Below are positions 1-64,000 of a stretch of DNA of 64,000 nucleotides, piece after piece. Below the pieces are notes generated by a model. It searched no databases, was not told where the DNA came from, and worked only from the letters and a program-made list of their open reading frames with translations. The stretch comes from Verrucomicrobiia bacterium DG1235. GTDB taxonomy: Bacteria > Verrucomicrobiota > Verrucomicrobiia > Opitutales > Opitutaceae. The stretch's first letter is position 1, and every line of letters starts with the position of its first letter. The position numbers and the translations under genes are program-made. Where the stretch lies: contig DS990592.1 of the NCBI GenBank assembly GCA_000155695.1, positions 4,105,820 to 4,169,819 on the forward strand, given 5' to 3'.

Positions 1-739
1 CGACGATTCGAATCGAAATGCTTCGAAGCTATCCCCGATTGCGGATGTGACGTGGACTAATGGGGACGACTCCTACTATTTTTCGCTTTCGCAGACGTCG
101 CAGGTATCTGGATACACTGCTGTTGGCGGGTCAACGGGTGGCTTGTTTGCGAGCAATCCTGATCTTGTCCGCGAAGTGACGCGCAACGTAGAGGTGGGTG
201 CGACTTTGAAGCGATCCGACTGGAGTCTTAGCGCGGCCGGTTTTGTCCGTGAAGACGCGGACCTGGTTGACTGGACGTATTCTTTTGGAAGTCCGAACGC
301 TCGCTCCGCGCGTAATGTGGATATCGATACGTATGGCGTGGAGATCATTGCGTCGCGTCGTTTTGGCGAGCTTGAGCTTCTAGGCAGCGCGACTTTGCTG
401 GATAAGGATGAGGACTACGGGGATGCTTCGGTAGACGCTAGCTTTTACGCTCTCAACTATGCGAAGGTTCGCCTGACGGCGGCAGCGGTTTGGCGGGCTA
501 CGGACTTGATTCAAGTTCGCTTGGACAACGAGTATCGCCAGCAACGCGAAAGCGTCTTGCGAGAGGGAGACGACACTGCGTTTTTCTCGCATGTGGGCAT
601 CTATTACACTGTGCCGGAGGTCGAAGGGCTCGAGCTGAGCGCTTCGGTCGAGAATCTTTGGGAGGACGATTTTCAGGAAATTCCCGGAACGCCCGGTCGC
701 GGACGACAGTTTAGCGTCGGAGCGCGCTGGGGTTGGTAG
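1..739 (+). CDS. TonB-dependent outer-membrane receptor, C-terminal part
   Basis: The frame is open from base 2, so the gene begins outside the window and only about 245 C-terminal residues are seen. The sequence alternates short amphipathic strands and polar turns, as in an outer-membrane beta-barrel. It ends in an aromatic strand (FSVGARWGW), the usual terminal signal for BAM-dependent insertion. TonB-dependent receptors import siderophores, cobalamin or glycans using TonB energy. The plug domain that would help name a substrate is missing here. A strong terminator follows 31 bases after the stop. A different 22-stranded barrel cannot be excluded, but the receptor family is the best fit. 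Confidence 0.75.
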   Translation, partial: DDSNRNASKLSPIADVTWTNGDDSYYFSLSQTSQVSGYTAVGGSTGGLFASNPDLVREVTRNVEVGATLKRSDWSLSAAGFVREDADLVDWTYSFGSPNARSARNVDIDTYGVEIIASRRFGELELLGSATLLDKDEDYGDASVDASFYALNYAKVRLTAAAVWRATDLIQVRLDNEYRQQRESVLREGDDTAFFSHVGIYYTVPEVEGLELSASVENLWEDDFQEIPGTPGRGRQFSVGARWGW

Positions 740-769
740 GCGACTGTATCCAGTAATTGGATTTTTCTC

Positions 770-804
770 AGCGACGCGGCCTATGAGTTCGCGTCGCTTT
801 TTTT
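770..804 (+). terminator. Rho-independent terminator of the TonB receptor gene
   Basis: A 9-bp perfect stem (AGCGACGCG at 770-778 with CGCGTCGCT at 790-798) has an 11-base loop and is followed by a run of seven T (798-804). It serves the plus-strand receptor gene. The right arm lies inside the last codons of the convergent permease gene. Confidence 0.85.
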
Positions 805-1644
805 GCCCCAGGCAATGGCGGCGAATATGAGCGTAGCTCCGATGAGGAGCTTGGTGACGGAGGCGGAGTCGATGGCGCTGGCTTCGCCGAAGATGAAAAG
901 GGATGCTGCCATGGCGAGCGGGACGACTGCGTTGTTGCAGGTGGCGAGGACGCCGGGATTGGTTTTAGCCGCTCCTTTGTTCCACCAGAAGAAGCCGAGG
1001 CCTGAGGCGATGGCTCCGAGGTAGAGAAGGGCGTACCACTGCTCCGGGCTAGGGGTGATTTTGCTCGAGTCGCCCCAAGCTAGAAAGCCCAGTCCAGCGC
1101 AGGTGGCGGCTCCCAAGTAGAGAGCGGCCATGACCTCGCTGTCGTGGATCTCGGGACGCTTGATTCGCCAGGAGCGGTAGAGCAACTGACCAAGGCCGAA
1201 GGAAATGTTGGCGATTTGCATGAGGCCGAACCCGATCCAAAAGGATCCGCTCGGCTGGCTGTATTTGATGACGACTGCTCCTGTTATGGAGAGGAGGGCG
1301 CAGCCCAGCAGGCTCCATTGCCAGCTTCGGTTTATCAGATGATGGGCGAGAACGATGTAGAGGGGAGTGAGCACTGAAAAGAGCGCTACGAGGTGGGAGG
1401 GCAGGAAGGCGAAGGCCTTGATGTAGCTGATGTACATGGCGCCGAATTGGAGGGCTCCAATGGCGACGAGGCTGAGCAGTTCGCGTCGGGTTAGGCGTTT
1501 GGAGCGAAAGAAGGGCAGGAAGCAGAGCCATGCGATAGCGAGTCGGATAGCGGCGACGAAGGTAGAGTCGAGGCTGGTGAGTCGGGATCCGATGATTCCG
1601 AAGGAGAAGGCCCAGAGGAGGGATACGGCGATGAGGAAAGGCAT
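781..1644 (-). CDS. EamA/DMT-superfamily permease
   Basis: 287 residues, almost entirely hydrophobic, with about ten predicted membrane segments in two five-helix halves. This is the layout of EamA-type drug/metabolite transporters (YddG and RhaT relatives). The N-terminus (MPFLIAVSLLWAFSFGIIGS) and the repeated proline- and glycine-rich helix ends fit the family. Substrates in this family range from amino acids to sugars and cannot be read from sequence. The start ATG lies 12 bases after the aat stop, so it is probably the last gene of a 2895-to-781 operon. Its 3' end overlaps the terminator of the convergent TonB receptor gene. Confidence 0.85.
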   Translation of the reverse strand: MPFLIAVSLLWAFSFGIIGSRLTSLDSTFVAAIRLAIAWLCFLPFFRSKRLTRRELLSLVAIGALQFGAMYISYIKAFAFLPSHLVALFSVLTPLYIVLAHHLINRSWQWSLLGCALLSITGAVVIKYSQPSGSFWIGFGLMQIANISFGLGQLLYRSWRIKRPEIHDSEVMAALYLGAATCAGLGFLAWGDSSKITPSPEQWYALLYLGAIASGLGFFWWNKGAAKTNPGVLATCNNAVVPLAMAASLFIFGEASAIDSASVTKLLIGATLIFAAIAWGKKSDANS

Positions 1645-1656
1645 GGGGAGAGGGTG

Positions 1657-2340
1657 CTAGTCTAAGCGCCAATGGGCTTGTAGGGTGGCGTTCTTTTGTG
1701 CGGCTGCGAGCTCGTGGAGGAAGCGGGTGCGGGGCACTTCCTCGGCTCCGAGGCTTTTGAGGTGGGCGGTGGGCTGCTGGGCGTCGATGAATTCGAAGTG
1801 GTTTTTCTCGGCAAAATCTACGAGTCCGGAAAAGGCGAATTTCGAGGCGTCTCTTTCGTGGTGGAACATGGATTCGCCGAAGAAGGCGCTGCCGAGGGAG
1901 ACGCCGTAGAGTCCGCCGACGAGTTTGCCTTCCCGGTAGGTTTCGAAGGAGTGGGCGAGGCCGAGCTCGTGGAGGCGTATGTATGCCTTCTGCATTTCGC
2001 CGGTGATCCAGGTGCCGTCCTGTCCGGGGCGCGGAGCTTTGGCGCAGGAGGCGATCACGCGTGGAAAGTTGGCGTCGATGCGGAGCTCGAATTTGCCCGA
2101 GCGGACGAGTCGGGCGAGGGTGGCGCTGCGCTTGAATTTATGCGTGTAGAGCACCATGCGGGGATTGGGGGAGAACCAGAGGATGGGATCGCCCTCGGAA
2201 AACCATGGAAAGATTCCGCTGGAATAGGCGGCGATGAGGCGTTCCGGACTGAGGTCGCCTCCGATCGCGATGATGCCTTCCTCTTCCGCTAGCTCGGGAT
2301 CGGGAAAGATTGGGTCGTCCCGTAGTTGGAAAATGGGCAC
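1657..2340 (-). CDS. aat: Leucyl/phenylalanyl-tRNA--protein transferase
   Basis: 227 residues, close to the usual 230-240. Aat transfers Leu or Phe from its tRNA to N-terminal Arg or Lys of proteins, marking them for ClpS/ClpAP degradation in the N-end rule pathway. Family motifs are clear: GGDLSPERL (28-36), GIFPWF (42-47), WFSPNPRMVL (55-64) and, later, GLYGVSLGSAFFGESMF. The start codon is GTG, and no better ATG exists downstream before the conserved N-terminus. It sits 15 bases after the preceding hypothetical gene and 12 bases before the permease, suggesting cotranscription. It acts in the cytoplasm. Confidence 0.95.
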   Translation of the reverse strand: MPIFQLRDDPIFPDPELAEEEGIIAIGGDLSPERLIAAYSSGIFPWFSEGDPILWFSPNPRMVLYTHKFKRSATLARLVRSGKFELRIDANFPRVIASCAKAPRPGQDGTWITGEMQKAYIRLHELGLAHSFETYREGKLVGGLYGVSLGSAFFGESMFHHERDASKFAFSGLVDFAEKNHFEFIDAQQPTAHLKSLGAEEVPRTRFLHELAAAQKNATLQAHWRLD

Positions 2341-2355
2341 GGGAACGGAAACTTT

Positions 2356-2895
2356 CTAGGGTTGGGGGATTTCGTCGGCGGTGCCGAATCGCTCGATGAG
2401 TCGATCGTAGGAGATGGTGCGACTGTCTGGAGTGACTTTGGCTGCGAAGAGCTGGCTCCAGATTTCTCTAGGGATGAGGTCGGAGGCATTGGAAGAGCGA
2501 GACGAGCTGGAGATGTCGTCGTTGTCGTCGAATTTGAGCTTCCAAGGCAGCTGAAAGTAGTTGTGCGCCTTGTCGGCGGTGATGAGCACGGCGCTGAGCT
2601 CGTTTGCTCCGGTGGTTTCGTTTTGAATCCGGATTGCGGATACGAAGGAGATGACGCGCAGGTTGTAGACCCAGATGAAGTCGCAGATAGTTTGCAGGAG
2701 CGCTTCGCTGCTTTCGGTGACTGCGTTCGGCAGGGTGAGGTTGACGAAGGGTCCGCCATCTCGCTTGCCGAGGAAGAGTGGGAGGATGCCCTTAAATTCC
2801 TTGAAGATGGCCTCGGTGTGGAGAGCCATGGCTTCGTGCAGGCCGGCGGTGTTGGGCGCTTGTTCGGTGAGTAGCTTCTGGAGTGACGCTGACAT
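2356..2895 (-). CDS. Conserved-looking hypothetical cytoplasmic protein
   Basis: 179 residues from the ATG at 2895; a longer upstream reading in this frame is Arg/His-rich shadow sequence overlapping msrB and was discarded. There is no signal peptide or membrane segment. The body is mixed alpha/beta (for example FVNLTLPNAV, VYNLRVISFVSAIRI) with an acidic then serine-rich stretch (FDDNDDISSSSRSS) before an Ile/Trp-rich C-terminal part. I do not recognise a family. It is the first gene of a probable three-gene operon with aat and the DMT permease. Its coding character (third-position bias) matches its neighbours, so it is likely real. Confidence 0.7.
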   Translation of the reverse strand: MSASLQKLLTEQAPNTAGLHEAMALHTEAIFKEFKGILPLFLGKRDGGPFVNLTLPNAVTESSEALLQTICDFIWVYNLRVISFVSAIRIQNETTGANELSAVLITADKAHNYFQLPWKLKFDDNDDISSSSRSSNASDLIPREIWSQLFAAKVTPDSRTISYDRLIERFGTADEIPQP

Positions 2896-2987
2896 GGAGT
2901 CAGCTTTTAGGAAGCGGGAGCGATGTCGAGCCGTTTGGCGAAAGTCGGGTTCGGTGAGGTGCTCTAAGGTGAGGAAGCGTACGTCTT

Positions 2988-3581
2988 TTATCGAGCGTGG
3001 TCTGCGAACTGGGAAAGATCGCGTGCTTCGATTTCGTCTTTTTGCACGAATTCGATGGAGGTGGAGTTGATGCAGTAGCGCTGGCTGGTGGGCTTGGGAC
3101 CGTCTGGGAAGAGGTGTCCGAGGTGTCCGCCGCAGCGTTTGCAATGCACTTCGGTCCGGGTCATCCCGTAGCTGGTGTCGACGGTTTGGCCAACGTTTTC
3201 CGGGACGATTGAGTCCCAGAAGCTAGGCCATCCGGTGCCGGAGTCGAACTTCTCGCCGCTGGCGAAGAGGGGAGCCTCGCAGGCGGCGCAGAGGTAGAGG
3301 CCCGTGTCTTTGTTGTTCCAGTAGGCGTTTCGGAACGCCGGCTCGGTGCCGTGCTTTCGCATGACTCGGAACTGATCTGGGGAAAGTGTTTTTTGCCACT
3401 CTTCGTCGGATTTCTGAAATGCTTCCAGAGCGGTGGTTGCGGCGTGCGACGGGAGGGCGCAGGCGGCGAGGTCTTCGACGGGTTGGGTAGGGTCGAGTTC
3501 AGGTGAATTGTCGTCGGTGGCCATGATTTGTGTGGTAAGGATTGCGAGGCAGGACGCGAGTGTGAGTAGCGATGTTTTCAT
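2988..3581 (-). CDS. msrB: Secreted peptide-methionine (R)-S-oxide reductase
   Basis: 197 residues. MsrB reduces methionine-R-sulfoxide in proteins back to methionine. The start at 3581 gives a clean signal peptide (MKTSLLTLASCLAILTTQIM then A), so the enzyme is probably periplasmic. An upstream TTG at 3638 would bury that signal and was rejected. The SelR domain spans about 60-185: two zinc-binding CxxC pairs (C98/C101 and C147/C150, the latter in HCKRCGGHLGH) and the catalytic cysteine C170 in RYCINS. A separate MsrA is not in the window. Assignment is very secure; reductant in the periplasm is unknown. Confidence 0.93.
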   Translation of the reverse strand: MKTSLLTLASCLAILTTQIMATDDNSPELDPTQPVEDLAACALPSHAATTALEAFQKSDEEWQKTLSPDQFRVMRKHGTEPAFRNAYWNNKDTGLYLCAACEAPLFASGEKFDSGTGWPSFWDSIVPENVGQTVDTSYGMTRTEVHCKRCGGHLGHLFPDGPKPTSQRYCINSTSIEFVQKDEIEARDLSQFADHAR

Positions 3582-3682
3582 GCTGCGCTTTTTGTCGAAT
3601 CGATTGATGGACGATGTCCGTGTATCGCTGTGAGGCAAACGGTTTTGGGCTTATTCCGATTGCCGGCTTGAGAAATGGAGAA

Positions 3683-3708
3683 GCCGCCAAGCTATATAGC
3701 TTGGCGGC
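3683..3708. terminator. Perfect 26-base palindrome, probable terminator
   Basis: GCCGCCAAGCTAT meets its exact reverse complement with no spacer. It lies 30 bases downstream of the DUF3016 gene (minus strand) and upstream of msrB. The minus-strand continuation (CTTCTCCATTTC) is only moderately T-rich, so it may be a weak terminator or processing hairpin. Confidence 0.6.
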
Positions 3709-3738
3709 CTGGTAGCATGCGAGAGTTGGGCGCTCTCG

Positions 3739-4281
3739 CTATTGGGTTTTCACGGCTCGTCTGAGCTCTTTCGATGCCCAGCCTCTCACGAGTTCCGTGA
3801 CGTAGGGGGCTTTCTCGTCGGATCTAATCCAGGGTCCCCTAAATTTAAATGTGTATCCGATATCTGATTCTCTGGTGGTACCGCTCGCGATCAGCTTTTC
3901 GGACGGGTCGTAGACCGCGTAGCTGAAGTTGATGCGAGGTGGGAAAATCGACTTGTACACCCGGTAGTCTCCGTAGGTGGAGGTAAGGGGAGAACGATCG
4001 CCCGCCAAATCAATATCGGTGATAACGACTTCGAGAATGTATCCATCAGGCAAGTACTTGTTAGCTGACTTTTGAAACGCGTTTTTGACGCTTTTCAGTA
4101 CGCTTTCGGCTCGCTTGTCTGTACGGCCGTAGTCGTTGTCGATATCTGTATAGTGGTCGCTGTCCTCGAATTGAATTCTCAGTTCGATTTGCGATTCTTC
4201 CGTTTTTACCGCGTAGGCATTAGTTGAATACGCTGCGGCGAAAAACAGTGTTGCGCTAGCAATGATTCTGCTGGTTTTCAT
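3739..4281 (-). CDS. DUF3016 family secreted protein
   Basis: 180 residues with a signal peptide (about residues 1-24, ending NAYA). The mature part contains the hallmark ITDIDLAG segment and a following TSTYGDYRVYKSIFPPRI region, typical of DUF3016 proteins. These are small periplasmic or envelope proteins of unknown function found mainly in Gammaproteobacteria and some Verrucomicrobiota. A perfect Shine-Dalgarno sequence precedes the ATG. The gene stands alone between a palindrome downstream and the divergent 55-aa protein upstream. Family membership is by recognition of the motif pattern, not a database search. Confidence 0.75.
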   Translation of the reverse strand: MKTSRIIASATLFFAAAYSTNAYAVKTEESQIELRIQFEDSDHYTDIDNDYGRTDKRAESVLKSVKNAFQKSANKYLPDGYILEVVITDIDLAGDRSPLTSTYGDYRVYKSIFPPRINFSYAVYDPSEKLIASGTTRESDIGYTFKFRGPWIRSDEKAPYVTELVRGWASKELRRAVKTQ

Positions 4282-4286
4282 ATATT

Positions 4287-4293
4287 CCCTCCT
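4287..4293 (-). promoter_or_regulatory. Strong ribosome binding site of the DUF3016 gene
   Basis: On the minus strand the sequence reads AGGAGGG, five bases before the ATG at 4281. It fixes the start of the DUF3016 gene and shows that canonical Shine-Dalgarno signals exist in this genome, though many other genes here lack one. Confidence 0.8.
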
Positions 4294-4470
4294 GTTTGTT
4301 TCCCTTGTGGATCTAAGCCTTTTAGGCCGCTGATCTCGATCATATAATACGGGATCGGCTTGTTGGCGGATTCAAGAATTCGGCGGCTCTGCGGCTGCTG
4401 GGCGCTTAGAATGGAATTGACAGGAATGCTCGCTATTATTTTAAGCCGCGATCTGTAACAACGCATTTCT

Positions 4471-4638
4471 ATGGCAGACGAAAAGAAGAGCACTTCAACA
4501 AATTCGAAACCAGCGACTCCGGCGAAGGCGTCAAAGGCTTCGAAATCGGGCGCAACAAATGGCAAGGGCGACGCCCCTCGCAATTGTTTTAGCGACAGCT
4601 ATCGTTCGAACTTCGACGGTATCGACTGGAGTAAGTAG
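4471..4638 (+). CDS. Small basic protein with conserved-looking aromatic C-terminus (55 aa)
   Basis: A 55-residue reading frame, too short for routine gene calling. The N-terminal half is a Lys/Ser/Thr/Ala/Pro-rich, probably disordered tail (MADEKKSTSTNSKPATPAKA). The C-terminal part is compact and polar (GDAPRNCFSDSYRSNFDGID then WSK). It is followed 38 bases later by a textbook terminator on the same strand, which argues strongly for a real transcript. A TTGACA lies at 4417-4422, but a matching -10 element is weak. I do not know the function. The disordered basic tail with a short ordered motif suggests a nucleic-acid or ribosome-associated protein, but that is inference. Confidence 0.7.
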   Translation: MADEKKSTSTNSKPATPAKASKASKSGATNGKGDAPRNCFSDSYRSNFDGIDWSK

Positions 4639-4676
4639 CGATAGAGATTTGCCAGGGAGAACGGTCCCTGTTTGAC

Positions 4677-4704
4677 GCCACCGCAGAGACGCGGTGGCTT
4701 TTTT
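4677..4704 (+). terminator. Rho-independent terminator after the 55-aa gene
   Basis: An 8-bp stem GCCACCGC (4677-4684) with GCGGTGGC (4691-4698), a 6-base loop and six T (4699-4704). Orientation is plus, so it terminates the small gene at 4471-4638. Confidence 0.88.
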
Positions 4705-4723
4705 GTGGCTTGGGGTAAGATCC

Positions 4724-5449
4724 CTATTTGGACCAGATCTCTTGGGCGATGAGTTGTTTGGTAGCGGCCTGGGCCCATCCGCGATTGGCGGCGGGGCTGG
4801 CGGGGGAAGGGTGCAGGACTTTGCCGTGGCGGATGTCGACGCCTTCGAGGGCGGCCTTGGCCTGGGCTTGGGCGAATCCGCCGACGCCGACGATCCAATG
4901 GGGCTGGAGGATTTCGATACAGCGGCGCAGGTGGAGGTTGCAGGCTTCGAAGAGGGGGGAGCTTTCGGCTTTGGGGAGCTTGTCGGGGGTGCGGTTGCGC
5001 GAGCTTTCCTCCATGAAGACGAGGGGGCAGTAGTTGAGCACGAAGTGGTCTGCGAAGAAGTCTTTGGCGTTAGGGTAGCGTTCTGAGAAGAGTCCCCATA
5101 GGCGGCGGCCTGAGACTTCTGACTTCTGGCAGGCGAAGCCGAGGATGGGACGTTTGGGGTGTTCGGGGAAAGGGATGTCGACGGGAGCTTCGATGCCCAT
5201 CCAGTTTTTGACGGCATCGATTTCGCCGAAGGGAACGCCGGTCTGGGCCATGCCCCAAGGCCCTGGATTCATGCCCATGAAGACGACGCGTTTCTGATTG
5301 GTGGCGTAGCGCTCGAGGTAGGTTTTATGTGGCTGCCACGCGTAGCGGAGAGGATTGTAGACGTAGGCCGTCGGCAGGGCGAAATTGAGGGTGTCGACTG
5401 TGTCGCAAAGCTCTGAGGCGGCGTCGACGAGTTTGGTGGCGAGAGACAT
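4724..5449 (-). CDS. SMUG1-type single-strand-selective uracil-DNA glycosylase
   Basis: 241 residues. Family 3 uracil-DNA glycosylases excise uracil and 5-hydroxymethyluracil to start base-excision repair. Motif 1, GMNPGPWGMAQTGVPFGE (59-76), and motif 2, HPSPASPAANRGW near residue 213, match vertebrate SMUG1 closely. SMUG enzymes are rare in bacteria and patchily distributed. The gene is monocistronic, convergent with the 55-aa gene and divergent from a small hydrophobic reading frame. The ATG at 5449 precedes an amphipathic N-terminal helix; no upstream extension is needed. Confidence 0.92.
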   Translation of the reverse strand: MSLATKLVDAASELCDTVDTLNFALPTAYVYNPLRYAWQPHKTYLERYATNQKRVVFMGMNPGPWGMAQTGVPFGEIDAVKNWMGIEAPVDIPFPEHPKRPILGFACQKSEVSGRRLWGLFSERYPNAKDFFADHFVLNYCPLVFMEESSRNRTPDKLPKAESSPLFEACNLHLRRCIEILQPHWIVGVGGFAQAQAKAALEGVDIRHGKVLHPSPASPAANRGWAQAATKQLIAQEIWSK

Positions 5450-5585
5450 GCGGCATTGGATGCTGCAGGCAAATTCGGGTCAATTCAGTTTGTGAATCGG
5501 AGTGGCGCTACAATTTTTTCGTAACCTTGATCAGCAGTTTGGGTACTTGAAAATATAACACCAACATTCAACGGAGTAACCGAAT

Positions 5586-5675
5586 ATGAGCCTACTAATT
5601 TTCTCAGCCCTGATTTGGGCAGCACTTGCATCAATTGCCGTACTAGACGGAGTTGACAGCCAGGCGAAGCGTTAA
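5586..5675 (+). CDS. Candidate 29-aa membrane microprotein
   Basis: A 29-codon frame beginning MSLLIFSALIWAALASIAVL and ending DGVDSQAKR: one hydrophobic helix and a short charged tail. A GGAG lies 11 bases upstream and a TATAAC -10-like hexamer lies at 5554-5559. It sits alone between the SMUG gene and the exonuclease. It may be a single-pass membrane peptide. With so few codons, chance cannot be ruled out. Confidence 0.4.
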   Translation: MSLLIFSALIWAALASIAVLDGVDSQAKR

Positions 5676-5785
5676 GGCGCTAAGCGAAATCTTCAAGGTA
5701 GACGTATCCGAAAAACAAGGACGCGTCGCCTTTTTCGCGTATATGGATTGGTGAGAACGTTAAGACTCGGGCGACGACCAGTAGC

Positions 5786-6466
5786 CTAGAAAGAGTAGGC
5801 GAGGTAGTCGAATCGCTTAGGTTCGGAAGTCTCGTATTCTTTCTTCCTGTTTTTCACGGGAAGGGTGGGAATCTCTTCTTCGTGCACGGGCACGCGGGTG
5901 CAGAGCTTTTCGAGATCGGGATGGTCCTGGATGCGCTGGTAGATGTGTGCGAGCAGGATGGCATCGCTCTGAGCATCGTGGCGACGCATGGAGGAAAGGC
6001 CGGCTGAAAGGCGTTCCGCTATGTCGTCTAGCGAATTGCGCAGGCGAGAGAAGTCCGGCCACATGACTTCGAAAATATCCATGGTGTCGATGAAGCGCAC
6101 GGTGCGGGTCTCGACGCCTTCCTGGCGCGCGTACTTGCGGATGAAATTGAAATCGAAGCGGTAGATGTCGTGTCCGAAGAGAGTAGCGTCGCCGACCCAG
6201 TCTGAGAATGCCTGAAGGGCTTCGAGCGGCTTGGGGGCGTCTTTGACGTCTTCGTCGCGGACTCGGGTGAGCTTCTGGATGTTTTCGGGAATAGGTTTTC
6301 CCGGGTTCACGTATGTGCAGAAGCTGTCCTCGACGTTCATGATCACCCCGCCGAGGCGAACGCCTGCGATTTGGGTGATTTCTTCCTGCTTGTACCGGAG
6401 ACCTGTCGTTTCGAGGTCAAACGCCACTAGTTCCCTTACGCCGAGCAAGGGATGGAATGATGGCAT
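5786..6466 (-). CDS. DEDDh-family 3'-5' exonuclease (DnaQ-like)
   Basis: 226 residues from the ATG at 6466; a GTG at 6490 would add eight residues and has no better ribosome site. The three exonuclease motifs are in order: FDLETTG (D17, E19), GHDIYRFDFNFI, and RRHDAQSDA with the catalytic His and Asp. The family includes DNA polymerase III epsilon and free-standing repair or RNA-trimming exonucleases. No polymerase-binding domain is evident, and the C-terminus (after about 190) is a charged tail. The gene stands alone, so a proofreading versus repair role is unresolved. Confidence 0.88.
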   Translation of the reverse strand: MPSFHPLLGVRELVAFDLETTGLRYKQEEITQIAGVRLGGVIMNVEDSFCTYVNPGKPIPENIQKLTRVRDEDVKDAPKPLEALQAFSDWVGDATLFGHDIYRFDFNFIRKYARQEGVETRTVRFIDTMDIFEVMWPDFSRLRNSLDDIAERLSAGLSSMRRHDAQSDAILLAHIYQRIQDHPDLEKLCTRVPVHEEEIPTLPVKNRKKEYETSEPKRFDYLAYSF

Positions 6467-7157
6467 TTTTGTTTCTGTCAGTGGTTTCACGGGTGTAATA
6501 AGCAGTTCTACATTTCTCTATCGGATAAAGACTGGGATTTACCAGATTTCGTTCCGCGGGCGCGAGATTTTGACATATTCTTGTCATGAAAACCTGTCGC
6601 TGCGTGGTGTAGAGCCGCGGAGATTCATCTATCGTATACGAATAGCGAGCAAAAATGGCGGCGGTAAAGTGAGTTTGAGGGCGAATTTCGTCAAAAATCT
6701 CGCGGGTGTGTCGATTTAGGGATTCGCGTCGCCGCTTCATTCCTTTTTTTTGGCTTTGCGCGGTACCCACCTACGATGACTCAATTGGGAAAAATTGGGC
6801 TTCGAGGAAGTCTAATTCGCCCTGATTTTGATCTCGTTGACCGCTTTCGCTAGCTACGAATTCTTAGCCAAGCGATGGATCGTATTTTTCGAGGCCGATC
6901 GGCTGGGAAACGGATGGCGAACCGTGAAGCGGGGCGGAGATTTACGAGGTACTGACTGACGGAAGCCTCGTAGAGAGCGGGGGTTTGACGGTCGACGATG
7001 GATGGGTTTGAGGCTAAACCGATCAAGCTAGGTGATATCAAGAAAGCTTTGCTGGATGTCTTGTCTGAGACGATTTCGCGAAACTAGATAGACGAAGGCT
7101 AATGGTTTTCGATTGTGGTGGCGGGGCAGCTTCTGTTGGGTGCTGGTTTTGCTGAAA
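6467..7157. other. Intergenic stretch without a supported gene
   Basis: About 690 bases. Short open frames on both strands lack coding character and ribosome sites. The only structures noted are an inverted repeat TGACA-N6-TGTCA at 6571-6586, which could be an operator, and a T-rich run near 6748. No RNA gene is recognised. Confidence 0.5.
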
Positions 7158-7808
7158 ATGAGTCGAGTGCTGAAAGTCCTTTTTGATGATGTGGGTTTTG
7201 TAGTAGTTAACAAGCCTTCTGGAATGTTGAGCGAGGGGGGTGGAGATCGAGAGGTGGATCTTGAGCAAGCTGTATCCGAATTAATGGGACGCCAGTGTTG
7301 GTGTTGTCATCGACTGGATCGCTTGACGAGTGGAGTGGTGGTTCTGCGAAAGGGAAGGCGGTTCGTGAAGGAGTTGGCAGGGCAGTTTGAGTCGCGTGGC
7401 GTGCGCAAGGAGTATTGGCTGTTGGTGGATGGTCTTTGGGATAGGCGTATTCAGAAAATGGAGTCTCAGATCGCTTCGATTGGTCGAGGCAAGTATGCGA
7501 ATGTCGAATCAGGCGGAAAGGCGGCGGCGAGCACGTTTCGGGTGCTTGGATTGGACGAGGAGAGACGTGTTAGCTGGATGTCCGGACTGTTGAAGACGGG
7601 GAGGACGCATCAGCTGAGGTTGCATGCGTTGAAGGCGGGTTGTCCGGTAGTGGGGGATCCACTGTACGGAAAGTCGCGCGATGATGGCTTGTTCGGACTG
7701 CATGCTCGCTCTTTACGGATGCGGCATCCGGCGTCGGGCGAGGAGCTGAGCTTCGAGGCCGAGCCGCCAGATGAGTGGCGGGGTCTTTTGGAGCGATTCG
7801 AGAGCTAG
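7158..7808 (+). CDS. RluA-family 23S rRNA/tRNA pseudouridine synthase
   Basis: 216 residues from the ATG at 7158; a GTG or TTG further upstream would add only a hydrophobic, non-conserved extension. The enzyme isomerises uridine to pseudouridine in RNA. The catalytic motif HRLDRLTSGV has Asp54, and KTGRTHQLRLH and GDPLYG follow at the expected spacing. There is no N-terminal S4 domain, so it resembles the short RluA/RluC-type catalytic cores; the RNA target cannot be told. Its TAG stop shares four bases with the stop of the convergent IMPase-like gene. Confidence 0.9.
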   Translation: MSRVLKVLFDDVGFVVVNKPSGMLSEGGGDREVDLEQAVSELMGRQCWCCHRLDRLTSGVVVLRKGRRFVKELAGQFESRGVRKEYWLLVDGLWDRRIQKMESQIASIGRGKYANVESGGKAAASTFRVLGLDEERRVSWMSGLLKTGRTHQLRLHALKAGCPVVGDPLYGKSRDDGLFGLHARSLRMRHPASGEELSFEAEPPDEWRGLLERFES

Positions 7809-8812
7809 AAGTGTTTTTGTATCAGCTGGGTAATGACGGGGTGGATTTTCTTGGCTAGTGCTCTGTTGGCGTAGGCGATCCAGTTTATGGTCGTGGTGGT
7901 GTCGAGTGGGATGTTGAGGTATTCGGTATGGGGCTGGGTGACGATGACTCCGGCGGCGCGGGCGACGAGGGCGGTGCAGAGATCGTAGGGGTGGCAGGTG
8001 AGGGACTGAGGGAAGCCAAGCTTTGCGAAGGCGAGGGGACGGATGTCGATCACGAGTCGATCGTGTCCGGCGATGAGCTCGTAGAGTTGGCCGCCGGTCG
8101 AGATGTATTGGTCGTCGAATATGAGGGCGTCTTGCTTTTCCGACTCTGGGGTGAGCTCGGCGAAGAGTTCTTCCTCGAAGGCGGCGAGGGCGGCTTTGGC
8201 TTGGGGGAAGAATTTGGCCACGGAGGCGAAGCCGTGGTTGAGGTCGGTGGCTTGGGAAGGGGCGTGGGGGATGGCTTTGATTTCGCCGGTAATCAGGTTT
8301 GTGGATACGCGTTGGAGGGTGGTCGATCCGTCTGGGGAGCGGGTGGCGGAGAGTTGTTCGGAAAGGTATTGTTTGGAGGTGGGGAGCTCGGTCATCACGG
8401 CGACGGCGATGTCTTCGAGCGTGGGTAGGGAGTCGGGGCTCGGTTGCTCGGCGAGGCCGATGAGTGCCCAGGCGGGGCGTTTGTCGTACATGATGCCGCG
8501 GGTGCCGTCGATGGGGTCGATGATGAGTTGGTAGCGGATGGAGGTGGCGGGGGAGTTGGGTGGGAAGGTGACGGTTTGCTCGTCTTCGATGCCTTCCATG
8601 ACGAGGCGGACGGGCTGGTCTGCGGGCCAGTTTTGGGCGAGCCAATCGAGGATGAGTTCTTCGGAGACTTTGTCGATTTGGTAGATGGTGTCGGCGGTGG
8701 TTTGGGCGGCGACGGCGGAGAGCTCGGAGGTAGATCGATGTTGCTGGGCGTAGAGGGTGTCGCGGATGGCGACTCCGAGTTGCTGAAGAAGAGGGAGGAG
8801 TGGAGAGCTAAT
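7805..8812 (-). CDS. Inositol-monophosphatase-like protein with no canonical start codon
   Basis: The first ATG is at 8599, but protein-like sequence continues upstream in frame for about 70 residues (LLQQLGVAIRDTLYAQQ, then TIYQIDKVSEELILDW), as in IMPase-fold proteins, where this helix precedes the metal site. The frame is open to a stop at 8861-8863 and contains no ATG, GTG, TTG or CTG. I place the start provisionally at an ATT at 8812, giving about 335 residues. The metal-binding core is IIDPIDGTRG, followed by a second conserved region FEDQYIS-like (FDDQYISTGGQLYEL) and CHPYDLCTALVARAAG. Function is probably a sugar- or nucleotide-phosphatase-like role. The start could also be a local sequence error. 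Confidence 0.65.
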   Translation of the reverse strand: MSSPLLPLLQQLGVAIRDTLYAQQHRSTSELSAVAAQTTADTIYQIDKVSEELILDWLAQNWPADQPVRLVMEGIEDEQTVTFPPNSPATSIRYQLIIDPIDGTRGIMYDKRPAWALIGLAEQPSPDSLPTLEDIAVAVMTELPTSKQYLSEQLSATRSPDGSTTLQRVSTNLITGEIKAIPHAPSQATDLNHGFASVAKFFPQAKAALAAFEEELFAELTPESEKQDALIFDDQYISTGGQLYELIAGHDRLVIDIRPLAFAKLGFPQSLTCHPYDLCTALVARAAGVIVTQPHTEYLNIPLDTTTTINWIAYANRALAKKIHPVITQLIQKHF

Positions 8813-8862
8813 AGTGAAAGAGGGTTGAGTGCTGGTCGCGGTTCGCTTTGGCTTTTGAATCT

Positions 8863-9216
8863 ATGGTTAAGCTTTACATGTACAAGGGATGCGACGGGTG
8901 TCGCAAGGCGAAGAAGTGGCTTCAGGAGAAGGGTGTGGAATTCGAGGAGGTCGCGATTCGCGAGGTGACTCCGAGCAAGAGCGAGCTCAAGGAGGCTTTG
9001 GCTTCGCATGAAATGAATCTGCGGAAGCTGTTTAATGTGTCCGGTGGGGACTATCGCGAGCTTGGACTTAAGGATAAGCTGCCAAAATTGTCGGTGGACG
9101 AGGCTTTGCAGCTTTTGATGTCGAACGGGAATTTGGTGAAGCGTCCGTTTTTGGTGACAAAACGTGGCTGTATCAGTGGATTTGATACAGTGGTTTGGGA
9201 AGAATTGGTTGGCTGA
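8863..9216 (+). CDS. ArsC/Spx-like thioredoxin-fold protein
   Basis: 117 residues. The N-terminus MVKLYMYKGCDGCRKAKKWL has the redox CxxC pair (C10, C13) of the ArsC/Spx/YffB family. The central helical insert (TPSKSELKEAL, LRKLFNVSGGDYRELGL) and the C-terminal KRPFLV with downstream GF are typical. Family members are either arsenate or glutathionyl reductases or RNA-polymerase-binding regulators. The lack of an RPRR-type arsenate site in this reading makes YffB-like function more likely. It is divergent from the IMPase-like gene with about 50 bases between them. Confidence 0.85.
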   Translation: MVKLYMYKGCDGCRKAKKWLQEKGVEFEEVAIREVTPSKSELKEALASHEMNLRKLFNVSGGDYRELGLKDKLPKLSVDEALQLLMSNGNLVKRPFLVTKRGCISGFDTVVWEELVG

Positions 9217-9243
9217 TCAATCGCGTGACAAGCCCGCTCCCAC

Positions 9244-9525
9244 TTACTTTTTATCGCTGTGGCCGAGGGGGCGGTCGGGGGCGATGCGGTCGCGGACGAG
9301 CTGCTTGAGCTCTTTGGATTCGGGGAAGCGGCCGGCTTCTTTGCGGGAGAAGATGAGTTCGTCGTCGAGGCGGATTTCCAGGATGCCGCCGGTGCCGGGC
9401 TGGAGGGCGACTTCTCCAAGGTCTTGGCCGAAGGTGTTGAGAAGCTCTTGGGCGAGCCAGGCGGCGCGGAGCATCCAGTTGCATTGGCTGCAGTAGAGGA
9501 TGGAGATGCGAGGGGTGCGGTGCAT
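9244..9525 (-). CDS. SelW/Rdx-family thioredoxin-like protein (Cys form)
   Basis: 93 residues. It opens with MHRTPRISILYCSQCNWMLR, containing the CxxC redox pair C12/C15 of the SelT/SelW/SelH (Rdx) family. Family members carry either Cys or selenocysteine at the second position; here it is Cys. The rest shows the GTGGILEIRLDDELIF strand-turn-strand and the KELKQLVRDR helix of the fold. Role is probably redox control, details unknown. The upstream leader contains short direct repeats resembling those before recQ. It ends convergently with the ArsC-like gene, 27 bases away. Confidence 0.85.
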   Translation of the reverse strand: MHRTPRISILYCSQCNWMLRAAWLAQELLNTFGQDLGEVALQPGTGGILEIRLDDELIFSRKEAGRFPESKELKQLVRDRIAPDRPLGHSDKK

Positions 9526-9581
9526 TGAAAAGTGGTGAGTGGTGAAGAGTGAGTGGTGAATTCGGTTGGAATTAGGTTCTT

Positions 9582-11432
9582 CTAGCGGAATTCTTCGGGG
9601 GCGTCGGGGTTGGCGATGATGAATTCGGTGATGGCTTCGAGGAAGGCTTCGCCGTAGGCGGCGAGCTTCTTCATGCCGACGCCGGAGATCTCGGATAGGC
9701 GGTCTTCGTTGGCGGGGAAGTAGCGGGCCATCTCGCGCAGGGTGACGTCGGAGAAGATGATGTAGGGCGGGACGCCTTGCTCGTCGGCGAGCTCTTTGCG
9801 GAGGGAACGAAGGATGGAGAAGAGGTCTTCGTTGCACTCGATGCCGCCTTTGGAGCGGTTGCGGTCGCGTTGTAGGGCGTTGGCGGATACGGGAAGTTTG
9901 GTGAGCTGGATGGGGGTGCGCTCGCGTAGGGCGGTTTTGCCTTTTTCGGTGAGGGAGAGGGCGCCGAAGGCGTCGGGGTCTTGGAAGACGTAGTCGTTGC
10001 GGATGAGCTCGCGGCCGAAGGCTTGCCACTCGGCGCGTTTGTGTTCGCCGCCGATGTTGTAGGTGGTGAGGCGTTCGTGTCCCCATTTGAGGACTTTTTC
10101 GTTGCGGGAGCCGAGGAGGATGTCGGCGATGTGGTTGATGCCGACGCCGAAGGAGGTGACTTGGGAGACGCGGAAGATGCAGGACATGAACTTCTGGGCG
10201 GGGATGGTGCCGTCGAAGGTTTCTTTGGGCTGGTTGCAGTTGTCGCAATTGCCGCAGTTTCCTTCTTTCCAGGTTTCGGAGAAGTAGTCGAGCAGGACGG
10301 CGCGTCGGCAGCGGGAGGATTCGGCATAGTTGACGATCTGGCGTAGTTGTTCTTTGGCGACTTCGCGTTCTTGGGGCTCCTTTTCGGCGATGAAGTTGAG
10401 CTGCTTGGCGACGTCTCCGGGGGAGAAGTACATGACGCATTCGGAGGGGAGTCCGTCGCGTCCGGCGCGTCCGGTTTCTTGGTAGTAGCCTTCGATGTTT
10501 TTTGGAATGTCCTGGTGGATGACGTAGCGGACGTTTGGCTTGTCGATGCCCATGCCGAATGCGATGGTGGCACAGACGACTTTGACCTCGTCGCGGATGA
10601 AGGCGTCTTGGTTTTTGGCGCGTTGGAGGGGCGTCATGCCGGCGTGGTAGGCGATGGCTTCGACGCCTTCTTGACGGAGGCGGTCGGCGGTTTGTTCGGT
10701 GGCTTTGCGGGAGAAGCAGTAGATGATGCCTGACTCGAAGGGGCGGGATTTGACGAACTTGAGGATTTGGCGGAAGACGGCCTGTTTTTGCTCGATGCGG
10801 TAGGCGAGGTTGGGACGGTTGAAGGAGGCGACGTAGTCGGTGGGGTCGTGGAGCTGGAGCTGTTTGACGATGTCGCCTCGTACTCGGTCGGTGGCGGTGG
10901 CGGTGAGGGCCATGAAGGGCGTATCCGGAAACCGTTTACGCAGCTCGGCGAGTTGGCGGTATTCGGGGCGGAAGTCGTGTCCCCATTCGGAGATGCAGTG
11001 GGCTTCGTCGACGGCGAAGCGGCAGACCTTCCATTTCTTGAGGTCTTCGAGGAAGCCGCCGAGCATGAGGCGTTCGGGGGCGACGTAGAGGACTTGGTAG
11101 TCGCCGGCGAAGAGTTTGGCGTAGCGTTGGGCGGCGTCTTTTTTGCCGAGAGAGGAATTGAGGAAGGTGGCGGCGATGCCGTTTTCGGTGAGTCCGTCGA
11201 CTTGGTCCTTCATGAGGGCGATGAGGGGGGAGATGACGACGGTGAGGCCTTCGGAGAGGACGGCGGGGAGCTGGTAGCAGAGGGATTTGCCGCCGCCGGT
11301 GGGAAGGAGCGCGAAGACGTCGCGGCCTGCGAGGGCGTCGGCGACGATCTCGGCTTGGAGGGGGCGGAAGGTGTCGTGTCCGAAGTATTTCTTGAGGGCG
11401 GCGTGGACGCGGTCGGTGGAGGTGGCAGGCAT
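9582..11432 (-). CDS. recQ: ATP-dependent DNA helicase RecQ
   Basis: 616 residues, the usual length for bacterial RecQ. Domains in order: superfamily 2 helicase core with Walker A PTGGGKSL (44-51) and DEAH (142-145, in VDEAHCISEWGHDFRPEY), helicase C-terminal domain with the QETGRAGRDG motif VI, an RQC zinc-binding segment with CGNCDNC near residue 395, a winged helix, and an HRDC domain at about 530-605. RecQ unwinds DNA 3' to 5' in RecF-pathway recombination and fork repair. The gene is followed 56 bases later by the SelW-like gene on the same strand. The leader upstream of the ATG is a run of TTCACTC-type short repeats. Confidence 0.97.
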   Translation of the reverse strand: MPATSTDRVHAALKKYFGHDTFRPLQAEIVADALAGRDVFALLPTGGGKSLCYQLPAVLSEGLTVVISPLIALMKDQVDGLTENGIAATFLNSSLGKKDAAQRYAKLFAGDYQVLYVAPERLMLGGFLEDLKKWKVCRFAVDEAHCISEWGHDFRPEYRQLAELRKRFPDTPFMALTATATDRVRGDIVKQLQLHDPTDYVASFNRPNLAYRIEQKQAVFRQILKFVKSRPFESGIIYCFSRKATEQTADRLRQEGVEAIAYHAGMTPLQRAKNQDAFIRDEVKVVCATIAFGMGIDKPNVRYVIHQDIPKNIEGYYQETGRAGRDGLPSECVMYFSPGDVAKQLNFIAEKEPQEREVAKEQLRQIVNYAESSRCRRAVLLDYFSETWKEGNCGNCDNCNQPKETFDGTIPAQKFMSCIFRVSQVTSFGVGINHIADILLGSRNEKVLKWGHERLTTYNIGGEHKRAEWQAFGRELIRNDYVFQDPDAFGALSLTEKGKTALRERTPIQLTKLPVSANALQRDRNRSKGGIECNEDLFSILRSLRKELADEQGVPPYIIFSDVTLREMARYFPANEDRLSEISGVGMKKLAAYGEAFLEAITEFIIANPDAPEEFR

Positions 11433-11965
11433 TTGGGAAGAGTGTGAGAAAGAGTGAGGTGTGAAAAGTGAAGAGTGAATTGGATTTTGGGAAAGCGGAG
11501 GTGGTTCGGGGGATTTGTTGGAGGGTAGGTTGGACTGGGAGGTGCTCGGAGACTGGTTGTTTACCAGGGATCGCTGCGCGAGCAGGGTGGCTTCGCCAGG
11601 AGGTTTTGGTTTTTGGGAGATGGTTTGGTTTGGGAGAGGGCTGGGAGTGATGATCTGTTTGCGCCGAGCGTTGATGGTTGGATTTGGCTTTGGGGGGAGA
11701 TGGGTAGGCGATGGTGGGTTTGGGGCAAGGGGAAAGGGTGTGGTGTCGCTGGTGGCGACGGTTGGTGAAACGAGGGAGGCGCAATCTGATGTCTAACGTT
11801 AGACATTAGATTGCGCCTTTTTTATGTGGGGATATGGCTTTTACTGAGGTGGGGGTATTGGGTGGAGTCTGGTGAGGCCTTGGAGTTCGGCTGGATCGAG
11901 GGCATGGTCCGGAGCAGGGGATTTGGCTTGCATGCGGGGTGGGGGATGGGGCGTTGTTAATGGGT
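11433..11965. other. Intergenic stretch between recQ and the thioredoxin gene
   Basis: About 530 bases, strongly G-rich on the plus strand, with no convincing protein frame (a plus-strand frame at 11515-11796 has low-complexity Gly/Trp-rich translation). It contains short direct repeats near 11440-11478 and an isolated, very stable plus-strand terminator at 11777-11823. An unannotated small RNA ending at that terminator is possible. Confidence 0.5.
11777..11823 (+). terminator. Isolated long-stem terminator (orphan)
   Basis: Two 21-base arms (11777-11797 and 11798-11818) pair with a single mismatch around the centre AACGTT, followed by six T (11818-11823). The T run places it on the plus strand. 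No plus-strand protein gene lies upstream until 9216, beyond two minus-strand genes. Confidence 0.75.
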
Positions 11966-12898
11966 ATGAAGTTATTCGAAGGTCTTTCTAGGATTTCATT
12001 TTTGTTTGCTGCGGTTTTCGCTTTTGGGGCGTCGCTGTTCGCTGGGGTGGAGGAGCATGACGCTTTGCTGGCGGTGGCGAAGGATAAGGAGGCGGATTTC
12101 GAGTCTGCCTTGGCCAAGGCCATTGAGAATGGGATGGCGGAGGACTTTGTTCTCGAGGCGGAGATCGTTCGTACGCTGAGCACGGGTAACGTGGAGGCGA
12201 TGTTTGACTTGGTACCTCGTATTGACGCGGTGGGAGAGGATTTTCGCTATGGAGTGGGGCGCGATTTCTTTTCGGCGAAGCAGCTAGCGGGGTTTGCGGA
12301 TACGCTGCGCTGCGTGATCGCCTTCAAGGAGGGCGACATGGAGGGGTTTGAGAAGTTCGCCGTCGAGTCGTTTGCGAAGGCTCCGGACTTCAATGGGGCG
12401 TTTGGCATCGGCGAGCTTTTGGCGCGGCAGCGCATGACGGAGGCTGCTGAGTCGGCGATGTCGGATTTTCGCGTGCCGATGGATATGGAGCTGGCGAATA
12501 CGGATGGAGAGAGCAAGACGTTGGCCGAGTGGATGGGCGATGATAAGGCGATGCTGGTCGATTTCTGGGCGAGCTGGTGCGGGCCGTGCATTCGCTTGAT
12601 GCCGAAGCTCAAGGAAAAGCAGGCGTCGCTTTCTGCGCAGGGAATTTTTGTGGCGGGGATCAACACGGATCGTAATGATCAGCTGAACAACGCTCTGAAG
12701 ATTCGCGATCGCGAGGGCATGGAGTCAGTGCCTTGGCTGCTGGACCGGAATGGCGGCGACTTGAGCGGTATGCTGATGATCGACTCGATTCCGCGCATGG
12801 TCTTGATCGACCGCGAGGGCACGGTGCTGTACAACGGACATCCTGTGGATCCGGCGCTAGGGGTGGCTTTGTCTAAGCTCGGCGTGGAGCTGCACTAG
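11966..12898 (+). CDS. TlpA/ResA-like thioredoxin-domain protein, exported
   Basis: 310 residues from the ATG at 11966. A signal peptide or anchor spans about 1-26. Residues 27-165 are a helical, non-conserved region; the thioredoxin-like domain fills about 170-310. Its redox site is DFWASWCGPCIRLMPKL with C205 and C208, followed by a cis-Pro-containing DSIPRMVLIDREG. TlpA-like proteins reduce or isomerise disulfides in the periplasm, often for cytochrome c or envelope proteins. An in-frame ATG at 11960 and a GTG at 11939 are alternatives. Its stop shares CTAG with the convergent acyltransferase gene. Confidence 0.85.
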   Translation: MKLFEGLSRISFLFAAVFAFGASLFAGVEEHDALLAVAKDKEADFESALAKAIENGMAEDFVLEAEIVRTLSTGNVEAMFDLVPRIDAVGEDFRYGVGRDFFSAKQLAGFADTLRCVIAFKEGDMEGFEKFAVESFAKAPDFNGAFGIGELLARQRMTEAAESAMSDFRVPMDMELANTDGESKTLAEWMGDDKAMLVDFWASWCGPCIRLMPKLKEKQASLSAQGIFVAGINTDRNDQLNNALKIRDREGMESVPWLLDRNGGDLSGMLMIDSIPRMVLIDREGTVLYNGHPVDPALGVALSKLGVELH

Positions 12899-13965
12899 AA
12901 TTTGTCTGCTAGGCTTTTGCCGAGGCGGATGCTCGGGCGTTCGACAAAGCGGAAGGAGAGAGCTGCTACGCCGAAGGTGATGAGGGTGGTTAGCAGAATG
13001 TAGAGCTCGAGACGGGTGTGGGGGAGGCTTTTGCTTTCCCAGAGTCTGAGAAGCAGCGTGAAAACGATGGCGTGGAGGAGGTAGGCGGAGTAGGTGGTGC
13101 GTCCGGCGGTGGCTAGCCAACGCGGCGTGCGTTTTATGAGGAAGAATATGGCGAAGAGGGCGAGCCCGAGAGTGTGGCCCCAACCGTACTTGCTCCAAAC
13201 GGGGTCGTCGCTGATGAAGCTCTTCTCGATGCCGGTGATGACGGGGCGGGCGACGAGGTAGACCATGATAGCGAAGGTGATTTTGGCGGCGGTCTTGAGT
13301 TTTTCCGATCGGTTGAAGAGGGGTTCCGTATCCAGTTCGTAGACACAGCGGAAGGTGGCTGTGGTGAACATGATGCAGAGGAAGTAGGCGAGAAAGGGTA
13401 GGTTGCCTTGGTATTGGAGCAGAATGTCGTGCTTCCAGAGATAGAAGGCTGCGGCGAAGCCTACGAGCGAGCTGAGGAGCTTGTACTGTCCGAAAATGAG
13501 GTAGAGGAAGGCGCAGGCGAAGTAGAAGACGAGCTCGATTTCGAGTGTCCAGAACAGGCCCATGATGTGAGGCTCGTCGACGAATACGGCGCCCATGGCG
13601 ATGTTTGAGAAAAGAGTGGAAGGGAGGAGTTCTCTGTTTGTGGATATCCAGAGGACGTAGGCTCCGCTGCCGAGGGCGATCCAATAAATGGGATAGAGGC
13701 GGAAGAAGCGGTTGATGATGAAGGTTTTGAGGGCGAGGAGGCGGTCGCCTTTGAGGGAACTAGGGATGACGAAGCCGCTGATGCAGAAGAAGGCGACGAC
13801 ACCGATGCGGCCGAAGTCGAAGTAGTTGGCCCACTGGCTGGTCCATGTTCCTCCTGATGAGATGCGTAGGAAGGATTCGGATACGTGTTGCCAGATGACG
13901 AGGAAGCAAGCGACGGCGCGAAGGCTGTCGAGGGAGTCGAATCGGTTGTTTGATGGGTTTGAGAT
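12895..13965 (-). CDS. Acyltransferase 3 family membrane protein, start codon unclear
   Basis: About 356 residues if started near 13965. It is an integral membrane O-acyltransferase with about ten helices, of the type that acetylates surface polysaccharides, peptidoglycan or lipids. The conserved opening is RFDSLDSLRAVACFLVIWQH with the catalytic-type His, followed by RIGVVAFFCISGFVI and INRFFRLYPIYW. The first ATG in frame is at 13596, inside the protein. Upstream to the stop at 14026 there is no ATG, GTG, TTG or CTG; ATC at 13963-13965 is the least bad candidate. A frameshift or sequence error near the start is an alternative. Confidence 0.75.
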   Translation of the reverse strand: MSNPSNNRFDSLDSLRAVACFLVIWQHVSESFLRISSGGTWTSQWANYFDFGRIGVVAFFCISGFVIPSSLKGDRLLALKTFIINRFFRLYPIYWIALGSGAYVLWISTNRELLPSTLFSNIAMGAVFVDEPHIMGLFWTLEIELVFYFACAFLYLIFGQYKLLSSLVGFAAAFYLWKHDILLQYQGNLPFLAYFLCIMFTTATFRCVYELDTEPLFNRSEKLKTAAKITFAIMVYLVARPVITGIEKSFISDDPVWSKYGWGHTLGLALFAIFFLIKRTPRWLATAGRTTYSAYLLHAIVFTLLLRLWESKSLPHTRLELYILLTTLITFGVAALSFRFVERPSIRLGKSLADKF

Positions 13966-14074
13966 CTGGACTTTTTTAGGGATGGGGATGCGGGTGACAA
14001 GCGTGCACCGGTTTTGGGAACAGATTTAGGTTGTCGGTGACGGTGGGAATGCCTTTGGTGGCGGGGAATTCGTG

Positions 14075-15178
14075 ATGAAAATCGGAAGTTTAGACCTGGA
14101 GTCCAATTTGTTTCTCTCGCCTTTGGCGGGCTACACGAATCTGCCTTTTCGCCTGACGGCGAAGAGCTTAGGCGGGCTTGGACTGGTGACGACTGACTTG
14201 GTGAACGCTCGCTCTCTGCTCGAGGGCCGCGCGGTGGCGTACAAGATGATTGCCACTGACGTGCGGGAGCAGCCGATGGCGGTGCAGCTTTTTGGCGGCG
14301 TGGCGGAGGAGATGCGGGACGCGGCGGTGATCTGTCAGGAGCGCGGGGCTCAGTCGGTAGACATCAATATGGGGTGTCCGGTGAAGAAGGTGGTCAAGAC
14401 CGGAAGCGGCTCCTCGATGATGAAGAACCATGAGAAGACGCAGGAGCTGGTGAAGGGGATGATCGACGCGGTCGATATCCCGGTGACAGCGAAGATGCGA
14501 CTGGGTTGGGATTCGGACAACATCACGGCACCGGAATTGGCGCGAGCTTTGGAGGATGTTGGCGTATCGGCAATTTTTATACACGGGCGAACGCGTGCTC
14601 AGGGATTCTCCGGCGGGGTGGACCTCGAGGGGATTCGCAAGGTGAAGGAAGCGGTGAGCTCTGTGCCTGTGATTGGAAACGGCGATGTGACCTCACCTGA
14701 GGCGGCCCGTATTATGTTTGAGCGCACGGGGTGCGATGGGGTGAGTATTGGGCGCGGTGCGTTTTATAATCCGTGGATATTTCGACAGACGGTTCATTAT
14801 TTGGATACGGGAGAGTTGTTGCCCGATCCGACTTTCGAGGAGCGCGTGGAGCTGATGCGGGTGCATCTTGAGCGCATGATCGATTTTTACGGCGAATTGA
14901 AGGGGTGTATCCAGTTTCGCAAGGTAGCGGTTTGGTACGCGAAGCGATTTGGGCCGTCGAAGTTTTTCAAGGATAAGGCGATTCGGCTGGAGAGTATGGC
15001 TCACTTCGAGGAGATCATGAGCGAGTACATCGAGTGGCGTCGACGGTTTTGCGACGACTCTGGCGAGCTGCTTGAAAAGTATCGCCCGGTGGATCCGTAT
15101 TCATCGATTACTGACAAGGTTTCGGTAGACGCGGCTGAAAAGATTAAGGTGCCAAAGGGGCCGGTTTCGAACTGGTAG
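14075..15178 (+). CDS. dusB: tRNA-dihydrouridine synthase B
   Basis: 367 residues. The enzyme reduces uridine to dihydrouridine in tRNA D-loops using FMN and NADPH. The TIM-barrel core shows the N-terminal SPLAGYTNLPFR, the catalytic Cys101 in NMGCPVKKV with the nearby KTGSGSSMM, FIHGRTRAQ (substrate His), and the FMN phosphate motif GNGDV and SIGRGAFYNPW. These match the DusB subgroup. A GTG three bases earlier is a possible start. It is followed 21 bases later by a membrane-protein gene and may be cotranscribed with it. Confidence 0.95.
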   Translation: MKIGSLDLESNLFLSPLAGYTNLPFRLTAKSLGGLGLVTTDLVNARSLLEGRAVAYKMIATDVREQPMAVQLFGGVAEEMRDAAVICQERGAQSVDINMGCPVKKVVKTGSGSSMMKNHEKTQELVKGMIDAVDIPVTAKMRLGWDSDNITAPELARALEDVGVSAIFIHGRTRAQGFSGGVDLEGIRKVKEAVSSVPVIGNGDVTSPEAARIMFERTGCDGVSIGRGAFYNPWIFRQTVHYLDTGELLPDPTFEERVELMRVHLERMIDFYGELKGCIQFRKVAVWYAKRFGPSKFFKDKAIRLESMAHFEEIMSEYIEWRRRFCDDSGELLEKYRPVDPYSSITDKVSVDAAEKIKVPKGPVSNW

Positions 15179-15199
15179 GCTAGTCAATCAAGTGCAGGT

Positions 15200-16543
15200 A
15201 TGAGGTGGATACGAGGAAAGGTTCTAATTGTACTGCTTGTTTTAGTTGGCTTGTTTGCCGCGTACACGGGTGGTCGGTTGACAGTAGATAACATGCAGCG
15301 GGATGGCGCTGCTAGTACCTTGTTTGGTTGGGATACGTCGTTTTACTTTTTTTGGCTGCGGTCGGCGGTTTTGGATGGGGATATCGATTTCGAGAATGAT
15401 ATCCGATTAAGCGATACCTTGCCGGAGCAGGAGAAGTCTTATTCGATTAATCGTCTCAAGCGTACGGATACGGGGCTGATTCCGAACAAGTATCCGGTAG
15501 GTTGGGCGGTTTTTCATGCTCCGTGGTTTTTGGCGGGGCATGGAACGGCCTTGGGCCTGGATAAGCTGGGAGTAGATGTCAGGACGGATGGATACGGTAC
15601 GACGTACGAGGTGTTTCTGTATGCGGGGAGTCTTTTCTACGCGGCTTTAAGCATGTGGCTTACCTATCAGCTTCTGCTTCGGTTTTTCGAGAAGCGAGTG
15701 GCGTGGGCGAGTCTTATTTTGGTTTGGGCTTCGAGCTTTCTGATCTTCTACCAGCTGCGGCAGTATGCGATGGCTCATAATCTGACCTATCTTTGTCTGG
15801 TTTCGACTTTCTATTGGATCTTCGCGATTCGGGAAATGCCGCCTTTGAAGCGGAATTGGGCGATGCTCGGCTTGTCGGTGGGGATGCTGGCGATCACGCG
15901 TTACCAGGCGGTGGTTTACTTGCTTTTCCCGTTTCTGATCGCGGTCTGGGAGTTGGGGTCGCGACGCGCGACTTTGAAGGCGGCGGGCGTGTGCCTGCTA
16001 AGCTTGGCGCTGCCGGTGGTTCTGCAGTTGTTTTGCTGGAAGCTGCTTTACGGGACGTGGCTGGTCTACACTTACGAGGGCGAGGGCTTTTTGTGGGCGG
16101 ATCCGGCTTGGGGGAAAAGCTTGTTCAACGCTAATCATGGCTTGATTTATTGGCACCCGATTTTCGCTCTGGGATTGTTAGGTCTTCTTGTATTTCTTTT
16201 TTCAAGACAGCTTGTCTTGTCGTGGACTTGGCTGGTATCGATCGCGGCGGTTTACTACATTAACGCGGCTTGGCACTGCTGGTGGTTTGGGGTGTCGTTT
16301 GGGAACCGCGCTTACGAGGGGGTGACGCTGTTTTTGTTTTTTGGAGTGGCGGCTTTACTGAAGGCGGTGGAGGGGAGGCCGGTAGCGTTGAAAGGCGCAT
16401 TGTGGACAGTGCTTGTGGCTTTGGCTGTTTGGAATATCGGGGTAATGAATGTGGTGATTTACTCGTGGATAACAGGGGTTGGGCTGACGGGAGCGGAAAG
16501 TTTTGGGGATTTGGGTAGAGCGATTCTGGAGTTTTGGTTCTAG
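15200..16543 (+). CDS. Polytopic membrane protein, GT-C glycosyltransferase-like
   Basis: 447 residues with about ten to eleven predicted membrane segments. After the first helix comes a long external loop with GWDTSFYFFWLRSAVLDGDI, resembling the loop of GT-C fold mannosyl- or arabinosyltransferases, where acidic residues bind the polyprenyl-phosphate sugar. Later conserved-looking pieces are LFNANHGLIYWHP and AWHCWWFGVSFGNRAYEG. I cannot assign donor or acceptor. It follows dusB closely. The stop overlaps that of the convergent DUF3859-like gene in CTAG. Confidence 0.6.
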   Translation: MRWIRGKVLIVLLVLVGLFAAYTGGRLTVDNMQRDGAASTLFGWDTSFYFFWLRSAVLDGDIDFENDIRLSDTLPEQEKSYSINRLKRTDTGLIPNKYPVGWAVFHAPWFLAGHGTALGLDKLGVDVRTDGYGTTYEVFLYAGSLFYAALSMWLTYQLLLRFFEKRVAWASLILVWASSFLIFYQLRQYAMAHNLTYLCLVSTFYWIFAIREMPPLKRNWAMLGLSVGMLAITRYQAVVYLLFPFLIAVWELGSRRATLKAAGVCLLSLALPVVLQLFCWKLLYGTWLVYTYEGEGFLWADPAWGKSLFNANHGLIYWHPIFALGLLGLLVFLFSRQLVLSWTWLVSIAAVYYINAAWHCWWFGVSFGNRAYEGVTLFLFFGVAALLKAVEGRPVALKGALWTVLVALAVWNIGVMNVVIYSWITGVGLTGAESFGDLGRAILEFWF

Positions 16544-17046
16544 GGTTTGGCCGAGTCGCAATCGACTATCTTGAAGGCGCCGTAGTAGACTTCTTTGCCT
16601 TGGTGGCTGAGGGTGAACTCCCATTTGCCGAGGCCGCGCTCGAATTCGTGATCGAAATAGTAGCCGTAGTAGAAGTAGGCGGAGCCGTCGTAGACCTCGA
16701 CGGGCTCGCGGCGTTTTACGTGGTCGCGGCTGCCGCCGGTGGGAAGTTGCATGCGGGGGAAGCGGACTTCGAGGTCTAGGTAGGCGAGGTCTTCTGGAAC
16801 GTTGTCGAAGCGGACTTCGAGCATGAAGCCGGTTTCGAGGCAGTTGGGTATGGTCCATGTGCCTTGTTTGAGGATCGAGTAAGATTCGCCAACCCATTCT
16901 TCGCCAGAGGGGGAGCTATCGCTTTCGCGTGATTCGCCGCCGATGCGGATTACGTAGTCGTTGGTGACGACGGTTGGGTCGAATGGTACGTCGAGGAAGG
17001 GGAAAACGGCTGGGGCAAGGCCGAATGCGAGGAGAGCGAGTTTCAT
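16540..17046 (-). CDS. Secreted DUF3859-like protein
   Basis: 168 residues with a short signal peptide (MKLALLAFGLAPAVF). The mature part is an all-beta domain: a basic or aromatic start (SILKQGTWTIPNCLETGF), a middle LDLEVRFPRM followed by a Gly/Asp loop, and a final FERGLGKWEFTLSHQGKEV strand pair. The pattern is close to DUF3859, a small domain of unknown function found in periplasmic proteins. Downstream lies a clear terminator for the CheA gene, so the two genes are separately transcribed. Assignment is by pattern and is moderate. Confidence 0.6.
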   Translation of the reverse strand: MKLALLAFGLAPAVFPFLDVPFDPTVVTNDYVIRIGGESRESDSSPSGEEWVGESYSILKQGTWTIPNCLETGFMLEVRFDNVPEDLAYLDLEVRFPRMQLPTGGSRDHVKRREPVEVYDGSAYFYYGYYFDHEFERGLGKWEFTLSHQGKEVYYGAFKIVDCDSAKP

Positions 17047-17093
17047 AGGATTCTCGAGCGAGATTGGCTGGCGATTCCTTGGGTGTTAAGCCT

Positions 17094-17127
17094 AAAAAGC
17101 CCGACCCTGAATTGAGGGTCGAGCTTT
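17094..17127 (-). terminator. Rho-independent terminator downstream of cheA
   Basis: The arms AAAGCCCGACCCT (17096-17108) and AGGGTCGAGCTTT (17115-17127) pair over 13 positions with one mismatch and a 6-base loop. On the minus strand the stem is followed by five T. It lies 36 bases after the CheA stop. Confidence 0.85.
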
Positions 17128-17162
17128 CGTGTGGAGGGGGAGAAAGTGTAGTTGCTTCCTGC

Positions 17163-19928
17163 TTACGCGACGGAGATGAGGCTGGCCGGATCGAGGATGA
17201 GGGCGATGGTGCCGTCTCCCAGTATGGCTCCGCCGGATACGCCTGGGATGCCTTGCATCATGCCGCCGAGCGATTTGATGACGACTTCCTGTTTGCTGAC
17301 CATATCGTCGACGAGGAGTCCGCATGGCTTGCCTGCGGTTTCGACAACGACGACTGTGGCGTCCTTAGGCTCCGATATGGCGCCGGGGATGGCGAAGTGC
17401 TGATGGAGGCGGAAGAGAGGGATGACCTGGCCGCGGATATTGAGGATTTCCTGGTTGCCTTGGACTTTGGCCAGTACGTTTTCGTCTGGGCGGAGGGCGA
17501 CTTTGACGGAGGTCGTTGGGAGAATGAAGCGGTCTTCGCCGACTCTGACCACGAGGCCGTCGACGATGGCCATGGTGAGTGGGAGGAGGATACGGAAGGT
17601 GGAGCCTTTGCCCAGCTCGGACTCGATCTCGATTTTGCCGCGCAGCTTCTCGATGTTTTTTCTGACGACGTCCATGCCGACTCCGCGTCCTGAGATGTCT
17701 GTGATTTGCTCGGCGGTGGAGAATCCGGGAGCGAAGATGAGCTTGTAGATCTCTTCGTTGGAGAGCTGGTCGTTCTCGGAGACGATTCCGTTGGAAATGG
17801 CTTTTTTGAGGACGCGATCGGGATCGATGCCGCGTCCGTCGTCGGAGAGTTCGATGACGATGTTGGAGCCTTGGTGGTAGGCTTTGAGGGCGATGTATCC
17901 GGTCTCGTCCTTTCCGGCTGCTTGGCGTTCGGCGGCGTCGGCTTCGAGTCCGTGGTCGAGGGCGTTGCGCACCATGTGGACGAGGGGATCGCCGATTTCC
18001 TCGACGACGTTGCGGTCCAGTTCGGTGTCTTCTCCAAAGGTTTCGAAGCGTACTTTCTTGCCGCATTTGGCTCCGATATCGCGAATGATGCGGCCCATCT
18101 TCTGGAAGGTAGGCTTAACGGGGATCATGCGCAGGGCCATGGAGGTGTGCTGGAGCTCCTTGGTGATGCGGGTGAGTTGCGACATGTTTCGCTGGAGAAC
18201 GGAGTCGCCTCCTGCGGTGCCGTTTCCTTCTGTCTGGCGCGAGCTTTCGAGGAGCTGGCTTTGTACGATGACGAGCTCGCCAACCATATCCATGAGGTTG
18301 TCGAGTTTGATGGTGTTGACTCGGATGGTGGCGTTTTCGGCGGCTCTGCGTTTGGCGGCCGCTGCGTTTTTCGCGTCTTTTTCGATTTCCTCGGCGGATT
18401 GAACAACTGGGGCTGCCGGAGTGGTTGATGCCTCGGGGGCGTCGGATTCGAGCTCGACGGGAGCTTCAGCTTCCGGAGTGGCGATTACGGCTGAGGATTC
18501 GCCAGTCTTTCTTCCGTAGACTTCCGGACCTTCCATCGCCCAGCGGGCGCGAGCCATGAGTTCGCTCACCTTGATCACTTCCGTCGGGGTCTTTCCGTTG
18601 GAGAGGGCTTCGGTGATTTGCTCGATTTGCTTGGTAATGGTGTCTTTGGCGGCGAGTACGAGGTCGATGATGCCGGTGAAGACGCCAAGCTTGTCATTGC
18701 GGACGAGGTCCATGAGGGACTCGACTTCGTGGGCGAGGCGGTTGACCGGTACGAGGTTTAGGAAGCCGGCGACGCCTTTTATGGTGTGGAATGAGCGGAA
18801 CATCGAGTTGATGGCGTCACGGCTGGTGACGTCTTTCTCGAGGTCTAGGACGGCGGTCTCTATTTGGCCGAGGTGGTCGTTGGCTTCGGTGTGGAATTCT
18901 TGGAGAAGTTCCTCGTTCTCCTCCATGTTGAGGTCCATGACGATGTCGTACTGGGCGAATTCCGCGAGGAGTCCGTCGTCTTCTTCTTCAGGGGCTGAAG
19001 TGGAGGCTTCGGGTTCGCTGGGCTCGTCGGCCGGCGCGTCTGGAGTCGGTGTGAAGGGGAAGGGGTCGCGTCCTGCATTGATTTCCGTGAGGGCGGTCTC
19101 GAGCCAGACGTTGAACTCGGTGAGGAGCTGGATGGCGTACTTGTCGTAGGCGGACGCGTCGTCGAGGAGCTTGTCCATCTTAGCGAGGACGGGAGTGAGG
19201 GCTTCGTTGACGATCTCGTTGAGCTCGAAGTCGCTTTCGAAGTCCTTGAGCAGGGAGTAGACTGGGAGCATGCCTTCGTCGCTATCGGCGGAGGCGAGTA
19301 GGAGCTCGGCAGAGAATTGCTGGGCAATCTTTGAGAATATCTCCACGAGGTGAGGTGGCCAGTTCTCGTTGTCGTCTGATGCGAGGGCGGGTTCTTCGGC
19401 GGAAGGAGTGTCTTCCTGCAGAGCTACTTGCTCGACTGCGTCCTCAAAGGTTATCGGTTCCGGCTCTTCTTCGGCGTTGCCGGGAGTTTCCTCGGGCGGC
19501 ATCGCAGAGGAGAAGTCGATATTGTCGAATGAGGGCAGTTTGACGGGGCCTTCTTCTTCGGGAGGGGATTCAGGGGTGGTGACTGGGGCGGGACCTGCGG
19601 AGTCAGCTAGGGAGAAGAAGGGGATTTCGGTCTCGTTTTTCAGGCTTTCGACGGCGTCGCCCGTCCAGCGAGCGAATGCTCTCATGGCTTGAACCGAGGC
19701 TTCGTCGAAGAGCTTGGCTTCGTCGAGCATGCTCTGGAGGACTTCCTGGATGGCGGCGACGGCTGTGGTGATGCCGGAATCCTGAGGCAGCGACCATGTG
19801 ATCTCGTTGACCAAGCTGAAGATTGGGATGAGGCCGTTGTCTGAACCCGGTTCGGCGAGGTGCGCCTCCGAAGCGAGTTTGGATGCAATTTCCTCGAATG
19901 ATTTTATTTCTTCTGGTGACCACGCCAT
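17163..19928 (-). CDS. cheA: Chemotaxis histidine kinase CheA with duplicated N-terminal module
   Basis: 921 residues, longer than the usual 650-700. Order: helical module A (about 6-100), acidic Pro-rich linker, helical module B (about 193-290), linker, Hpt domain with phosphorylatable His381 (SFHTIKGVAGF), linker, dimerisation helices (534-605), ATPase with HMVRNALDHG (651-660), DDGRGID (696-702) and GRGVGMDVV, then a CheW-like domain (790-921). Modules A and B are related to each other (both carry a SDxGLxPxxSL-type core) and lie where CheA normally begins with Hpt. CheA passes phosphate to CheY/CheB-type receivers. Its CheW, CheD and CheR partners lie 37-45 kb away. Confidence 0.95.
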   Translation of the reverse strand: MAWSPEEIKSFEEIASKLASEAHLAEPGSDNGLIPIFSLVNEITWSLPQDSGITTAVAAIQEVLQSMLDEAKLFDEASVQAMRAFARWTGDAVESLKNETEIPFFSLADSAGPAPVTTPESPPEEEGPVKLPSFDNIDFSSAMPPEETPGNAEEEPEPITFEDAVEQVALQEDTPSAEEPALASDDNENWPPHLVEIFSKIAQQFSAELLLASADSDEGMLPVYSLLKDFESDFELNEIVNEALTPVLAKMDKLLDDASAYDKYAIQLLTEFNVWLETALTEINAGRDPFPFTPTPDAPADEPSEPEASTSAPEEEDDGLLAEFAQYDIVMDLNMEENEELLQEFHTEANDHLGQIETAVLDLEKDVTSRDAINSMFRSFHTIKGVAGFLNLVPVNRLAHEVESLMDLVRNDKLGVFTGIIDLVLAAKDTITKQIEQITEALSNGKTPTEVIKVSELMARARWAMEGPEVYGRKTGESSAVIATPEAEAPVELESDAPEASTTPAAPVVQSAEEIEKDAKNAAAAKRRAAENATIRVNTIKLDNLMDMVGELVIVQSQLLESSRQTEGNGTAGGDSVLQRNMSQLTRITKELQHTSMALRMIPVKPTFQKMGRIIRDIGAKCGKKVRFETFGEDTELDRNVVEEIGDPLVHMVRNALDHGLEADAAERQAAGKDETGYIALKAYHQGSNIVIELSDDGRGIDPDRVLKKAISNGIVSENDQLSNEEIYKLIFAPGFSTAEQITDISGRGVGMDVVRKNIEKLRGKIEIESELGKGSTFRILLPLTMAIVDGLVVRVGEDRFILPTTSVKVALRPDENVLAKVQGNQEILNIRGQVIPLFRLHQHFAIPGAISEPKDATVVVVETAGKPCGLLVDDMVSKQEVVIKSLGGMMQGIPGVSGGAILGDGTIALILDPASLISVA

Positions 19929-20129
19929 GTTGTGAAATTCGTTTGTGGGATAGCTCTAGGTTGAAACGTATGCCGTATCGGCAATCATCGTCTCCCAGTG
20001 GCGTTTGCTTGAGTATAAAACCGAGAAATCGCTCAGGATTTAGTCAGATCTACTTATAGCGGTGGGTTCGCGCCGCTATTTCGCGCCTCTTTTACACTGT
20101 GGCCGTTGGCGAGTGTCGCGGGGCTAACT

Positions 20130-22106
20130 TCAGCTCTGTTTTTCGCTTTTGGAGCCGCTGAGCAGTTTTTGCACGGCGGTGAGGGCTGCTTTTAGAGAGA
20201 AGGGCTTCTTGAGCAAGATGGCGTCTTCCGGGATGTTGAACTGAGAGAGCAGTTCCTCGGAGTAGCCAGTCATGACGATGACCTTCATGTCTGGATTTTT
20301 CTTGATGAGGCGTTCCGCGAGTTCGGAGCCGCGCATTTTTGGCAGGATGAGGTCGGTGATGAGGAGTTTGATGTCCTCGTGGGATTCTTCGAAGAAATCG
20401 AGGGCGTCTTCCGCCTGGTTGGTGGAGTAGACTTGGTAGTTGTAGAGCCCGAGGAGACCGGAGATGCAGTCGCACATGGTTTCGTCGTCTTCGACTACGA
20501 GGATGGACTCGCGCTCGGTGGAGGCGAGGCTTTCGGGGAGGCCTTCGTCGATCTCCTCGTCCTTGACTTCCTTCGAGGCGACGATGGGGAGGAAGATGCG
20601 GAAGCGGGTGCCTTTTCCTTTTTCTGAGGCGACTTCGATGTGTCCGTTGACCTGCTTGACGATACCGTAGACGGTCGCGAGACCGAGGCCGGTGCCTTTG
20701 CCTTGTTCTTTGGTGGTGAAGAAGGGCTCGAAGATGCGTTTCTGGGTTTCGGCGTCGATGCCGGTGCCGGTGTCCTGGAAGCTGAGGACAAGGTAGGGCT
20801 TGGCGTCCATGTAGTCCGGGAGGAGAAGCTCCGCTTGATCCACTTCGCAGCTTACCATGGAGAGCTCCATCTGTCCGCCGTCCGGCATGGCGTCGCGGGC
20901 GTTTGTGGTGAAGTTGATGAGGATTTGCTCGAGGGCGGTCCGGTTGATGTTTACGAAAATCGGGGTGTCGGAGAAGCGGAGGTTGTACTGGATGTTTTCC
21001 GGGACGAGGCGACGCAGGATTTTCTGCATGTCGCGGGTGACCTTGATGGCGTCGAGCACCTCCGGCTTGAGGTTTTTGTTTCGCCGGGAGAAGGAGAGGA
21101 GCTGTTGGGTGAGGTCGGCGGCGCGTTCGGCGGCCTTGCGGATCTCGGTGATGAACTTGCGGTTGGGGTCGCCGTCTTCGATCTTGTCGATGACGAGGTC
21201 GGAGAAGGAGAGGATGACGGCGAGGATGTTGTTGAAGTCGTGGGCGATGCCTCCGGCGAGGCGTCCGACGGCTTCCATCTTTTGGGATTGGAAGAGGTCT
21301 TGCTCGAGGCGTCGCAGGTGGGAGACGTCTCGCTGGATGACGACGTAGTTGGTGACCTTGCCTTCGGCGCCATGGACGGGGAAGGCTTTCCAGGCGATGA
21401 TGAATTCGGCTCCGTCTTTTTTGTAGCCGACGGTTTCTCCTGCTGCGGGCTGGCCGGAGAGGATGTCTTTGACCATCTCGTCGATCACCGATTGGTCGGT
21501 GGCGGGGCCGTTGAGAATGGAGATCGGCTTGCCGATGACTTCTATGTCGGAGTAGCCGGTGATTTGAGTGAAGCCGTCGTTGGTGTAGAGGATGCGGGCA
21601 TCGCCTAGCTCCCAATTGGTGTCGGTGATGAGAACGCCTTCGCCGATGCTTTTTAGGGCTGTGGCGATGAGTCGGATCTGGTTTTCCGTAGTGACGGTTT
21701 GGCTGAGATCCTTGAAGAAGAGGATGGCTCCGGAGAGGTCGGGTCGGGCGGCGTTGGTATTTGGCTTGAGGTGGAAGCTGATGGGGATTGATCGCCCGCC
21801 AGCTGTATTGAGATTGGCCTGGGCGTGGGCCAATTGGGGATTGCGGTAGCGCTCGTCGGCGAGATTTAGCGTTTCCCCAGAGTGAGGGTCGGTCGCGAGA
21901 AAGATGTCTCCGATAGCGGACCCAGTAGCGTCGCTGGCGCTGAGCGAAAGCGTGTTCAACGCGTGTTTATTCGCTCTTTGGACGCGCCCTGTCCGATCTA
22001 TGACTATGATCCCTTCGCCGGAGAACTCCATGAGGGAGTTTGCCAGGCTTTGCGCGATTTGGTTTTCCTCCGTGATTTTTTCGATGGAGGGGTCGGATCG
22101 CGTCAT
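20130..22106 (-). CDS. PAS-PAS hybrid histidine kinase with C-terminal receiver
   Basis: 658 residues from the ATG at 22106; a TTG at 22181 would add a poor leader. No membrane segments, so it is a cytoplasmic sensor. Two PAS domains (about 20-140 and 145-265) precede HisKA with His289 ([12 protein letters not shown]), an ATPase with NARDAM, DTGTGID and [11 protein letters not shown], and a receiver domain with acidic pocket E539/D540, phospho-acceptor D585 and K634. The HDFNN dimerisation motif places it in the HWE/HisKA_4-like class common in large hybrid kinases. It is about 200 bases upstream of cheA on the same strand, so it might signal into the same system. Confidence 0.9.
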
Positions 22107-22312
22107 AGCAGAGGTTTCGGTGATTCTTTGGGTCGGTCTCAAAAAGGCGGGTACTGTTGAAAACGATATAGAGAAAGGCAATAGCCTGCGTTTTGGCGAT
22201 AATACCTAAACGAGGTCCATTGCCTGACGGCTGGGAAGCGATACCTCTTGCGTAGTTGAAGAGTGGCTACGCTGAGAGGAGTAAGGTCTGAGGAGTGTCG
22301 GGGATGGGGAAA

Positions 22313-23305
22313 TTATGCTTTGTCGTAGCCGTTCGGGTGTGACTGGTGCCATGCCCACGCGCTTTCGACGATACTCCGAATGGTGTCGTATTTTGGGGTC
22401 CAGTCGAGATCGGATTTCGCTTTGGCGCTGTCGGCGTATGCGGAGGGCACATCGCCAGCGCGGCGAGGAGCGAGGTCGTAGGGGATGGGCTTTCCGGAAA
22501 CCTCTTCCACGGCTTTGATGATTTCGAGTACGCTTGCAGGCGTGCCGGTGCCTAGGTTGTAGGTGAGGAGCTTGCCAGTTTCCTCCAGCTGGGGGAAGGC
22601 GGCGATGTGGGCGCGGGAGAGGTCGTCGACGTGGACGTAGTCGCGGAGGCAGGTGCCGTCGGGAGTGGGGTAGTCGTCGCCGAAGACGAGCATCTTTTCG
22701 CGTTGTCCGAGGGCGACTTGGATGGCGATAGGGATGAGATGGGTTTCGGGATCGTGGTCTTCTCCTATGACTCCTCCTTCTGCGGCTCCGGAGGCGTTGA
22801 AGTAGCGGAATATGGCGGCGGACATGCCGTATGCCTTGGTGCAGTAGTCTAGGATGACTTCGACGTCGGCCTTGGTTTGACCGTATGCGCTGATGGGGCG
22901 AAGTGGCATATCTTCGGTGAAAGGCGGTTTGGCTTCTTCGCCGAGGACGGTGCAGGAGGAGGAGAAGACGAATTTGTTGACGCCTGCTTCTCTCATGGAC
23001 TGGAGGAGGGAAATGGTCTTGGCGACGTTGTTTTCGTAGTGTTTGAGGGGGTCCTGCATCGACTCTGCGACTTCGATGAATGCGGCGAAGTGCATGACGA
23101 TGTCGATGGCTTCGTCTTTGAGGATTTTTACCACGGCGGAGCTGTCGGCGAGGTCGGCCTGGTGAAAGGCGACACCTTCGGGAATCGATTCCTTGTGTCC
23201 CTTGACAAGGTTATCGAGGACGATGGGCGTGTGCCCGGCGACCTCTAGTTGACGCACGCAATGGCTTCCAATGTAGCCAGCTCCTCCTACTACGAGTACG
23301 TTCAT
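22313..23305 (-). CDS. galE: UDP-glucose 4-epimerase
   Basis: 330 residues from the ATG at 23305, where the Rossmann motif starts (MNVLVVGGAGYIGSHCVRQL). GalE interconverts UDP-Glc and UDP-Gal with bound NAD. The catalytic pair is in SAYGQTKAD (Tyr and Lys), with SSSCTVLG before it and the substrate site FRYFNASGA and LRDYVHVDDL after. It supplies UDP-galactose, the substrate of the two UDP-galactopyranose mutases at 35.3 and 45.2 kb, so it functionally heads the polysaccharide locus though it lies on the opposite strand. Confidence 0.95.
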   Translation of the reverse strand: MNVLVVGGAGYIGSHCVRQLEVAGHTPIVLDNLVKGHKESIPEGVAFHQADLADSSAVVKILKDEAIDIVMHFAAFIEVAESMQDPLKHYENNVAKTISLLQSMREAGVNKFVFSSSCTVLGEEAKPPFTEDMPLRPISAYGQTKADVEVILDYCTKAYGMSAAIFRYFNASGAAEGGVIGEDHDPETHLIPIAIQVALGQREKMLVFGDDYPTPDGTCLRDYVHVDDLSRAHIAAFPQLEETGKLLTYNLGTGTPASVLEIIKAVEEVSGKPIPYDLAPRRAGDVPSAYADSAKAKSDLDWTPKYDTIRSIVESAWAWHQSHPNGYDKA

Positions 23306-23831
23306 GTGGCGGAACGATGAAAAGGGCGTGATTGGCTTGCCAGATTTTTCTGTGATTTGATCCAATTACTTCTCAGAAGGGGCCTGTGCTCGCGCCTCGC
23401 ATTGTACTTGAGAATGAGGTGAGGGGGAACTTGGGGCTAGGGTACGGACCGTCTGATCGCATTTTTTTGAAGCGTAAGGAGCTCGCTTTTCGAGACAGTC
23501 GGATTGGTTTTTCAACTACGCTCAAATTGGCTCATGACTGCGGGGCTTCCGGTTCGAGTTTGCGATTTTGAATACGACTTTTTAGCTCGGTTTTTTCTGG
23601 AATTGAATGCTTTCGAGATTGTCTCGGCGTTTTAGGAAGGAAGGGACGAGAGATGAAACAAGAGGCCTACTCGGGATTCAGTGAATCGTCAGAAGCGGGC
23701 TGGCAGCAATTGAAGGGGACGTGGGCGAGTACAGTATTTAGCCGTGAGCTGAGGGAATGATCTCGCCTAGATTGTTTAGGTTTGCGACACATTTAGAGTG
23801 AACACAGATAGACGAGGGGCTATTCGCTAGT
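23306..23831. other. Intergenic region between galE and the polysaccharide operon
   Basis: About 525 bases. T-rich tracts (for example near 23462 and 23590) and the divergent gene arrangement suggest it holds promoters for both directions, but no convincing -35/-10 pair is visible. One short frame with a purine-rich site (23653-23760) is listed separately. Confidence 0.5.
23653..23760 (+). CDS. Candidate 35-aa reading frame
   Basis: Starts MKQEAYSGFSESSEAGWQQL and ends with a basic/acidic tail. A purine-rich AGGAAGGAAGGGACGAGAG precedes the ATG, which favours translation. No homology is recognised and the frame is short. It could be a leader peptide or chance. Confidence 0.25.
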   Translation: MKQEAYSGFSESSEAGWQQLKGTWASTVFSRELRE

Positions 23832-24614
23832 ATGGATTGGTTTAGAGAAACCTCGCGGTTGACGGAGCTTGCGGAGATAGGATGTAGCGCTGCTAGAGAA
23901 GTGGGGAAGCTGTTGGGGGCTCGCGAATCAATGAGCGTTTTGGAGCTCGAGCATGACGTGAAATCTGAGGGAGATTTTTTGGCTGACGAGTTGATCAAGG
24001 AACATTTGTCCAAGACGGGTATTCCGATCATGAGCGAGGAGTCGAAAGGCATTGGGGAGCTTGGTGGAATTGATGGGTTGAACTGGATCGTTGATCCTTT
24101 GGATGGGACTGTAAACTACACGCTAGGGATGCCGTTGAGCTGTGTGTCCATTGCCCTTTGGAAGGGCGATGAGCCCGTGCTGGGTGTAGTCTATGACTTT
24201 TGCCGGAGCGCATTGTATGTTGGGGGGCCATCGATGGCTTCGCGTTGCAATGGCGAGCTGCTGAGAGTTTCCGATATAACGGAGATGAAAAGTGCGGTTG
24301 TAGGAACTGGATTTCCGAGCGGCCGTTCTTATGTCCGGGAAGAGCTGGATCGGTTCGCTGAATCGGTTGCGAGGTATCGCAAGGCGCGGTTGCTTGGATC
24401 TGCGGCTTTATCGATGGCCTGGGTAGCGCGTGGGTGGTTAGACTGCTATGAGGAGAGGGGAATATATCTCTGGGATGTTGCGGCGGGGATCCCACTGGTC
24501 TTGGGAGCAGGTGGCGTCTCCAAATGGATGGAGGGGTCATGGGAGTTTCCGAAAGGTGTGGCCTTGGCAGCAGGTCGATCGGAGCTTTTTGCGGAGATGG
24601 AATCGTGTATTTGA
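23832..24614 (+). CDS. Inositol-monophosphatase-family sugar phosphatase
   Basis: 260 residues. The metal-binding motifs of the IMPase fold are clear: an early acidic site near SEESKG (residue about 69), then NWIVDPLDGTVNYTLGMPLS, and the C-terminal DVAAGIPLVLGAGG. Enzymes of this fold dephosphorylate inositol-1-phosphate, PAP, fructose-1,6-bisphosphate or histidinol-phosphate. At the head of a polysaccharide operon it more likely removes a phosphate from a sugar precursor. The methyltransferase gene follows after three bases. The window has a second, quite different IMPase-like gene at 7.8 kb. Confidence 0.85.
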   Translation: MDWFRETSRLTELAEIGCSAAREVGKLLGARESMSVLELEHDVKSEGDFLADELIKEHLSKTGIPIMSEESKGIGELGGIDGLNWIVDPLDGTVNYTLGMPLSCVSIALWKGDEPVLGVVYDFCRSALYVGGPSMASRCNGELLRVSDITEMKSAVVGTGFPSGRSYVREELDRFAESVARYRKARLLGSAALSMAWVARGWLDCYEERGIYLWDVAAGIPLVLGAGGVSKWMEGSWEFPKGVALAAGRSELFAEMESCI

Positions 24615-24617
24615 ATT

Positions 24618-25439
24618 ATGAGCACACCAAAGTTTGACATTGAGGAAAAGAAGGAGGTTACGGAAGCGATGCTCCGGATGCGAGAAGTAGAGCCTCGGAT
24701 ACTGAATCAGAATCTGCATTGCTCTCATGTGAGCGGTCGCGTTTTGTCAGTGCCGGAGGACTACGACTTTACTCTTCTCCATGAGGGGGAATCTCCCAAG
24801 TCTTTTGTCGATTCGGTTTTGGCTTTGTTGAGAGAGGGGCGTTTTATCGGAATCGATTGCACGCCTCAGCATTACTTGAACAAGGCTTGGGAGAACTACA
24901 AGGTACTGTCATACATCGACGTGAATTCGACCGACGGAAAGACTGCGTTGAATGTAGGTGGGGGCTCGTGCTTGATAAACGCCTATCTTGCTTCGAAGGG
25001 GATCGCTGTCTCGTCTGTGGACAAGTGTGAGCGGTCTGCGTTTCTGATTGATAACGAGAACGAGATTGCGAAGAAGCTCTCTCTCGATTTGCGGGCAATT
25101 GATTGTGACTTTCTCAATTGGGAGGAGGGGAGATTGTTCGATTACGTTTTCTCGATTTGTGTGATCGAGCACTTGTCGACGCGGGAAATGCAGGCCGAGT
25201 TTGTGCGTGGAATGGCAAAGCGGGTAAGGCCAGGCGGGTTTTTCCTTCTGACTTTTGGATACGGGCCGAAAGGAACTACGAATCCTTATCTGAATGAGGA
25301 AGATGTGGCGACTCACATTTGTGGTTACCTCGATGATTTCGAAATTGTGGAGCCTTTTTCTTTTTCTGGATTGTGGACAATTTCGGAGGGGCATACTTGG
25401 GGTTTTCTCGCAGCGAGAAGAAAACCGGAGGTACATTAA
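24618..25439 (+). CDS. SAM-dependent methyltransferase (class I)
   Basis: 273 residues. The Rossmann-type SAM site begins with ALNVGGGSCLINAYLASKG, an N-terminal GxGxx-like motif in which GGG replaces the more common GCG, followed by an acidic SVDKCERS, and then the usual FDYVFSICVIEHL motif IV and GGFFLLTFGYG. Residues 1-95 form a helical N-terminal extension. It lies three bases after the phosphatase gene and likely methylates a sugar or an intermediate of the surface glycan. The acceptor is unknown. Confidence 0.75.
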   Translation: MSTPKFDIEEKKEVTEAMLRMREVEPRILNQNLHCSHVSGRVLSVPEDYDFTLLHEGESPKSFVDSVLALLREGRFIGIDCTPQHYLNKAWENYKVLSYIDVNSTDGKTALNVGGGSCLINAYLASKGIAVSSVDKCERSAFLIDNENEIAKKLSLDLRAIDCDFLNWEEGRLFDYVFSICVIEHLSTREMQAEFVRGMAKRVRPGGFFLLTFGYGPKGTTNPYLNEEDVATHICGYLDDFEIVEPFSFSGLWTISEGHTWGFLAARRKPEVH

Positions 25440-25537
25440 GTTTTCACTTTTCCAGTAACGGCTTTGGGTTTTCTACCCGTCTCGAGCGGAGGATTTGTGT
25501 GTTAAGCGAAATATTGTAGGAGAGTTTGAGAAAAAAT

Positions 25538-25543
25538 GGAGGG
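25538..25543 (+). promoter_or_regulatory. Strong ribosome binding site pointing to an out-of-frame ATG
   Basis: GGAGGG lies seven bases before the ATG at 25551. That ATG opens a 50-codon frame that overlaps the beginning of the 875-residue protein in a different phase. No comparable site precedes the ATG at 25649. Confidence 0.7.
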
Positions 25544-25550
25544 ATAAAGA

Positions 25551-25703
25551 ATGAAAGCAGCCGTATGTATCGGCTTTCGACCTACATGGTGCAATTATTG
25601 GGAGGATCTTGACCTGACCGTGGTTTTGGGACCTAGTCATCGTCACGTATGCGGACTGCCACTGACACCCCTGAACTGGCCTTGGATTTGCATGGTTGCT
25701 TAG
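25551..25703 (+). CDS. 50-codon frame overlapping the next gene; leader or true N-terminus
   Basis: Begins MKAAVCIGFRPTWCNYWEDL, continues DLTVVLGPSHRHVCGL, and ends in a less protein-like stretch before TAG. The first 30 residues look like a genuine beta-strand start. It has the best ribosome site of the locus. It is in a different frame from the 875-aa protein, which has a blocking stop at 25634-25636. A one- or two-base indel between about 25637 and 25700 would fuse them. It could alternatively be a coupled leader peptide. Confidence 0.45.
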   Translation: MKAAVCIGFRPTWCNYWEDLDLTVVLGPSHRHVCGLPLTPLNWPWICMVA

Positions 25704-28276
25704 GGTTAGCGACTGGCCGTTGGGATGGACTGATTAGCCTCATCTCGTGGCGTATAAAACGGGTTGCGATTGAGGAAGGATTGGGCGACGAGGTTGTTTG
25801 CCGGGACCTGAAGGCTTTTGCGGATCGATTTTTTGGAGCGAAAAACTTGGAGGCTTACGATGAGATCGCGGTGGCGTCTTCGGATTCCTGCATCATTTCT
25901 CTGGATACTTTGGAGGGCGTGAAGATCCGTTTTCCTGAGGCGGATGTTGCGTGCGCTAGATTAGGCGACTCGGATGATGGTGAGGTGGTTTCGCGACGAA
26001 TTACCGAGGCTCTCGACGCGGGGCTGCGAGGCGTTTTCTCGGAGCTGCGGCCGGAGGAGATCTCAGCTTGGGTTGACGTTGAGAAACTTGAGTGGTACGC
26101 AAAGACTTGGCTGCCGCTTCTGCCCTTGGGCGAGTCATCGGATGCGAAGACGCTTCGAGCAGGCGGCGGGCACTTGGTTCTGTGGGTTGAAGGCGAAAAG
26201 CGGGACTATTTGCGTGAGTTGGTTTTTAGTGAGCTAGCCAGCTTAGGCTGGGAATCATTTCGTCTGACCTCTGATGAGCTGGGGGCGAAGTCGGTGGGTG
26301 ATATTGAGGAGATATTGAAGGGATACGGGACTTGTGTTGGGCTTTTTGCGGGGCACGAAAGAACGGTTCTTCCATTGACCCAGGCGGCTCGAAATTCAGG
26401 ATGCGAGCTCAGATTGCTAGGAGATGTTAGGCCGTCACCTTTTGGATTTATTGACCTAGGATTGGAATATCCGTTTGAGGAATTTCCCAGTGGCAACTCG
26501 TTGCGACTTTTCGCAAAACTGGCTATCAAGATGTTAGTTCGATCCGAGGATGAGCCGAAAAAGGAAGAAGCTTTCGGGACCGTATCTATCGGAGATGTCG
26601 CAGACGAATTCATTGCGCGGCTGCTTTCATTGGCTTCCGGAAAGGAGGGTGTGGTTTGGGGGGCTTTGGGAGACTTGAGCGATCACGAGGCAGGCCTTGT
26701 CGGTGAGAAAGCCGAGGATCCGAAGGAAGTGGAGAACGTGGCTCTTTGGCTGCGGTCGCCGCGATCGCGAGCGGCGGCGATCCGGTTTCTCGATACAAAT
26801 CGAGAGTTGATTGTTAAGTACGACTACCTGCTACGGCGGGAGCTGCTCGTTCACTACTTGTGCTTTTCCGGAAACAGGGAGGCGGAAGCGTTCTTCACAA
26901 GACTGGCCCAATCTTCTCAAGTAGAGTTGTGGCTCACCCTTGCTGAGTCAGTCGTTTCGTCGATATCGGTTCGGGCTGAAAAGGTGATGCAAGGACGAAT
27001 GGGACGCCTAGTGTTGGCGGTCTTGGAGGCAGTCGCAACTGCAGATGGCAAGGAGGGTGTGAAGCTTTTTGTTATCTTAAAAGTGCTTCTTTCGAAGGAG
27101 TCGGAGACAGATGCTGGCGAGCCTTTGCCTCTTGAAACGCTACGATCTATGATTCGTTTTCTAGAGGAAGAAAGTGATGGAGTTAGGGAAGGCGAGGAAG
27201 CTTCTGCGGGGGCAGATGAAGCTGTGGCATACCTTATGGAGCTGCGTGGCGAATCGTCTGCTGCTGATCGGTTGTATCGTCAAGCCTTCACTGACGGCAA
27301 GCTTCCTGCCCCGTTGATGTGTCGCTGGGTAGAGCTGCTTCTTGCAAGCGACAAAGTAGATGAAGCGTCTAATGTATCCAAGCATTTGTTACTTAGAGAT
27401 CGCGGTCGCACGAGGATTGGTTTTGATGCGGGAGCAGCTCTATCTAAGAAGGGGCGCTACTGGGAGGCGTTGCCGTTCTTCGAGGCAAGTGCGGAAAATT
27501 TGGTTTTCTTGAGGGAGTCCTATTTGCCTGATGTGTTGCGAGCAATGGGGGCGACGCGACAAATTGATCAAGCGAGAGCGTTCATTTCGAGGGTTGTCTC
27601 TGAGACCAATATCAAGTCAGTGGATACCAGTGCACTTGTTTCTATCTTCTATCGCGACTTCATTCACGAGATTCCGCAGCTATCTGCGGACGCGGGTCTA
27701 AGAGCGGACTGGGAAAGGTGCATGCAGTTGCACATCGAAACTGGCGAGAAGCTCGAAAAGACTGAGGCTTGGCACAGTGCTTTGGTTCGAGTGGCGACCG
27801 CGTTGGGCGAAACGAAGATTGCAGAAGCTGCAGCTAACGGAAGTCGGTGCTTTAAGGGCGTCCAGGATCCGTTTGCAAGCGTGGCCTTGGTTTCTGCAAT
27901 AAAGTCGGACCGCGAGGGTTTGGAGCGAGCCTTAGGCTTCGCGAAATCGGAGGTCGAAGACAGGCCCGTGGAGGCAATGCTATGGGGAGTTGCGGCGGCC
28001 TTGTCGGGAGACGGGGCAAAGGCCTGTGATTACTTCGCGATGGTGTTGCGAACCGATGGACAATTTTTCGATATGGAAAATTTGGCTCCTGGGCTCGCGT
28101 TTTGGATTGGGTTGGTGAAACGGGGTGTAGGGTTGGACATCAATGATGGGGTGGAAGCCAAGTTGAAAGGAGCTCAGGGATTTAGTGGATACTTTGAATT
28201 ATGGAACAGCTGGAGGCCGGGGATTGCCGATGGCGGTGGTGAGTTGAGGGAATTTTTGGAGTCTAGCCTGAGATAG
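25649..28276 (+). CDS. 875-residue protein of unknown function, alpha-solenoid C-terminal half
   Basis: I do not recognise a family. Residues about 1-300 are alpha/beta, with Rossmann-like alternation (HLVLWVEGEKRDYLRELVFS, then CVGLFAGHERTVLPLTQAA and LRLLGDVRPSPFGFIDLGLE), reminiscent of a nucleotide-sugar or glycosyltransferase fold but without a clear catalytic motif. Residues about 320-875 are helical hairpins rich in Leu/Ala with TPR-like features (AADRLYRQAFTDGKLPAPLM, KGRYWEALPFFEASAENL). No signal peptide or membrane segment. It lies between a methyltransferase and a glycosyltransferase gene in the glycan operon. Its ATG lacks a good ribosome site, and the true start may lie upstream at 25551 through a frameshift. 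Confidence 0.7.
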   Translation: MRTATDTPELALDLHGCLGLATGRWDGLISLISWRIKRVAIEEGLGDEVVCRDLKAFADRFFGAKNLEAYDEIAVASSDSCIISLDTLEGVKIRFPEADVACARLGDSDDGEVVSRRITEALDAGLRGVFSELRPEEISAWVDVEKLEWYAKTWLPLLPLGESSDAKTLRAGGGHLVLWVEGEKRDYLRELVFSELASLGWESFRLTSDELGAKSVGDIEEILKGYGTCVGLFAGHERTVLPLTQAARNSGCELRLLGDVRPSPFGFIDLGLEYPFEEFPSGNSLRLFAKLAIKMLVRSEDEPKKEEAFGTVSIGDVADEFIARLLSLASGKEGVVWGALGDLSDHEAGLVGEKAEDPKEVENVALWLRSPRSRAAAIRFLDTNRELIVKYDYLLRRELLVHYLCFSGNREAEAFFTRLAQSSQVELWLTLAESVVSSISVRAEKVMQGRMGRLVLAVLEAVATADGKEGVKLFVILKVLLSKESETDAGEPLPLETLRSMIRFLEEESDGVREGEEASAGADEAVAYLMELRGESSAADRLYRQAFTDGKLPAPLMCRWVELLLASDKVDEASNVSKHLLLRDRGRTRIGFDAGAALSKKGRYWEALPFFEASAENLVFLRESYLPDVLRAMGATRQIDQARAFISRVVSETNIKSVDTSALVSIFYRDFIHEIPQLSADAGLRADWERCMQLHIETGEKLEKTEAWHSALVRVATALGETKIAEAAANGSRCFKGVQDPFASVALVSAIKSDREGLERALGFAKSEVEDRPVEAMLWGVAAALSGDGAKACDYFAMVLRTDGQFFDMENLAPGLAFWIGLVKRGVGLDINDGVEAKLKGAQGFSGYFELWNSWRPGIADGGGELREFLESSLR

Positions 28277-28291
28277 AACTGACATTGATTT

Positions 28292-29971
28292 ATGGATACA
28301 GCGAAATTTTCCGATGCGCGTTGCGCGGTCTTCTTTAACTGCAATGATCCTCAGCTGCCGCAGGTGAGTTGGTTGGTGGAGTCTCTGAGAAGTAAAACTG
28401 GAGGCGATTTTTCGGGACAGATCTTTGCGTTGTCTACTGGCTTGTCTGATGTTTCGCGGAAGTGGCTAGACGGTTTGGGAGTAGGTTGGCGTGTCCGAGA
28501 TTTGCAAGGGCTTGGTGACTGGAGCGAGTGGTGTGGCGCGGCGAATACGGTACATAACGAAATGCGCTATGCACGTGATAGAAGAGGCGAAAGCGACATT
28601 TGGAACGGAAGCTTGTGTGAGCAGTTGAGCGGTTTAGGGTGTAGCCAAATTTCGGATATGCTTGCTTCTGCGGTGGAGGGTTCTTCCTCTACGGATGGTC
28701 CGTCCAACTGGAGTCAGTTTCGCAACAAGCGATTCAGCAAGCTAGGGATCATTCCAGCACTTGAGGAGCTGGAAGGGCAATTCGATTGGGTGGTTTTTTG
28801 CGATACGGACATTATTTTCCAAGAGTCGTTGTCGGGTTTATTCGAGTCTTTGCCTGAAGGAAAGGTGGCAGGTGAGCTCGAGATGGGCAGGATTCGCCCC
28901 GGTTCCGGAATTGCCATCAAGGACGGTTATCTTCGTGAAATAAGGCCGGAGGAGGCTTCTCGAATCGAATTCCCTGACCGCGAGCTGAATATTGGTTTAC
29001 TCGCTGCTAGGCCCGCGAACATGCTGAGCACTTGGAAGGCGGCTCGTGAGCTGATGTTAGCAACTGAGAATCGTCCCTTGTATGAGCGACATTGGCACGA
29101 GCAGGACTTCTTTCGACTGTTAAGGGCACGAGAGCCAGAGCGTTTCTCGCGACTTCCTTCGAATTCTGTTTTTCACGCCTGTGGTCATGCGGTGGATTTT
29201 GTCGAGCAAGACGAGGAGGTCCGTTTCTCTGTCAGAGGCAGTAGGCGTCGCCCCGCAGCTATGCATTTTGCAGGTGGAACTTGGAGAAAGTTTCCGATGG
29301 TATCGCAGGTTTACACAGCTACGTACGAGACTTTGATGCAGCAAGCTGGCTTGATAATCAGCTCGGATGCGATCGCTTACGCTAAGGCTTTCACCTTGGA
29401 AAATGAAAGCGTATTGGAAAACTGGATATTGCAGGAGTCGGGACTTGAAGGTTCAGTTCGGGTAGCGGAGATCGGAGCGTTTTTTGGCTCGCTCGGGGCG
29501 GCACTTTCATTGAGGTCCGAATCTATTGACGGTCTTGAGTTGAAGGTGGATATCGTGGACGGTTGCCGTATCGGAAAAGACTGGGAGTGGCAGGTGTGTC
29601 GAGGGAATCGATATCCTTTTGCGTTGATTCCTGAGTATGGAAGGTCGCAACAAGCGATAATGGAGAAACGGTTGGGCGAGTTGCCAGGTGTGCGGCTCTT
29701 TCTCGGCTCGGAGTCGGCAGCGTACGAGCCGGAAGAGGAATTGAGTCTTGTTGTTTTTGGCAGGGCAAAGCATCGAGAATTGTTCAAAGAAGATGTAGAC
29801 CTTCACTGGTGTAAGATTCGTGCAGGTGGCTGGATGGTGGTGAGGCGATTTGCTGGGGTCTCGCCCGGAACGCGGCTCTCCATAATGGAGAGTTTACCCG
29901 ATGCATCGGAGATAGCGTTTTTGCGATACTCTCAGGCGGGGGGATTTCTTGCGGTGAAAAAGGCGACTTAA
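28292..29971 (+). CDS. GT8-like glycosyltransferase fused to a methyltransferase-like domain
   Basis: 559 residues. The N-terminal half resembles nucleotide-sugar transferases of the GT-A fold: FDWVVFCDTDIIF with a DxD motif (171-173), preceded by NKRFSKLGIIPAL and followed by ELNIGLLAARPANM. The C-terminal part (about 385-545) has a Rossmann start VAEIGAFFGSLGAALSL, then VDIVDGCR and LSLVVFGRAKH, the layout of class I SAM-dependent or related domains. The region between looks like a linker with CGHAVDFVEQ. It follows the 875-aa protein by 15 bases and is tightly coupled to the small membrane gene after it (stop and ATG adjacent). Confidence 0.65.
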   Translation: MDTAKFSDARCAVFFNCNDPQLPQVSWLVESLRSKTGGDFSGQIFALSTGLSDVSRKWLDGLGVGWRVRDLQGLGDWSEWCGAANTVHNEMRYARDRRGESDIWNGSLCEQLSGLGCSQISDMLASAVEGSSSTDGPSNWSQFRNKRFSKLGIIPALEELEGQFDWVVFCDTDIIFQESLSGLFESLPEGKVAGELEMGRIRPGSGIAIKDGYLREIRPEEASRIEFPDRELNIGLLAARPANMLSTWKAARELMLATENRPLYERHWHEQDFFRLLRAREPERFSRLPSNSVFHACGHAVDFVEQDEEVRFSVRGSRRRPAAMHFAGGTWRKFPMVSQVYTATYETLMQQAGLIISSDAIAYAKAFTLENESVLENWILQESGLEGSVRVAEIGAFFGSLGAALSLRSESIDGLELKVDIVDGCRIGKDWEWQVCRGNRYPFALIPEYGRSQQAIMEKRLGELPGVRLFLGSESAAYEPEEELSLVVFGRAKHRELFKEDVDLHWCKIRAGGWMVVRRFAGVSPGTRLSIMESLPDASEIAFLRYSQAGGFLAVKKAT

Positions 29972-30283
29972 ATGAGCTCGCACGCTATTCTGTTTCTAGG
30001 TTTTGCTGTTTGGACATGCGTCTTTTCGCTTTTGTTGTTTTTCAGGCCTGCACAAGAGGCTCGGGCTTGGGAAAAGTGGTGTCGATCGTTTATCGGGGTT
30101 TTATTGCTGCTTTTGCCGATTGTAGTGATCCTTCACTTACGAAGGTTTATTGTATTTAGCGAACTAGAGTCAGGAGTGGAGAGTCCGCTCGAGATTTGGG
30201 AGGCGGTAGTGTTTCCCATGTATGTTTTTGCGCTAGCGATGCATGTGTACTTGAATCGCCACTACTACGGGAGGCTTCGATGA
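29972..30283 (+). CDS. Small 3-TM membrane protein A, related to 31736-32041
   Basis: 103 residues with three predicted membrane helices, a short external loop and a basic end (LNRHYYGRLR). Its ATG directly abuts the preceding TAA, and its own TGA overlaps the ATG of the oxidoreductase gene (ATGA), so translation is coupled. It aligns over its whole length with the protein at 31736-32041 (shared WxxxxR..LLLL, E.VV.P.Y, H...NR.Y....R pattern). No family is recognised. Flanking a flavoenzyme, it may be a membrane anchor or quinone-side electron carrier; that is inference, since no haem or Fe-S ligand is visible. Confidence 0.8.
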   Translation: MSSHAILFLGFAVWTCVFSLLLFFRPAQEARAWEKWCRSFIGVLLLLLPIVVILHLRRFIVFSELESGVESPLEIWEAVVFPMYVFALAMHVYLNRHYYGRLR

Positions 30284-31743
30284 TTTCGAAGGCTTCACCC
30301 TATGTTATTGTTGGAGGGGGATTAGCCGGGTTGGCTTTGGCCAGCGAGCTGGTAAAGTCTGGTCGTCGTTGTTTAGTTGTTGAAGCTGGCGGTTCTGCAC
30401 CTGTTGAGGATTGGCGGGACCTGACGTGGTTTGATGCGGAGCGTGACAAGCTGGAGCTCGATACGACGCATGAATACAATGATAAGTTGGCTCGGGTGAA
30501 GGCTTTGGGTGGTAGCTGCGAGGCTTGGGAGGCTTATACGCCGAGGTGGAATCGATCGGATTTTAAGCAGAATAGTTCTTGGGGTGTGGGTCGCGATTGG
30601 CCGTTTGGATTTGAGGAGTTGGAAACCTACTACCTGAGGAGCGAGCGCTTAATGGGTGTCGCGGGAGGCAAACTCGGTTGTCGGGACGAAGAGAGGAGCG
30701 CTCCCTTTCCGCTGCCTGCCTTCTCTTGGACTAGATACGAGGAAGAGATTGCTCGACGATCTGCGAGTCTGGGAGTGTTTTGGCATGACTATCCTCAAGC
30801 CAGAAACTCTAGGCCCTATGGTGGGAGAGGTCACTGCAATGGGATAGGTGTCTGCAATGCTTGTCCAATTCAGGCTCGGTGGACGCCGAGGGCTGGCTTG
30901 CTGCCGCAGCTTCAGGCAAGCGAGCTTTTCGAGTTGAGTTGCGACACGGTTTGCGAGGGGTTTGTCTGTTCTGGTAGTGGCAGGGTGGATGCGGTCGTTT
31001 TGAAACGCGGGGATAGTGAAACCGTTCGGGTCGATTGTGAGCAAGTTGTTTTGGCAGCGGGTGCGATCGAGTGTTCGAGGCTTTTGCTTTTGAGTCGAAG
31101 AAATGGCGTAGGAGAAGGGGCATTTCAGAATCCAGCGATAGGGAAGGGGTTCATGGACCATCCGATTTTGCGGGTTTGCGCTGACTTGAGTTGGGATCCT
31201 GGGGTTTCTCGACAAACTAACATGTTGGCGAGCAGTCACTCTTTCAGAGATTTCGAAGTCACCTCTGGGGCTTGGGGTTTTATGTTGAATTTGAACAGGC
31301 GAATTCTGCCGAGGCTTTGCCTTTCTGCGCATTTGGAAATGCCTGCGGTGGAAGAGCACAGGGTAGAGCTTAGCGACAAGCTGGTGGATCGGTTTGGAAA
31401 TCCGGTTGCTAAGCTTAGGATAGGCAATCGTTACGAAGGTTACTCTGAAAGCGAGGAGCGGGCGTACCGTGAGATGGAGCGAATCGCTCGTGAAGTAGGC
31501 GGCAAATCTGTATCGAAAGTGCCGTTACAATTGTGGGCATGCCACCCTATGGGAGGCTGTCGCATTTCGAAGGGCGAAAGTGAAGGTGTCGTCGATCCGA
31601 ATTTGCGAGTATGGGCAATGCAGAATATGTATGTTCTTTCGAATGGGGTTTTCCCGAGTGGCGCGGCGGTGAATCCAAGTTTGACCTTGATGGCGCTCGC
31701 CCTGCGTTTGGGAGACCATTTGAAGGGAGGCGCGTATGCCTAG
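30280..31743 (+). CDS. GMC-type FAD-dependent oxidoreductase
   Basis: 487 residues from the ATG at 30280; the longer upstream reading overlaps the previous gene in a wrong frame. FAD-binding motif YVIVGGGLAGLALASEL at the N-terminus, then the GMC-type VKALGGSC segment and the C-terminal GVFPSGAAVNPSLTLMALAL. WACHPMGGCRIS holds the catalytic-type His region. An internal Cys cluster, C186, C192 and C195 in HCNGIGVCNACPIQARW, resembles the Fe-S cluster site of FAD glucose and gluconate dehydrogenases. No twin-arginine signal peptide is seen. Substrate is probably an alcohol or sugar group in the glycan pathway. The next gene overlaps it by 8 bases. Confidence 0.8.
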   Translation: MISKASPYVIVGGGLAGLALASELVKSGRRCLVVEAGGSAPVEDWRDLTWFDAERDKLELDTTHEYNDKLARVKALGGSCEAWEAYTPRWNRSDFKQNSSWGVGRDWPFGFEELETYYLRSERLMGVAGGKLGCRDEERSAPFPLPAFSWTRYEEEIARRSASLGVFWHDYPQARNSRPYGGRGHCNGIGVCNACPIQARWTPRAGLLPQLQASELFELSCDTVCEGFVCSGSGRVDAVVLKRGDSETVRVDCEQVVLAAGAIECSRLLLLSRRNGVGEGAFQNPAIGKGFMDHPILRVCADLSWDPGVSRQTNMLASSHSFRDFEVTSGAWGFMLNLNRRILPRLCLSAHLEMPAVEEHRVELSDKLVDRFGNPVAKLRIGNRYEGYSESEERAYREMERIAREVGGKSVSKVPLQLWACHPMGGCRISKGESEGVVDPNLRVWAMQNMYVLSNGVFPSGAAVNPSLTLMALALRLGDHLKGGAYA

Positions 31744-32041
31744 CGGTTTTTGGATAGCCGTTTTTGTGTCCGCGATGCTTTCAGTATTCGCGTTTGCAAT
31801 TGTATCCAAAGTTCGGAGTCGTACACCGGAAGGGCGTGTCATTTGGCTCTATCGATTGAACCTAGCTTTGTTGTTGCTCGCGATGCTGTTGGTGGCCTTG
31901 AGGCTGCTAGAAGCCATTGTTGCTAACCGGGCAATTGATACGGCTTTGGTGGCTATAGAAGGCGTTTTGCTTCCGTGGTACGGCATTTTGTTGCTTTGTC
32001 ACCTATGGGCGAATCGGGACTATTTTCGCCCTAGGAGCTAA
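31736..32041 (+). CDS. Small 3-TM membrane protein B, paralogue of 29972-30283
   Basis: 101 residues, three predicted membrane helices, basic end (NRDYFRPRS). It starts inside the last codons of the oxidoreductase gene (8-base overlap), so expression is coupled. Its length, helix spacing and end motif match the small protein upstream of the oxidoreductase. Both start with a helix, carry a basic cytoplasmic loop (SKVRSRTPEGR here), then two helices. No cofactor ligand is obvious. Together they suggest a membrane complex for the flavoenzyme, or a transport-type pair. It is the last plus-strand gene before the convergent subtilase. Confidence 0.8.
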   Translation: MPSGFWIAVFVSAMLSVFAFAIVSKVRSRTPEGRVIWLYRLNLALLLLAMLLVALRLLEAIVANRAIDTALVAIEGVLLPWYGILLLCHLWANRDYFRPRS

Positions 32042-32043
32042 GG

Positions 32044-35000
32044 CTACTTGCCGTAGGCAGCAATTTCCCAGTTTTCGGACATTGCGGAGCCATGAACTAA
32101 TCCGCCCGCGCTTCGTACGCCGGATGAGTTGATTACCCATTTTGAAACGAGCTGAGTTCCAGAATTATGCAGAATGACGTCGTCGATATCGTCTCCATTT
32201 AGGTCGCCGATGGCTGTTATTGCCCATCCAGAGCTCATGGGGGAGCTGTGAACGAGCCCACCTGAGCTTCTGACGCCGGAGCTGTTTATCAGCCATTTGG
32301 ATACGTATCCTGTGTTTAGGTTTTGGAGTAGGACGTCTTCGATGCCATCTCCGTTGAGATCGGCTGTGCCCGCGATCGACCATCCAGAGCTCATGGGGGA
32401 GCTGTGGACGAGTCCTCCTGAGCTTCTGACACCGGAGCTGTTTATCAGCCATTTGGATACATATCCTGTGCTTGTGTTTTGGAGTAGGACGTCGTCGATA
32501 TCGTCTCCATTTAGATCTGCGGTGCCGGCGACGGTCCAGCCAGAGCTGAGTGGAGATCCGTGCACGAGTCCTCCGGATGCGCGCACTCCGGATGAGTTGA
32601 GAAGCCATTTTGAGATCAGGCGAGAGTTGCTGTTTTCGAGGAGAAGATCGTCTATGCCGTCGCCGTTGAGATCTGCTGCTCCCGCTACCGACCATCCTGT
32701 TCCCATAGGGGAGCTATGGACGAGTCCTCCTGAAACGCGTTCTCCGTATTCGTTCATCAGCCATTTGGATACGAGTCGTGTGGATGTATTTTCCAGGACG
32801 AGATCCTTGACGCCGTCGCCATTCATATCGGCGGTGGTCTTGATGGTCCAGTTGGCGCTCATGGGGGAAGTGTGGGCGAGGCCGCCTGCTGCTCGGGTGC
32901 CGGGAGAATCGATCATCCACTTGGCAACGTATCTTGTGTTCGAATTTTCGAGAAACATGGGAATGACGGTGCCCACGGCTTCGACGGAAGTTTGTACACT
33001 GGTACCGAAGTTGGCGTAGGAGGAGCCATCGTTGCCCCAGAAAGTGTAGTAGTAGGTTTGGCCGGGAGTGAGGCCGGTGTGTTCGTATTCACTCGCTGTC
33101 CCTGTGTAGATTTCCGTTCCGTCGCTGCTGCTTGCCGGGAATCCGCTGGTGCTGCAACGAATGTAGATGATGCTGTTTGCCATGCCTGAATTGGCGGGGT
33201 CGGTCCACGTGAGGCGAACCTTGCTGTTAGCTGTGGCGGAGGAGATGGAGATGCCGATGAGCTCCAAGGCATTGCGAGCGCTGAGGTGTCCGTAGCCGTT
33301 GGTGGTATCGTAGCCTGATGTCCCCATGTCCTCGCAGCCGTTGCGCATGGCACTCTCGACTTCGGCGGGAGTGATTGAGCTGTTGTAAGAGTGGAGGAGA
33401 GCAGCCACACCGCTCGCGTAGGGAGCGGAAAACGAGGTGCCATTAACGGTAGCGTAGTCACTGCTGCTGTAGCCTGAAGAGCCGGTGCGGTCGGTGGTGG
33501 TAACAGCGGTACCGGGGGCGAGGAATTCTAGGCCCGAGCCGTATTGGGAGAAACTCGATTTAGAGCCTGTGCGCTGGGAGGCGCCAACCGACATGACAGC
33601 GCTGGCACTGCTGGGAAAGCTGATTGAGCCATGTCCGCCGTTTCCTGCGGAGGCGAAGTGGGTGATACCTGCGGAGCGTGTGTTCGAGTAGGCGGAGCTG
33701 ACGGACGATGAGACGCTTCCGTAGGAGTTGCTGTTGACTGTGACTTTGGCGCCGATGGTTTCGGTCCAATTGATAGCGTTGACGACCCATGAGTAGCTTG
33801 TGCTGAAGCTGCCGTTTGGTTGCCCGTTGTAGTGGGGTCGGGCTGAGGCGACCTGAACTCCGGGGGCAATGCCCGCGGCGCCGATGCCGTTGTTCATCTT
33901 GCCGGATATGTAGCCGGCTACTGCTGTGCCGTGATTGTCGTTCGAAGTGACGGGACCGCCTTGTGGATTGATGCCGCTTTCGGGGGTAAAGTCTTTTCCG
34001 TTACCGGTCCATTGATTTAGGTCCGGGTGGTTTGGTTCTATCCCGTTGTCGATGACGACTGCGATAACTGAGGAGCTGCCGGTGGTGTAGTCCCATGCTT
34101 CGAGGGCGTGCATATCGAAACCGCTAAGTGTGCTGTTTACGAGTCCCCAACCGCCGCTGTCCGAGAGGAGGGGATCGTTTGGCATGGATATGAGGCTCTC
34201 GCCCCACTGAGCGTCTTCTAGACTAGGATCGGGCTTGTAGCCTTGTCCTAGGTCGAGGTCTGCCCCTTCTGGCTCGACGATGGCGAGAGGGGTTGAGGCA
34301 GGAATTCTGCCGGTCAAGAACATGTCCGGTTCTGCGTAGTTGAATTCGGGTAGCTGGCTAAGGTCGGCAGCGAGCTCAACGATTTCGAAACCGTTTCGAG
34401 CTGGGTATTCCAGGTAGAGGTCTCGCCGGTTTGCTCCGAGAAACTCGTAGTGACTGAAGTTTCCTTTCAGTGAGGCGAGCGAGAGGGCTTGCTCTTCGGT
34501 GGTCTCAGGGCTGAGACCAATGAGGAGGGCTTGTTGGGGCAGGAGGGGGTCGCCTCGGAAATCGAGGAACACAGGGGCTGCGTATTCAACTCCTGGGTGT
34601 GAGGTGGCTGCTTCAACCAGGGTACGTGAAAAGTCGGTTTCACTCCATCCCGAGTTTGCGGCGGTCTCCCAGAGGCTGCCGAGTTCGAGATAGCGCCATC
34701 CAGGTAAGGGATGCTCGATGGCGGAAGATCCGGGAATAGTGTTTTGAGTCAGGTCTACGCCGGCAGCTGTATCCGTAATTTTAACTGCGATCTTCTTGGG
34801 ATCGACTTGGAGTGCTTGCGGCTCGTCTTTGAAGAATCGCAGGGTAGGGGGAGGTCCTGAAACTTTGGTCCAAGGTAGTGTAGCGTGAGAGCTTGCGAGG
34901 CCAGCCGAAGAGGCATCGGACGCGTCTTGATCTACTCGATTTTGACCGTCTGTCTCTACCTGAATAGATTGAGGTTGGGTATCGCTCCTGAGGATCAGGA

Positions 35001-35073
35001 GAGCGACAGCAGATAGGACGATCAGGCTGAGGCCAAACGCGCGGCGAAGTCTCTGTGGGAGATGTGCTTTCAT
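32044..35073 (-). CDS. Subtilisin-family (S8) protease with fibronectin III and VCBS-like repeats
   Basis: 1009 residues. An N-terminal signal/anchor (about 1-29) is followed by a 280-residue pro-region, the S8 catalytic domain with Asp342 (VVIDNGIEPNHPD), His381 (NDNHGTAVAGYISG), Asn478 (SAGNGG) and Ser547 (NGTSFSAPYASGVAALL), a fibronectin III domain (about 607-700), and six 51-52-residue repeats (705-1009). The repeats carry DxNxDGxxD calcium-binding loops of FG-GAP/VCBS type. It is probably secreted and calcium-stabilised. It sits on the opposite strand inside the glycan locus, so it may be an inserted gene. No C-terminal sorting domain is clear. Confidence 0.93.
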   Translation of the reverse strand: MKAHLPQRLRRAFGLSLIVLSAVALLILRSDTQPQSIQVETDGQNRVDQDASDASSAGLASSHATLPWTKVSGPPPTLRFFKDEPQALQVDPKKIAVKITDTAAGVDLTQNTIPGSSAIEHPLPGWRYLELGSLWETAANSGWSETDFSRTLVEAATSHPGVEYAAPVFLDFRGDPLLPQQALLIGLSPETTEEQALSLASLKGNFSHYEFLGANRRDLYLEYPARNGFEIVELAADLSQLPEFNYAEPDMFLTGRIPASTPLAIVEPEGADLDLGQGYKPDPSLEDAQWGESLISMPNDPLLSDSGGWGLVNSTLSGFDMHALEAWDYTTGSSSVIAVVIDNGIEPNHPDLNQWTGNGKDFTPESGINPQGGPVTSNDNHGTAVAGYISGKMNNGIGAAGIAPGVQVASARPHYNGQPNGSFSTSYSWVVNAINWTETIGAKVTVNSNSYGSVSSSVSSAYSNTRSAGITHFASAGNGGHGSISFPSSASAVMSVGASQRTGSKSSFSQYGSGLEFLAPGTAVTTTDRTGSSGYSSSDYATVNGTSFSAPYASGVAALLHSYNSSITPAEVESAMRNGCEDMGTSGYDTTNGYGHLSARNALELIGISISSATANSKVRLTWTDPANSGMANSIIYIRCSTSGFPASSSDGTEIYTGTASEYEHTGLTPGQTYYYTFWGNDGSSYANFGTSVQTSVEAVGTVIPMFLENSNTRYVAKWMIDSPGTRAAGGLAHTSPMSANWTIKTTADMNGDGVKDLVLENTSTRLVSKWLMNEYGERVSGGLVHSSPMGTGWSVAGAADLNGDGIDDLLLENSNSRLISKWLLNSSGVRASGGLVHGSPLSSGWTVAGTADLNGDDIDDVLLQNTSTGYVSKWLINSSGVRSSGGLVHSSPMSSGWSIAGTADLNGDGIEDVLLQNLNTGYVSKWLINSSGVRSSGGLVHSSPMSSGWAITAIGDLNGDDIDDVILHNSGTQLVSKWVINSSGVRSAGGLVHGSAMSENWEIAAYGK
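32047..32961. repeat. Six tandem repeats of about 153-156 bases in the subtilase gene
   Basis: The repeats encode KW(L/M/V)(I/L/M)(N/D)SxGxRxxGGL(V/A)Hx units. Units 4 and 5 are nearly identical at DNA level, which points to recent duplication or gene conversion; units 1 and 6 are the most divergent. Confidence 0.85.
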
Positions 35074-35297
35074 CGAGGGAGTGAGTATTGGTTCCCATCT
35101 ATTCGTCTCCTCCGGTAGGCAGTTGAGTTTTTGGGCGGAGGTACTCTAGTCTTCTCGATGTATTTTAGAGTGCATAGCTCATGGGCTGAGTTCAGTTACC
35201 GAGACTGTATGGAACGGGTTGACAGCGTAGATGGGGGCTTTCAGTTTCGGTTCCGATGAATCTATTCAGTCCCCCATTTCTTCTGGCGTCCTTCTAG

Positions 35298-36434
35298 ATG
35301 GGCAATCATGTACTTATTGTTGGGGCGGGATTATATGGGTCTGTCATGGCTCGGGAGCTGACTGATGCGGGCTGCAAGTGCTGTGTGATTGAGCGTCGAA
35401 ATCACATCGGGGGGAATTGCTATACTGAGCATGTGGAAGAGGCAGGCTGCCATCGACATGCTTATGGTCCTCATATTTTCCATACAAATTCCGAAGACAT
35501 TTGGAATTATATGAATCAGTTTTGCTCCTTTAATTCCTATGTTCACCGGGGCAAGTCGTTGTGTAAGGGAAAACTGTATTCTTTGCCGATCAACCTATCG
35601 ACGTTTTATGAGGTTTATGGGGTGAAAACGCCTGATGAGGCTCGCATGCGCCTGGAGGAGGTGAGGGTTCAGACAGGTGATGTCGACAATTTAGAGGACT
35701 GGTGTCTCGGGGAAATCGGACCGGAGCTCTACGAGCTTCTCGTCAAGGGATATACGATCAAGCAATGGAGGAAAGATCCGAGGGAGCTTTCTGCTTCGAT
35801 TATCAAGCGCTTGCCTGTTCGCTTAAACTTTGACGATAATTATTTTCGAGATCGCTTTCAGGGAATTCCAATTGGTGGCTACACGCGAATATTCGAACGA
35901 CTTCTAGAAGGTGTCTCCGTAGAGTTGGAAGTTGACTTTATGTCTGACCGAGACGGTTGGATGTCCCGTTTTGATCATATCATCTACACAGGTCCAATTG
36001 ATGCGTTTTTCGACTATTCCGAAGGATTGTTGGAGTATCGCTCTTTGAGGTTCGAGAATGAAATATTGGATACAGTTGATTATCAAGGTGCTTCGATAAT
36101 AAATTGTGGAGATATAGAGGTTCCTTACACGCGTACGATTGAGCACAAGCACTTTGATCTAGATTATTCGAAAGCAAGAACACTTGTAACGAAGGAGTAT
36201 CCACAAGACTGGTACGAAGGTAGGGAGCGATACTATCCAATCTCTACTTCAAACAATGCAGAAACCTACCAAAAGTACCGGGAGCTAGCGGTGTCCCTTG
36301 ATCTGCCAGTGACCTTTGGAGGGCGGCTAGGGCAGTACAAGTATTTTGATATGCATCAAGTCGTGGCAGCGGCGCTCACCAAGTCGCGCCAGCTTCTCGC
36401 GCGTGACTTTAAATCCTTCAAAAAGGAGAACTGA
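35298..36434 (+). CDS. glf: UDP-galactopyranose mutase, copy 1
   Basis: 378 residues. Glf converts UDP-galactopyranose to UDP-galactofuranose through a flavin adduct. FAD motif LIVGAGLYGSVMARELTDAG at the N-terminus, then RRNHIGGNCYTEH and GPHIFHTNSEDIW, and the active-site region YTRTIEHKHF with KEYPQDWYEG, all hallmark positions. A second, clearly related copy lies at 45221-46336. Its supply of UDP-Gal could come from the galE at 22.3 kb. It begins a tightly spaced plus-strand operon; the ATG is 224 bases after the subtilase start on the opposite strand, in a region likely to hold promoters both ways. Confidence 0.93.
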   Translation: MGNHVLIVGAGLYGSVMARELTDAGCKCCVIERRNHIGGNCYTEHVEEAGCHRHAYGPHIFHTNSEDIWNYMNQFCSFNSYVHRGKSLCKGKLYSLPINLSTFYEVYGVKTPDEARMRLEEVRVQTGDVDNLEDWCLGEIGPELYELLVKGYTIKQWRKDPRELSASIIKRLPVRLNFDDNYFRDRFQGIPIGGYTRIFERLLEGVSVELEVDFMSDRDGWMSRFDHIIYTGPIDAFFDYSEGLLEYRSLRFENEILDTVDYQGASIINCGDIEVPYTRTIEHKHFDLDYSKARTLVTKEYPQDWYEGRERYYPISTSNNAETYQKYRELAVSLDLPVTFGGRLGQYKYFDMHQVVAAALTKSRQLLARDFKSFKKEN

Positions 36435-36436
36435 AT

Positions 36437-37102
36437 GTGAAGATTGCAATGATACCCGCTCGTATGGGCAGCCAGCGTTTGGCTAAGAAGAATTTGCGTG
36501 AGCTAGGGGGCATTCCCTTGATAACGAGAGCGATTCGTAAGTGTCAGCAGGCTGGGTGCTTTGACGAGATTTGGGTTAATTCTGAGCATCTGGATTTCGG
36601 AGAAATTGCGAAGGCTGAGGGAGTTAACTTTCACCATCGACCTTTGGATTTGGGCAATTCTGTGGCGACGAGTGAGCAGTATGTAGCAGAGTTTCTAGAG
36701 AATCGGGAGTGCGAGTTTCTTTTTCAGGTTCACAGTATCGCTCCCTTGTTGTCGGTGGAAGACACGCTCTCTTTCGTGGAGCGTATGAATGTGGGGGATT
36801 TGGACTGCTTGCTAAGCGTGGAGGAGATTCAGATTGAATGCGCGAAGGATGGGGTTCCGATCAACTTCAGTTGGGACGAGAAGACTAACTCTCAGGAACT
36901 AGAACCTGTACAGCGTATTTGTTGGTCAATTACGGGTTGGCGGAGAGATACTTATCTAGACGCGTTCCAGAAGGGCGAATGCGCTACCTATTGTGGGAGA
37001 GTGGGTATGCAGCTGGTAAGCTCTCTTGCGGCTCATGTCATTAAGACGGAGCGGGACTTGCAAATTGCCGAAACTTTGTGCCCTTTGGTGTTTTCTGAAT
37101 AA
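36437..37102 (+). CDS. CMP-sugar-type cytidylyltransferase (NeuA/KdsB-like)
   Basis: 221 residues. The N-terminal MIPARMGSQRLAKKNLRELG is the nucleotide-binding loop of acylneuraminate and Kdo cytidylyltransferases, and GGIPLITRAI and the later EFLFQVHSIAPLLSVED fit the fold. These enzymes activate sugar acids as CMP-donors. The start is GTG two bases after the glf stop, since the nearby ATG reads straight into a stop. Neighbours are a GmhA-like isomerase, a hydroxyacid dehydrogenase and a Gfo/Idh oxidoreductase, but no sialic-acid synthase, so the sugar activated is unusual or made elsewhere. A paralogue lies at 48799. Confidence 0.85.
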   Translation: MKIAMIPARMGSQRLAKKNLRELGGIPLITRAIRKCQQAGCFDEIWVNSEHLDFGEIAKAEGVNFHHRPLDLGNSVATSEQYVAEFLENRECEFLFQVHSIAPLLSVEDTLSFVERMNVGDLDCLLSVEEIQIECAKDGVPINFSWDEKTNSQELEPVQRICWSITGWRRDTYLDAFQKGECATYCGRVGMQLVSSLAAHVIKTERDLQIAETLCPLVFSE

Positions 37103-37137
37103 TTGAATTTTCTTAAAGGAACTAGGCGAAATCGATC

Positions 37138-37719
37138 ATGGACAGCTACTACCGCTCCTTTTGCGCGACATTAAACAAGGCTTTAGAGAGCATGACGGTT
37201 ACGGCTCGCTCGGGGCTGGAGATAGAGCAGGAGCGGGCTTTCGAGTTAGCATGCGAAAAGACCAGGATTGTTCGCGACGCTGACTGTAACATGTATTTAT
37301 GCGGCAATGGCGCCAGTGCGGCGTTTGCTAATCACATGGCGCTCGATTGGACGAAAGCGTGTGGAGTTCCGACTTTCTCCTTCAGCGACTCCGCTTTGTT
37401 GACAGCCATGGGGAATGATTTGGGATACGAGCACGCGTTTAGCGCGCCGTTGAGTTGGTATGCAAAAAGTGGAGACTTGCTTGTGACGATAAGTTCCTCT
37501 GGGAGTTCTCCAAACATCATCAAGACGATAGAAGTGGCAAGAGACAAGGGTATGGAAATCATAACCTTTTCAGGCATGGCAGCTGAGAACAAGTCGCGAG
37601 GAATGGGTGATTTAAATTTCTACGTCCCCTCTATGACTTATGGGATTACGGAGTCAGCTCACCAGACGCTTCTCCACGTTTGGCTGGATCGCTTTATGGG
37701 TATCGACTACGAAGGCTAG
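37138..37719 (+). CDS. SIS-domain sugar isomerase, GmhA-like
   Basis: 193 residues, the size of GmhA (sedoheptulose-7-phosphate isomerase). Motifs: CGNGASAAFANHMALDW (phosphate-binding SIS loop, Ala instead of the usual Gly at one place), then LLVTISSSGSSPNIIKTIEVA and a C-terminal HQTLLHVWLDRF carrying the catalytic-type Glu/His region. GmhA makes heptose for LPS. In this operon it may instead isomerise another 7- or 6-carbon sugar phosphate. No GmhB, HldE or HldD is seen in the window. Confidence 0.8.
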   Translation: MDSYYRSFCATLNKALESMTVTARSGLEIEQERAFELACEKTRIVRDADCNMYLCGNGASAAFANHMALDWTKACGVPTFSFSDSALLTAMGNDLGYEHAFSAPLSWYAKSGDLLVTISSSGSSPNIIKTIEVARDKGMEIITFSGMAAENKSRGMGDLNFYVPSMTYGITESAHQTLLHVWLDRFMGIDYEG

Positions 37720-37732
37720 GGAGCATTGCACT

Positions 37733-38536
37733 ATGAAGTTTTGGAAGAACACAGGGACGCTCGACGACTTGGTTTCGGAGTTGAAAGATTGTGTCCATTC
37801 GGCGGAGGCGGAGGTGGCCGTAATCGGAAGCAAGCCAATTAGCCTAGCTGCCATGCCGAAACTGAGAGGGCTATTCAAATGTGGTGTGGGGACTGACAAC
37901 GTGCCCTTTAAGGAATGCAGGGATCGTGATATTCGGATCGGACTACCAAGCGCGAAAACGTCGAGTGTTATCTATGAGGAGACGGCCTCGTTCGCTGCGT
38001 CTACGGTTTTGCGAATGCTTTACTCGGAGGTTGGAGATCTGGAGACGTGGGAAAAGTACCCTCGAGAGATGGCACGCACTCGGCGTGTCTTGGTGGTCGG
38101 CTTGGGCAATATTGGAAGTCGCGTTGTTGATAAGCTCAAGCCTACTGTTGAGGTCATAGGCTACGACGCCGCTTTTCCGGATAGCGGAGATCTCGATGGT
38201 TTGATTTTCGAGGCTGATGTAGTGACTTTGCACATACCGCTTGACGAAGCGAATCGGGGCTTTTTCGATAAGGAGAAGCTAGCGATGATGAGAGATGGCG
38301 CTGTATTGGTGAATACAGCTCGTGGCCCGATAGTGGACGAGGAGGCTCTTTACGATGAGCTGATCTCGGGACGTTTGCGAGCAGCATTTGACGTATTTTG
38401 GCAAGAGCCATATCGAGGCAAGCTAGCGGCTCTGCATCCGGATCCGTTCTTTATGACGCCTCATGTGGCAAGCTCTTGCCGAGATTTTGTTTCGGGTTTG
38501 GCTAATGATTTCCGCGTGTTTTGCAAATCGATCTAG
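37733..38536 (+). CDS. D-2-hydroxyacid dehydrogenase (SerA/PdxB-like)
   Basis: 267 residues from the ATG at 37733, shorter than most family members because the N-terminal substrate domain is reduced. NAD-binding VLVVGLGNIGSRVVDKL, catalytic Arg in LVNTARGPIVDEEAL, Glu in EPYRGKL and His in MTPHVASSCRDF are in the right order. It reduces or oxidises 2-keto and 2-hydroxy acids. Among cytidylyltransferase and SIS genes it may handle a sugar acid precursor. It is 13 bases after the isomerase gene and two bases before the Gfo/Idh gene. Confidence 0.85.
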   Translation: MKFWKNTGTLDDLVSELKDCVHSAEAEVAVIGSKPISLAAMPKLRGLFKCGVGTDNVPFKECRDRDIRIGLPSAKTSSVIYEETASFAASTVLRMLYSEVGDLETWEKYPREMARTRRVLVVGLGNIGSRVVDKLKPTVEVIGYDAAFPDSGDLDGLIFEADVVTLHIPLDEANRGFFDKEKLAMMRDGAVLVNTARGPIVDEEALYDELISGRLRAAFDVFWQEPYRGKLAALHPDPFFMTPHVASSCRDFVSGLANDFRVFCKSI

Positions 38537-38538
38537 TT

Positions 38539-39528
38539 ATGTTAAGGGTAGGAATTATTGGATACGGAAAGATGGGGCGCATTCGTGAGAAGGCACTTCG
38601 TGAAAGTGGGCGGGCGGAAGTCGTGATGATCTATGATAGGGAGAAAATTGAGGACGCTCCCTGCCGTGTAGCTGCTTCAGAGGAAGAAATTCTCGATTCG
38701 CCGAGCATAGACTGTGTATTTCTTTGCGCTCCAAACTATCGTCTTCCTCCGCTTGTCAGGGAATGCCTGACAAAAGGAAAGCATGTGTTTGCCGAGAAGC
38801 CTCCCGGTTTTGACGCTGCTGACGTAGAGTCTATACGCTCGATAGAAGCGAAACATCCGAAGCTGAAGCTGATGTATGGGTTTAATCACCGGCATCACGC
38901 CAGTATCGATAAAATGAAGACAATGATCGATAGTGGCGAGCTGGGAAAAATCCTTTGGATGCGTGGAAGGTATGGGAAGGAGGTCGATGAATCCTATTTC
39001 GATACTTGGCGGGCGAAACCCGAACTAGCGGGTGCGGGTATCATGTTAGATCAAGGTATCCATATGCTGGATCTTTTCCTCTATTTTAGCGGAGACTTTG
39101 ACCAAGTGCACGCGTTAGTTTCGAATCTGTATTGGAAGATAGATGGGATCGAGGACAACGTATTTGCGATTTTCAAAAACTCGCAATCTGGTGTTTGCGC
39201 CTCTTTGCATTCCACGATGACTCAGTGGCGGTATTTGTTCTCTCTAGAGATTTTCTTGGAAGGAGGGGCATTGATACTGAACGGATTGAAAACGTCGTCG
39301 GGCGTCTATGGGGATGAGGATTTGGCAATCAAGCGGAATAATCCCGATGCTCATGGAGGATTTGCTCATGAAGAGCATATCGTTTACCATTCAGATCAGT
39401 CGTGGGCGTCTGAGATTAAGCACTTCTTAGATTGCATCGATTTTGACGAGCCGGTCTCGCAGGGCAGTTCCTCTGACGCCCTTAAACTTATGCGGGTTAT
39501 GGACAAGATATACGCCAGCGACTCATGA
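38539..39528 (+). CDS. Gfo/Idh/MocA-family sugar oxidoreductase
   Basis: 329 residues from the ATG at 38539. Rossmann motif VGIIGYGKMGRIREKAL, the family's CAPNYRLPPLVRECLTKGKH and FAEKPPGFDAADV (conserved EKP), then the C-terminal sheet domain with GIMLDQGIHMLDLFLYFSGD. Family members oxidise or epimerise sugar or inositol derivatives using NAD(P). The stop overlaps the next gene's ATG (ATGA). It belongs with the cytidylyltransferase, isomerase and hydroxyacid dehydrogenase as a likely sugar-biosynthesis set. Confidence 0.88.
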   Translation: MLRVGIIGYGKMGRIREKALRESGRAEVVMIYDREKIEDAPCRVAASEEEILDSPSIDCVFLCAPNYRLPPLVRECLTKGKHVFAEKPPGFDAADVESIRSIEAKHPKLKLMYGFNHRHHASIDKMKTMIDSGELGKILWMRGRYGKEVDESYFDTWRAKPELAGAGIMLDQGIHMLDLFLYFSGDFDQVHALVSNLYWKIDGIEDNVFAIFKNSQSGVCASLHSTMTQWRYLFSLEIFLEGGALILNGLKTSSGVYGDEDLAIKRNNPDAHGGFAHEEHIVYHSDQSWASEIKHFLDCIDFDEPVSQGSSSDALKLMRVMDKIYASDS

Positions 39529-40814
39529 AAAATGTGGACGAGTCGAGTGTAGTTAAAACGTTATTACGCATCTTTCTAAGAACAGGGAAGAGCAGGGGAA
39601 GCGGCCGTCGAACCTGCTACTATCCTGCCTTTGGCAAGAGGGATGATTTGCGAAATCACTATTTTCGGGCGAGGTGGTACCTGCCTCGAGTTGAGGGTGT
39701 TTGTGAGTCGGTGATTTTCGGCGTTCCAAAGCTCGAGAATCTTCCGAACGAGGATGAGCGGCCAAGAGAGATTGGTAGCTCGAGTGGTGACTACTCGCAT
39801 TTCAGGGGAATCGCCTCATCGGCGTGCTATGCGTGGTCGCTTGCTCAGGCCGGTGAAATACTTGTTTGGGATAGCAGCTGTTCGGACAGTGAAACTATCG
39901 CGATACTCAAGCGAAGTGGGAAAAGGATATGGAATGTAGATACAGCAGAGGTCAAGGGACGGGAGTATGCTGTATATTGTGAAATGCTTTGGTGGATGAC
40001 ACCGGAGGCGCGGCGGAAAGAAATAGTCGAAGAGAATAGAGAGCGATTCAATGACTATGCACTCGACTTGAAGGGAGGAGGAATTGATCGAGGTTTTGTA
40101 TTTGGAAACGGTCCCAGCCTAAAGAAGTGCATTGAATATCGGTACGAAAATTCGGTACGAGTTATGTGTAATTCTATCGTCAGCAACGACGAGATTTTGG
40201 ACGTAGTTAGGCCGCAGTTCATTGTGGCTGGAGATCCGATGTGGCATTTCGGATGTTCAAGCTATTCGGAAGCCTACCGTTCGGATTTGGTGAGACAGCT
40301 TAAATCGAGGGACATGAGACTCGTAATTCCCGAATTTCAGGGCTATATACTGTCGGTTAATTTGCCTGAGGTAAGGGATCGCATCTTCTTGATTCCTCTG
40401 GCGGAGAAGCGGCCTAATTTGGATTTGCTTTCTGAATACAGGATTCCGTTATTCTGGAGCGTGCTAAATTCTTGCATGCTCCCGATTGCCAGTAGTTTCT
40501 GCGATAAGGTATATTTGCTCGGGTGTGACGGTAAGCCCGTCGATGATCGCAAGGAAGGTTTTTGGGCTCATGCAAGTGGGGTGCAATATACAGGGCTAGA
40601 AGCGGAAGGTCACAAGTGTCATCCCACTTTTGAACAGCATCGCATGGCACATCCAGAGTATCAGAGAGTTATGGCAGATTTGAGCGCAATGATTGAAGAG
40701 GGGGAAGAGGGACAGGGTAAGCAATACCGTACGCTCACCGCTTCCTACATGGCACCTTTATTCAGTCGCCTAGTGAATCTTGAGAGTTCGGAGGATAACG
40801 ATTCCAATGAGTGA
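39525..40814 (+). CDS. DUF115-like (MptE/Maf-fold) glycan biosynthesis protein
   Basis: 429 residues. The diagnostic FVFGNGPSLKKCIEYR, VMCNSIVSNDEIL and IVAGDPMWHFGCS are the nucleotide-sugar binding features of the DUF115 family, related in fold to Maf flagellin nonulosonate transferases and GT29/GT42 sialyltransferases. An N-terminal 190 residues is a different, unrecognised region. Because a CMP-sugar cytidylyltransferase is in the same operon, it may use that CMP-sugar; this is inference. It overlaps its upstream neighbour by 4 bases and its downstream one by 8. A second family member lies at 47467-48447. Confidence 0.65.
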   Translation: MKNVDESSVVKTLLRIFLRTGKSRGSGRRTCYYPAFGKRDDLRNHYFRARWYLPRVEGVCESVIFGVPKLENLPNEDERPREIGSSSGDYSHFRGIASSACYAWSLAQAGEILVWDSSCSDSETIAILKRSGKRIWNVDTAEVKGREYAVYCEMLWWMTPEARRKEIVEENRERFNDYALDLKGGGIDRGFVFGNGPSLKKCIEYRYENSVRVMCNSIVSNDEILDVVRPQFIVAGDPMWHFGCSSYSEAYRSDLVRQLKSRDMRLVIPEFQGYILSVNLPEVRDRIFLIPLAEKRPNLDLLSEYRIPLFWSVLNSCMLPIASSFCDKVYLLGCDGKPVDDRKEGFWAHASGVQYTGLEAEGHKCHPTFEQHRMAHPEYQRVMADLSAMIEEGEEGQGKQYRTLTASYMAPLFSRLVNLESSEDNDSNE

Positions 40815-43800
40815 GGAAGGAAAACTAAGGTTCGCACTGCTCGAGCAGAGTCGGCCGTGGACTGCATCCTATGTGGCGGAGCTGAGAGAGAATTTTGATG
40901 GTGTTTATGCTCTGCATCAGAAGGATGCAGATCGAAGAGGGGCGAGGGATGATCTCGGTCTAGAGGGGAAGGCTTGGGATGATCTCATTGGGTCCGGTCT
41001 TTTATGTGGAGGTTTCGATCTTTATGTCTTCCGAGATACGATGGCCGTGCGTTTGATCCAAGATTTGGATACTCCATTGCGAAGGGGTACATCGGTGGTT
41101 GTTTCAGTCGCAGATGCGGGTGCGAAATCTACGAGTTTTGTGGGGCCATACGTTGAGTCAGAGCTAACTATTTTCCATAAAGAGGCGCTGGCAACTTGCA
41201 GTAAGTCGAGTCTAGTAAAGCTGAGTGACGAAGATTTCGCGAACCAGCTTGCGGGAATTTTGGATAGACGAGGGTTTTCGACTTGTCTCGTTTTTCTCGC
41301 CCAAGAGACATTGAAGGAAAAAGACGTGGGGGAGTGGCTGAATATGAACTGGGAGCTTAAGTTACCGGAGAATATCTGGTTGCTGCGGAACGCGATTCGC
41401 AGTCTGGGGCGTTCCCGAGCAATATCTCCCAAAGAAGGGGGTAGTTTGCTTTTGGATCTAAGCTACGTGGGAAAAGCGTATAACGGTTGTATTGAGTATG
41501 GTCTCCGGCTATATGACGAACTTCGAAACCCGAGTTTACGTGAAAAATTTGGTAGGTTTCAAGTTTTAGGAGATCGAGAGAATTTGGCTTTTCACGGAGT
41601 TTCTTTGGAAGATCTAGAGCCGCTTTCTTCGAAAGATGTATTTGATATTTGTTTACGTCCTTATCAGTTTGAGAGTACACGTGACTGGATAAGGATTGCT
41701 TCGAAGGCTCGAAGAATCGTTTTCACTCAGCACGATGTTATAGGTTGTCGCTGTACCTACATATATTCGCCGAAAACACGGTTTGCTCAAGCAAGTACTT
41801 TACGTGCGAGTGATGGGGTGATTTACATCTCAGACTATTCTCGTAAGGATATCGAGGACTTGTTTTCGCTTCAGTCGAAGTCTGTAAGAGAAAAGGTGAT
41901 ACGTCATGGAGTAAACCTGAGATGTGAGGAATCGCGTCGGCATACCGTTTCGGATTCGCGTACTGTGTTGGTAGTGGGAAACGAGAAGTATGACCATAAG
42001 ATGCTGAGTGAGACGATTGATGTTTTAAGGTCTTCGCGGATTTCAGGAATTGAGTTTATTGTTTTAGGGCAGGTTAGCGATCAATCAGGAGTACGCTGCA
42101 TTGGAAACAAGCTGTCTCACAGAGAGCTCGAAGAGCTATTCGAGAGTGTTTCAGCTTTTATTTATCCAAGTGTTTATGAAGGTTTTGGGCTACCAGTTCT
42201 TCATGCCATGCGGCTCGGGAAGCCTATTTTGGTATATGACAATGAGGTCAACCGAGAGATTGTTAACAAGATCGGTGGAAGGGGTTTGGTTTTCTTTGAA
42301 GGGTTTGAAGGGTTGTCAGATGGTGTTAAGAATTTGGTAGAAAAAATAGATATAGCCACTGAGAATAAGGAGAGTCTTCGTACCTGGAGTGAGGTAGCTC
42401 AAGACACGCTAGAGTTTGTAGATAGTGTTTGTAGTACGACTCATCACGACGTGGAGTTACGCGACGCTTTAGTGGATTCGCTTTTACTAGGCATGCCATC
42501 CATATCGAGCTCGGCTGAAAGCTCCACGGAGAAAAGGCGACCACAGGCCAGTATCATTTTAACGAGTTACAACTACGAGGAATTCGTAACTGAGGCTATC
42601 CAGAGCGTTGCGAAACAGAGCTTCCAAGACTTCGAATTGATCGTTGTGGATGATGGCTCTTCGGATGGTTCGGTTGAGAAGATTCGCGAGTCGCTCATTG
42701 ATTTCCCAAGGCATCATGAACTAATTGTCCAAAAGAACGCAGGGCAAGCTTCAGCATTTAATCAGGCGATTGGTTTTTGCAGGGGTGAGTATGTGTTTTT
42801 TTTGGACAGCGATGACCTATGGCACGAAGAGAAGCTGGAGCGTATGGTAGCTTTCATGCGTTCGAATCCAGAAGGAGGGGTATACCAGCATAGTATGGAT
42901 CGCGGTTCGGTCGGTGTTCCAGTCTCTTTGGTAACGGGTGACGTTGCGAGTCGCTGGAAGGATCTGGGTAGAATCAACGTAGCCTTTCAGAGGGGGATGA
43001 TTAGTCCGTTCATGCCGACGTCCGGATTGAGTTTCAGGAAGGAGGTTCTGGATAGAATATTTCCTTTGCCACAGGAGCTCATTACTTGTCCGGACGGATT
43101 CCTCACGCGTACGGCTTCCTGTTTTGGACCATTGCTTTCACTGCCGAAGGTTTTAGGTCGCTGGCGAGAGCATGGAGAGAACGCAGGATTAGACAATCGA
43201 TTTGGAAGCGAACGCTTTTGGGTTCCAGTGTTAATGCCTGCGATCAATCGCTTTTACCGAGAGAATGGCATTGGCATTGAATTGTATCATGATCCTGAAG
43301 ACATGTTTGTAGGCGACGAAAACGAGCAGGGGAAATATGAATCAGCCCTGCGTGCAAGCATTTCGTCGCTTGGGCTTCAAGATGGCGACCGTGTCTTGAT
43401 ACTTAGAACTGCTGTGGCTCAGCACGTTTTGCGGGCAATATCTGAGCTTATTTTGCAATACAAGGAATTGAAAGTGGATTTGCTTGCCCAAGTAGGATTC
43501 GAGCTGCCCGAGGAGTTGCGTGATATTGTGACAGTTATGCATATGAAGCCGGGGTCTATATGCATTGAAAGTATAGCTACAGATGTTCAGCACCAGCTTG
43601 CAAGAGGCGGGTATCGATTGGCAATCGTGCCAACGAGTAACTCTGATGGGGGAGGCTATGAAAATGTCTTCGACATGCTGCCCGCGATTTGTGAAGCGCC
43701 TACATGGAGACTAGGGATTGACGGACGAACGAGTTTGTTTGGCTTAAGTTCGCAGAGCCTAGTCCAGAAGCTTGTGAAGTGGGTTGATGAAAGACGCGTA

Positions 43801-44073
43801 TTGCTTTGGGAAACTGGAAATTCGAAAGCAAAGGGGCTTATCGCTGATTCGCTGAAGAAGTCGGGCGCGAGGTCGGTGGTAATCGGAGATATGGTAACAG
43901 GTTTAGGGTTTGAGGAATCGGATGTAATCGTTCGCTACTACGAATCTGGTCTGATTGCGTCAGACGAGTTTTGGACTGCCATCAAAGGGAGAGGCGTTCC
44001 TCTTTTAGAGATCGATTCGTCGGGAAGAGTTAGTGAGGTCGTTAAGGATTGTATCAGCGAAGAGCTGTCTTAG
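40807..44073 (+). CDS. Bifunctional glycosyltransferase (GT4 then GT2) with C-terminal extension
   Basis: 1088 residues from the ATG at 40807, which overlaps the upstream stop by 8 bases. Order: N-terminal 215-residue unrecognised region, GT4/GT-B part with SLLLDLSYVGKAYNG, EKVIRHGVN and YPSVYEGFGLPVLHAMRLGK (donor-site E), GT2/GT-A part with ASIILTSYNYEEFVTEAIQS, VVDDGSSDGS and FLDSDDLWHEE, then about 250 residues with no named family (VLILRTAVAQHVLRAISELI and later ESDVIVRYYESG). It would add two sugars in glycan chain assembly. The stop overlaps that of the convergent gene on the opposite strand by 4 bases. Confidence 0.85.
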   Translation: MSEEGKLRFALLEQSRPWTASYVAELRENFDGVYALHQKDADRRGARDDLGLEGKAWDDLIGSGLLCGGFDLYVFRDTMAVRLIQDLDTPLRRGTSVVVSVADAGAKSTSFVGPYVESELTIFHKEALATCSKSSLVKLSDEDFANQLAGILDRRGFSTCLVFLAQETLKEKDVGEWLNMNWELKLPENIWLLRNAIRSLGRSRAISPKEGGSLLLDLSYVGKAYNGCIEYGLRLYDELRNPSLREKFGRFQVLGDRENLAFHGVSLEDLEPLSSKDVFDICLRPYQFESTRDWIRIASKARRIVFTQHDVIGCRCTYIYSPKTRFAQASTLRASDGVIYISDYSRKDIEDLFSLQSKSVREKVIRHGVNLRCEESRRHTVSDSRTVLVVGNEKYDHKMLSETIDVLRSSRISGIEFIVLGQVSDQSGVRCIGNKLSHRELEELFESVSAFIYPSVYEGFGLPVLHAMRLGKPILVYDNEVNREIVNKIGGRGLVFFEGFEGLSDGVKNLVEKIDIATENKESLRTWSEVAQDTLEFVDSVCSTTHHDVELRDALVDSLLLGMPSISSSAESSTEKRRPQASIILTSYNYEEFVTEAIQSVAKQSFQDFELIVVDDGSSDGSVEKIRESLIDFPRHHELIVQKNAGQASAFNQAIGFCRGEYVFFLDSDDLWHEEKLERMVAFMRSNPEGGVYQHSMDRGSVGVPVSLVTGDVASRWKDLGRINVAFQRGMISPFMPTSGLSFRKEVLDRIFPLPQELITCPDGFLTRTASCFGPLLSLPKVLGRWREHGENAGLDNRFGSERFWVPVLMPAINRFYRENGIGIELYHDPEDMFVGDENEQGKYESALRASISSLGLQDGDRVLILRTAVAQHVLRAISELILQYKELKVDLLAQVGFELPEELRDIVTVMHMKPGSICIESIATDVQHQLARGGYRLAIVPTSNSDGGGYENVFDMLPAICEAPTWRLGIDGRTSLFGLSSQSLVQKLVKWVDERRVLLWETGNSKAKGLIADSLKKSGARSVVIGDMVTGLGFEESDVIVRYYESGLIASDEFWTAIKGRGVPLLEIDSSGRVSEVVKDCISEELS

Positions 44074-45230
44074 TAATCGTTTCGACTGGGCTGGAGTCGA
44101 ATAGGATGGGGCGTAATGTGCTTTACGTTATTTTGGTTTAAGCGGGCGTCTAGGTAGTTTGGGAATAGAACGAGAGCTTTAGCGAAGAGCTTTTTGGCGT
44201 GGGCGTGGTCGCCGATTCTGGAGTGGGCGACGCCTAGGTTGTTGAGTACGTCGGGGGAGCGACAAAATTCGAGGCATTTCTCTAGATTAGAAATGGCTTG
44301 GTTTGGCTGGTCTTGGAGGAGGTAAAGGGTTCCGAGGGTGAAGGCGTGGCGCCAGCCTTCGGGGAGAGGGTAGGGGCCGGTGGGCTCGAGGATCTCTTGG
44401 GGATCGGATCCTTGGGGAAAGGCTTGGCGGAGGTAGTTGAGGGCGGCTTGGTAGTCTTCGCGGAAGGTGGCCATGGAGACGAGACCCCAGGCGGTGACGC
44501 GGTCTGAGAAACCGGCTTTTTGGTGGAGGGATTGGACGAAGGCGTAGTCGTGCTTCTGAAGGGCGCGGGCGACCATTTTCTTTTGGCGGGCGATGTTGCG
44601 GGAGTCGCTGCCGGGGTAGGCGTACATGCGGTATCCGATTTCTTGGCACACGCCCATTCGGGCGCCTGCGGCGATGAGGCGGAAGACGAAGTCGCTGTCG
44701 TCTCCGCCGAATTGCTGTGGATCGTAGCGTATTTTTCGAGCGAATTCGACGTCGAAGGCGATGTGACCGATGCCGGGCAGGTAGTTGCGTTCGAAGAGGC
44801 GGACTTTGTCTCGGTCGGATTGGATGAAGCTGGGGATGGGGAGGTCGCGCAGCTTTCGGTTGGTCTTGCCGTCGTAGAGTTCTTGGGCGTCGGAGATGAA
44901 ATCGATCGCTTCGTTTTGGAGGCGATCGTAGAGGCGTTTGACGCGGCCGGGGAGGTAGCAGTCGTCGGCGTCGCACCAGATGGCGTAGCGGGTTTGGACG
45001 GCTGCGAGGCCGGCGTTGCGGGCGTGGGGAACGTTTATGTGTTCGGCGGGGGAGACGACTTTGAGGAGCTTTCCGGCTATGGCCTGAGCGCGGATGACGG
45101 TGTCGTCGGTGGAGAAGTCGTCGATGAGGATGATTTGGGCGGCGTCCTGGTCCACGAGGGAGTAAACGCAGCGCTCGATGGTGGCGGCGGCGTCGCGGGC
45201 TGGGATGAGTATGGTGATGTCTAGCGCCAT
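44070..45230 (-). CDS. GT2 family glycosyltransferase with TPR-like C-terminus
   Basis: 386 residues. The N-terminal GT-A domain starts ALDITILIPARDAAATIERC, with LIDDFSTDDT and WCDADDCYLPGR (metal-binding DxD-type), and FGGDDSDFVFRL. The last 110 residues carry at least two TPR-like hairpins (TLGTLYLLQDQPNQAISNLE, LNNLGVAHSRIGDHAHAKKL). The TPRs may hold an acceptor or partner. It overlaps the UDP-galactopyranose mutase gene by 10 bases, so they are cotranslated. Acceptor and donor are not determined. Confidence 0.85.
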   Translation of the reverse strand: MALDITILIPARDAAATIERCVYSLVDQDAAQIILIDDFSTDDTVIRAQAIAGKLLKVVSPAEHINVPHARNAGLAAVQTRYAIWCDADDCYLPGRVKRLYDRLQNEAIDFISDAQELYDGKTNRKLRDLPIPSFIQSDRDKVRLFERNYLPGIGHIAFDVEFARKIRYDPQQFGGDDSDFVFRLIAAGARMGVCQEIGYRMYAYPGSDSRNIARQKKMVARALQKHDYAFVQSLHQKAGFSDRVTAWGLVSMATFREDYQAALNYLRQAFPQGSDPQEILEPTGPYPLPEGWRHAFTLGTLYLLQDQPNQAISNLEKCLEFCRSPDVLNNLGVAHSRIGDHAHAKKLFAKALVLFPNYLDARLNQNNVKHITPHPIRLQPSRNDY

Positions 45231-46336
45231 GAATCGATGAGGTCGCTGGCGGTTTTGAGGGCGGCTCCGATGACTTGGTGCATGTCGTAGTAGCGGTAGC
45301 TGCCGAGTCGACCGCCGAAGGTGACTTTTCCTTCAAGCTCGTTAGCGGCGGCGGAGTATTTGGCGTAGAGGGCTTGGTTTTCGTCGGTGTTGACTGGATA
45401 CACTTCTAGTCCTCCGGGTTTCCAGTCGATGGGGTATTCTTTGGTGAGGAGAGTTTGGTCGCGGGTGTAGTTGAGATCGAAGTGTTTGTGTTCGTAGGTG
45501 CGGGTGTAGGGGATGTCGGCGCTGGTGTGGTTGACGACGGCGCAGCCTTGGGCGTCGGGGGTGTCGAGCAGCTCGGTATCCCAGCGGAGGGAACGGTATT
45601 CGAGAGCGCCGAACTGGCGCTTGAAGTAGGCGTCGATGGGGCCGGTGAAAATAACGTGGTCGTATTTTCTGAGCCAGGCTTCCTGGTCTGCGAAGAAGTC
45701 GGTTTGGAGCTCGACGGGGATGCCGTCGAGGAGCTTTTGGAAGATGGCGGTGTAGCCGCCGATGGGGATGCCTTGGTAGCGGTCGGCGAAGTAGTTGTCG
45801 TCGAAGTTGAATCGGATGAGGACGCGTCGGGCGATGGCGGCGGGGAGTTCCTTGGGGTCGCGGTTCCATTGTTTGCGCGAGTAGCCGTAGAAGAAGGTTT
45901 CGTAGATGGAGCGTCCGAAGGTGGCGAGGCAGTACTCTTCCATATTCTTCGGATTGGCGTTGGGGATGCAGTCTTCGGCGATTCGGGCTTTGGCTTCTTG
46001 TGGGGTGCGTACGCCGAAGAGCTGGTGGAGAGTGAGCAGGTTGATGGGGAAGGAGTAGAGGCGATCGCCGTGGGCAGCTTTGACTCGGTTGACGTAGTTG
46101 TTGAAGGCGGCGTACTGGTTGATGTAGCTCCAGATTTTTTCGGAGTTGGTATGGAAGATATGGGCGCCGTAGACGTGTTGGTGGCTGTCTGCTTCTGGGC
46201 TGTAGCGTGTGTAGCAGTTTCCGCCGATGTGGTCGCGCTTTTCGATGACCTGGCATTGGTGGCCGGCGTTGGTGAGCTCTCTGGCGGAAACGGCTCCGAA
46301 GAAGCCTGAGCCGATTATGAGGACGCGTTTAGACAT
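45221..46336 (-). CDS. glf: UDP-galactopyranose mutase, copy 2
   Basis: 371 residues. Same motifs as copy 1: VLIIGSGFFGAVSARELTN, KRDHIGGNCYTRY, GAHIFHTNSEKIW and YTRTYEHKHF. By eye about half of residues agree with copy 1, but DNA composition and codon use differ (this copy is more G+C-rich). Both are likely active. It overlaps its neighbours on both sides (10 and 22 bases), forming a compact minus-strand set with two GT2 genes, one of which may use UDP-galactofuranose. Confidence 0.93.
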   Translation of the reverse strand: MSKRVLIIGSGFFGAVSARELTNAGHQCQVIEKRDHIGGNCYTRYSPEADSHQHVYGAHIFHTNSEKIWSYINQYAAFNNYVNRVKAAHGDRLYSFPINLLTLHQLFGVRTPQEAKARIAEDCIPNANPKNMEEYCLATFGRSIYETFFYGYSRKQWNRDPKELPAAIARRVLIRFNFDDNYFADRYQGIPIGGYTAIFQKLLDGIPVELQTDFFADQEAWLRKYDHVIFTGPIDAYFKRQFGALEYRSLRWDTELLDTPDAQGCAVVNHTSADIPYTRTYEHKHFDLNYTRDQTLLTKEYPIDWKPGGLEVYPVNTDENQALYAKYSAAANELEGKVTFGGRLGSYRYYDMHQVIGAALKTASDLIDSWR

Positions 46337-47460
46337 TTTTGGAAGAGTGGGGCGAGTTCTTGCTTTGTTCGTTGGAGGGCGAGCTGGTATTTTGGGAACA
46401 GGGCTCTGCTGGTTTTTGCCTGTATCCGTTTTCCGAATATGTCTTGCCGAATTGTGTCCTCAGGTCTGTCGACGGGGTCGAAGATATGGTCAACGAGGAT
46501 TGGTTCGACGTTTTTCCCGTTGAGTTGCAAGTAGGGGCTGGGCGGATCCAGCTCGAGGTTGAGCGTGGCGAAGTCTTTTTGGCCGAAGCGGCCCTGGAGG
46601 GCGTCGAGAGTGGCTTGTCTGATGGTTTCTGCGGAATTTGGCTGAGTAAGGGTTTCGGACGTGGCGATGGCGCGGGTGGCGGTTTCTAGGAGATATTGGC
46701 CGGATTGTTGCGAGTGTTTGCCATGTGTTAGGAAAAAATGGATACGGTTCCGCCAATAGTAATAGGTGGGGAAGTGGCTTGTCTTTGTTTTGCCTCCGCC
46801 TTTGTGGATGGCTTCGGCTTGGTTTGCGACGGCGACGCGGTAGCCTGATTGGGTGGCTTTGTGGCACCATTCGATGTCGTCGAAGTAGATGAAGAGATTG
46901 GGGTTGAAGTGGCCGATGGTATTGAAAACTTGGTGACGTGCCATGAGGGCGCAGGCGGGGACGTAGTCGACGTATTCGAGGTTGGGGAGCGCGGGCGCGC
47001 TTGTCAGGTCTTGGTCGCGGCGGTTGAGCTGAAAGGAGGCGTTTTCCCAATCGATGAAGGCTCCGCACTCTTGGATGACGTTTGAGCGGTCGGCGTGCAT
47101 GATGCGTGCTCCGCAGACGCCGATGTCTGGGGTGGAGTCGAGGGCCTTGGCGAGGTATTGCAGGGCGTCGCTTTGCAGGAAGCAGTCGCTATCGACTAGG
47201 GTGATGAGGTCGGCTCCACGCGAGAGGAGAGCTTGGGATAGCTCGGAGAAGCCGCCGGCTCCGCCCGTGTTCTTGCGTTTTGTAAGAAGGGAGATGCGGT
47301 CGCCGAACTGGTTTTCTAGGCGCGAGACGGAATCGTCGGTTGAGGCGTTGTCGAGTACGACGAGGGCGTCTGGGGGCAGACTTTGGTCGAGGGCGGCCTG
47401 CACGGCTTGGCAGGCGTCGTTTGCGCGATTGTAGTTACAGATTCCGAGTCCTAGTTTCAT
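46315..47460 (-). CDS. GT2 glycosyltransferase, candidate galactofuranosyltransferase
   Basis: 381 residues. The GT-A motifs are LGLGICNYNRANDACQAVQA, VVLDNASTDDS, NTGGAGGF (64-71), LVDSDCF (90-92 DSD) and YFDDIEWCHKATQSGYRVAV. The NTGGAGGF loop and DDxEW catalytic segment resemble GlfT-type and rhamnosyl transferases. Genetic linkage to UDP-galactopyranose mutase supports a galactofuranose donor, but this is inference. It overlaps the mutase gene by 22 bases and lies six bases after the DUF115 gene. Confidence 0.8.
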   Translation of the reverse strand: MKLGLGICNYNRANDACQAVQAALDQSLPPDALVVLDNASTDDSVSRLENQFGDRISLLTKRKNTGGAGGFSELSQALLSRGADLITLVDSDCFLQSDALQYLAKALDSTPDIGVCGARIMHADRSNVIQECGAFIDWENASFQLNRRDQDLTSAPALPNLEYVDYVPACALMARHQVFNTIGHFNPNLFIYFDDIEWCHKATQSGYRVAVANQAEAIHKGGGKTKTSHFPTYYYWRNRIHFFLTHGKHSQQSGQYLLETATRAIATSETLTQPNSAETIRQATLDALQGRFGQKDFATLNLELDPPSPYLQLNGKNVEPILVDHIFDPVDRPEDTIRQDIFGKRIQAKTSRALFPKYQLALQRTKQELAPLFQKCLNASS

Positions 47461-47466
47461 GGGTGA

Positions 47467-48447
47467 TTAGAAAAGGGAATCGAAGTCGACTCGCGGGAAC
47501 GTTTCGAGCTGGGTGGAGCGGCTAGCATTTAGGATGCGGGATCCTTTGGAAAGGGCAACTTGGTTGGCGAGTTTGTAGGCTTGTTCGGATTGTTGGAGGT
47601 AGGGGCGATTCCATGATTCGCCGGTTTTGCGGTAGTCGGGGTGGAAGTGGTTGCGTTCGTTTTCGTTGGTGAGGATCTGGCTGTCGCTTTCCGCGGGGAG
47701 GGTGAAACTGAAATCGAGTCCGATGGTGATGATGGGGTCGCAGCCCATCCAGGTGGCGAGTTGGATGGCGGAATAGGTACAGGTGTAGCCGGAATGGAGC
47801 AGTAGTGGCTCTGTGGAGAAGCGCGGGGTGAAACGTTCCGGGGCTTGAACGTCGAAGTGGAAGAGGGTGGTTTGGTCGTCGGCCGGGCCGAGAATAGGAA
47901 GCAGGTAGTCGGGGAAGAATTTTGGGAAACCGGAGAGGGCGCGGATTTTCTCTTGGTTGTTTTTGGCGACGAGGTCGTCTTCGACGAGGTAGTAGCTAGG
48001 CCGGTAGGGGGAGCGTGGGAAGGCGAGGTAGATTTTGTTGAAGGCGAAGGAAAGGTCGCGGTGGCGATGAATGGTTTCGAGATCCTCGATTCGGAGGCTG
48101 GGGCCGTTGCCTACGATGAAGATGCGCTTGCCTGACTGGGAGTTTTTTAGGCTGTTCCAGCTTTGGCGATTGGAGGGGTGGGTGAGTTCTGAGCTGATGG
48201 CATCGGCGGGGAATCCTAATTCCAGCAGTTGTAGGAATATGGGGTAGGTGGCGGTTGACGAGATGACGATTTTGTCGGGAGAGAGGTTTGCGATTTCTTG
48301 GGGAGAGATAATCGGGAGGCCTTGGAGTCGCTTGCCCCACTTGGCCGAGTCATTGTCCGCCACAGCCAGAATTTCGTCCTGTTGGAGAACTTTTTCTATG
48401 ATGGGAGGAGCGGCGAGTCCCGCGCCGAAGAGTACGATGCGAGTCAT
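47467..48447 (-). CDS. PglD-like Rossmann plus DUF115-like protein
   Basis: 326 residues from the ATG at 48447; a longer upstream reading was discarded. The N-terminal ~95 residues are a Rossmann-like region (MTRIVLFGAGLAAPPIIEKV, later ADNDSAKWGKRLQG), as in PglD-type N-terminal domains. Residues ~125-326 match DUF115: KRIFIVGNGPSL, SFAFNKIYLAF, and a later MGCDPIITIGLDFSF. Function is unknown; a nonulosonate- or sugar-transfer role is possible through the distant link to Maf proteins. It starts the minus-strand set with the GT2 and mutase genes. Confidence 0.65.
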   Translation of the reverse strand: MTRIVLFGAGLAAPPIIEKVLQQDEILAVADNDSAKWGKRLQGLPIISPQEIANLSPDKIVISSTATYPIFLQLLELGFPADAISSELTHPSNRQSWNSLKNSQSGKRIFIVGNGPSLRIEDLETIHRHRDLSFAFNKIYLAFPRSPYRPSYYLVEDDLVAKNNQEKIRALSGFPKFFPDYLLPILGPADDQTTLFHFDVQAPERFTPRFSTEPLLLHSGYTCTYSAIQLATWMGCDPIITIGLDFSFTLPAESDSQILTNENERNHFHPDYRKTGESWNRPYLQQSEQAYKLANQVALSKGSRILNASRSTQLETFPRVDFDSLF

Positions 48448-48798
48448 GCAGGTTTGAATCGGTGATACATACGAGGCTTGCCAACAGAGAGATATGTTTG
48501 GGGATAATATCAATCCCGATTTGTAAAAAAGCTCGGCGTCGAAGGAGGCGTTTCGGTTGAAAATTGGGGGATTTCAGCCCGGATGCTGGCGTAAGAGAAA
48601 GGTGGGTATTAATTGCCTCGTTGGCATGACTTGTTTGAGGTCAAATATGTAAAGTGCTGGATATTAGTGCTATGCGTAGACACTTGTCTATTTGGCCTAG
48701 CTTCTGCTTGGTAGAGGGGTCGTTTTGCAAAACCGTGTTATTCAGTTTGTTTTTGATGGTTTCTGGGCAGATCTTGCCGGGGGCCGTTTTTCTTAACC
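48448..48798. other. Divergent intergenic region
   Basis: About 350 bases between the minus-strand DUF115 gene and the plus-strand cytidylyltransferase. Likely promoters both ways, but no clear pair is seen. A plus-strand frame from 48654 runs into the next gene in the wrong phase and is treated as a shadow. Confidence 0.5.
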
Positions 48799-49374
48799 AT
48801 GCATGTTGTTGGATCTATAATCGCTCGTTTGGGCAGCAAGAGGCTGGCCTACAAGAATCTTTTGCCGTTTGCGGGGAAGCCGCTGGTGGGGCTGGGCGTG
48901 GAGATCTTGCGGCGGGCGCGTATGGTGGACGAGATCGTGGTATCGACCGAGAGCGAGCTGATCGCTCGGGTGGCTTTGGACTTTGGGGCGAGGGTTTTGC
49001 GTCGTCCGGTGGAGTTGGCGGGGGACGATGTGCCTTCGATTCCGGTTTTTCAGCATATCGTGGAGAATCATCCGTGCGATGTGCATGTGAATTTCAATAT
49101 CAACTTCCCGATGTGCGATCCGGCGGTGATCGATCGGGCCGTGGAGTTGGCGACGCGCGATGGGGAGGCTTTGTCGAAGCCGTATGCGGCGTGGGCGCAG
49201 TCGGTGGAGCGCTTGGCGAACTACGAGGATCCTTACGGGATTCCCTCGGCGATGCGGAGCGTTTTTCAGGATGAAAGGGCGGGTCCCTTGGACATTCACA
49301 CGGAGGCGGATTTGCTCGCGACTTATCGAGCTGCTCAAGGGCTTAAGCCTGAGGGACTTCCGGAGGAGTTTTGA
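48799..49374 (+). CDS. CMP-sugar-type cytidylyltransferase, copy 2
   Basis: 191 residues. MHVVGSIIARLGSKRLAYKN is the nucleotide-binding loop of the NeuA/KdsB family, followed by AGKPLVGLGVEIL and the acidic VNFNINFPMCDPAVID. It is about 30 residues shorter than copy 1 at 36437-37102. Its donor sugar is unknown. It sits across a divergent promoter region from the second glycan module, and it ends with GGAGG bases that could serve the next frame. Confidence 0.8.
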   Translation: MHVVGSIIARLGSKRLAYKNLLPFAGKPLVGLGVEILRRARMVDEIVVSTESELIARVALDFGARVLRRPVELAGDDVPSIPVFQHIVENHPCDVHVNFNINFPMCDPAVIDRAVELATRDGEALSKPYAAWAQSVERLANYEDPYGIPSAMRSVFQDERAGPLDIHTEADLLATYRAAQGLKPEGLPEEF

Positions 49375-49488
49375 ATGAGCGTTACTACTCAAGAAAGAGG
49401 CGAAAACTACCGATATAGTACGAGGGGAGCGGGTCTTCCCGAAAGCTTTCAACCAGCTGGCCAAGATGACACGGAACACAACAGTTAA
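49375..49488 (+). CDS. Candidate 37-aa frame coupled to the cytidylyltransferase
   Basis: The ATG directly follows the TGA of the cytidylyltransferase and is preceded by GGAGGAG, a strong ribosome site, although that site codes for the last residues of the upstream protein. The peptide (MSVTTQERGENYRYSTRGAG, then LPESFQPAGQDDTEHNS) is polar and overlaps the next gene's start in another frame. It could be a small protein or a coincidence. Confidence 0.3.
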   Translation: MSVTTQERGENYRYSTRGAGLPESFQPAGQDDTEHNS

Positions 49489-50263
49489 ATCTTCATTTTT
49501 GATCTCATTCGCTCTGCTTTTCGGGGGCGAATTGTGGGCGGCATCGATGCAGCACGGTCATGTTCGGGCGCGGACGCGAGCTTGGACGATGGAGGAGCGT
49601 GAGGCTTCTCGCTTGGCGGAGGCGGGCTATTCGGCCGAGGAAATGCCTTCTGTGGATGGCGAGCTGACAGACGATGCGTTTGTGACGACGGAGATCGATG
49701 CGTTTCATGTGAATGATGGAGAGGCGAGCAAGCGCGGGCTTGGAATTGGCGAGCGTTTTCGCAACACGGTTAAGAAGGGAGCGGGCTTGATTCTGATAGG
49801 TGGAGGCCGACGCGGGCCGAGCTTGCGTGACGGTTATCTTGCGGTGGACGTCCCGCCGTCATTGAGGTTTTCGGATGTTGATCCGGTAAATTCGCGTCCT
49901 CCTTCGCCGGCTTTGCCCGAATTCAATTTCGTTTCCAACGAGTACGTTCCCTACTTGATCGAGGATGCCCTGCCGGAGGACGCGATGAACGATGCGTCGC
50001 TTTTGTCTGAGATCGTGATCGAGCTTGAGCCGCATGAGATCGTGTCGGGAGTGATCGATACGCGTCGCACCGTGCAGGAGGAGTTGGTAGAGCATTTCGA
50101 CTTGGAGGAGCAGCGTAATACGGTTCTTCGACCGGAGGAGGTTCTGATCTTTTTCGAGACGGATTCCAACTTGTCAGGATCTGGCGCGATGGTGCCGTTT
50201 TCGCCGGCGACTCCGACGACTAACACGACGATCAAGAGTTCGGCGACTTTGAAGAAGGAATAG
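49466..50263 (+). CDS. Hypothetical exported protein
   Basis: 265 residues with an N-terminal signal peptide (about 1-26, ending ELWAAS). The mature part is acidic and Pro-rich with no recognised domain; it contains RGLGIGERFRNTVKKGAGLI in the middle and an acidic FFETDSNLSGSG near the end. It overlaps the next gene's possible GTG start by one base and is 2 bases from its ATG. With the TPR gene it may form an envelope pair; function unknown. Confidence 0.65.
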   Translation: MTRNTTVKSSFLISFALLFGGELWAASMQHGHVRARTRAWTMEEREASRLAEAGYSAEEMPSVDGELTDDAFVTTEIDAFHVNDGEASKRGLGIGERFRNTVKKGAGLILIGGGRRGPSLRDGYLAVDVPPSLRFSDVDPVNSRPPSPALPEFNFVSNEYVPYLIEDALPEDAMNDASLLSEIVIELEPHEIVSGVIDTRRTVQEELVEHFDLEEQRNTVLRPEEVLIFFETDSNLSGSGAMVPFSPATPTTNTTIKSSATLKKE

Positions 50264-50265
50264 TG

Positions 50266-51507
50266 ATGAAGACTTTTTTTATTAAAACTGCCGTACTGGC
50301 GTCCTTGCTTCTTGTGTCAGCTAGGGCGGCTTCGCCTGCTCCCGCTCCTGGAGCGATGGAAGACGAACACTTAGAGAAGGCTTACGACCCGAATCGAATC
50401 GTGATCGTCGAGCCGAAGAAGACGCTGGATCCGGAGTTGGCTTCCGAGCAAGTCATGCAGTACTACGAGGCTGCGATCACGGAATGGAAGGGGGGCGACG
50501 TAGAGTTTGCGGAGCGTTATTTTTCTGCTGCATTGGGTGTGCCGACTGAAGTACCGGAGAAGGAGATGGTGCTATCGAAGATGGGCGAGCTCTATAACAA
50601 GTCGGGCATGTTTCCGAAAGCTGCAGCGATCTACGAGCGTCTTGCAACGGAGTTTCCGGACAGTCGCCGGCTTCCGGAGGTGTACATGGCGATTGGCAAC
50701 ATCTACCGGAAGATGGGAGCTCAGGAACTGGCGATCTCTCGTTACTACATGGTATTGAATTCCTCGTTGAATGTTTCTTTCGATCAGCTCGAGAAGTATC
50801 GCCAGCTTTCACTAGACGCGAAGTTGGCGATCGCGGAAACGCACAAGGAGCGGGAGGAGTATCAGGAGTCGTATCGGCTTTATCAGGCTTTGTTCCGACT
50901 TGAGTTGCGTCCGGTGGAGCGTTTGCGGGTGCACTACCGCATGTGCTATCTTTTGTATGAGCTTGCCAACTACCAGCAGGCGGTTTCGCAGCTAAAGCTG
51001 TTTCTCGACGAGTATCCAGAGAGTCCGCACAATCCGGAGCTTCGTTATTTGCTGGCTAAGTCTTACGAGCGTCTGAATCGCAAGCCGGAAGCTTTGCGTG
51101 AGGTGGTTCACATTCTCCAGGATCAGACAAATCCGAAAGTTGGATACGTGGAGGATGTTGACTACTGGAAGCGTCGGACGGGCAATGAACTCGCTAACGA
51201 ATTTTATGAGAATGGCGACTTCCGCAGCGCCTTGACTATCTATCAGGCGCTTGCTCGCTACAGTCCGAATCCGGCGTGGCGTTGGCCGGCGATCCATCAG
51301 ATAGGTTTGTGTTTCGAGCGTCTTGGTTTGCCGGAGAAGGCGAAGCTCGCCTATGACGAGATTCTCGATCCGGAGTCCGGGCAGGTGGCGGATGCGGATT
51401 TGGGCGAAAACCTCAAGTCTCTGCGACAGATGGCGCAATGGAGGCTTGAACACTTGAATTGGGAAGATGATCTTATCGCTCGCTTGCAGCTTTTGAAGGC
51501 GCAGTAG
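50266..51507 (+). CDS. Exported TPR-repeat protein
   Basis: 413 residues from the ATG at 50266 (a GTG at 50263 is an alternative). Signal peptide about 1-22. At least five TPR-like repeats follow (YYEAAITEWKGGDVEFAERY, MGELYNKSGMFPKAAAIYER, LYQALFRLELRPVERLR, and others), giving an alpha-solenoid for protein contacts, probably in the periplasm. It resembles YbgF/BamD-like envelope TPR proteins only in general layout. It is cotranscribed with the preceding exported protein and probably with the FlgN-like gene. Confidence 0.8.
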   Translation: MKTFFIKTAVLASLLLVSARAASPAPAPGAMEDEHLEKAYDPNRIVIVEPKKTLDPELASEQVMQYYEAAITEWKGGDVEFAERYFSAALGVPTEVPEKEMVLSKMGELYNKSGMFPKAAAIYERLATEFPDSRRLPEVYMAIGNIYRKMGAQELAISRYYMVLNSSLNVSFDQLEKYRQLSLDAKLAIAETHKEREEYQESYRLYQALFRLELRPVERLRVHYRMCYLLYELANYQQAVSQLKLFLDEYPESPHNPELRYLLAKSYERLNRKPEALREVVHILQDQTNPKVGYVEDVDYWKRRTGNELANEFYENGDFRSALTIYQALARYSPNPAWRWPAIHQIGLCFERLGLPEKAKLAYDEILDPESGQVADADLGENLKSLRQMAQWRLEHLNWEDDLIARLQLLKAQ

Positions 51508-51531
51508 ATTTAGAGAGAACGATTCAGGATT

Positions 51532-51921
51532 ATGGACCCAGCCAAGACCGAGGCGATTTTACGTGAACATGTTCGCCTGTGTTCAGACTTGCACGAGTTG
51601 TTCATCGAGGAGGGGCAGATGATGCGCTCCAGCGGAGCTCCTCCGACCGAGGAGTTTCTTGAGAAGAAGAAGGGTTTCGTGACTGTTTTGGACAAGGGGC
51701 TTGAGCTGCTTAGAAAGATCAACGAGTCGGGCGAGCCGGTGCCGCGCGGTTTGGAGCCGCTGGTGAAGGAGTGTCGCGACAAGATCATGAAGCTGATGAT
51801 CGTGGATCGCGAGAACGAGCGCCTGCTTTTGAAGAATTCGTTGCCTCCGAAGATGAAGGAGGCTTACGCGAAGGTGGCCCCTGGTCAGGTCGCTCGAGCC
51901 TACGGCAAGTTCGCCAAGTAG
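51532..51921 (+). CDS. FlgN/FliT-like helical protein
   Basis: 129 residues, all helical, with heptad character across about 1-100 (LCSDLHELFIEEGQMM, FVTVLDKGLELLRKI, KIMKLMIVDRENERLLLKN). The size and helical pattern are like FlgN-type secretion chaperones for flagellar hook-junction proteins. No flagellar structural gene lies in the window, so the match is by shape only. It follows the TPR gene by 24 bases and ends 15 bases from the convergent phosphatase gene. Confidence 0.5.
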   Translation: MDPAKTEAILREHVRLCSDLHELFIEEGQMMRSSGAPPTEEFLEKKKGFVTVLDKGLELLRKINESGEPVPRGLEPLVKECRDKIMKLMIVDRENERLLLKNSLPPKMKEAYAKVAPGQVARAYGKFAK

Positions 51922-51935
51922 GGGGCGGTTCGGCG

Positions 51936-53693
51936 TTAGGAGTTGGGCTTCAGCTTGAGGGCGACGACGCAGATGTCGTCGTTCGATGGGGTGCCGGCGA
52001 GCGCTTTATGCAGGGAGCTACTTACGCTTTCGAGCTGTTCTCCGATGTTGTGTTCGGTGGCGGAGCCGAGGGCTTTGACGAGTCCGACTTTTCCGAATTC
52101 GTCGCCGTCTGAGGTGCTTTGCTCGATGATGCCGTCGGTGAAGAGGAAGATCTCGGTTTCGGAGTCTAGGGCGAAAGTGGTGTCTCCGAAGGGCTCGCCG
52201 CCGAGAAGTCCGAGGGCGGGGCCGATGATGTCGCAGGGACATTCCTGGAAGTCGCTCGAGTCGTTTTTCAGGATGGGGCAGGGGTGGCCGGCGTTTGCGA
52301 TGACGGCTTCGCCTTTGGCCAGATCTACGATGATGTAGGCTGCGGTGACGAAGCGTGGGAATTCTTCGTCTTCGGCGAGCGAAAGGATAGTCTCGTTAAG
52401 GTGTTGGAGGACTTTTGAGGGGTGGCCGAGGATGTCGGGTATCTCGGTCATGAGGCCGCGGATGAGCATGGTAACGAGGGCGGCTTTGACGCCGTGGCCC
52501 ATGACGTCGCATACGAGTACGCCGATGCGGTTGGCGTCGACGGGGATGAGATAGAAGAAGTCTCCGGCGAGATGGTGGCTGGGCTTGTAGAGGTAGCTGG
52601 CTCTAAAGTTCCAGCTGTCGCCGTCTTTTGAATACAGTCGGCTTTCGTTGAAGCCCATGGACATGAGCTGTTCCTGCAGCTGGCGGGCGACGAGGAGTTC
52701 TTCTTCGTATTGCTCGTTCTTTACCTGGAGGGCTTCCTTGGCTTTACGGGCGAGTTCTTCGGCACGTTTTTGCTCGGTGATGTCGAGTGACATGCCTACG
52801 ATGCCTTCGATCTTGTCTGAGTCTGTACGGAGCGGGACTTTCGAGGTGAGTATCCAGCGATTGCCTGCGAGGATGCTTTTGTCGTACTCGAGTTTGTTGT
52901 TGATAGGGATTCCGCTCTCGATGACTTGCAGGTCTTCTGCGAGCACGCGGTCGGCACGGGGGTCGTCGATGACTTCGGTGAGGAGTTTTCCGGTAATATC
53001 GAGTTCGGTGGGGATGCCGACGACTTTGCGGTACTCTTGGTTGACGAGGATGTATTTGCCCTCCCGGTCGCGCAGGAAGAGGCGGCAGGGGAGGATTTGC
53101 ACGATGGTCTCGAGGAGGCGGCGTTGGCGGAGGACTTCTTTTTCGGCTCGTTTTTGTTTGGTGATATCTCTGGAGAGGCCGAAGGTGCCGCAGATTTTTC
53201 CTGAGGTGTCGTAGAGTGGGAGCTTTGAGGAGATGACCCAGCGTTCTTTGTCGCTTTCGTGGAGGTCCATTTCTTCCTTGAAGCTCCAGCCGTTGCCGGT
53301 GCGGATAATTTCTTGTTCGTCTTCGAATTTCTTTTTCGCGGAGTCGGGTTTGAAGAAGTCGAAGTCTGACTTGCCGATGATGTCTTCTGGGTGTTCGAGG
53401 CCGAAGTTGTTGGCCATGGCTTGGTTGACGCAGATGAATCGGCTCTGGGTGTCTTTGAAGTAGACGTGGTCGGGGAGGGATGCCATGAGCTGCTGGAAGA
53501 GCTGGGTGGCCATGTCTTCCTCCTCGTGCAGCACGCTGCGTTTGCCCTCTATGATGCCTAGATTGAAGGCTTGCTCGAGCATTTCGTCGGCTTGCTTTTT
53601 GGTGAGCGTCAGCTTGGCGTCCTCGTTTTCCCCTTCGTTTACGATGCCGAGACGGGCGAGGTTTTCCGCTATTATGGTTTCTGCTGAGGTCAT
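51936..53693 (-). CDS. PAS-PAS-SpoIIE serine phosphatase (PP2C type)
   Basis: 585 residues. N-terminal helical part, PAS1 (about 65-185), PAS2 (about 195-315), a coiled coil, then a PPM/SpoIIE phosphatase (about 370-580). Metal and catalytic motifs are HHLAGDFFYL, VLVCDVMGHGVKAALVTML, FLFTDGIIEQS and SNDDICVVAL. These proteins dephosphorylate anti-sigma factor antagonists (STAS proteins) in partner-switching systems. No STAS or HATPase anti-sigma gene is in the window. The PAS pair suggests response to a small ligand or redox state. It closes a long minus-strand signalling block. Confidence 0.92.
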   Translation of the reverse strand: MTSAETIIAENLARLGIVNEGENEDAKLTLTKKQADEMLEQAFNLGIIEGKRSVLHEEEDMATQLFQQLMASLPDHVYFKDTQSRFICVNQAMANNFGLEHPEDIIGKSDFDFFKPDSAKKKFEDEQEIIRTGNGWSFKEEMDLHESDKERWVISSKLPLYDTSGKICGTFGLSRDITKQKRAEKEVLRQRRLLETIVQILPCRLFLRDREGKYILVNQEYRKVVGIPTELDITGKLLTEVIDDPRADRVLAEDLQVIESGIPINNKLEYDKSILAGNRWILTSKVPLRTDSDKIEGIVGMSLDITEQKRAEELARKAKEALQVKNEQYEEELLVARQLQEQLMSMGFNESRLYSKDGDSWNFRASYLYKPSHHLAGDFFYLIPVDANRIGVLVCDVMGHGVKAALVTMLIRGLMTEIPDILGHPSKVLQHLNETILSLAEDEEFPRFVTAAYIIVDLAKGEAVIANAGHPCPILKNDSSDFQECPCDIIGPALGLLGGEPFGDTTFALDSETEIFLFTDGIIEQSTSDGDEFGKVGLVKALGSATEHNIGEQLESVSSSLHKALAGTPSNDDICVVALKLKPNS

Positions 53694-53798
53694 GGGGCGT
53701 TGTTCTGGGGGAAAATATGAAAGCGCGAGTACATGGCAAATCCGAATCGTGATTAGAGACGAAGCTTTTGGGCCGGACGGTCCGATTCGAGTAGACGC

Positions 53799-53830
53799 AA
53801 AAAAGCGGTTCGGAGTGTATCCGAACCGCT
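53799..53830 (-). terminator. Rho-independent terminator of the short receiver gene
   Basis: An 11-bp perfect stem (AGCGGTTCGGA 53804-53814 with TCCGAACCGCT 53820-53830), a 5-base loop, and six T on the minus strand (53799-53804). It lies 28 bases after the receiver stop. Confidence 0.9.
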
Positions 53831-53857
53831 AATACGGTAAATCTTATGCAAGCAGTC

Positions 53858-54226
53858 TTAGCTGGCGACGACGCCGTCGTGGGAGGATTCCACGATGCGG
53901 ACGAGTTCTTTGATGTTGAAGGGCTTCGCGAGGGTTGCGACCAGGTTCGGGTACTTGAAGTGTCGGGCTTCGTCGTGGAAGCCGGAGATGATGATGAACT
54001 TGGTCTTGATGTTTTGCCAGCCCGAGAGGAATTCGAGGACCATCTCTCCGGAGAGGCGTGGCATCTTGAGGTCTAGGAGAACGACGTCAAATTGGTGGTT
54101 GGGATCAGAGAGTACGGATACGGCGTTGTGACCGTCGCATAGGACTGAGACGTCGTGTTCTTCACCGAATACTGTGAAGAGTAGGAGTCGGATGGCGGGA
54201 TCGTCGTCTACGATTAGAATTTTCAT
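53858..54226 (-). CDS. Single-domain response regulator receiver
   Basis: 122 residues, receiver only. Acidic pocket (D7, D8 in VDDDP), phospho-acceptor D52 (VLLDLKMPRLSG), the Thr/Ser switch in FIIISGFHD, and the conserved Lys in ATLAKPFN. With no output domain it could act like CheY, as a phosphate sink, or as a phosphorelay step. Its own terminator and an inverted repeat upstream imply separate expression from the larger receiver gene. Confidence 0.9.
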   Translation of the reverse strand: MKILIVDDDPAIRLLLFTVFGEEHDVSVLCDGHNAVSVLSDPNHQFDVVLLDLKMPRLSGEMVLEFLSGWQNIKTKFIIISGFHDEARHFKYPNLVATLAKPFNIKELVRIVESSHDGVVAS

Positions 54227-54271
54227 TTTCCGAGAGCTGAGTGCGGTTTGGATATGTGAAGAGGGGGCTTC

Positions 54272-54314
54272 GCTGATTTACTGAGAGTAGCTTGGCGTTG
54301 TCTAGTAAATCGGC
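54272..54314. promoter_or_regulatory. Long inverted repeat upstream of the short receiver gene
   Basis: GCTGATTTACT (54272-54282) faces AGTAAATCGGC (54304-54314), 10 of 11 positions complementary, with 21 bases between. It lies 46-88 bases upstream of the receiver start. It might be an operator or an untranslated-region hairpin. Confidence 0.35.
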
Positions 54315-54380
54315 TTTTCGCAGAGATTCTGAGGGTGTTTTTTTACGAATCTTCCTGAATTAGCCTCTTTATTACGCTCC

Positions 54381-55076
54381 TTAGTTGTTGCTGGAAAGGC
54401 AGGGTCGCTTGACGTTTGTGATGAGGGGCGAGGAGAAGTTGCCTGCGTCGAAGAGGGAGTTGTTCATCTTGCCGTAGAATTTCTGGATTTCGGTTTCCAT
54501 GCAGCGGGTGGTTTCTCGGATGGCGCCGATGTCGTTTGGCTCGATCCAGTACTTTTCGGCGATGGACTGGAGAAATTCTACTTTTTCGGCGAGGGAGGCG
54601 AGCGCGTTTAGGGAGTCGGTGAGCATCTCTCCTTCGGTTGGGGAAAGCTGGGCTTGGGTGAAGGGGGCTTTGTTTTTCGGCGTTTCCGTGGCGGGCGTTT
54701 CTTCCGGCTCGGTTTCCAGGCTGACGGTGAGGGAGCGTACGACTTCGAGCAGAGCTCGGTAGTTGAAGGGCTTGGGGAAGATCTTGTTGGCTCCGAGTCG
54801 GTTGAACTGTGCTTCGGAGTCGGGATTGAGGTAGCCGGTCAATACGATGACGGGGACGTCCGGATGGGCGGCTTTAATGGCTTCGATGACTTGGAGGCCG
54901 TCTTTTTTGGGAAGGTGGTAGTCGAGGAGGATGAGGTCGTGTCCGGGGGAGGTGCCCATGTGGATGCCGTCGTCGCCGTTGTCGGCTTCGTCTACGTCGA
55001 ATTCGTCTTTGAGGACTTCGCGCATGACCATGCGCAGGGCGGGATCGTCTTCTACGAGCAGTACGTTTTTCTTCAT
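54381..55076 (-). CDS. Response regulator with C-terminal helical domain
   Basis: 231 residues. Receiver (1-120) with D52 in LILLDYHLPKKDG and K in FPKPFNYRALLEV. The C-terminal 100 residues (after a Pro/Thr linker) are helical, ending LFDAGNFSSPLITNVKRPCL and with NALASLAEKVEFLQSIAEKY; no DNA-binding or known output motif is recognised. One base separates it from the PAS-like gene upstream. It could be a protein-binding output regulator. Confidence 0.88.
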   Translation of the reverse strand: MKKNVLLVEDDPALRMVMREVLKDEFDVDEADNGDDGIHMGTSPGHDLILLDYHLPKKDGLQVIEAIKAAHPDVPVIVLTGYLNPDSEAQFNRLGANKIFPKPFNYRALLEVVRSLTVSLETEPEETPATETPKNKAPFTQAQLSPTEGEMLTDSLNALASLAEKVEFLQSIAEKYWIEPNDIGAIRETTRCMETEIQKFYGKMNNSLFDAGNFSSPLITNVKRPCLSSNN

Positions 55077-55077
55077 C

Positions 55078-55593
55078 TTAGTTGTCTCCGAATCCTTGTT
55101 GTTGGTTTTGGTAATGGTCTGCGACGAGCTTGATTTGTTTTGCGGGCTCGAGTTCTCGTCCTGCGAAAAGGAGGGCGATGGTTTGTCCGTGAGTGGAGCG
55201 AATGGGGAACTTAGCGCCGTGCAGCCAGGACTTGCCCCAGGAAAGTGTGATCAGCTCGCGGGTCTCGAAGATTGGCAGCTGGCGTTCGGCGACGTATTGG
55301 TCGGCTGAGAGTAGGTTGGAGTCGTCTTCGAGCCAGAAAATGGGTGGGGCCACGTTTCGTTTCTGGTCCAGCGTGGGGAGTTTTAGGCGGAGGAGGCTTC
55401 TGCCTTTTTGATTGAGGTAGAAGATGTCGTCCCGGGCGAAGTAGGCGAACACGCAGCAGTTGAGTTTCTCGAAGGAGCTGACGTCTGCTTGAAGGAGTTG
55501 CTCTGGGCGTTGATGTGCGCCGTCGATTTCGTCGATGGCGTTCTCGAGCGCTTGGGGAAGTTTTGCTTGGAGCAGCTTGTCGTAGTCGGGCAT
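55078..55593 (-). CDS. Small PAS-like sensory protein
   Basis: 171 residues from the ATG at 55593. An N-terminal helix (DKLLQAKLPQALENAIDEID) precedes a PAS-fold core (VFAYFARDDIFYLNQKGRSL, then ADQYVAERQLPIFETRELI and SIRSTHGQ-like KFPIRSTHGQTIALLFAGRE). I see no second domain. It precedes the response-regulator gene with one base between, so it is probably its partner or modifier. Confidence 0.6.
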   Translation of the reverse strand: MPDYDKLLQAKLPQALENAIDEIDGAHQRPEQLLQADVSSFEKLNCCVFAYFARDDIFYLNQKGRSLLRLKLPTLDQKRNVAPPIFWLEDDSNLLSADQYVAERQLPIFETRELITLSWGKSWLHGAKFPIRSTHGQTIALLFAGRELEPAKQIKLVADHYQNQQQGFGDN

Positions 55594-55739
55594 TTTCGAA
55601 CGGTCGGTCCCAGGTTGGTGGATACTCAAAACTCATCATCGTCCAAATTGAGCGAAGCTTTAGCGGAGACTACTCATGCAGGCTCGCTTTTTGTTAGAGT
55701 ATAGCGCCTAGCGGTCGGGCCGACGTTCGCGTGAAAACG

Positions 55740-56582
55740 CTAGTTGGCTCCGACGGCGATCGCCTTGCGGGCTTTTTCGAGATTTTCGCGGGCGTTAATG
55801 ATAGCGATCTCGAGTTTGCTTTGGTCGATTTCGAAGGCTCCGTCGATCATGTCGAGGGCCCAGCTGTCGCGACCGTCGTTGCAGCCGATGACGGCGGCTC
55901 CCCAGTTGGCGACGTGCAGAGCTCCGGCGAGCTGGCGGTGTTCTTCGGGGGCGTCCTTGGGATGGTATTGGTAGCGGATTGGGATGTAGACCTCTTCGGG
56001 GAATGACCATTCCTCGAGCATTTTGGAGCCGGCGAGGGCGTGGTCGAAGCCGAGGGTTTCGCTTTCGGCTCTGTCCAGGCTGATGCGTTCTGTCTCGATT
56101 TTTTTGAAAATGTCTACGTAGCGTTCGCCGCAGCCGAGGTGGAGGCCGAGCTTGCCGATGTCGTGCAGGAGTCCGAGCGTGTAGGGCAGGCCTTCGAGAT
56201 CGGTGATCTCCTTGGCGATCTGGTCCATGATGAGGGCAACGGCGAGGCTGTGGGCCCAGAGGCTGCCTTTGCCGATGTCCATGGAGGGGAGGGCTCCGTC
56301 GAGGTAGTCTCCGCTGGAGACGAGATTGACGATGCGGTAGACTTCCTTGATGCCGAGCATGGCTACGGCGTCATGGATGTCTGTCACGGGCGAAGGTGGG
56401 GAGTAGGCGCCGGAGTTGCTGAGCTTGAGGACGCCTGCCATGATGGCGGCGTCGGTCGAGATGAGCTGTACGATGTCGTTGGCGTCGGTGTCAGGATCTT
56501 TCATGATCTTGACGAGTTTTGGGAGCACTTCTGGGGCTGGGGGCAGCGTCTCCGTATTTTTGATAAGTTCTTCTACAGTCAT
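55740..56582 (-). CDS. HDOD-domain signalling protein
   Basis: 280 residues. HDOD domains are HD-fold relatives without the full metal site that act as protein-interaction or signalling modules. Conserved features: LPKLVKIMKDPDTDANDIVQ, SVTDIHDAVAMLGIKEV-like PVTDIHDAVAMLGI and LGLLHDIGKLGLHLG, with HDIGK present here. It lies one base after cheD, which suggests a shared signalling role, as in other chemosensory clusters that include HDOD proteins. Confidence 0.9.
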   Translation of the reverse strand: MTVEELIKNTETLPPAPEVLPKLVKIMKDPDTDANDIVQLISTDAAIMAGVLKLSNSGAYSPPSPVTDIHDAVAMLGIKEVYRIVNLVSSGDYLDGALPSMDIGKGSLWAHSLAVALIMDQIAKEITDLEGLPYTLGLLHDIGKLGLHLGCGERYVDIFKKIETERISLDRAESETLGFDHALAGSKMLEEWSFPEEVYIPIRYQYHPKDAPEEHRQLAGALHVANWGAAVIGCNDGRDSWALDMIDGAFEIDQSKLEIAIINARENLEKARKAIAVGAN

Positions 56583-56583
56583 G

Positions 56584-57105
56584 CTAGGCGAGGCTGAATT
56601 TTGATGTTCCGAGCGGAGTCTTGAGTGTGACTTCGCCGGTGCCCACGTTGAGATGGATGGTGCGGTTGTTCACGCCGCCTACATCTGCTTTCACCACTTG
56701 GATTCCGATGGCGTTGATGAGCTTCTTTACGGCGATGATGTTGCGCTCGCCGATTTTAAACATGTCCGATCCGGATATGACGGAGGCGCCTCCGGCCACG
56801 AAGGCTTTCATGCGTCTGCGTTCTGCTTTCAGTCCGCAGAGGTTGCGAAACATGATGGGCATGCCGGTATCCGCGAACATGGCGGGTTGTTTTTGGGCTT
56901 TCTCTGGCGAGAGAGTGGAGTCAGGCAGCATGATGTGGATAAGGCCGCCGACTTTGATATCTTTGTCGTATACGATGATGCCGACGCAGGATCCGAGGGC
57001 GAACGTGCTTAGGTTTACGTTTGCGTTGTTGGACACCGCTAGATCGCCGACGCCGACGACGACTCGCTGCTGAAATAGGGATGGGAGGGTAGGGGCTCCG
57101 CTCAT
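56584..57105 (-). CDS. cheD: Chemoreceptor glutamine deamidase CheD
   Basis: 173 residues. CheD deamidates specific glutamines on chemoreceptors and can bind CheC-type phosphatases. Catalytic Cys40 (LSTFALGSCVGI) and His57 (KVGGLIHIMLPDS) are 17 residues apart, as in the structurally known enzyme, and the C-terminal GGVNNRTIHLNVGTGEV completes the fold. It is paired with HDOD (one-base gap) and lies downstream of cheW. It predicts methyl-accepting receptors elsewhere in the genome. Confidence 0.94.
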   Translation of the reverse strand: MSGAPTLPSLFQQRVVVGVGDLAVSNNANVNLSTFALGSCVGIIVYDKDIKVGGLIHIMLPDSTLSPEKAQKQPAMFADTGMPIMFRNLCGLKAERRRMKAFVAGGASVISGSDMFKIGERNIIAVKKLINAIGIQVVKADVGGVNNRTIHLNVGTGEVTLKTPLGTSKFSLA

Positions 57106-57288
57106 GTGGTCAAAATTCTCTCTGTGCTTGTTCTAGGTGCGTGGCGTAATTGCTGTCGGCAGAGGTTTCGCGGCTGTGGGATGGATTTGGATTCCCTTTC
57201 GGGAAAAGATGGAGCTCTGCATTGGTCGGGCGCAGAGGTTCCACCGAAAGTAGGCGGGTGACGGAAACGGGTGGGTGGCCCGTTCTCT

Positions 57289-57792
57289 CTAAAATCCTAG
57301 AGCGTCTTCGAGTTCGCTTGATACGACTTTCTCGATGTCGAGGAGCGTTTTCACGCTGTCTTTGATCTTGGCGATTCCGAGGCAGCACTCGGTGCTGAGT
57401 CGTGTGCCGAAGTCTGGCGATGGCTTCACTTCGTTTTCCGAGACGTTGAGCACTTCCTCGACCGCGTCGACGACGAGTCCGAGGAGCTGGTTGACGCCTT
57501 GGCCGCCGTCTACGTCGACGACGATGATGCAGGTCCGTTCGGTGGCTTCTCCTGCGTGGAGATTGAATTTAACGCGTAGGTCTACGACGGGAATCACTTT
57601 GCCGCGCAGGTTGATGACGCCTTTGACGTGCTCCGGCATTTGGGGCACTGGGGTGATCTTCTGCATGCGAATGATTTCGCGTATCTTGAGCACTTCTACG
57701 CCGTAGCATTCTTCTGCTAGGGTGAAGGTTAGGAATTTGCCGGAAGTGAAAGAAGTGTGAGTGGGAGTGTCTTCGAACGTGAGGTTGCTCAT
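57289..57792 (-). CDS. cheW: Chemotaxis adaptor CheW
   Basis: 167 residues. CheW links receptors to CheA. The five-stranded CheW domain is evident: FTLAEECYGVEVLKIREI, VKGVINLRGKVIPVVDLRVK and VDAVEEVLNVSENEV. The start at 57792 has GAGGAAAAAAAT upstream. The CheW domain also occurs at the CheA C-terminus at 17.2 kb. It is about 180 bases upstream of cheD on the same strand. Confidence 0.95.
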   Translation of the reverse strand: MSNLTFEDTPTHTSFTSGKFLTFTLAEECYGVEVLKIREIIRMQKITPVPQMPEHVKGVINLRGKVIPVVDLRVKFNLHAGEATERTCIIVVDVDGGQGVNQLLGLVVDAVEEVLNVSENEVKPSPDFGTRLSTECCLGIAKIKDSVKTLLDIEKVVSSELEDALGF

Positions 57793-57955
57793 ATTTTTTT
57801 CCTCGAGGTGTTGTGGAAATACGGTTTGTCAGGAGCTAAATCGGTTCGGATGCTCTCTTTCTTAAGGACTAAATAAGGCATGAGCGGGCCTCTGGTCCTT
57901 TAACTGAGATTTAGCCGGCCTTATTGGCAGATGCTACCGTATCTGGGCTGCTTTC

Positions 57956-59224
57956 CTATCGGAAGACCATCAGGCGCTGCGTGATCGGGTTGGCGAAGTC
58001 GTGCTCCTTGATCTTGCTGATGATGCCGCCGGTGAGGCGTTTGTCCTCGGGGATGAGCAGGAGTCCGGACGGGCTGTAGATGCCTTTGGCGAGGACCATG
58101 CCCGGTTCGAGTTCCGAGAGTGTGATCTCGCGAACCTTTTTGGGGAGGTTCGTAAGATTGGAGCTCTTCATGAAGAGCCGGACGGCTTCTGGATGGTAGG
58201 CGCGTCCGGATTCCCGGATGATGAATTCTAGGGCCTGGTCACGCGGCAAGTTGCACTCAACGAAGCCGACTGCTACGGCGAGGTGGCGAGCGGGCACGGG
58301 TATGCTTTCGCGGCTGAGCTGGTCGGGGTAGCCGAGTCCATCGAAGCGTTCGCGGTGGTATCGGATAGCGAGGCCGACTTCGTTGAGGTTTTCCACGAAG
58401 GAGGCGAGGGTCTGGCCGTAGACGGGGTAGTGGCGCATGAGGGTCTCTTCCGTCTCGTTGAGGCTTTGGGCGTCGTTGAGGCTTTTGGAGACGAGGTCGC
58501 GTGGGAGGCCGATACGTCCAAGATTATAGAGCCATGAGGCAACTTTCAGGACTTCGGCTTCGCGGGGCTCTAGCAGTTCCGATTTGGCGATTTCTGCGCA
58601 GATGGAGACGACGGACTTGGTCTGCTGCCCGAGGATGGGGTGGAAGGCTTGGATGAGGCGGTAGCAGATTTCGAGCGAGTGCTGGAAATTTCGCTCGAGG
58701 GCTTGGTTCGCCTCGTCGAGCATGGCGGTCTGGTCCTGCAGCTGGCTGACCTTTTCCTCGAGTGCGGTGTTGGCGGCGACGAGCTTTTCGTTGAGGTCGA
58801 GGGTGTCGGCTTGAAGCTTTTCGTTGGTTTCGACGAGGGCGTAGCGCTGTACGGCGTTTTCGACGGTGGCGAGGAGTTCCTCGCGTATCCATGGTTTGGC
58901 GAGGAAGCGGAAGATTTCGCCGCGATTGACGGCTTCGACTACGGTGTTGAGGGTGAGGACCCCGGTGATGAGGATGCGGGACGCGTTGGGCTGCTTCTGT
59001 TTACAGAGGTCGAGAAATTCGAGCCCCGTCATTTCCGGCATGCGATGGTCGGAAATGATAGCGGCGTATCGGTTTTCGGCGACTGCTACGATGGCTTCGT
59101 TGGGGCTGGTAAAGGCGGATATTTGGTAGCCTTCCCGCTCGAGGGTTTCTTTCATCGCGAGCAGGACGATGTCGTCGTCGTCCAATACGAGTATGTGGCT
59201 GGATCTCGGCTCGGAGAATCTCAT
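57956..59224 (-). CDS. Response regulator with degenerate HD-GYP domain
   Basis: 422 residues from the ATG at 59224. Receiver with D59 (YAAIISDHRMPEMTG), a coiled coil (about 130-190), and an HD-GYP-like domain. In place of the metal-binding LLHDIGKIG it has WLYNLGRIGLP (Y233, N234), and HHE is replaced by YHRERFDGLGYP (288-300). Most metal ligands of c-di-GMP phosphodiesterases are therefore absent. It may bind c-di-GMP or partners without hydrolysing it. It lies between CheW and the histidine kinase on the same strand. Confidence 0.85.
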   Translation of the reverse strand: MRFSEPRSSHILVLDDDDIVLLAMKETLEREGYQISAFTSPNEAIVAVAENRYAAIISDHRMPEMTGLEFLDLCKQKQPNASRILITGVLTLNTVVEAVNRGEIFRFLAKPWIREELLATVENAVQRYALVETNEKLQADTLDLNEKLVAANTALEEKVSQLQDQTAMLDEANQALERNFQHSLEICYRLIQAFHPILGQQTKSVVSICAEIAKSELLEPREAEVLKVASWLYNLGRIGLPRDLVSKSLNDAQSLNETEETLMRHYPVYGQTLASFVENLNEVGLAIRYHRERFDGLGYPDQLSRESIPVPARHLAVAVGFVECNLPRDQALEFIIRESGRAYHPEAVRLFMKSSNLTNLPKKVREITLSELEPGMVLAKGIYSPSGLLLIPEDKRLTGGIISKIKEHDFANPITQRLMVFR

Positions 59225-59276
59225 AGGTCTCTGGTGGAAAGGTTGTTGGGGGAGTCGTCGCTGCGGTGGGAATGGC

Positions 59277-60860
59277 TTAGCTGAAGTAGGCGACGAGCTT
59301 GTTGAGCAAGGCTGACGGTTTAGATGCGCCTGAGGCGATAAGTCCGCAATTCCTTTTTGTGGAAACCGATAGGCCTTCCACGTTCTCACCCAAGGCGATG
59401 AGGGCTACTTTGTCGCAGTCGCGCGCTTGGCCCAGCTCTGAGATGAGGGGTTCGGCTTTTTCGTCGAGGGCGCTTTTGAAGACGAGAACGCCGTCGAGCT
59501 GGTCTTTTTCGATGGATAGGTCGATGAGGAGCTCACCTGGGTCGAGGTGGATGCGTGTGTCCCAGCCAGCGGTTTGCATGGCGAGCAGAAGCGGGTGGCG
59601 CGTGATGTCCTCCCAGGTGTAGATAAGGATTTTTGGCGGTCGTGGGTTGGAGGGCTTTGCCTCGGAAGCTGCTTTTTCTGGGGGAGGGCTCTTTTTTTTG
59701 TCTGTAGGTTTGGCGGGAGTGGACGGCTCGTGTTTTAGCAGGGGGATTGCGATTCTGACGATGCCGCCTTGTTCTCGGTTAGCCAGTTGTAGGTGACCTC
59801 CTTGTTCTTTCGCGAAGTTGCTGACGATGCTTAGCCCGAGTCCTGGGTGTTTAGGGCTGTTTTTGGTTGAGTAGAATGGGGTGGTGGCCTGCTCCAGCTC
59901 GGCTGGCTTGAAGCCGGACCCGTTGTCGCGAAATTCGATTTCGGCGAGGCGTTGGCCGTTTTGTTCGCTGGTGGCGAGCTCGATTTCGATTTTAGCGTCC
60001 TCTCCGCAGGCGTCGCATGCGTTGCTGGTTAGGTGGAGGATGGCTTGGCGAAAGGCGATGGCGTCGATGCGGATGGGGTGTTCGCCGGGTTCTATTTGGA
60101 AATGGATTTCGGACCCTTTGGGTAGAAGGGCTTCCATGAATTCTTGCTGCTCTTCGAGGAGTTTGCCGAGGTCGAAGTAGCTTTCCTGGCCCGCTTCGAG
60201 CGAGGTGAGGTAACGGATCTTTCGGGTGAGGTCCTGGGCACGGACGGCGCAATCACGAATGTGGCCCATGGCTTCGGCGGTGGACTTGGGGTCTGAGCCC
60301 GGTTCGGCGTAGAGTTCGCTTAGGGAGTAGATGCCTGCGATGGTGTTGTTGAAGTCGTGCAGGAAGCGGCGCGTCATGGTGGCGGCGATTTCGTTCCAGG
60401 AGCGTCGAGAGAGTGAGTTTAAGGCTACGGATCGGAAGGAGTCGTCGGCGATTCTTCCGGCGATGGCGATCGGGCGCTGGGCCGCGTCGTAGATGATTTC
60501 GCGGAAGTCGACTATCGGCAGCGTTTCGCCGCGGCGATTGATCAGGATATGGTAGCGCGCTTCGGTTTGGAAGTTCTCGATCGAGGTGGCGTCCCGGTAG
60601 GCGGCTTTATCGTCTTCCGCGACAAGTTCTTCCCAACTTTCCAGGGATTCGAGGAGCTTATAGAATGCTTTGGAAAAGACGCCGTCGTTGCGGCTGTAGA
60701 ATGTGGGCCGATAGTTGGGAATCTCGAGGAGATAGGTGATTCCGGGTCCGAGGGAGGCCGCGGTAGCTTCGCTGGCGGCAGGTCCTGCAATTTCGCGGAT
60801 TGCAGCGGAGAGGTCGGAGGCGGGCACGTGGGGATTTGAAAGATTCGGATTTTTGCTCAA
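59277..60860 (-). CDS. PAS histidine kinase with degenerate receiver
   Basis: 527 residues; start TTG at 60860 is uncertain (GTG at 60827 possible). PAS-like region (about 40-150), HisKA with FLHDFNNTIAG, ATPase with SNACDA, FRDNGSGF and PGLGLSIVSNFAKE, then a Lys/Pro/Ser linker and a receiver-like domain whose phospho-acceptor loop (DQLDGVLVFKSALD) lacks a convincing DxxxP environment. No membrane segment. It is 52 bases upstream of the HD-GYP-like regulator and probably phosphorylates it. Its ATP-binding parts look intact. Confidence 0.8.
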   Translation of the reverse strand: MSKNPNLSNPHVPASDLSAAIREIAGPAASEATAASLGPGITYLLEIPNYRPTFYSRNDGVFSKAFYKLLESLESWEELVAEDDKAAYRDATSIENFQTEARYHILINRRGETLPIVDFREIIYDAAQRPIAIAGRIADDSFRSVALNSLSRRSWNEIAATMTRRFLHDFNNTIAGIYSLSELYAEPGSDPKSTAEAMGHIRDCAVRAQDLTRKIRYLTSLEAGQESYFDLGKLLEEQQEFMEALLPKGSEIHFQIEPGEHPIRIDAIAFRQAILHLTSNACDACGEDAKIEIELATSEQNGQRLAEIEFRDNGSGFKPAELEQATTPFYSTKNSPKHPGLGLSIVSNFAKEQGGHLQLANREQGGIVRIAIPLLKHEPSTPAKPTDKKKSPPPEKAASEAKPSNPRPPKILIYTWEDITRHPLLLAMQTAGWDTRIHLDPGELLIDLSIEKDQLDGVLVFKSALDEKAEPLISELGQARDCDKVALIALGENVEGLSVSTKRNCGLIASGASKPSALLNKLVAYFS

Positions 60861-61004
60861 TTCGGAGGAAAACGGTTAGGCTATCGCCTCCCGCTGGCAA
60901 CTCGGCTTTGAGAAAAGAGCCTGGATTTCAATGGTTTTTTACAAACGCTTCTTGGAGCGACCGAATTTGCGGTGAATTTTAGCGAGTCAGAGCCTCGGTT
61001 CGTC

Positions 61005-61931
61005 CTAGCCGGGTAGCTGGTAGATGGCGGGCTTGATCGACTGGTAGGGGTGCTTGATGCCTGCGAGGCTTTCTGCGTGACCGATCAAAAGGAAGCCGCC
61101 GGGCAGGAGGTGTTGGGCAAGTCTTCCTACGAGCTCTTGCTGTGTTTCACGATCGAAGTAGATCATGACGTTTCGACAGAAGATCACGTGAAATTTTTCG
61201 TGCCAAGGGAAGGATGGAGCGAAGAGGTTTAGCCTTTGGAATTTGATTTTCTTAGAGAGCTCCGGCCGGACGCGGAAGTAGCCATCCATCTGTTTTTCGC
61301 CTTTTTGGAAATAGCGTTTAAGCCATTCTGGCTTCACGTTTTTCAGGCGTTCGCTGTCGTAGATCCCTTTCGACGCGAAATCAAGGACCCGATTTGAAAT
61401 GTCGCTGCATTGGATGCTCCAATTGGAGCTTTGCTGCTTGTCGAAGTACTCTTCGAGAGCGATAGCCAGCGAGTAGGGCTCTTCCCCAGTGGAGCAGGCG
61501 CAGCTCCAGATCTTAAGATCTCGGCTGGATCCGAAGCTGCCGTTGGAGAAGCTCGGAAGGATGGCGCTATTGAGAAAATTGAAGTGATTTATCTCGCGGA
61601 AGAAGAAGGTGTGGTTGGTGGAGATCGCGTCGATCAGGTGATACAATTCGCCGCTGTTCGGGCGGGATTGCAGCATCTTGCAATACTCCGTGTAGCTTCC
61701 GAGGTTGTTGGCCCGTAGTCTTTTGCCTAGGCGGGCGCTGACAAGCTCTCGCTTGCTGTCTCCGAGGTTGATGCGGGTCTCCTTGTAAATCAGGTCGCGT
61801 ATGAAGGAGTAATCTTGATCTGTGATCTTGCCCTTTGGGGTCATTCCAAGTGGTAGTTTTGGTATTGTGGGCGGTGGAGCGTCGCCTTTTGTGGTGTGTT
61901 GGCGCCGTAGCCTCGTTAGACTGAAACTCAT
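61005..61931 (-). CDS. cheR: Chemotaxis protein methyltransferase CheR
   Basis: 308 residues. CheR methylates glutamates of chemoreceptors with SAM. The N-terminal helical region (IRDLIYKETRINLGDSKREL) precedes the catalytic domain with the SAM motif LKIWSCACSTGEEPYSLAIAL and FHVIFCRNVMIYFDRETQQE. No C-terminal TPR domain. It starts the minus-strand signalling block. With CheA, CheW and CheD in the window it argues for a receptor-based chemosensory system whose receptors and CheB lie elsewhere. Confidence 0.95.
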   Translation of the reverse strand: MSFSLTRLRRQHTTKGDAPPPTIPKLPLGMTPKGKITDQDYSFIRDLIYKETRINLGDSKRELVSARLGKRLRANNLGSYTEYCKMLQSRPNSGELYHLIDAISTNHTFFFREINHFNFLNSAILPSFSNGSFGSSRDLKIWSCACSTGEEPYSLAIALEEYFDKQQSSNWSIQCSDISNRVLDFASKGIYDSERLKNVKPEWLKRYFQKGEKQMDGYFRVRPELSKKIKFQRLNLFAPSFPWHEKFHVIFCRNVMIYFDRETQQELVGRLAQHLLPGGFLLIGHAESLAGIKHPYQSIKPAIYQLPG

Positions 61932-62136
61932 TCGTTGTGTGAGTAGGTGTACTTATTGAAGATTACTAGATCGCTCGATTTAGCTTAAACTTAAGCCATT
62001 CCTTCGCGGTTTGTAATAAGATACCCCGAATCCCGAACGGGTCTACGCCTAGTGATTTTTTGTTTGTGAAAAAGTCGGAGCTTGAGCCCTTCGCAGCTGC
62101 ACTCATGGTGTGCTCGTTCCTAACGCAACGTTTACC
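61932..62136. other. Leader between cheR and metH
   Basis: About 205 bases, with a T-rich stretch near 62056 and possible short hairpins such as TGCAC...GTGTGC near 62097-62115. I checked for known SAM, SAH and cobalamin riboswitch cores and saw none I would trust. It should hold the metH promoter. Confidence 0.4.
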
Positions 62137-64000
62137 ATGTCTGTGCTCGATTCCCAGTCCCTACCACTTTCCGAAACTTTCCTTCGCCTACGTCACTTGC
62201 TTGGCGAGCGGATTCTATTCCTTGATGGGGCGATGGGCACGATGATCCAGCGTCACAAGCTCGAGGAAGCGGATTTTCGCCGCGGCCATTTCGAAGGGCA
62301 CGCCAAGGACCTGAAGGGCAACAACGAGCTGCTCTCTCTCACGCGTCCGGAAATCATCGCCGAGATTCACAAGGCATTTCTCGAAGCGGGCTCTGATATT
62401 ATAGAGACGAATACTTTCAGCGCGACGACCATTGCCCAGGCGGACTACGGTTTGGAGCATAAGGTGAAGGAGCTTAATGTCGCTTCGGCCCGAGTCGCGA
62501 AGCAGGCGGTGGCGGATTTCGTGGCGACCAACCCGGGTCGCGAGTGTTTCGTCGCCGGGGCGATTGGTCCGACGAATCGTACGGCATCACTCTCGCCGGA
62601 CGTGAATCGTCCCGAATACCGAGCGGTGACTTTCGACGATCTGCGCGAAGCGTATCTCGAGCAGATTCGCGCTCTTGGCGAAGCAGGGGTCGATTTGTTT
62701 TTGCCGGAAACGACTTTTGATACGCTCAATCTCAAGGCATGTATTTTCGCTCTCGAGGAGTATTTCGAAGAAAGAGGCGAGCGTATGCCAGTCATGCTCA
62801 GTGTCACGATAACGGATGCTTCCGGTCGCACGCTTTCCGGTCAGACAATCGAGGCGTTCTGGAATTCGGTGTCGCATGCTCGCCCGTTAAGCGTGGGCAT
62901 TAATTGCGCTCTAGGAGCTCAGGATATGCGTCCCTACATCGAGTCGCTATCCAAGATCGCGGATTGCTATATCAGTTGTTATCCCAATGCGGGATTGCCT
63001 AATCCGCTTAGCGAAACGGGCTATGACGAGCTTCCGGCGGATACGGCTCGGTTTCTCGAGGATTTTGCTCAGAACAGTTTCGTGAATCTTATCGGGGGTT
63101 GTTGCGGGACTACGCCTGAGCACATAAAGGCGATTGCCGACAAGGCCCGCGAATACCCGTCTCGTCCGATCCCTGTAATTGAGCCAGCACTACGTCTTTC
63201 AGGACTAGAACCGTTCGAGGTGATTGGCGAGAAAGCGCCGTTCGTAATGGTGGGCGAGCGGACAAACGTGACCGGTTCTCCGCGCTTTCGAAAGCTGATC
63301 AAGGAAGAGAAGTTTGACGATGCTCTGGCTGTCGCTCGCCAGCAGGTGGAGAACGGGGCGAACATTATCGATATAAATTTCGACGAGGGCATGCTGGATA
63401 GCGAGGCGTGCATGACGAAGTTTCTGAATCTCGTCGCCAGCGAACCGGATATTTCTCGAGTGCCGATCATGATCGACTCCTCCAAGTGGTCGGTCATCGA
63501 GGCGGGGCTCAAGTGCGCTCAAGGCAAGTGCGTGGTAAACTCCATCAGCCTGAAGGAAGGCGAGGAAAAATTTCTGCAGTCCGCGTCATTGGTTCGTCGA
63601 TACGGAGCGGCAGTGATTGTGATGGCTTTCGATGAGGTAGGGCAAGCTGCGACGCGTCAAGACAAGGTTCGCATCTGTAAGCGAGCGTATGACTTGCTTG
63701 TCGAGAAGCTGAACTTTCCGCCGGAAGACATCATCTTCGATCCGAACATTTTGACCGTTGGCACCGGCATGGAGGAGCATTCGAATTATGCCGTCGATTT
63801 CATCGAAGCGACTCGGGAGATAAAGGAGCGTTGTCCTCATGCTCGGGTAAGCGGGGGTGTATCCAATGTTTCATTCTCCTTTCGCGGAAACAACCCGGTG
63901 CGCGAAGCGATTCATGCCGCATTTCTTTACCACGCGATCCACGCCGGCCTCGACATGGGCATCGTCAACGCTGGGATGCTGGCGGTCTACGACGAGATCG
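62137..64000 (+). CDS. metH: Cobalamin-dependent methionine synthase, N-terminal part
   Basis: Runs off the window: 621 residues are seen of about 1200. MetH methylates homocysteine from 5-methyltetrahydrofolate through bound cobalamin. The homocysteine domain (about 15-335) has [14 protein letters not shown]-like [16 protein letters not shown] and the zinc-binding [11 protein letters not shown]; the pterin domain follows with [31 protein letters not shown] and MIDSSKW. The cobalamin and activation domains lie beyond the edge. The start ATG at 62137 fits the family length ([20 protein letters not shown] before the core). Confidence 0.97.

Follow-up and report, generated by a model that had tools for sequence, protein, structure and literature searches.

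The window considered here is the whole 64,000-nucleotide stretch that was analysed (G000:C6:4105820-4169819, G000 being the genome that holds it). On its + strand lies a triplet of genes: small membrane protein A (29972..30283; 103 aa, three helices), a GMC flavoenzyme (30280..31743; 487 aa) that is kin to the large subunits of glucose and fructose dehydrogenases, and small membrane protein B (31736..32041; 101 aa), which aligns with A as its paralogue. Upstream on the same strand are the genes for an 875-aa protein (25649..28276) and for a 559-aa putative GT-A type glycosyltransferase (28292..29971). The sequence-only reading described the junctions as an abutting stop and start, an ATGA overlap, and an 8-base overlap, and these coordinates are all correct: the 559-aa gene stops at 29971 and A starts at 29972; A and the flavoenzyme gene overlap in an ATGA, with the flavoenzyme ATG at 30280; and the flavoenzyme gene ends at 31743, within B, which starts at 31736. 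Scans of 25400-32200 find 2 promoter-like sites (3.4 expected) and 15 terminator-like sites (8.3 expected, sd 2.7), many of the latter inside genes, and these counts were given no weight. A gene on the opposite strand (32044-35073, -), encoding a subtilase with FG-GAP repeats, has its 3' end two bases past the stop of B; a 70% identical copy adjoins the triplet of genome G393, and the stretch read from genome G241 contains no match.

Recurrence and neighbourhood of the triplet

The search for the flavoenzyme covered 384 genomes from the class, 200 and then 252 from the family, and 387 from the phylum (these samples overlap). Besides the window enzyme, they contain only two close relatives: one in G241, of the same family as the window (57% identity to the window enzyme; locus L005, with L036 on the same contig), and one in G393, of the same genus (56%; L037). 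The remaining matches in the 384 class and 200 family genomes are 25-36% identical; some reach 40-55%, but only within C-terminal pieces about 60-70 residues long. The clade of triplet enzymes is present in 3 of the 252 family genomes and in 2 of the 8 genomes of the genus. Both L005 (= L036) and L037 have an orthologue of A and the order A-GMC-B, and both inner junctions overlap at each, by 11 and 8 bases at L005 and by 4 and 13 bases at L037 when measured from predicted start codons. The repetition of this order, with its overlapping junctions, argues that the arrangement is beyond chance. As judged from gene order, the triplet is a conserved unit; the sequence-only reading had proposed such a unit and a search for the same order elsewhere, and recurrence in two other genomes bears it out.

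A and B occur in the same genomes as the triplet flavoenzyme (3 of 120 family genomes). Among the 387 phylum genomes they are found in the window genome and G241, and a profile match in G705 (E 0.005) was rejected, as it overlaps other, longer frames in a 3.3-kb locus that lacks a GMC gene. When genome contigs were scanned with a two-row alignment, whose patterns are narrow, the known locus L036 (= L005) alone was confirmed, 1 of 63 candidate stretches; a scan of viral contigs with this alignment confirmed 0 of 89 stretches. Outside Verrucomicrobiota, the search covered plasmid records only: tblastn of the plasmid collection with A of L037 and B of L005 gives no match at E <= 1, and the flavoenzyme matches 474 plasmid records, every one at under 60% identity.

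The genes around the triplet point to sugar chemistry. The 559-aa protein has a GT8 match that falls below the Pfam cut-off (E 0.042, or 0.023 when the N-terminal part is taken by itself) and a conserved DTD, and on these weak grounds it is a putative glycosyltransferase, with its C-terminal part unassigned. It had been described as a glycosyltransferase-methyltransferase fusion; Pfam gives no methyltransferase match in it, and that description is weakly supported. Of 200 family genomes, 3 have a homologue of the 559-aa protein (E <= 1e-30), and these are the triplet genomes; the homologue in G393 corresponds to the N-terminal part only (29%, residues 9-353), and its gene is some 15 kb away from the triplet. 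In that genome it is a 23% identical homologue of the 875-aa protein (25649-28276; no Pfam family at E 0.001) that abuts A.

Further along, the window cluster contains two UDP-galactopyranose mutases on opposite strands (35298-36434, +, and 45221-46336), a CTP transferase family member, a SIS-domain protein, a GFO/IDH enzyme, an inositol-phosphatase family member, and a methyltransferase, with glycosyltransferase families 1 and 2 represented as well. The mutase (including that at 35298..36434), the phosphatase, the GFO/IDH enzyme, and an MptE-like protein have homologues in both other triplet clusters. (The proteins encoded at 39525-40814 and 47467-48513 have a GNGPSL motif in common; the latter matches MptE-like, and the former has no Pfam family at E 0.001.) The gene cluster seems to build a cell-surface sugar chain.

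The flavoenzyme and its usual partners

The flavoenzyme matches PF05199 (60.1 bits; cut-off 24.6), PF00732 (32.7 bits; cut-off 23), and general FAD/NAD-binding Pfam models; among the NCBIfam matches listed, no model reaches its cut-off. Its best seven PDB sequences are all large subunits of fructose or glucose dehydrogenases (E 5.9e-39 to 3e-37), and the next match is a pyranose oxidase at E 2.6e-9. A four-row profile of the flavoenzyme aligns with BcGDH, the FAD-dependent glucose dehydrogenase of Burkholderia cepacia (PDB 6a2u), over positions 4-484 (4.8e-67). In a midpoint-rooted tree of 27 rows, the triplet enzymes form a clade (support 100/100) inside an 11-row group (100/98) together with cytochrome-type enzymes, haloarchaeal enzymes, and those of L038 and L063, the last two on long branches that make their places unsure; this group does not include the two other GMC enzymes of the window genome. 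(It should be noted that L062 is unannotated, and its label as cytochrome-type, in the tree and in the loop comparison below, is assumed from its place beside L061 and L064.) The L063 enzyme (L063:2267-5387), a Methylorubrum GMC protein and, on its long branch, the tree neighbour of the triplet clade, has the genes for a 156-aa hypothetical protein and for a ferritin-like protein on either side.

The report on BcGDH assigns Cys212, Cys218, and Cys222 to a 3Fe-4S cluster, names His476 and Asn519 as the likely catalytic pair, deems His105 the site of covalent FAD attachment, and describes a disulfide from Cys213 to the small subunit (PMC6719666). In the window enzyme C186, C192, and C195, which the sequence-only reading had singled out and which are indeed present, align with the cluster ligands, with one residue fewer between the last two, and are predicted to be 3Fe-4S ligands. 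H422 and N465 align with His476 and Asn519 at unchanged spacing. The position of the covalent-FAD His105 is occupied by A82, and by Ala in L005 and L037 as well; N187 stands in place of Cys213, a loss that is weak evidence because, according to the same report, this Cys is not conserved in the GDH group (PMC6719666). The idea that an internal Cys cluster is odd for such an enzyme does not hold, and the cluster was rejected as an unusual feature: all 57 aligned GMC open frames (many of them one gene repeated) have at least three Cys in this loop, and the cluster instead marks kinship with 3Fe-4S sugar dehydrogenases.

Two stretches of the window enzyme are shorter than in its relatives. In BcGDH a loop, Ala39-Leu83, holds a helix near the small subunit, towards which the protruding helices alpha11/12 are also turned (PMC6719666). 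The stretch E35-G77, which corresponds to this loop, has 43 residues, where nine enzymes taken for comparison have 56-76; H294-E353, which probably corresponds to alpha11/12, has 60, where the nine have 85-115. One of the nine, L063, has merely a 156-aa hypothetical protein as its upstream neighbour. A compact GMC relative of the same family (468 aa, 26% identity; L070, G385:C297:36053-37868, with the gene at L038:1489-2895) resembles the triplet enzyme in its short stretches (44 and 70 residues), its C-x5-C-x2-CPI motif, and its location in a glycan cluster. It differs in that a 147-aa Tat-like protein comes next and its genome has no A/B match. Since this enzyme has short loops and yet a Tat-like partner, short loops are no proof that the small subunit has been lost. 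(In the 147-aa protein, RRNFL lies close to the N-terminal end and a Cys close to the C-terminal end; PF13618 gives no match to it.) All three triplet enzymes have the GGG that binds FAD as early as residue 12, where it starts, which leaves no room for a signal peptide. The structure predicted for the flavoenzyme from a two-row alignment has a pLDDT of 32, too low to be of use.

Relatives of the flavoenzyme come with partners. In two annotated relatives the genes for small subunit, GMC enzyme, and cytochrome c are consecutive; in two haloarchaeal relatives the small subunit is upstream of the GMC gene, and in a third the upstream small subunit is indicated by a weak PF13618 match below the cut-off. 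The Gluconate_2-dh3-type GMC dehydrogenases, which include the two other GMC enzymes of G000 and the haloarchaeal ones, belong to the same broad family and have the Cys cluster, but their partner is a PF13618 small subunit, unlike that of the triplet. Within 12 kb of the three triplets, the CxxCH motif is absent from all open frames (18, 26, and 21), and none of them is a convincing Tat-type small subunit; the sole twin-arginine-like start in these regions, in a 78-codon frame of G241, was taken as chance. The earlier statement that known GMC systems pair with a Tat small subunit and a cytochrome thus agrees with the annotated relatives, and the triplet has neither nearby. A PF13618 search of six genomes gives 2 matches in G000, 2 in G444, and 4 in G241, and none in G393 (whole genome, about 96% complete; E <= 0.01), G385, and G266. 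Both G000 genes adjoin the two other GMC genes of that genome. The result for G393 argues that the triplet enzyme there has no recognisable PF13618 partner; PF13618 also misses the 147-aa partner in L038, and a divergent small subunit in G393 may therefore exist.

When set beside BcGDH (PDB 6a2u, 8grj) and fructose dehydrogenase (7w2j), then, the triplet is alike in the full-length kinship of the dehydrogenase, the predicted 3Fe-4S ligands, and the His/Asn pair, and in having its dehydrogenase gene flanked by two partner genes, as in relatives of this type. It differs in lacking a nearby Tat small subunit or cytochrome c, in its two shorter loops, in having A82 where BcGDH has His105 (covalent FAD), and in having two paralogous three-helix proteins instead of the usual partners. 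The missing small subunit and cytochrome argue that the triplet does not encode a standard complex of the glucose or fructose dehydrogenase type, although either partner could be encoded at a distance.

The small membrane proteins

The sequence-only reading had noted that A and B align with each other, and three kinds of comparison agree on this. BLASTP of the window proteins gives 23.5 bits (E 2e-4) over 34 residues; hhalign of the A and B profiles, with three members each, gives a probability of 94.9% (E 4.4e-8); and in 7 of the 9 A x B cross pairs no more than 1 of 1000 hydropathy-preserving shuffles attains the score, the other two pairs having 18 and 3 of 1000. By these measures, A and B are remote paralogues. 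Unrelated small proteins, or ones not conserved beside the oxidoreductase, were the result that the earlier reading had set against itself; the hhalign kinship and the occurrence of all three proteins in the same genomes go the other way.

Hydropathy gives three hydrophobic segments in each protein. An AlphaFold model of A from a four-row alignment has helices at 3-24, 27-61, and 72-94 and a short one at 96-100 (mean pLDDT 74.9), and a fold search with this model yields 71 matches at E <= 10 and 0 at E <= 0.001. For an N-out/C-in topology, K and R number 40 in the inner and 8 in the outer segments, with 6 of 6 proteins in agreement; the segment borders were set by hand, and R57/R58 of window A, inside helix 2, were left uncounted. 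The C-termini of A and B are accordingly predicted to be in the cytoplasm.

All three orthologues of A have H55 in helix 2 and H91 in helix 3. The equivalent of H91 in B is H89; helix 2 differs, with R56 of B at about the place of H55. In the six-row alignment of A and B the invariant positions (A numbering) are M1, L44, P82, Y84, H91, N95, and Y98. Of these, Y84, H91, N95, and Y98 of helix 3 fall within 60 degrees, as do about 1% of draws of four random positions (p about 0.01), a post hoc statistic in that the four residues were picked after the data had been seen; with P82 included, the five invariant helix-3 residues span an arc of 200 degrees, which is not unusual (p 0.48). Searches of Pfam and PHROGs with the six members, of NCBIfam with the two window proteins, and of PDB with the six-row profile return sub-threshold matches for A and B and no known family; in particular, no heme- or quinone-binding family matches them.

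A possible route to quinone and its alternatives

The lack of a visible export helper, the retained cluster ligands, and the gene overlaps with A and B argue for a membrane-held dehydrogenase as the simplest reading, and a membrane-anchored dehydrogenase with the small proteins as anchors, one of the roles first suggested for the triplet, is the best reading of it. We would put at about even the fuller proposal, in which A-GMC-B serves a surface-glycan pathway as a dehydrogenase of sugars (or polyols) that is bound to the membrane, faces the cytoplasm, and passes its electrons through the 3Fe-4S cluster and A/B to quinone; the kinship of the flavoenzyme and the conservation of the triplet, as read from the alignments, appear firmer than this whole. 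The flavoenzyme would oxidise a hydroxyl of a pathway sugar by means of its His/Asn pair on FAD, and electrons would move from FAD to the surface 3Fe-4S cluster. The enzyme has no adjacent hitchhiker small subunit and would not be exported; we infer that it stays in the cytoplasm, where its cluster face would dock on the cytoplasmic side of an A/B heterodimer. A and B would then replace the cytochrome c subunit and deliver electrons to the quinone pool, in much the way that SdhC/SdhD serve succinate dehydrogenase.

SdhC and SdhD are two small three-helix anchors of succinate dehydrogenase, itself a flavin and Fe-S enzyme. The likeness to A and B is a functional analogy only (paired three-helix proteins with a flavin and Fe-S enzyme); no meaningful PDB sequence match of A or B to SdhC/SdhD, and no such fold match of the model of A, is found. 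The authors of 6a2u draw a comparison between the GDH complex and fumarate reductases (PMC6719666).

It is the gene neighbours that suggest a glycan substrate for the triplet enzyme. Elsewhere in this GMC group, the haloarchaeal locus L050 encodes a small subunit and GMC enzyme (L050:4303-7192) with a family 39 glycosyltransferase on one side and a dolichyl-phosphate hexose transferase on the other, which hints at a role in glycan pathways for part of the group, and the L038 cluster contains Wzy_C, Polysacc_synt_3, and several glycosyltransferases. The haloarchaeal locus L049, however, lies among sugar-transport and sugar-catabolism genes, which argues against a fixed tie between the group and glycan synthesis.

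The same observations can be arranged differently. A and B might merely anchor the flavoenzyme or stabilise its cluster face, with no electrons passing through them, and the enzyme might be an oxidase or use another acceptor. The absence of any match of A or B to a cofactor family is consistent with this, and overlapping genes suggest joint synthesis rather than electron transfer; moreover, the BcGDH report proposes that the hitchhiker subunit shields the cluster until the cytochrome binds (PMC6719666). However, helix 3 of both paralogues has Tyr, His, and Asn invariant along one of its faces, which is more than an anchor requires, and the kept 3Fe-4S ligands suggest an external electron acceptor; pure anchoring seems unlikely, though far from negligible. 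Much less probable is a role in transport. ArnE and ArnF form a small heterodimeric transporter or flippase for a sugar lipid, and the glycan setting, together with the presence of two paralogous small membrane proteins, would suit a similar function for A and B, with the flavoenzyme modifying the same lipid. A and B, however, have three helices rather than four, show no SMR or EamA-type Pfam match, and in the genomes searched are found only alongside the flavoenzyme, with genes overlapping on both sides.

Just as improbable, in our estimate, is that a distantly encoded Tat-type small subunit still exports the flavoenzyme and that A and B are extra. PF13618 genes elsewhere in G000 (2) and G241 (4) could supply such a subunit, and L038 retains a Tat-like partner despite its short loops, but G393 has no PF13618 match and both G000 copies stand beside other GMC genes.

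To return to the membrane-bound dehydrogenase that feeds quinone, a more specific form of it can be drawn, which we consider doubtful and offer as speculation. In a pseudo-twofold heterodimer, H91 of A and H89 of B would face each other at the cytoplasmic side and would hold heme b or a quinone. The triplet would then be a new GMC:quinone oxidoreductase that feeds the oxidation of a glycan precursor directly into the respiratory chain, and the SdhC/SdhD arrangement would have been invented independently in polysaccharide biosynthesis.

Taken together, the comparisons of three loci, made at the level of sequence only, indicate that the triplet is apparently a known enzyme wired in a new way, with A and B in place of the export helper and cytochrome. 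Among the literature matches listed, as far as titles and the beginnings of abstracts go and with subscription journals mostly uncovered, there is no GMC enzyme with paired small membrane proteins and no such enzyme from a glycan locus. If the proposed route is correct, sugar oxidation in surface-glycan synthesis would be coupled to the respiratory chain, and a periplasmic three-subunit type of dehydrogenase would have been rewired, by the swap to A and B, as a membrane enzyme of the inner face. It would also give two related small membrane proteins, which match no family in these searches, a testable role.
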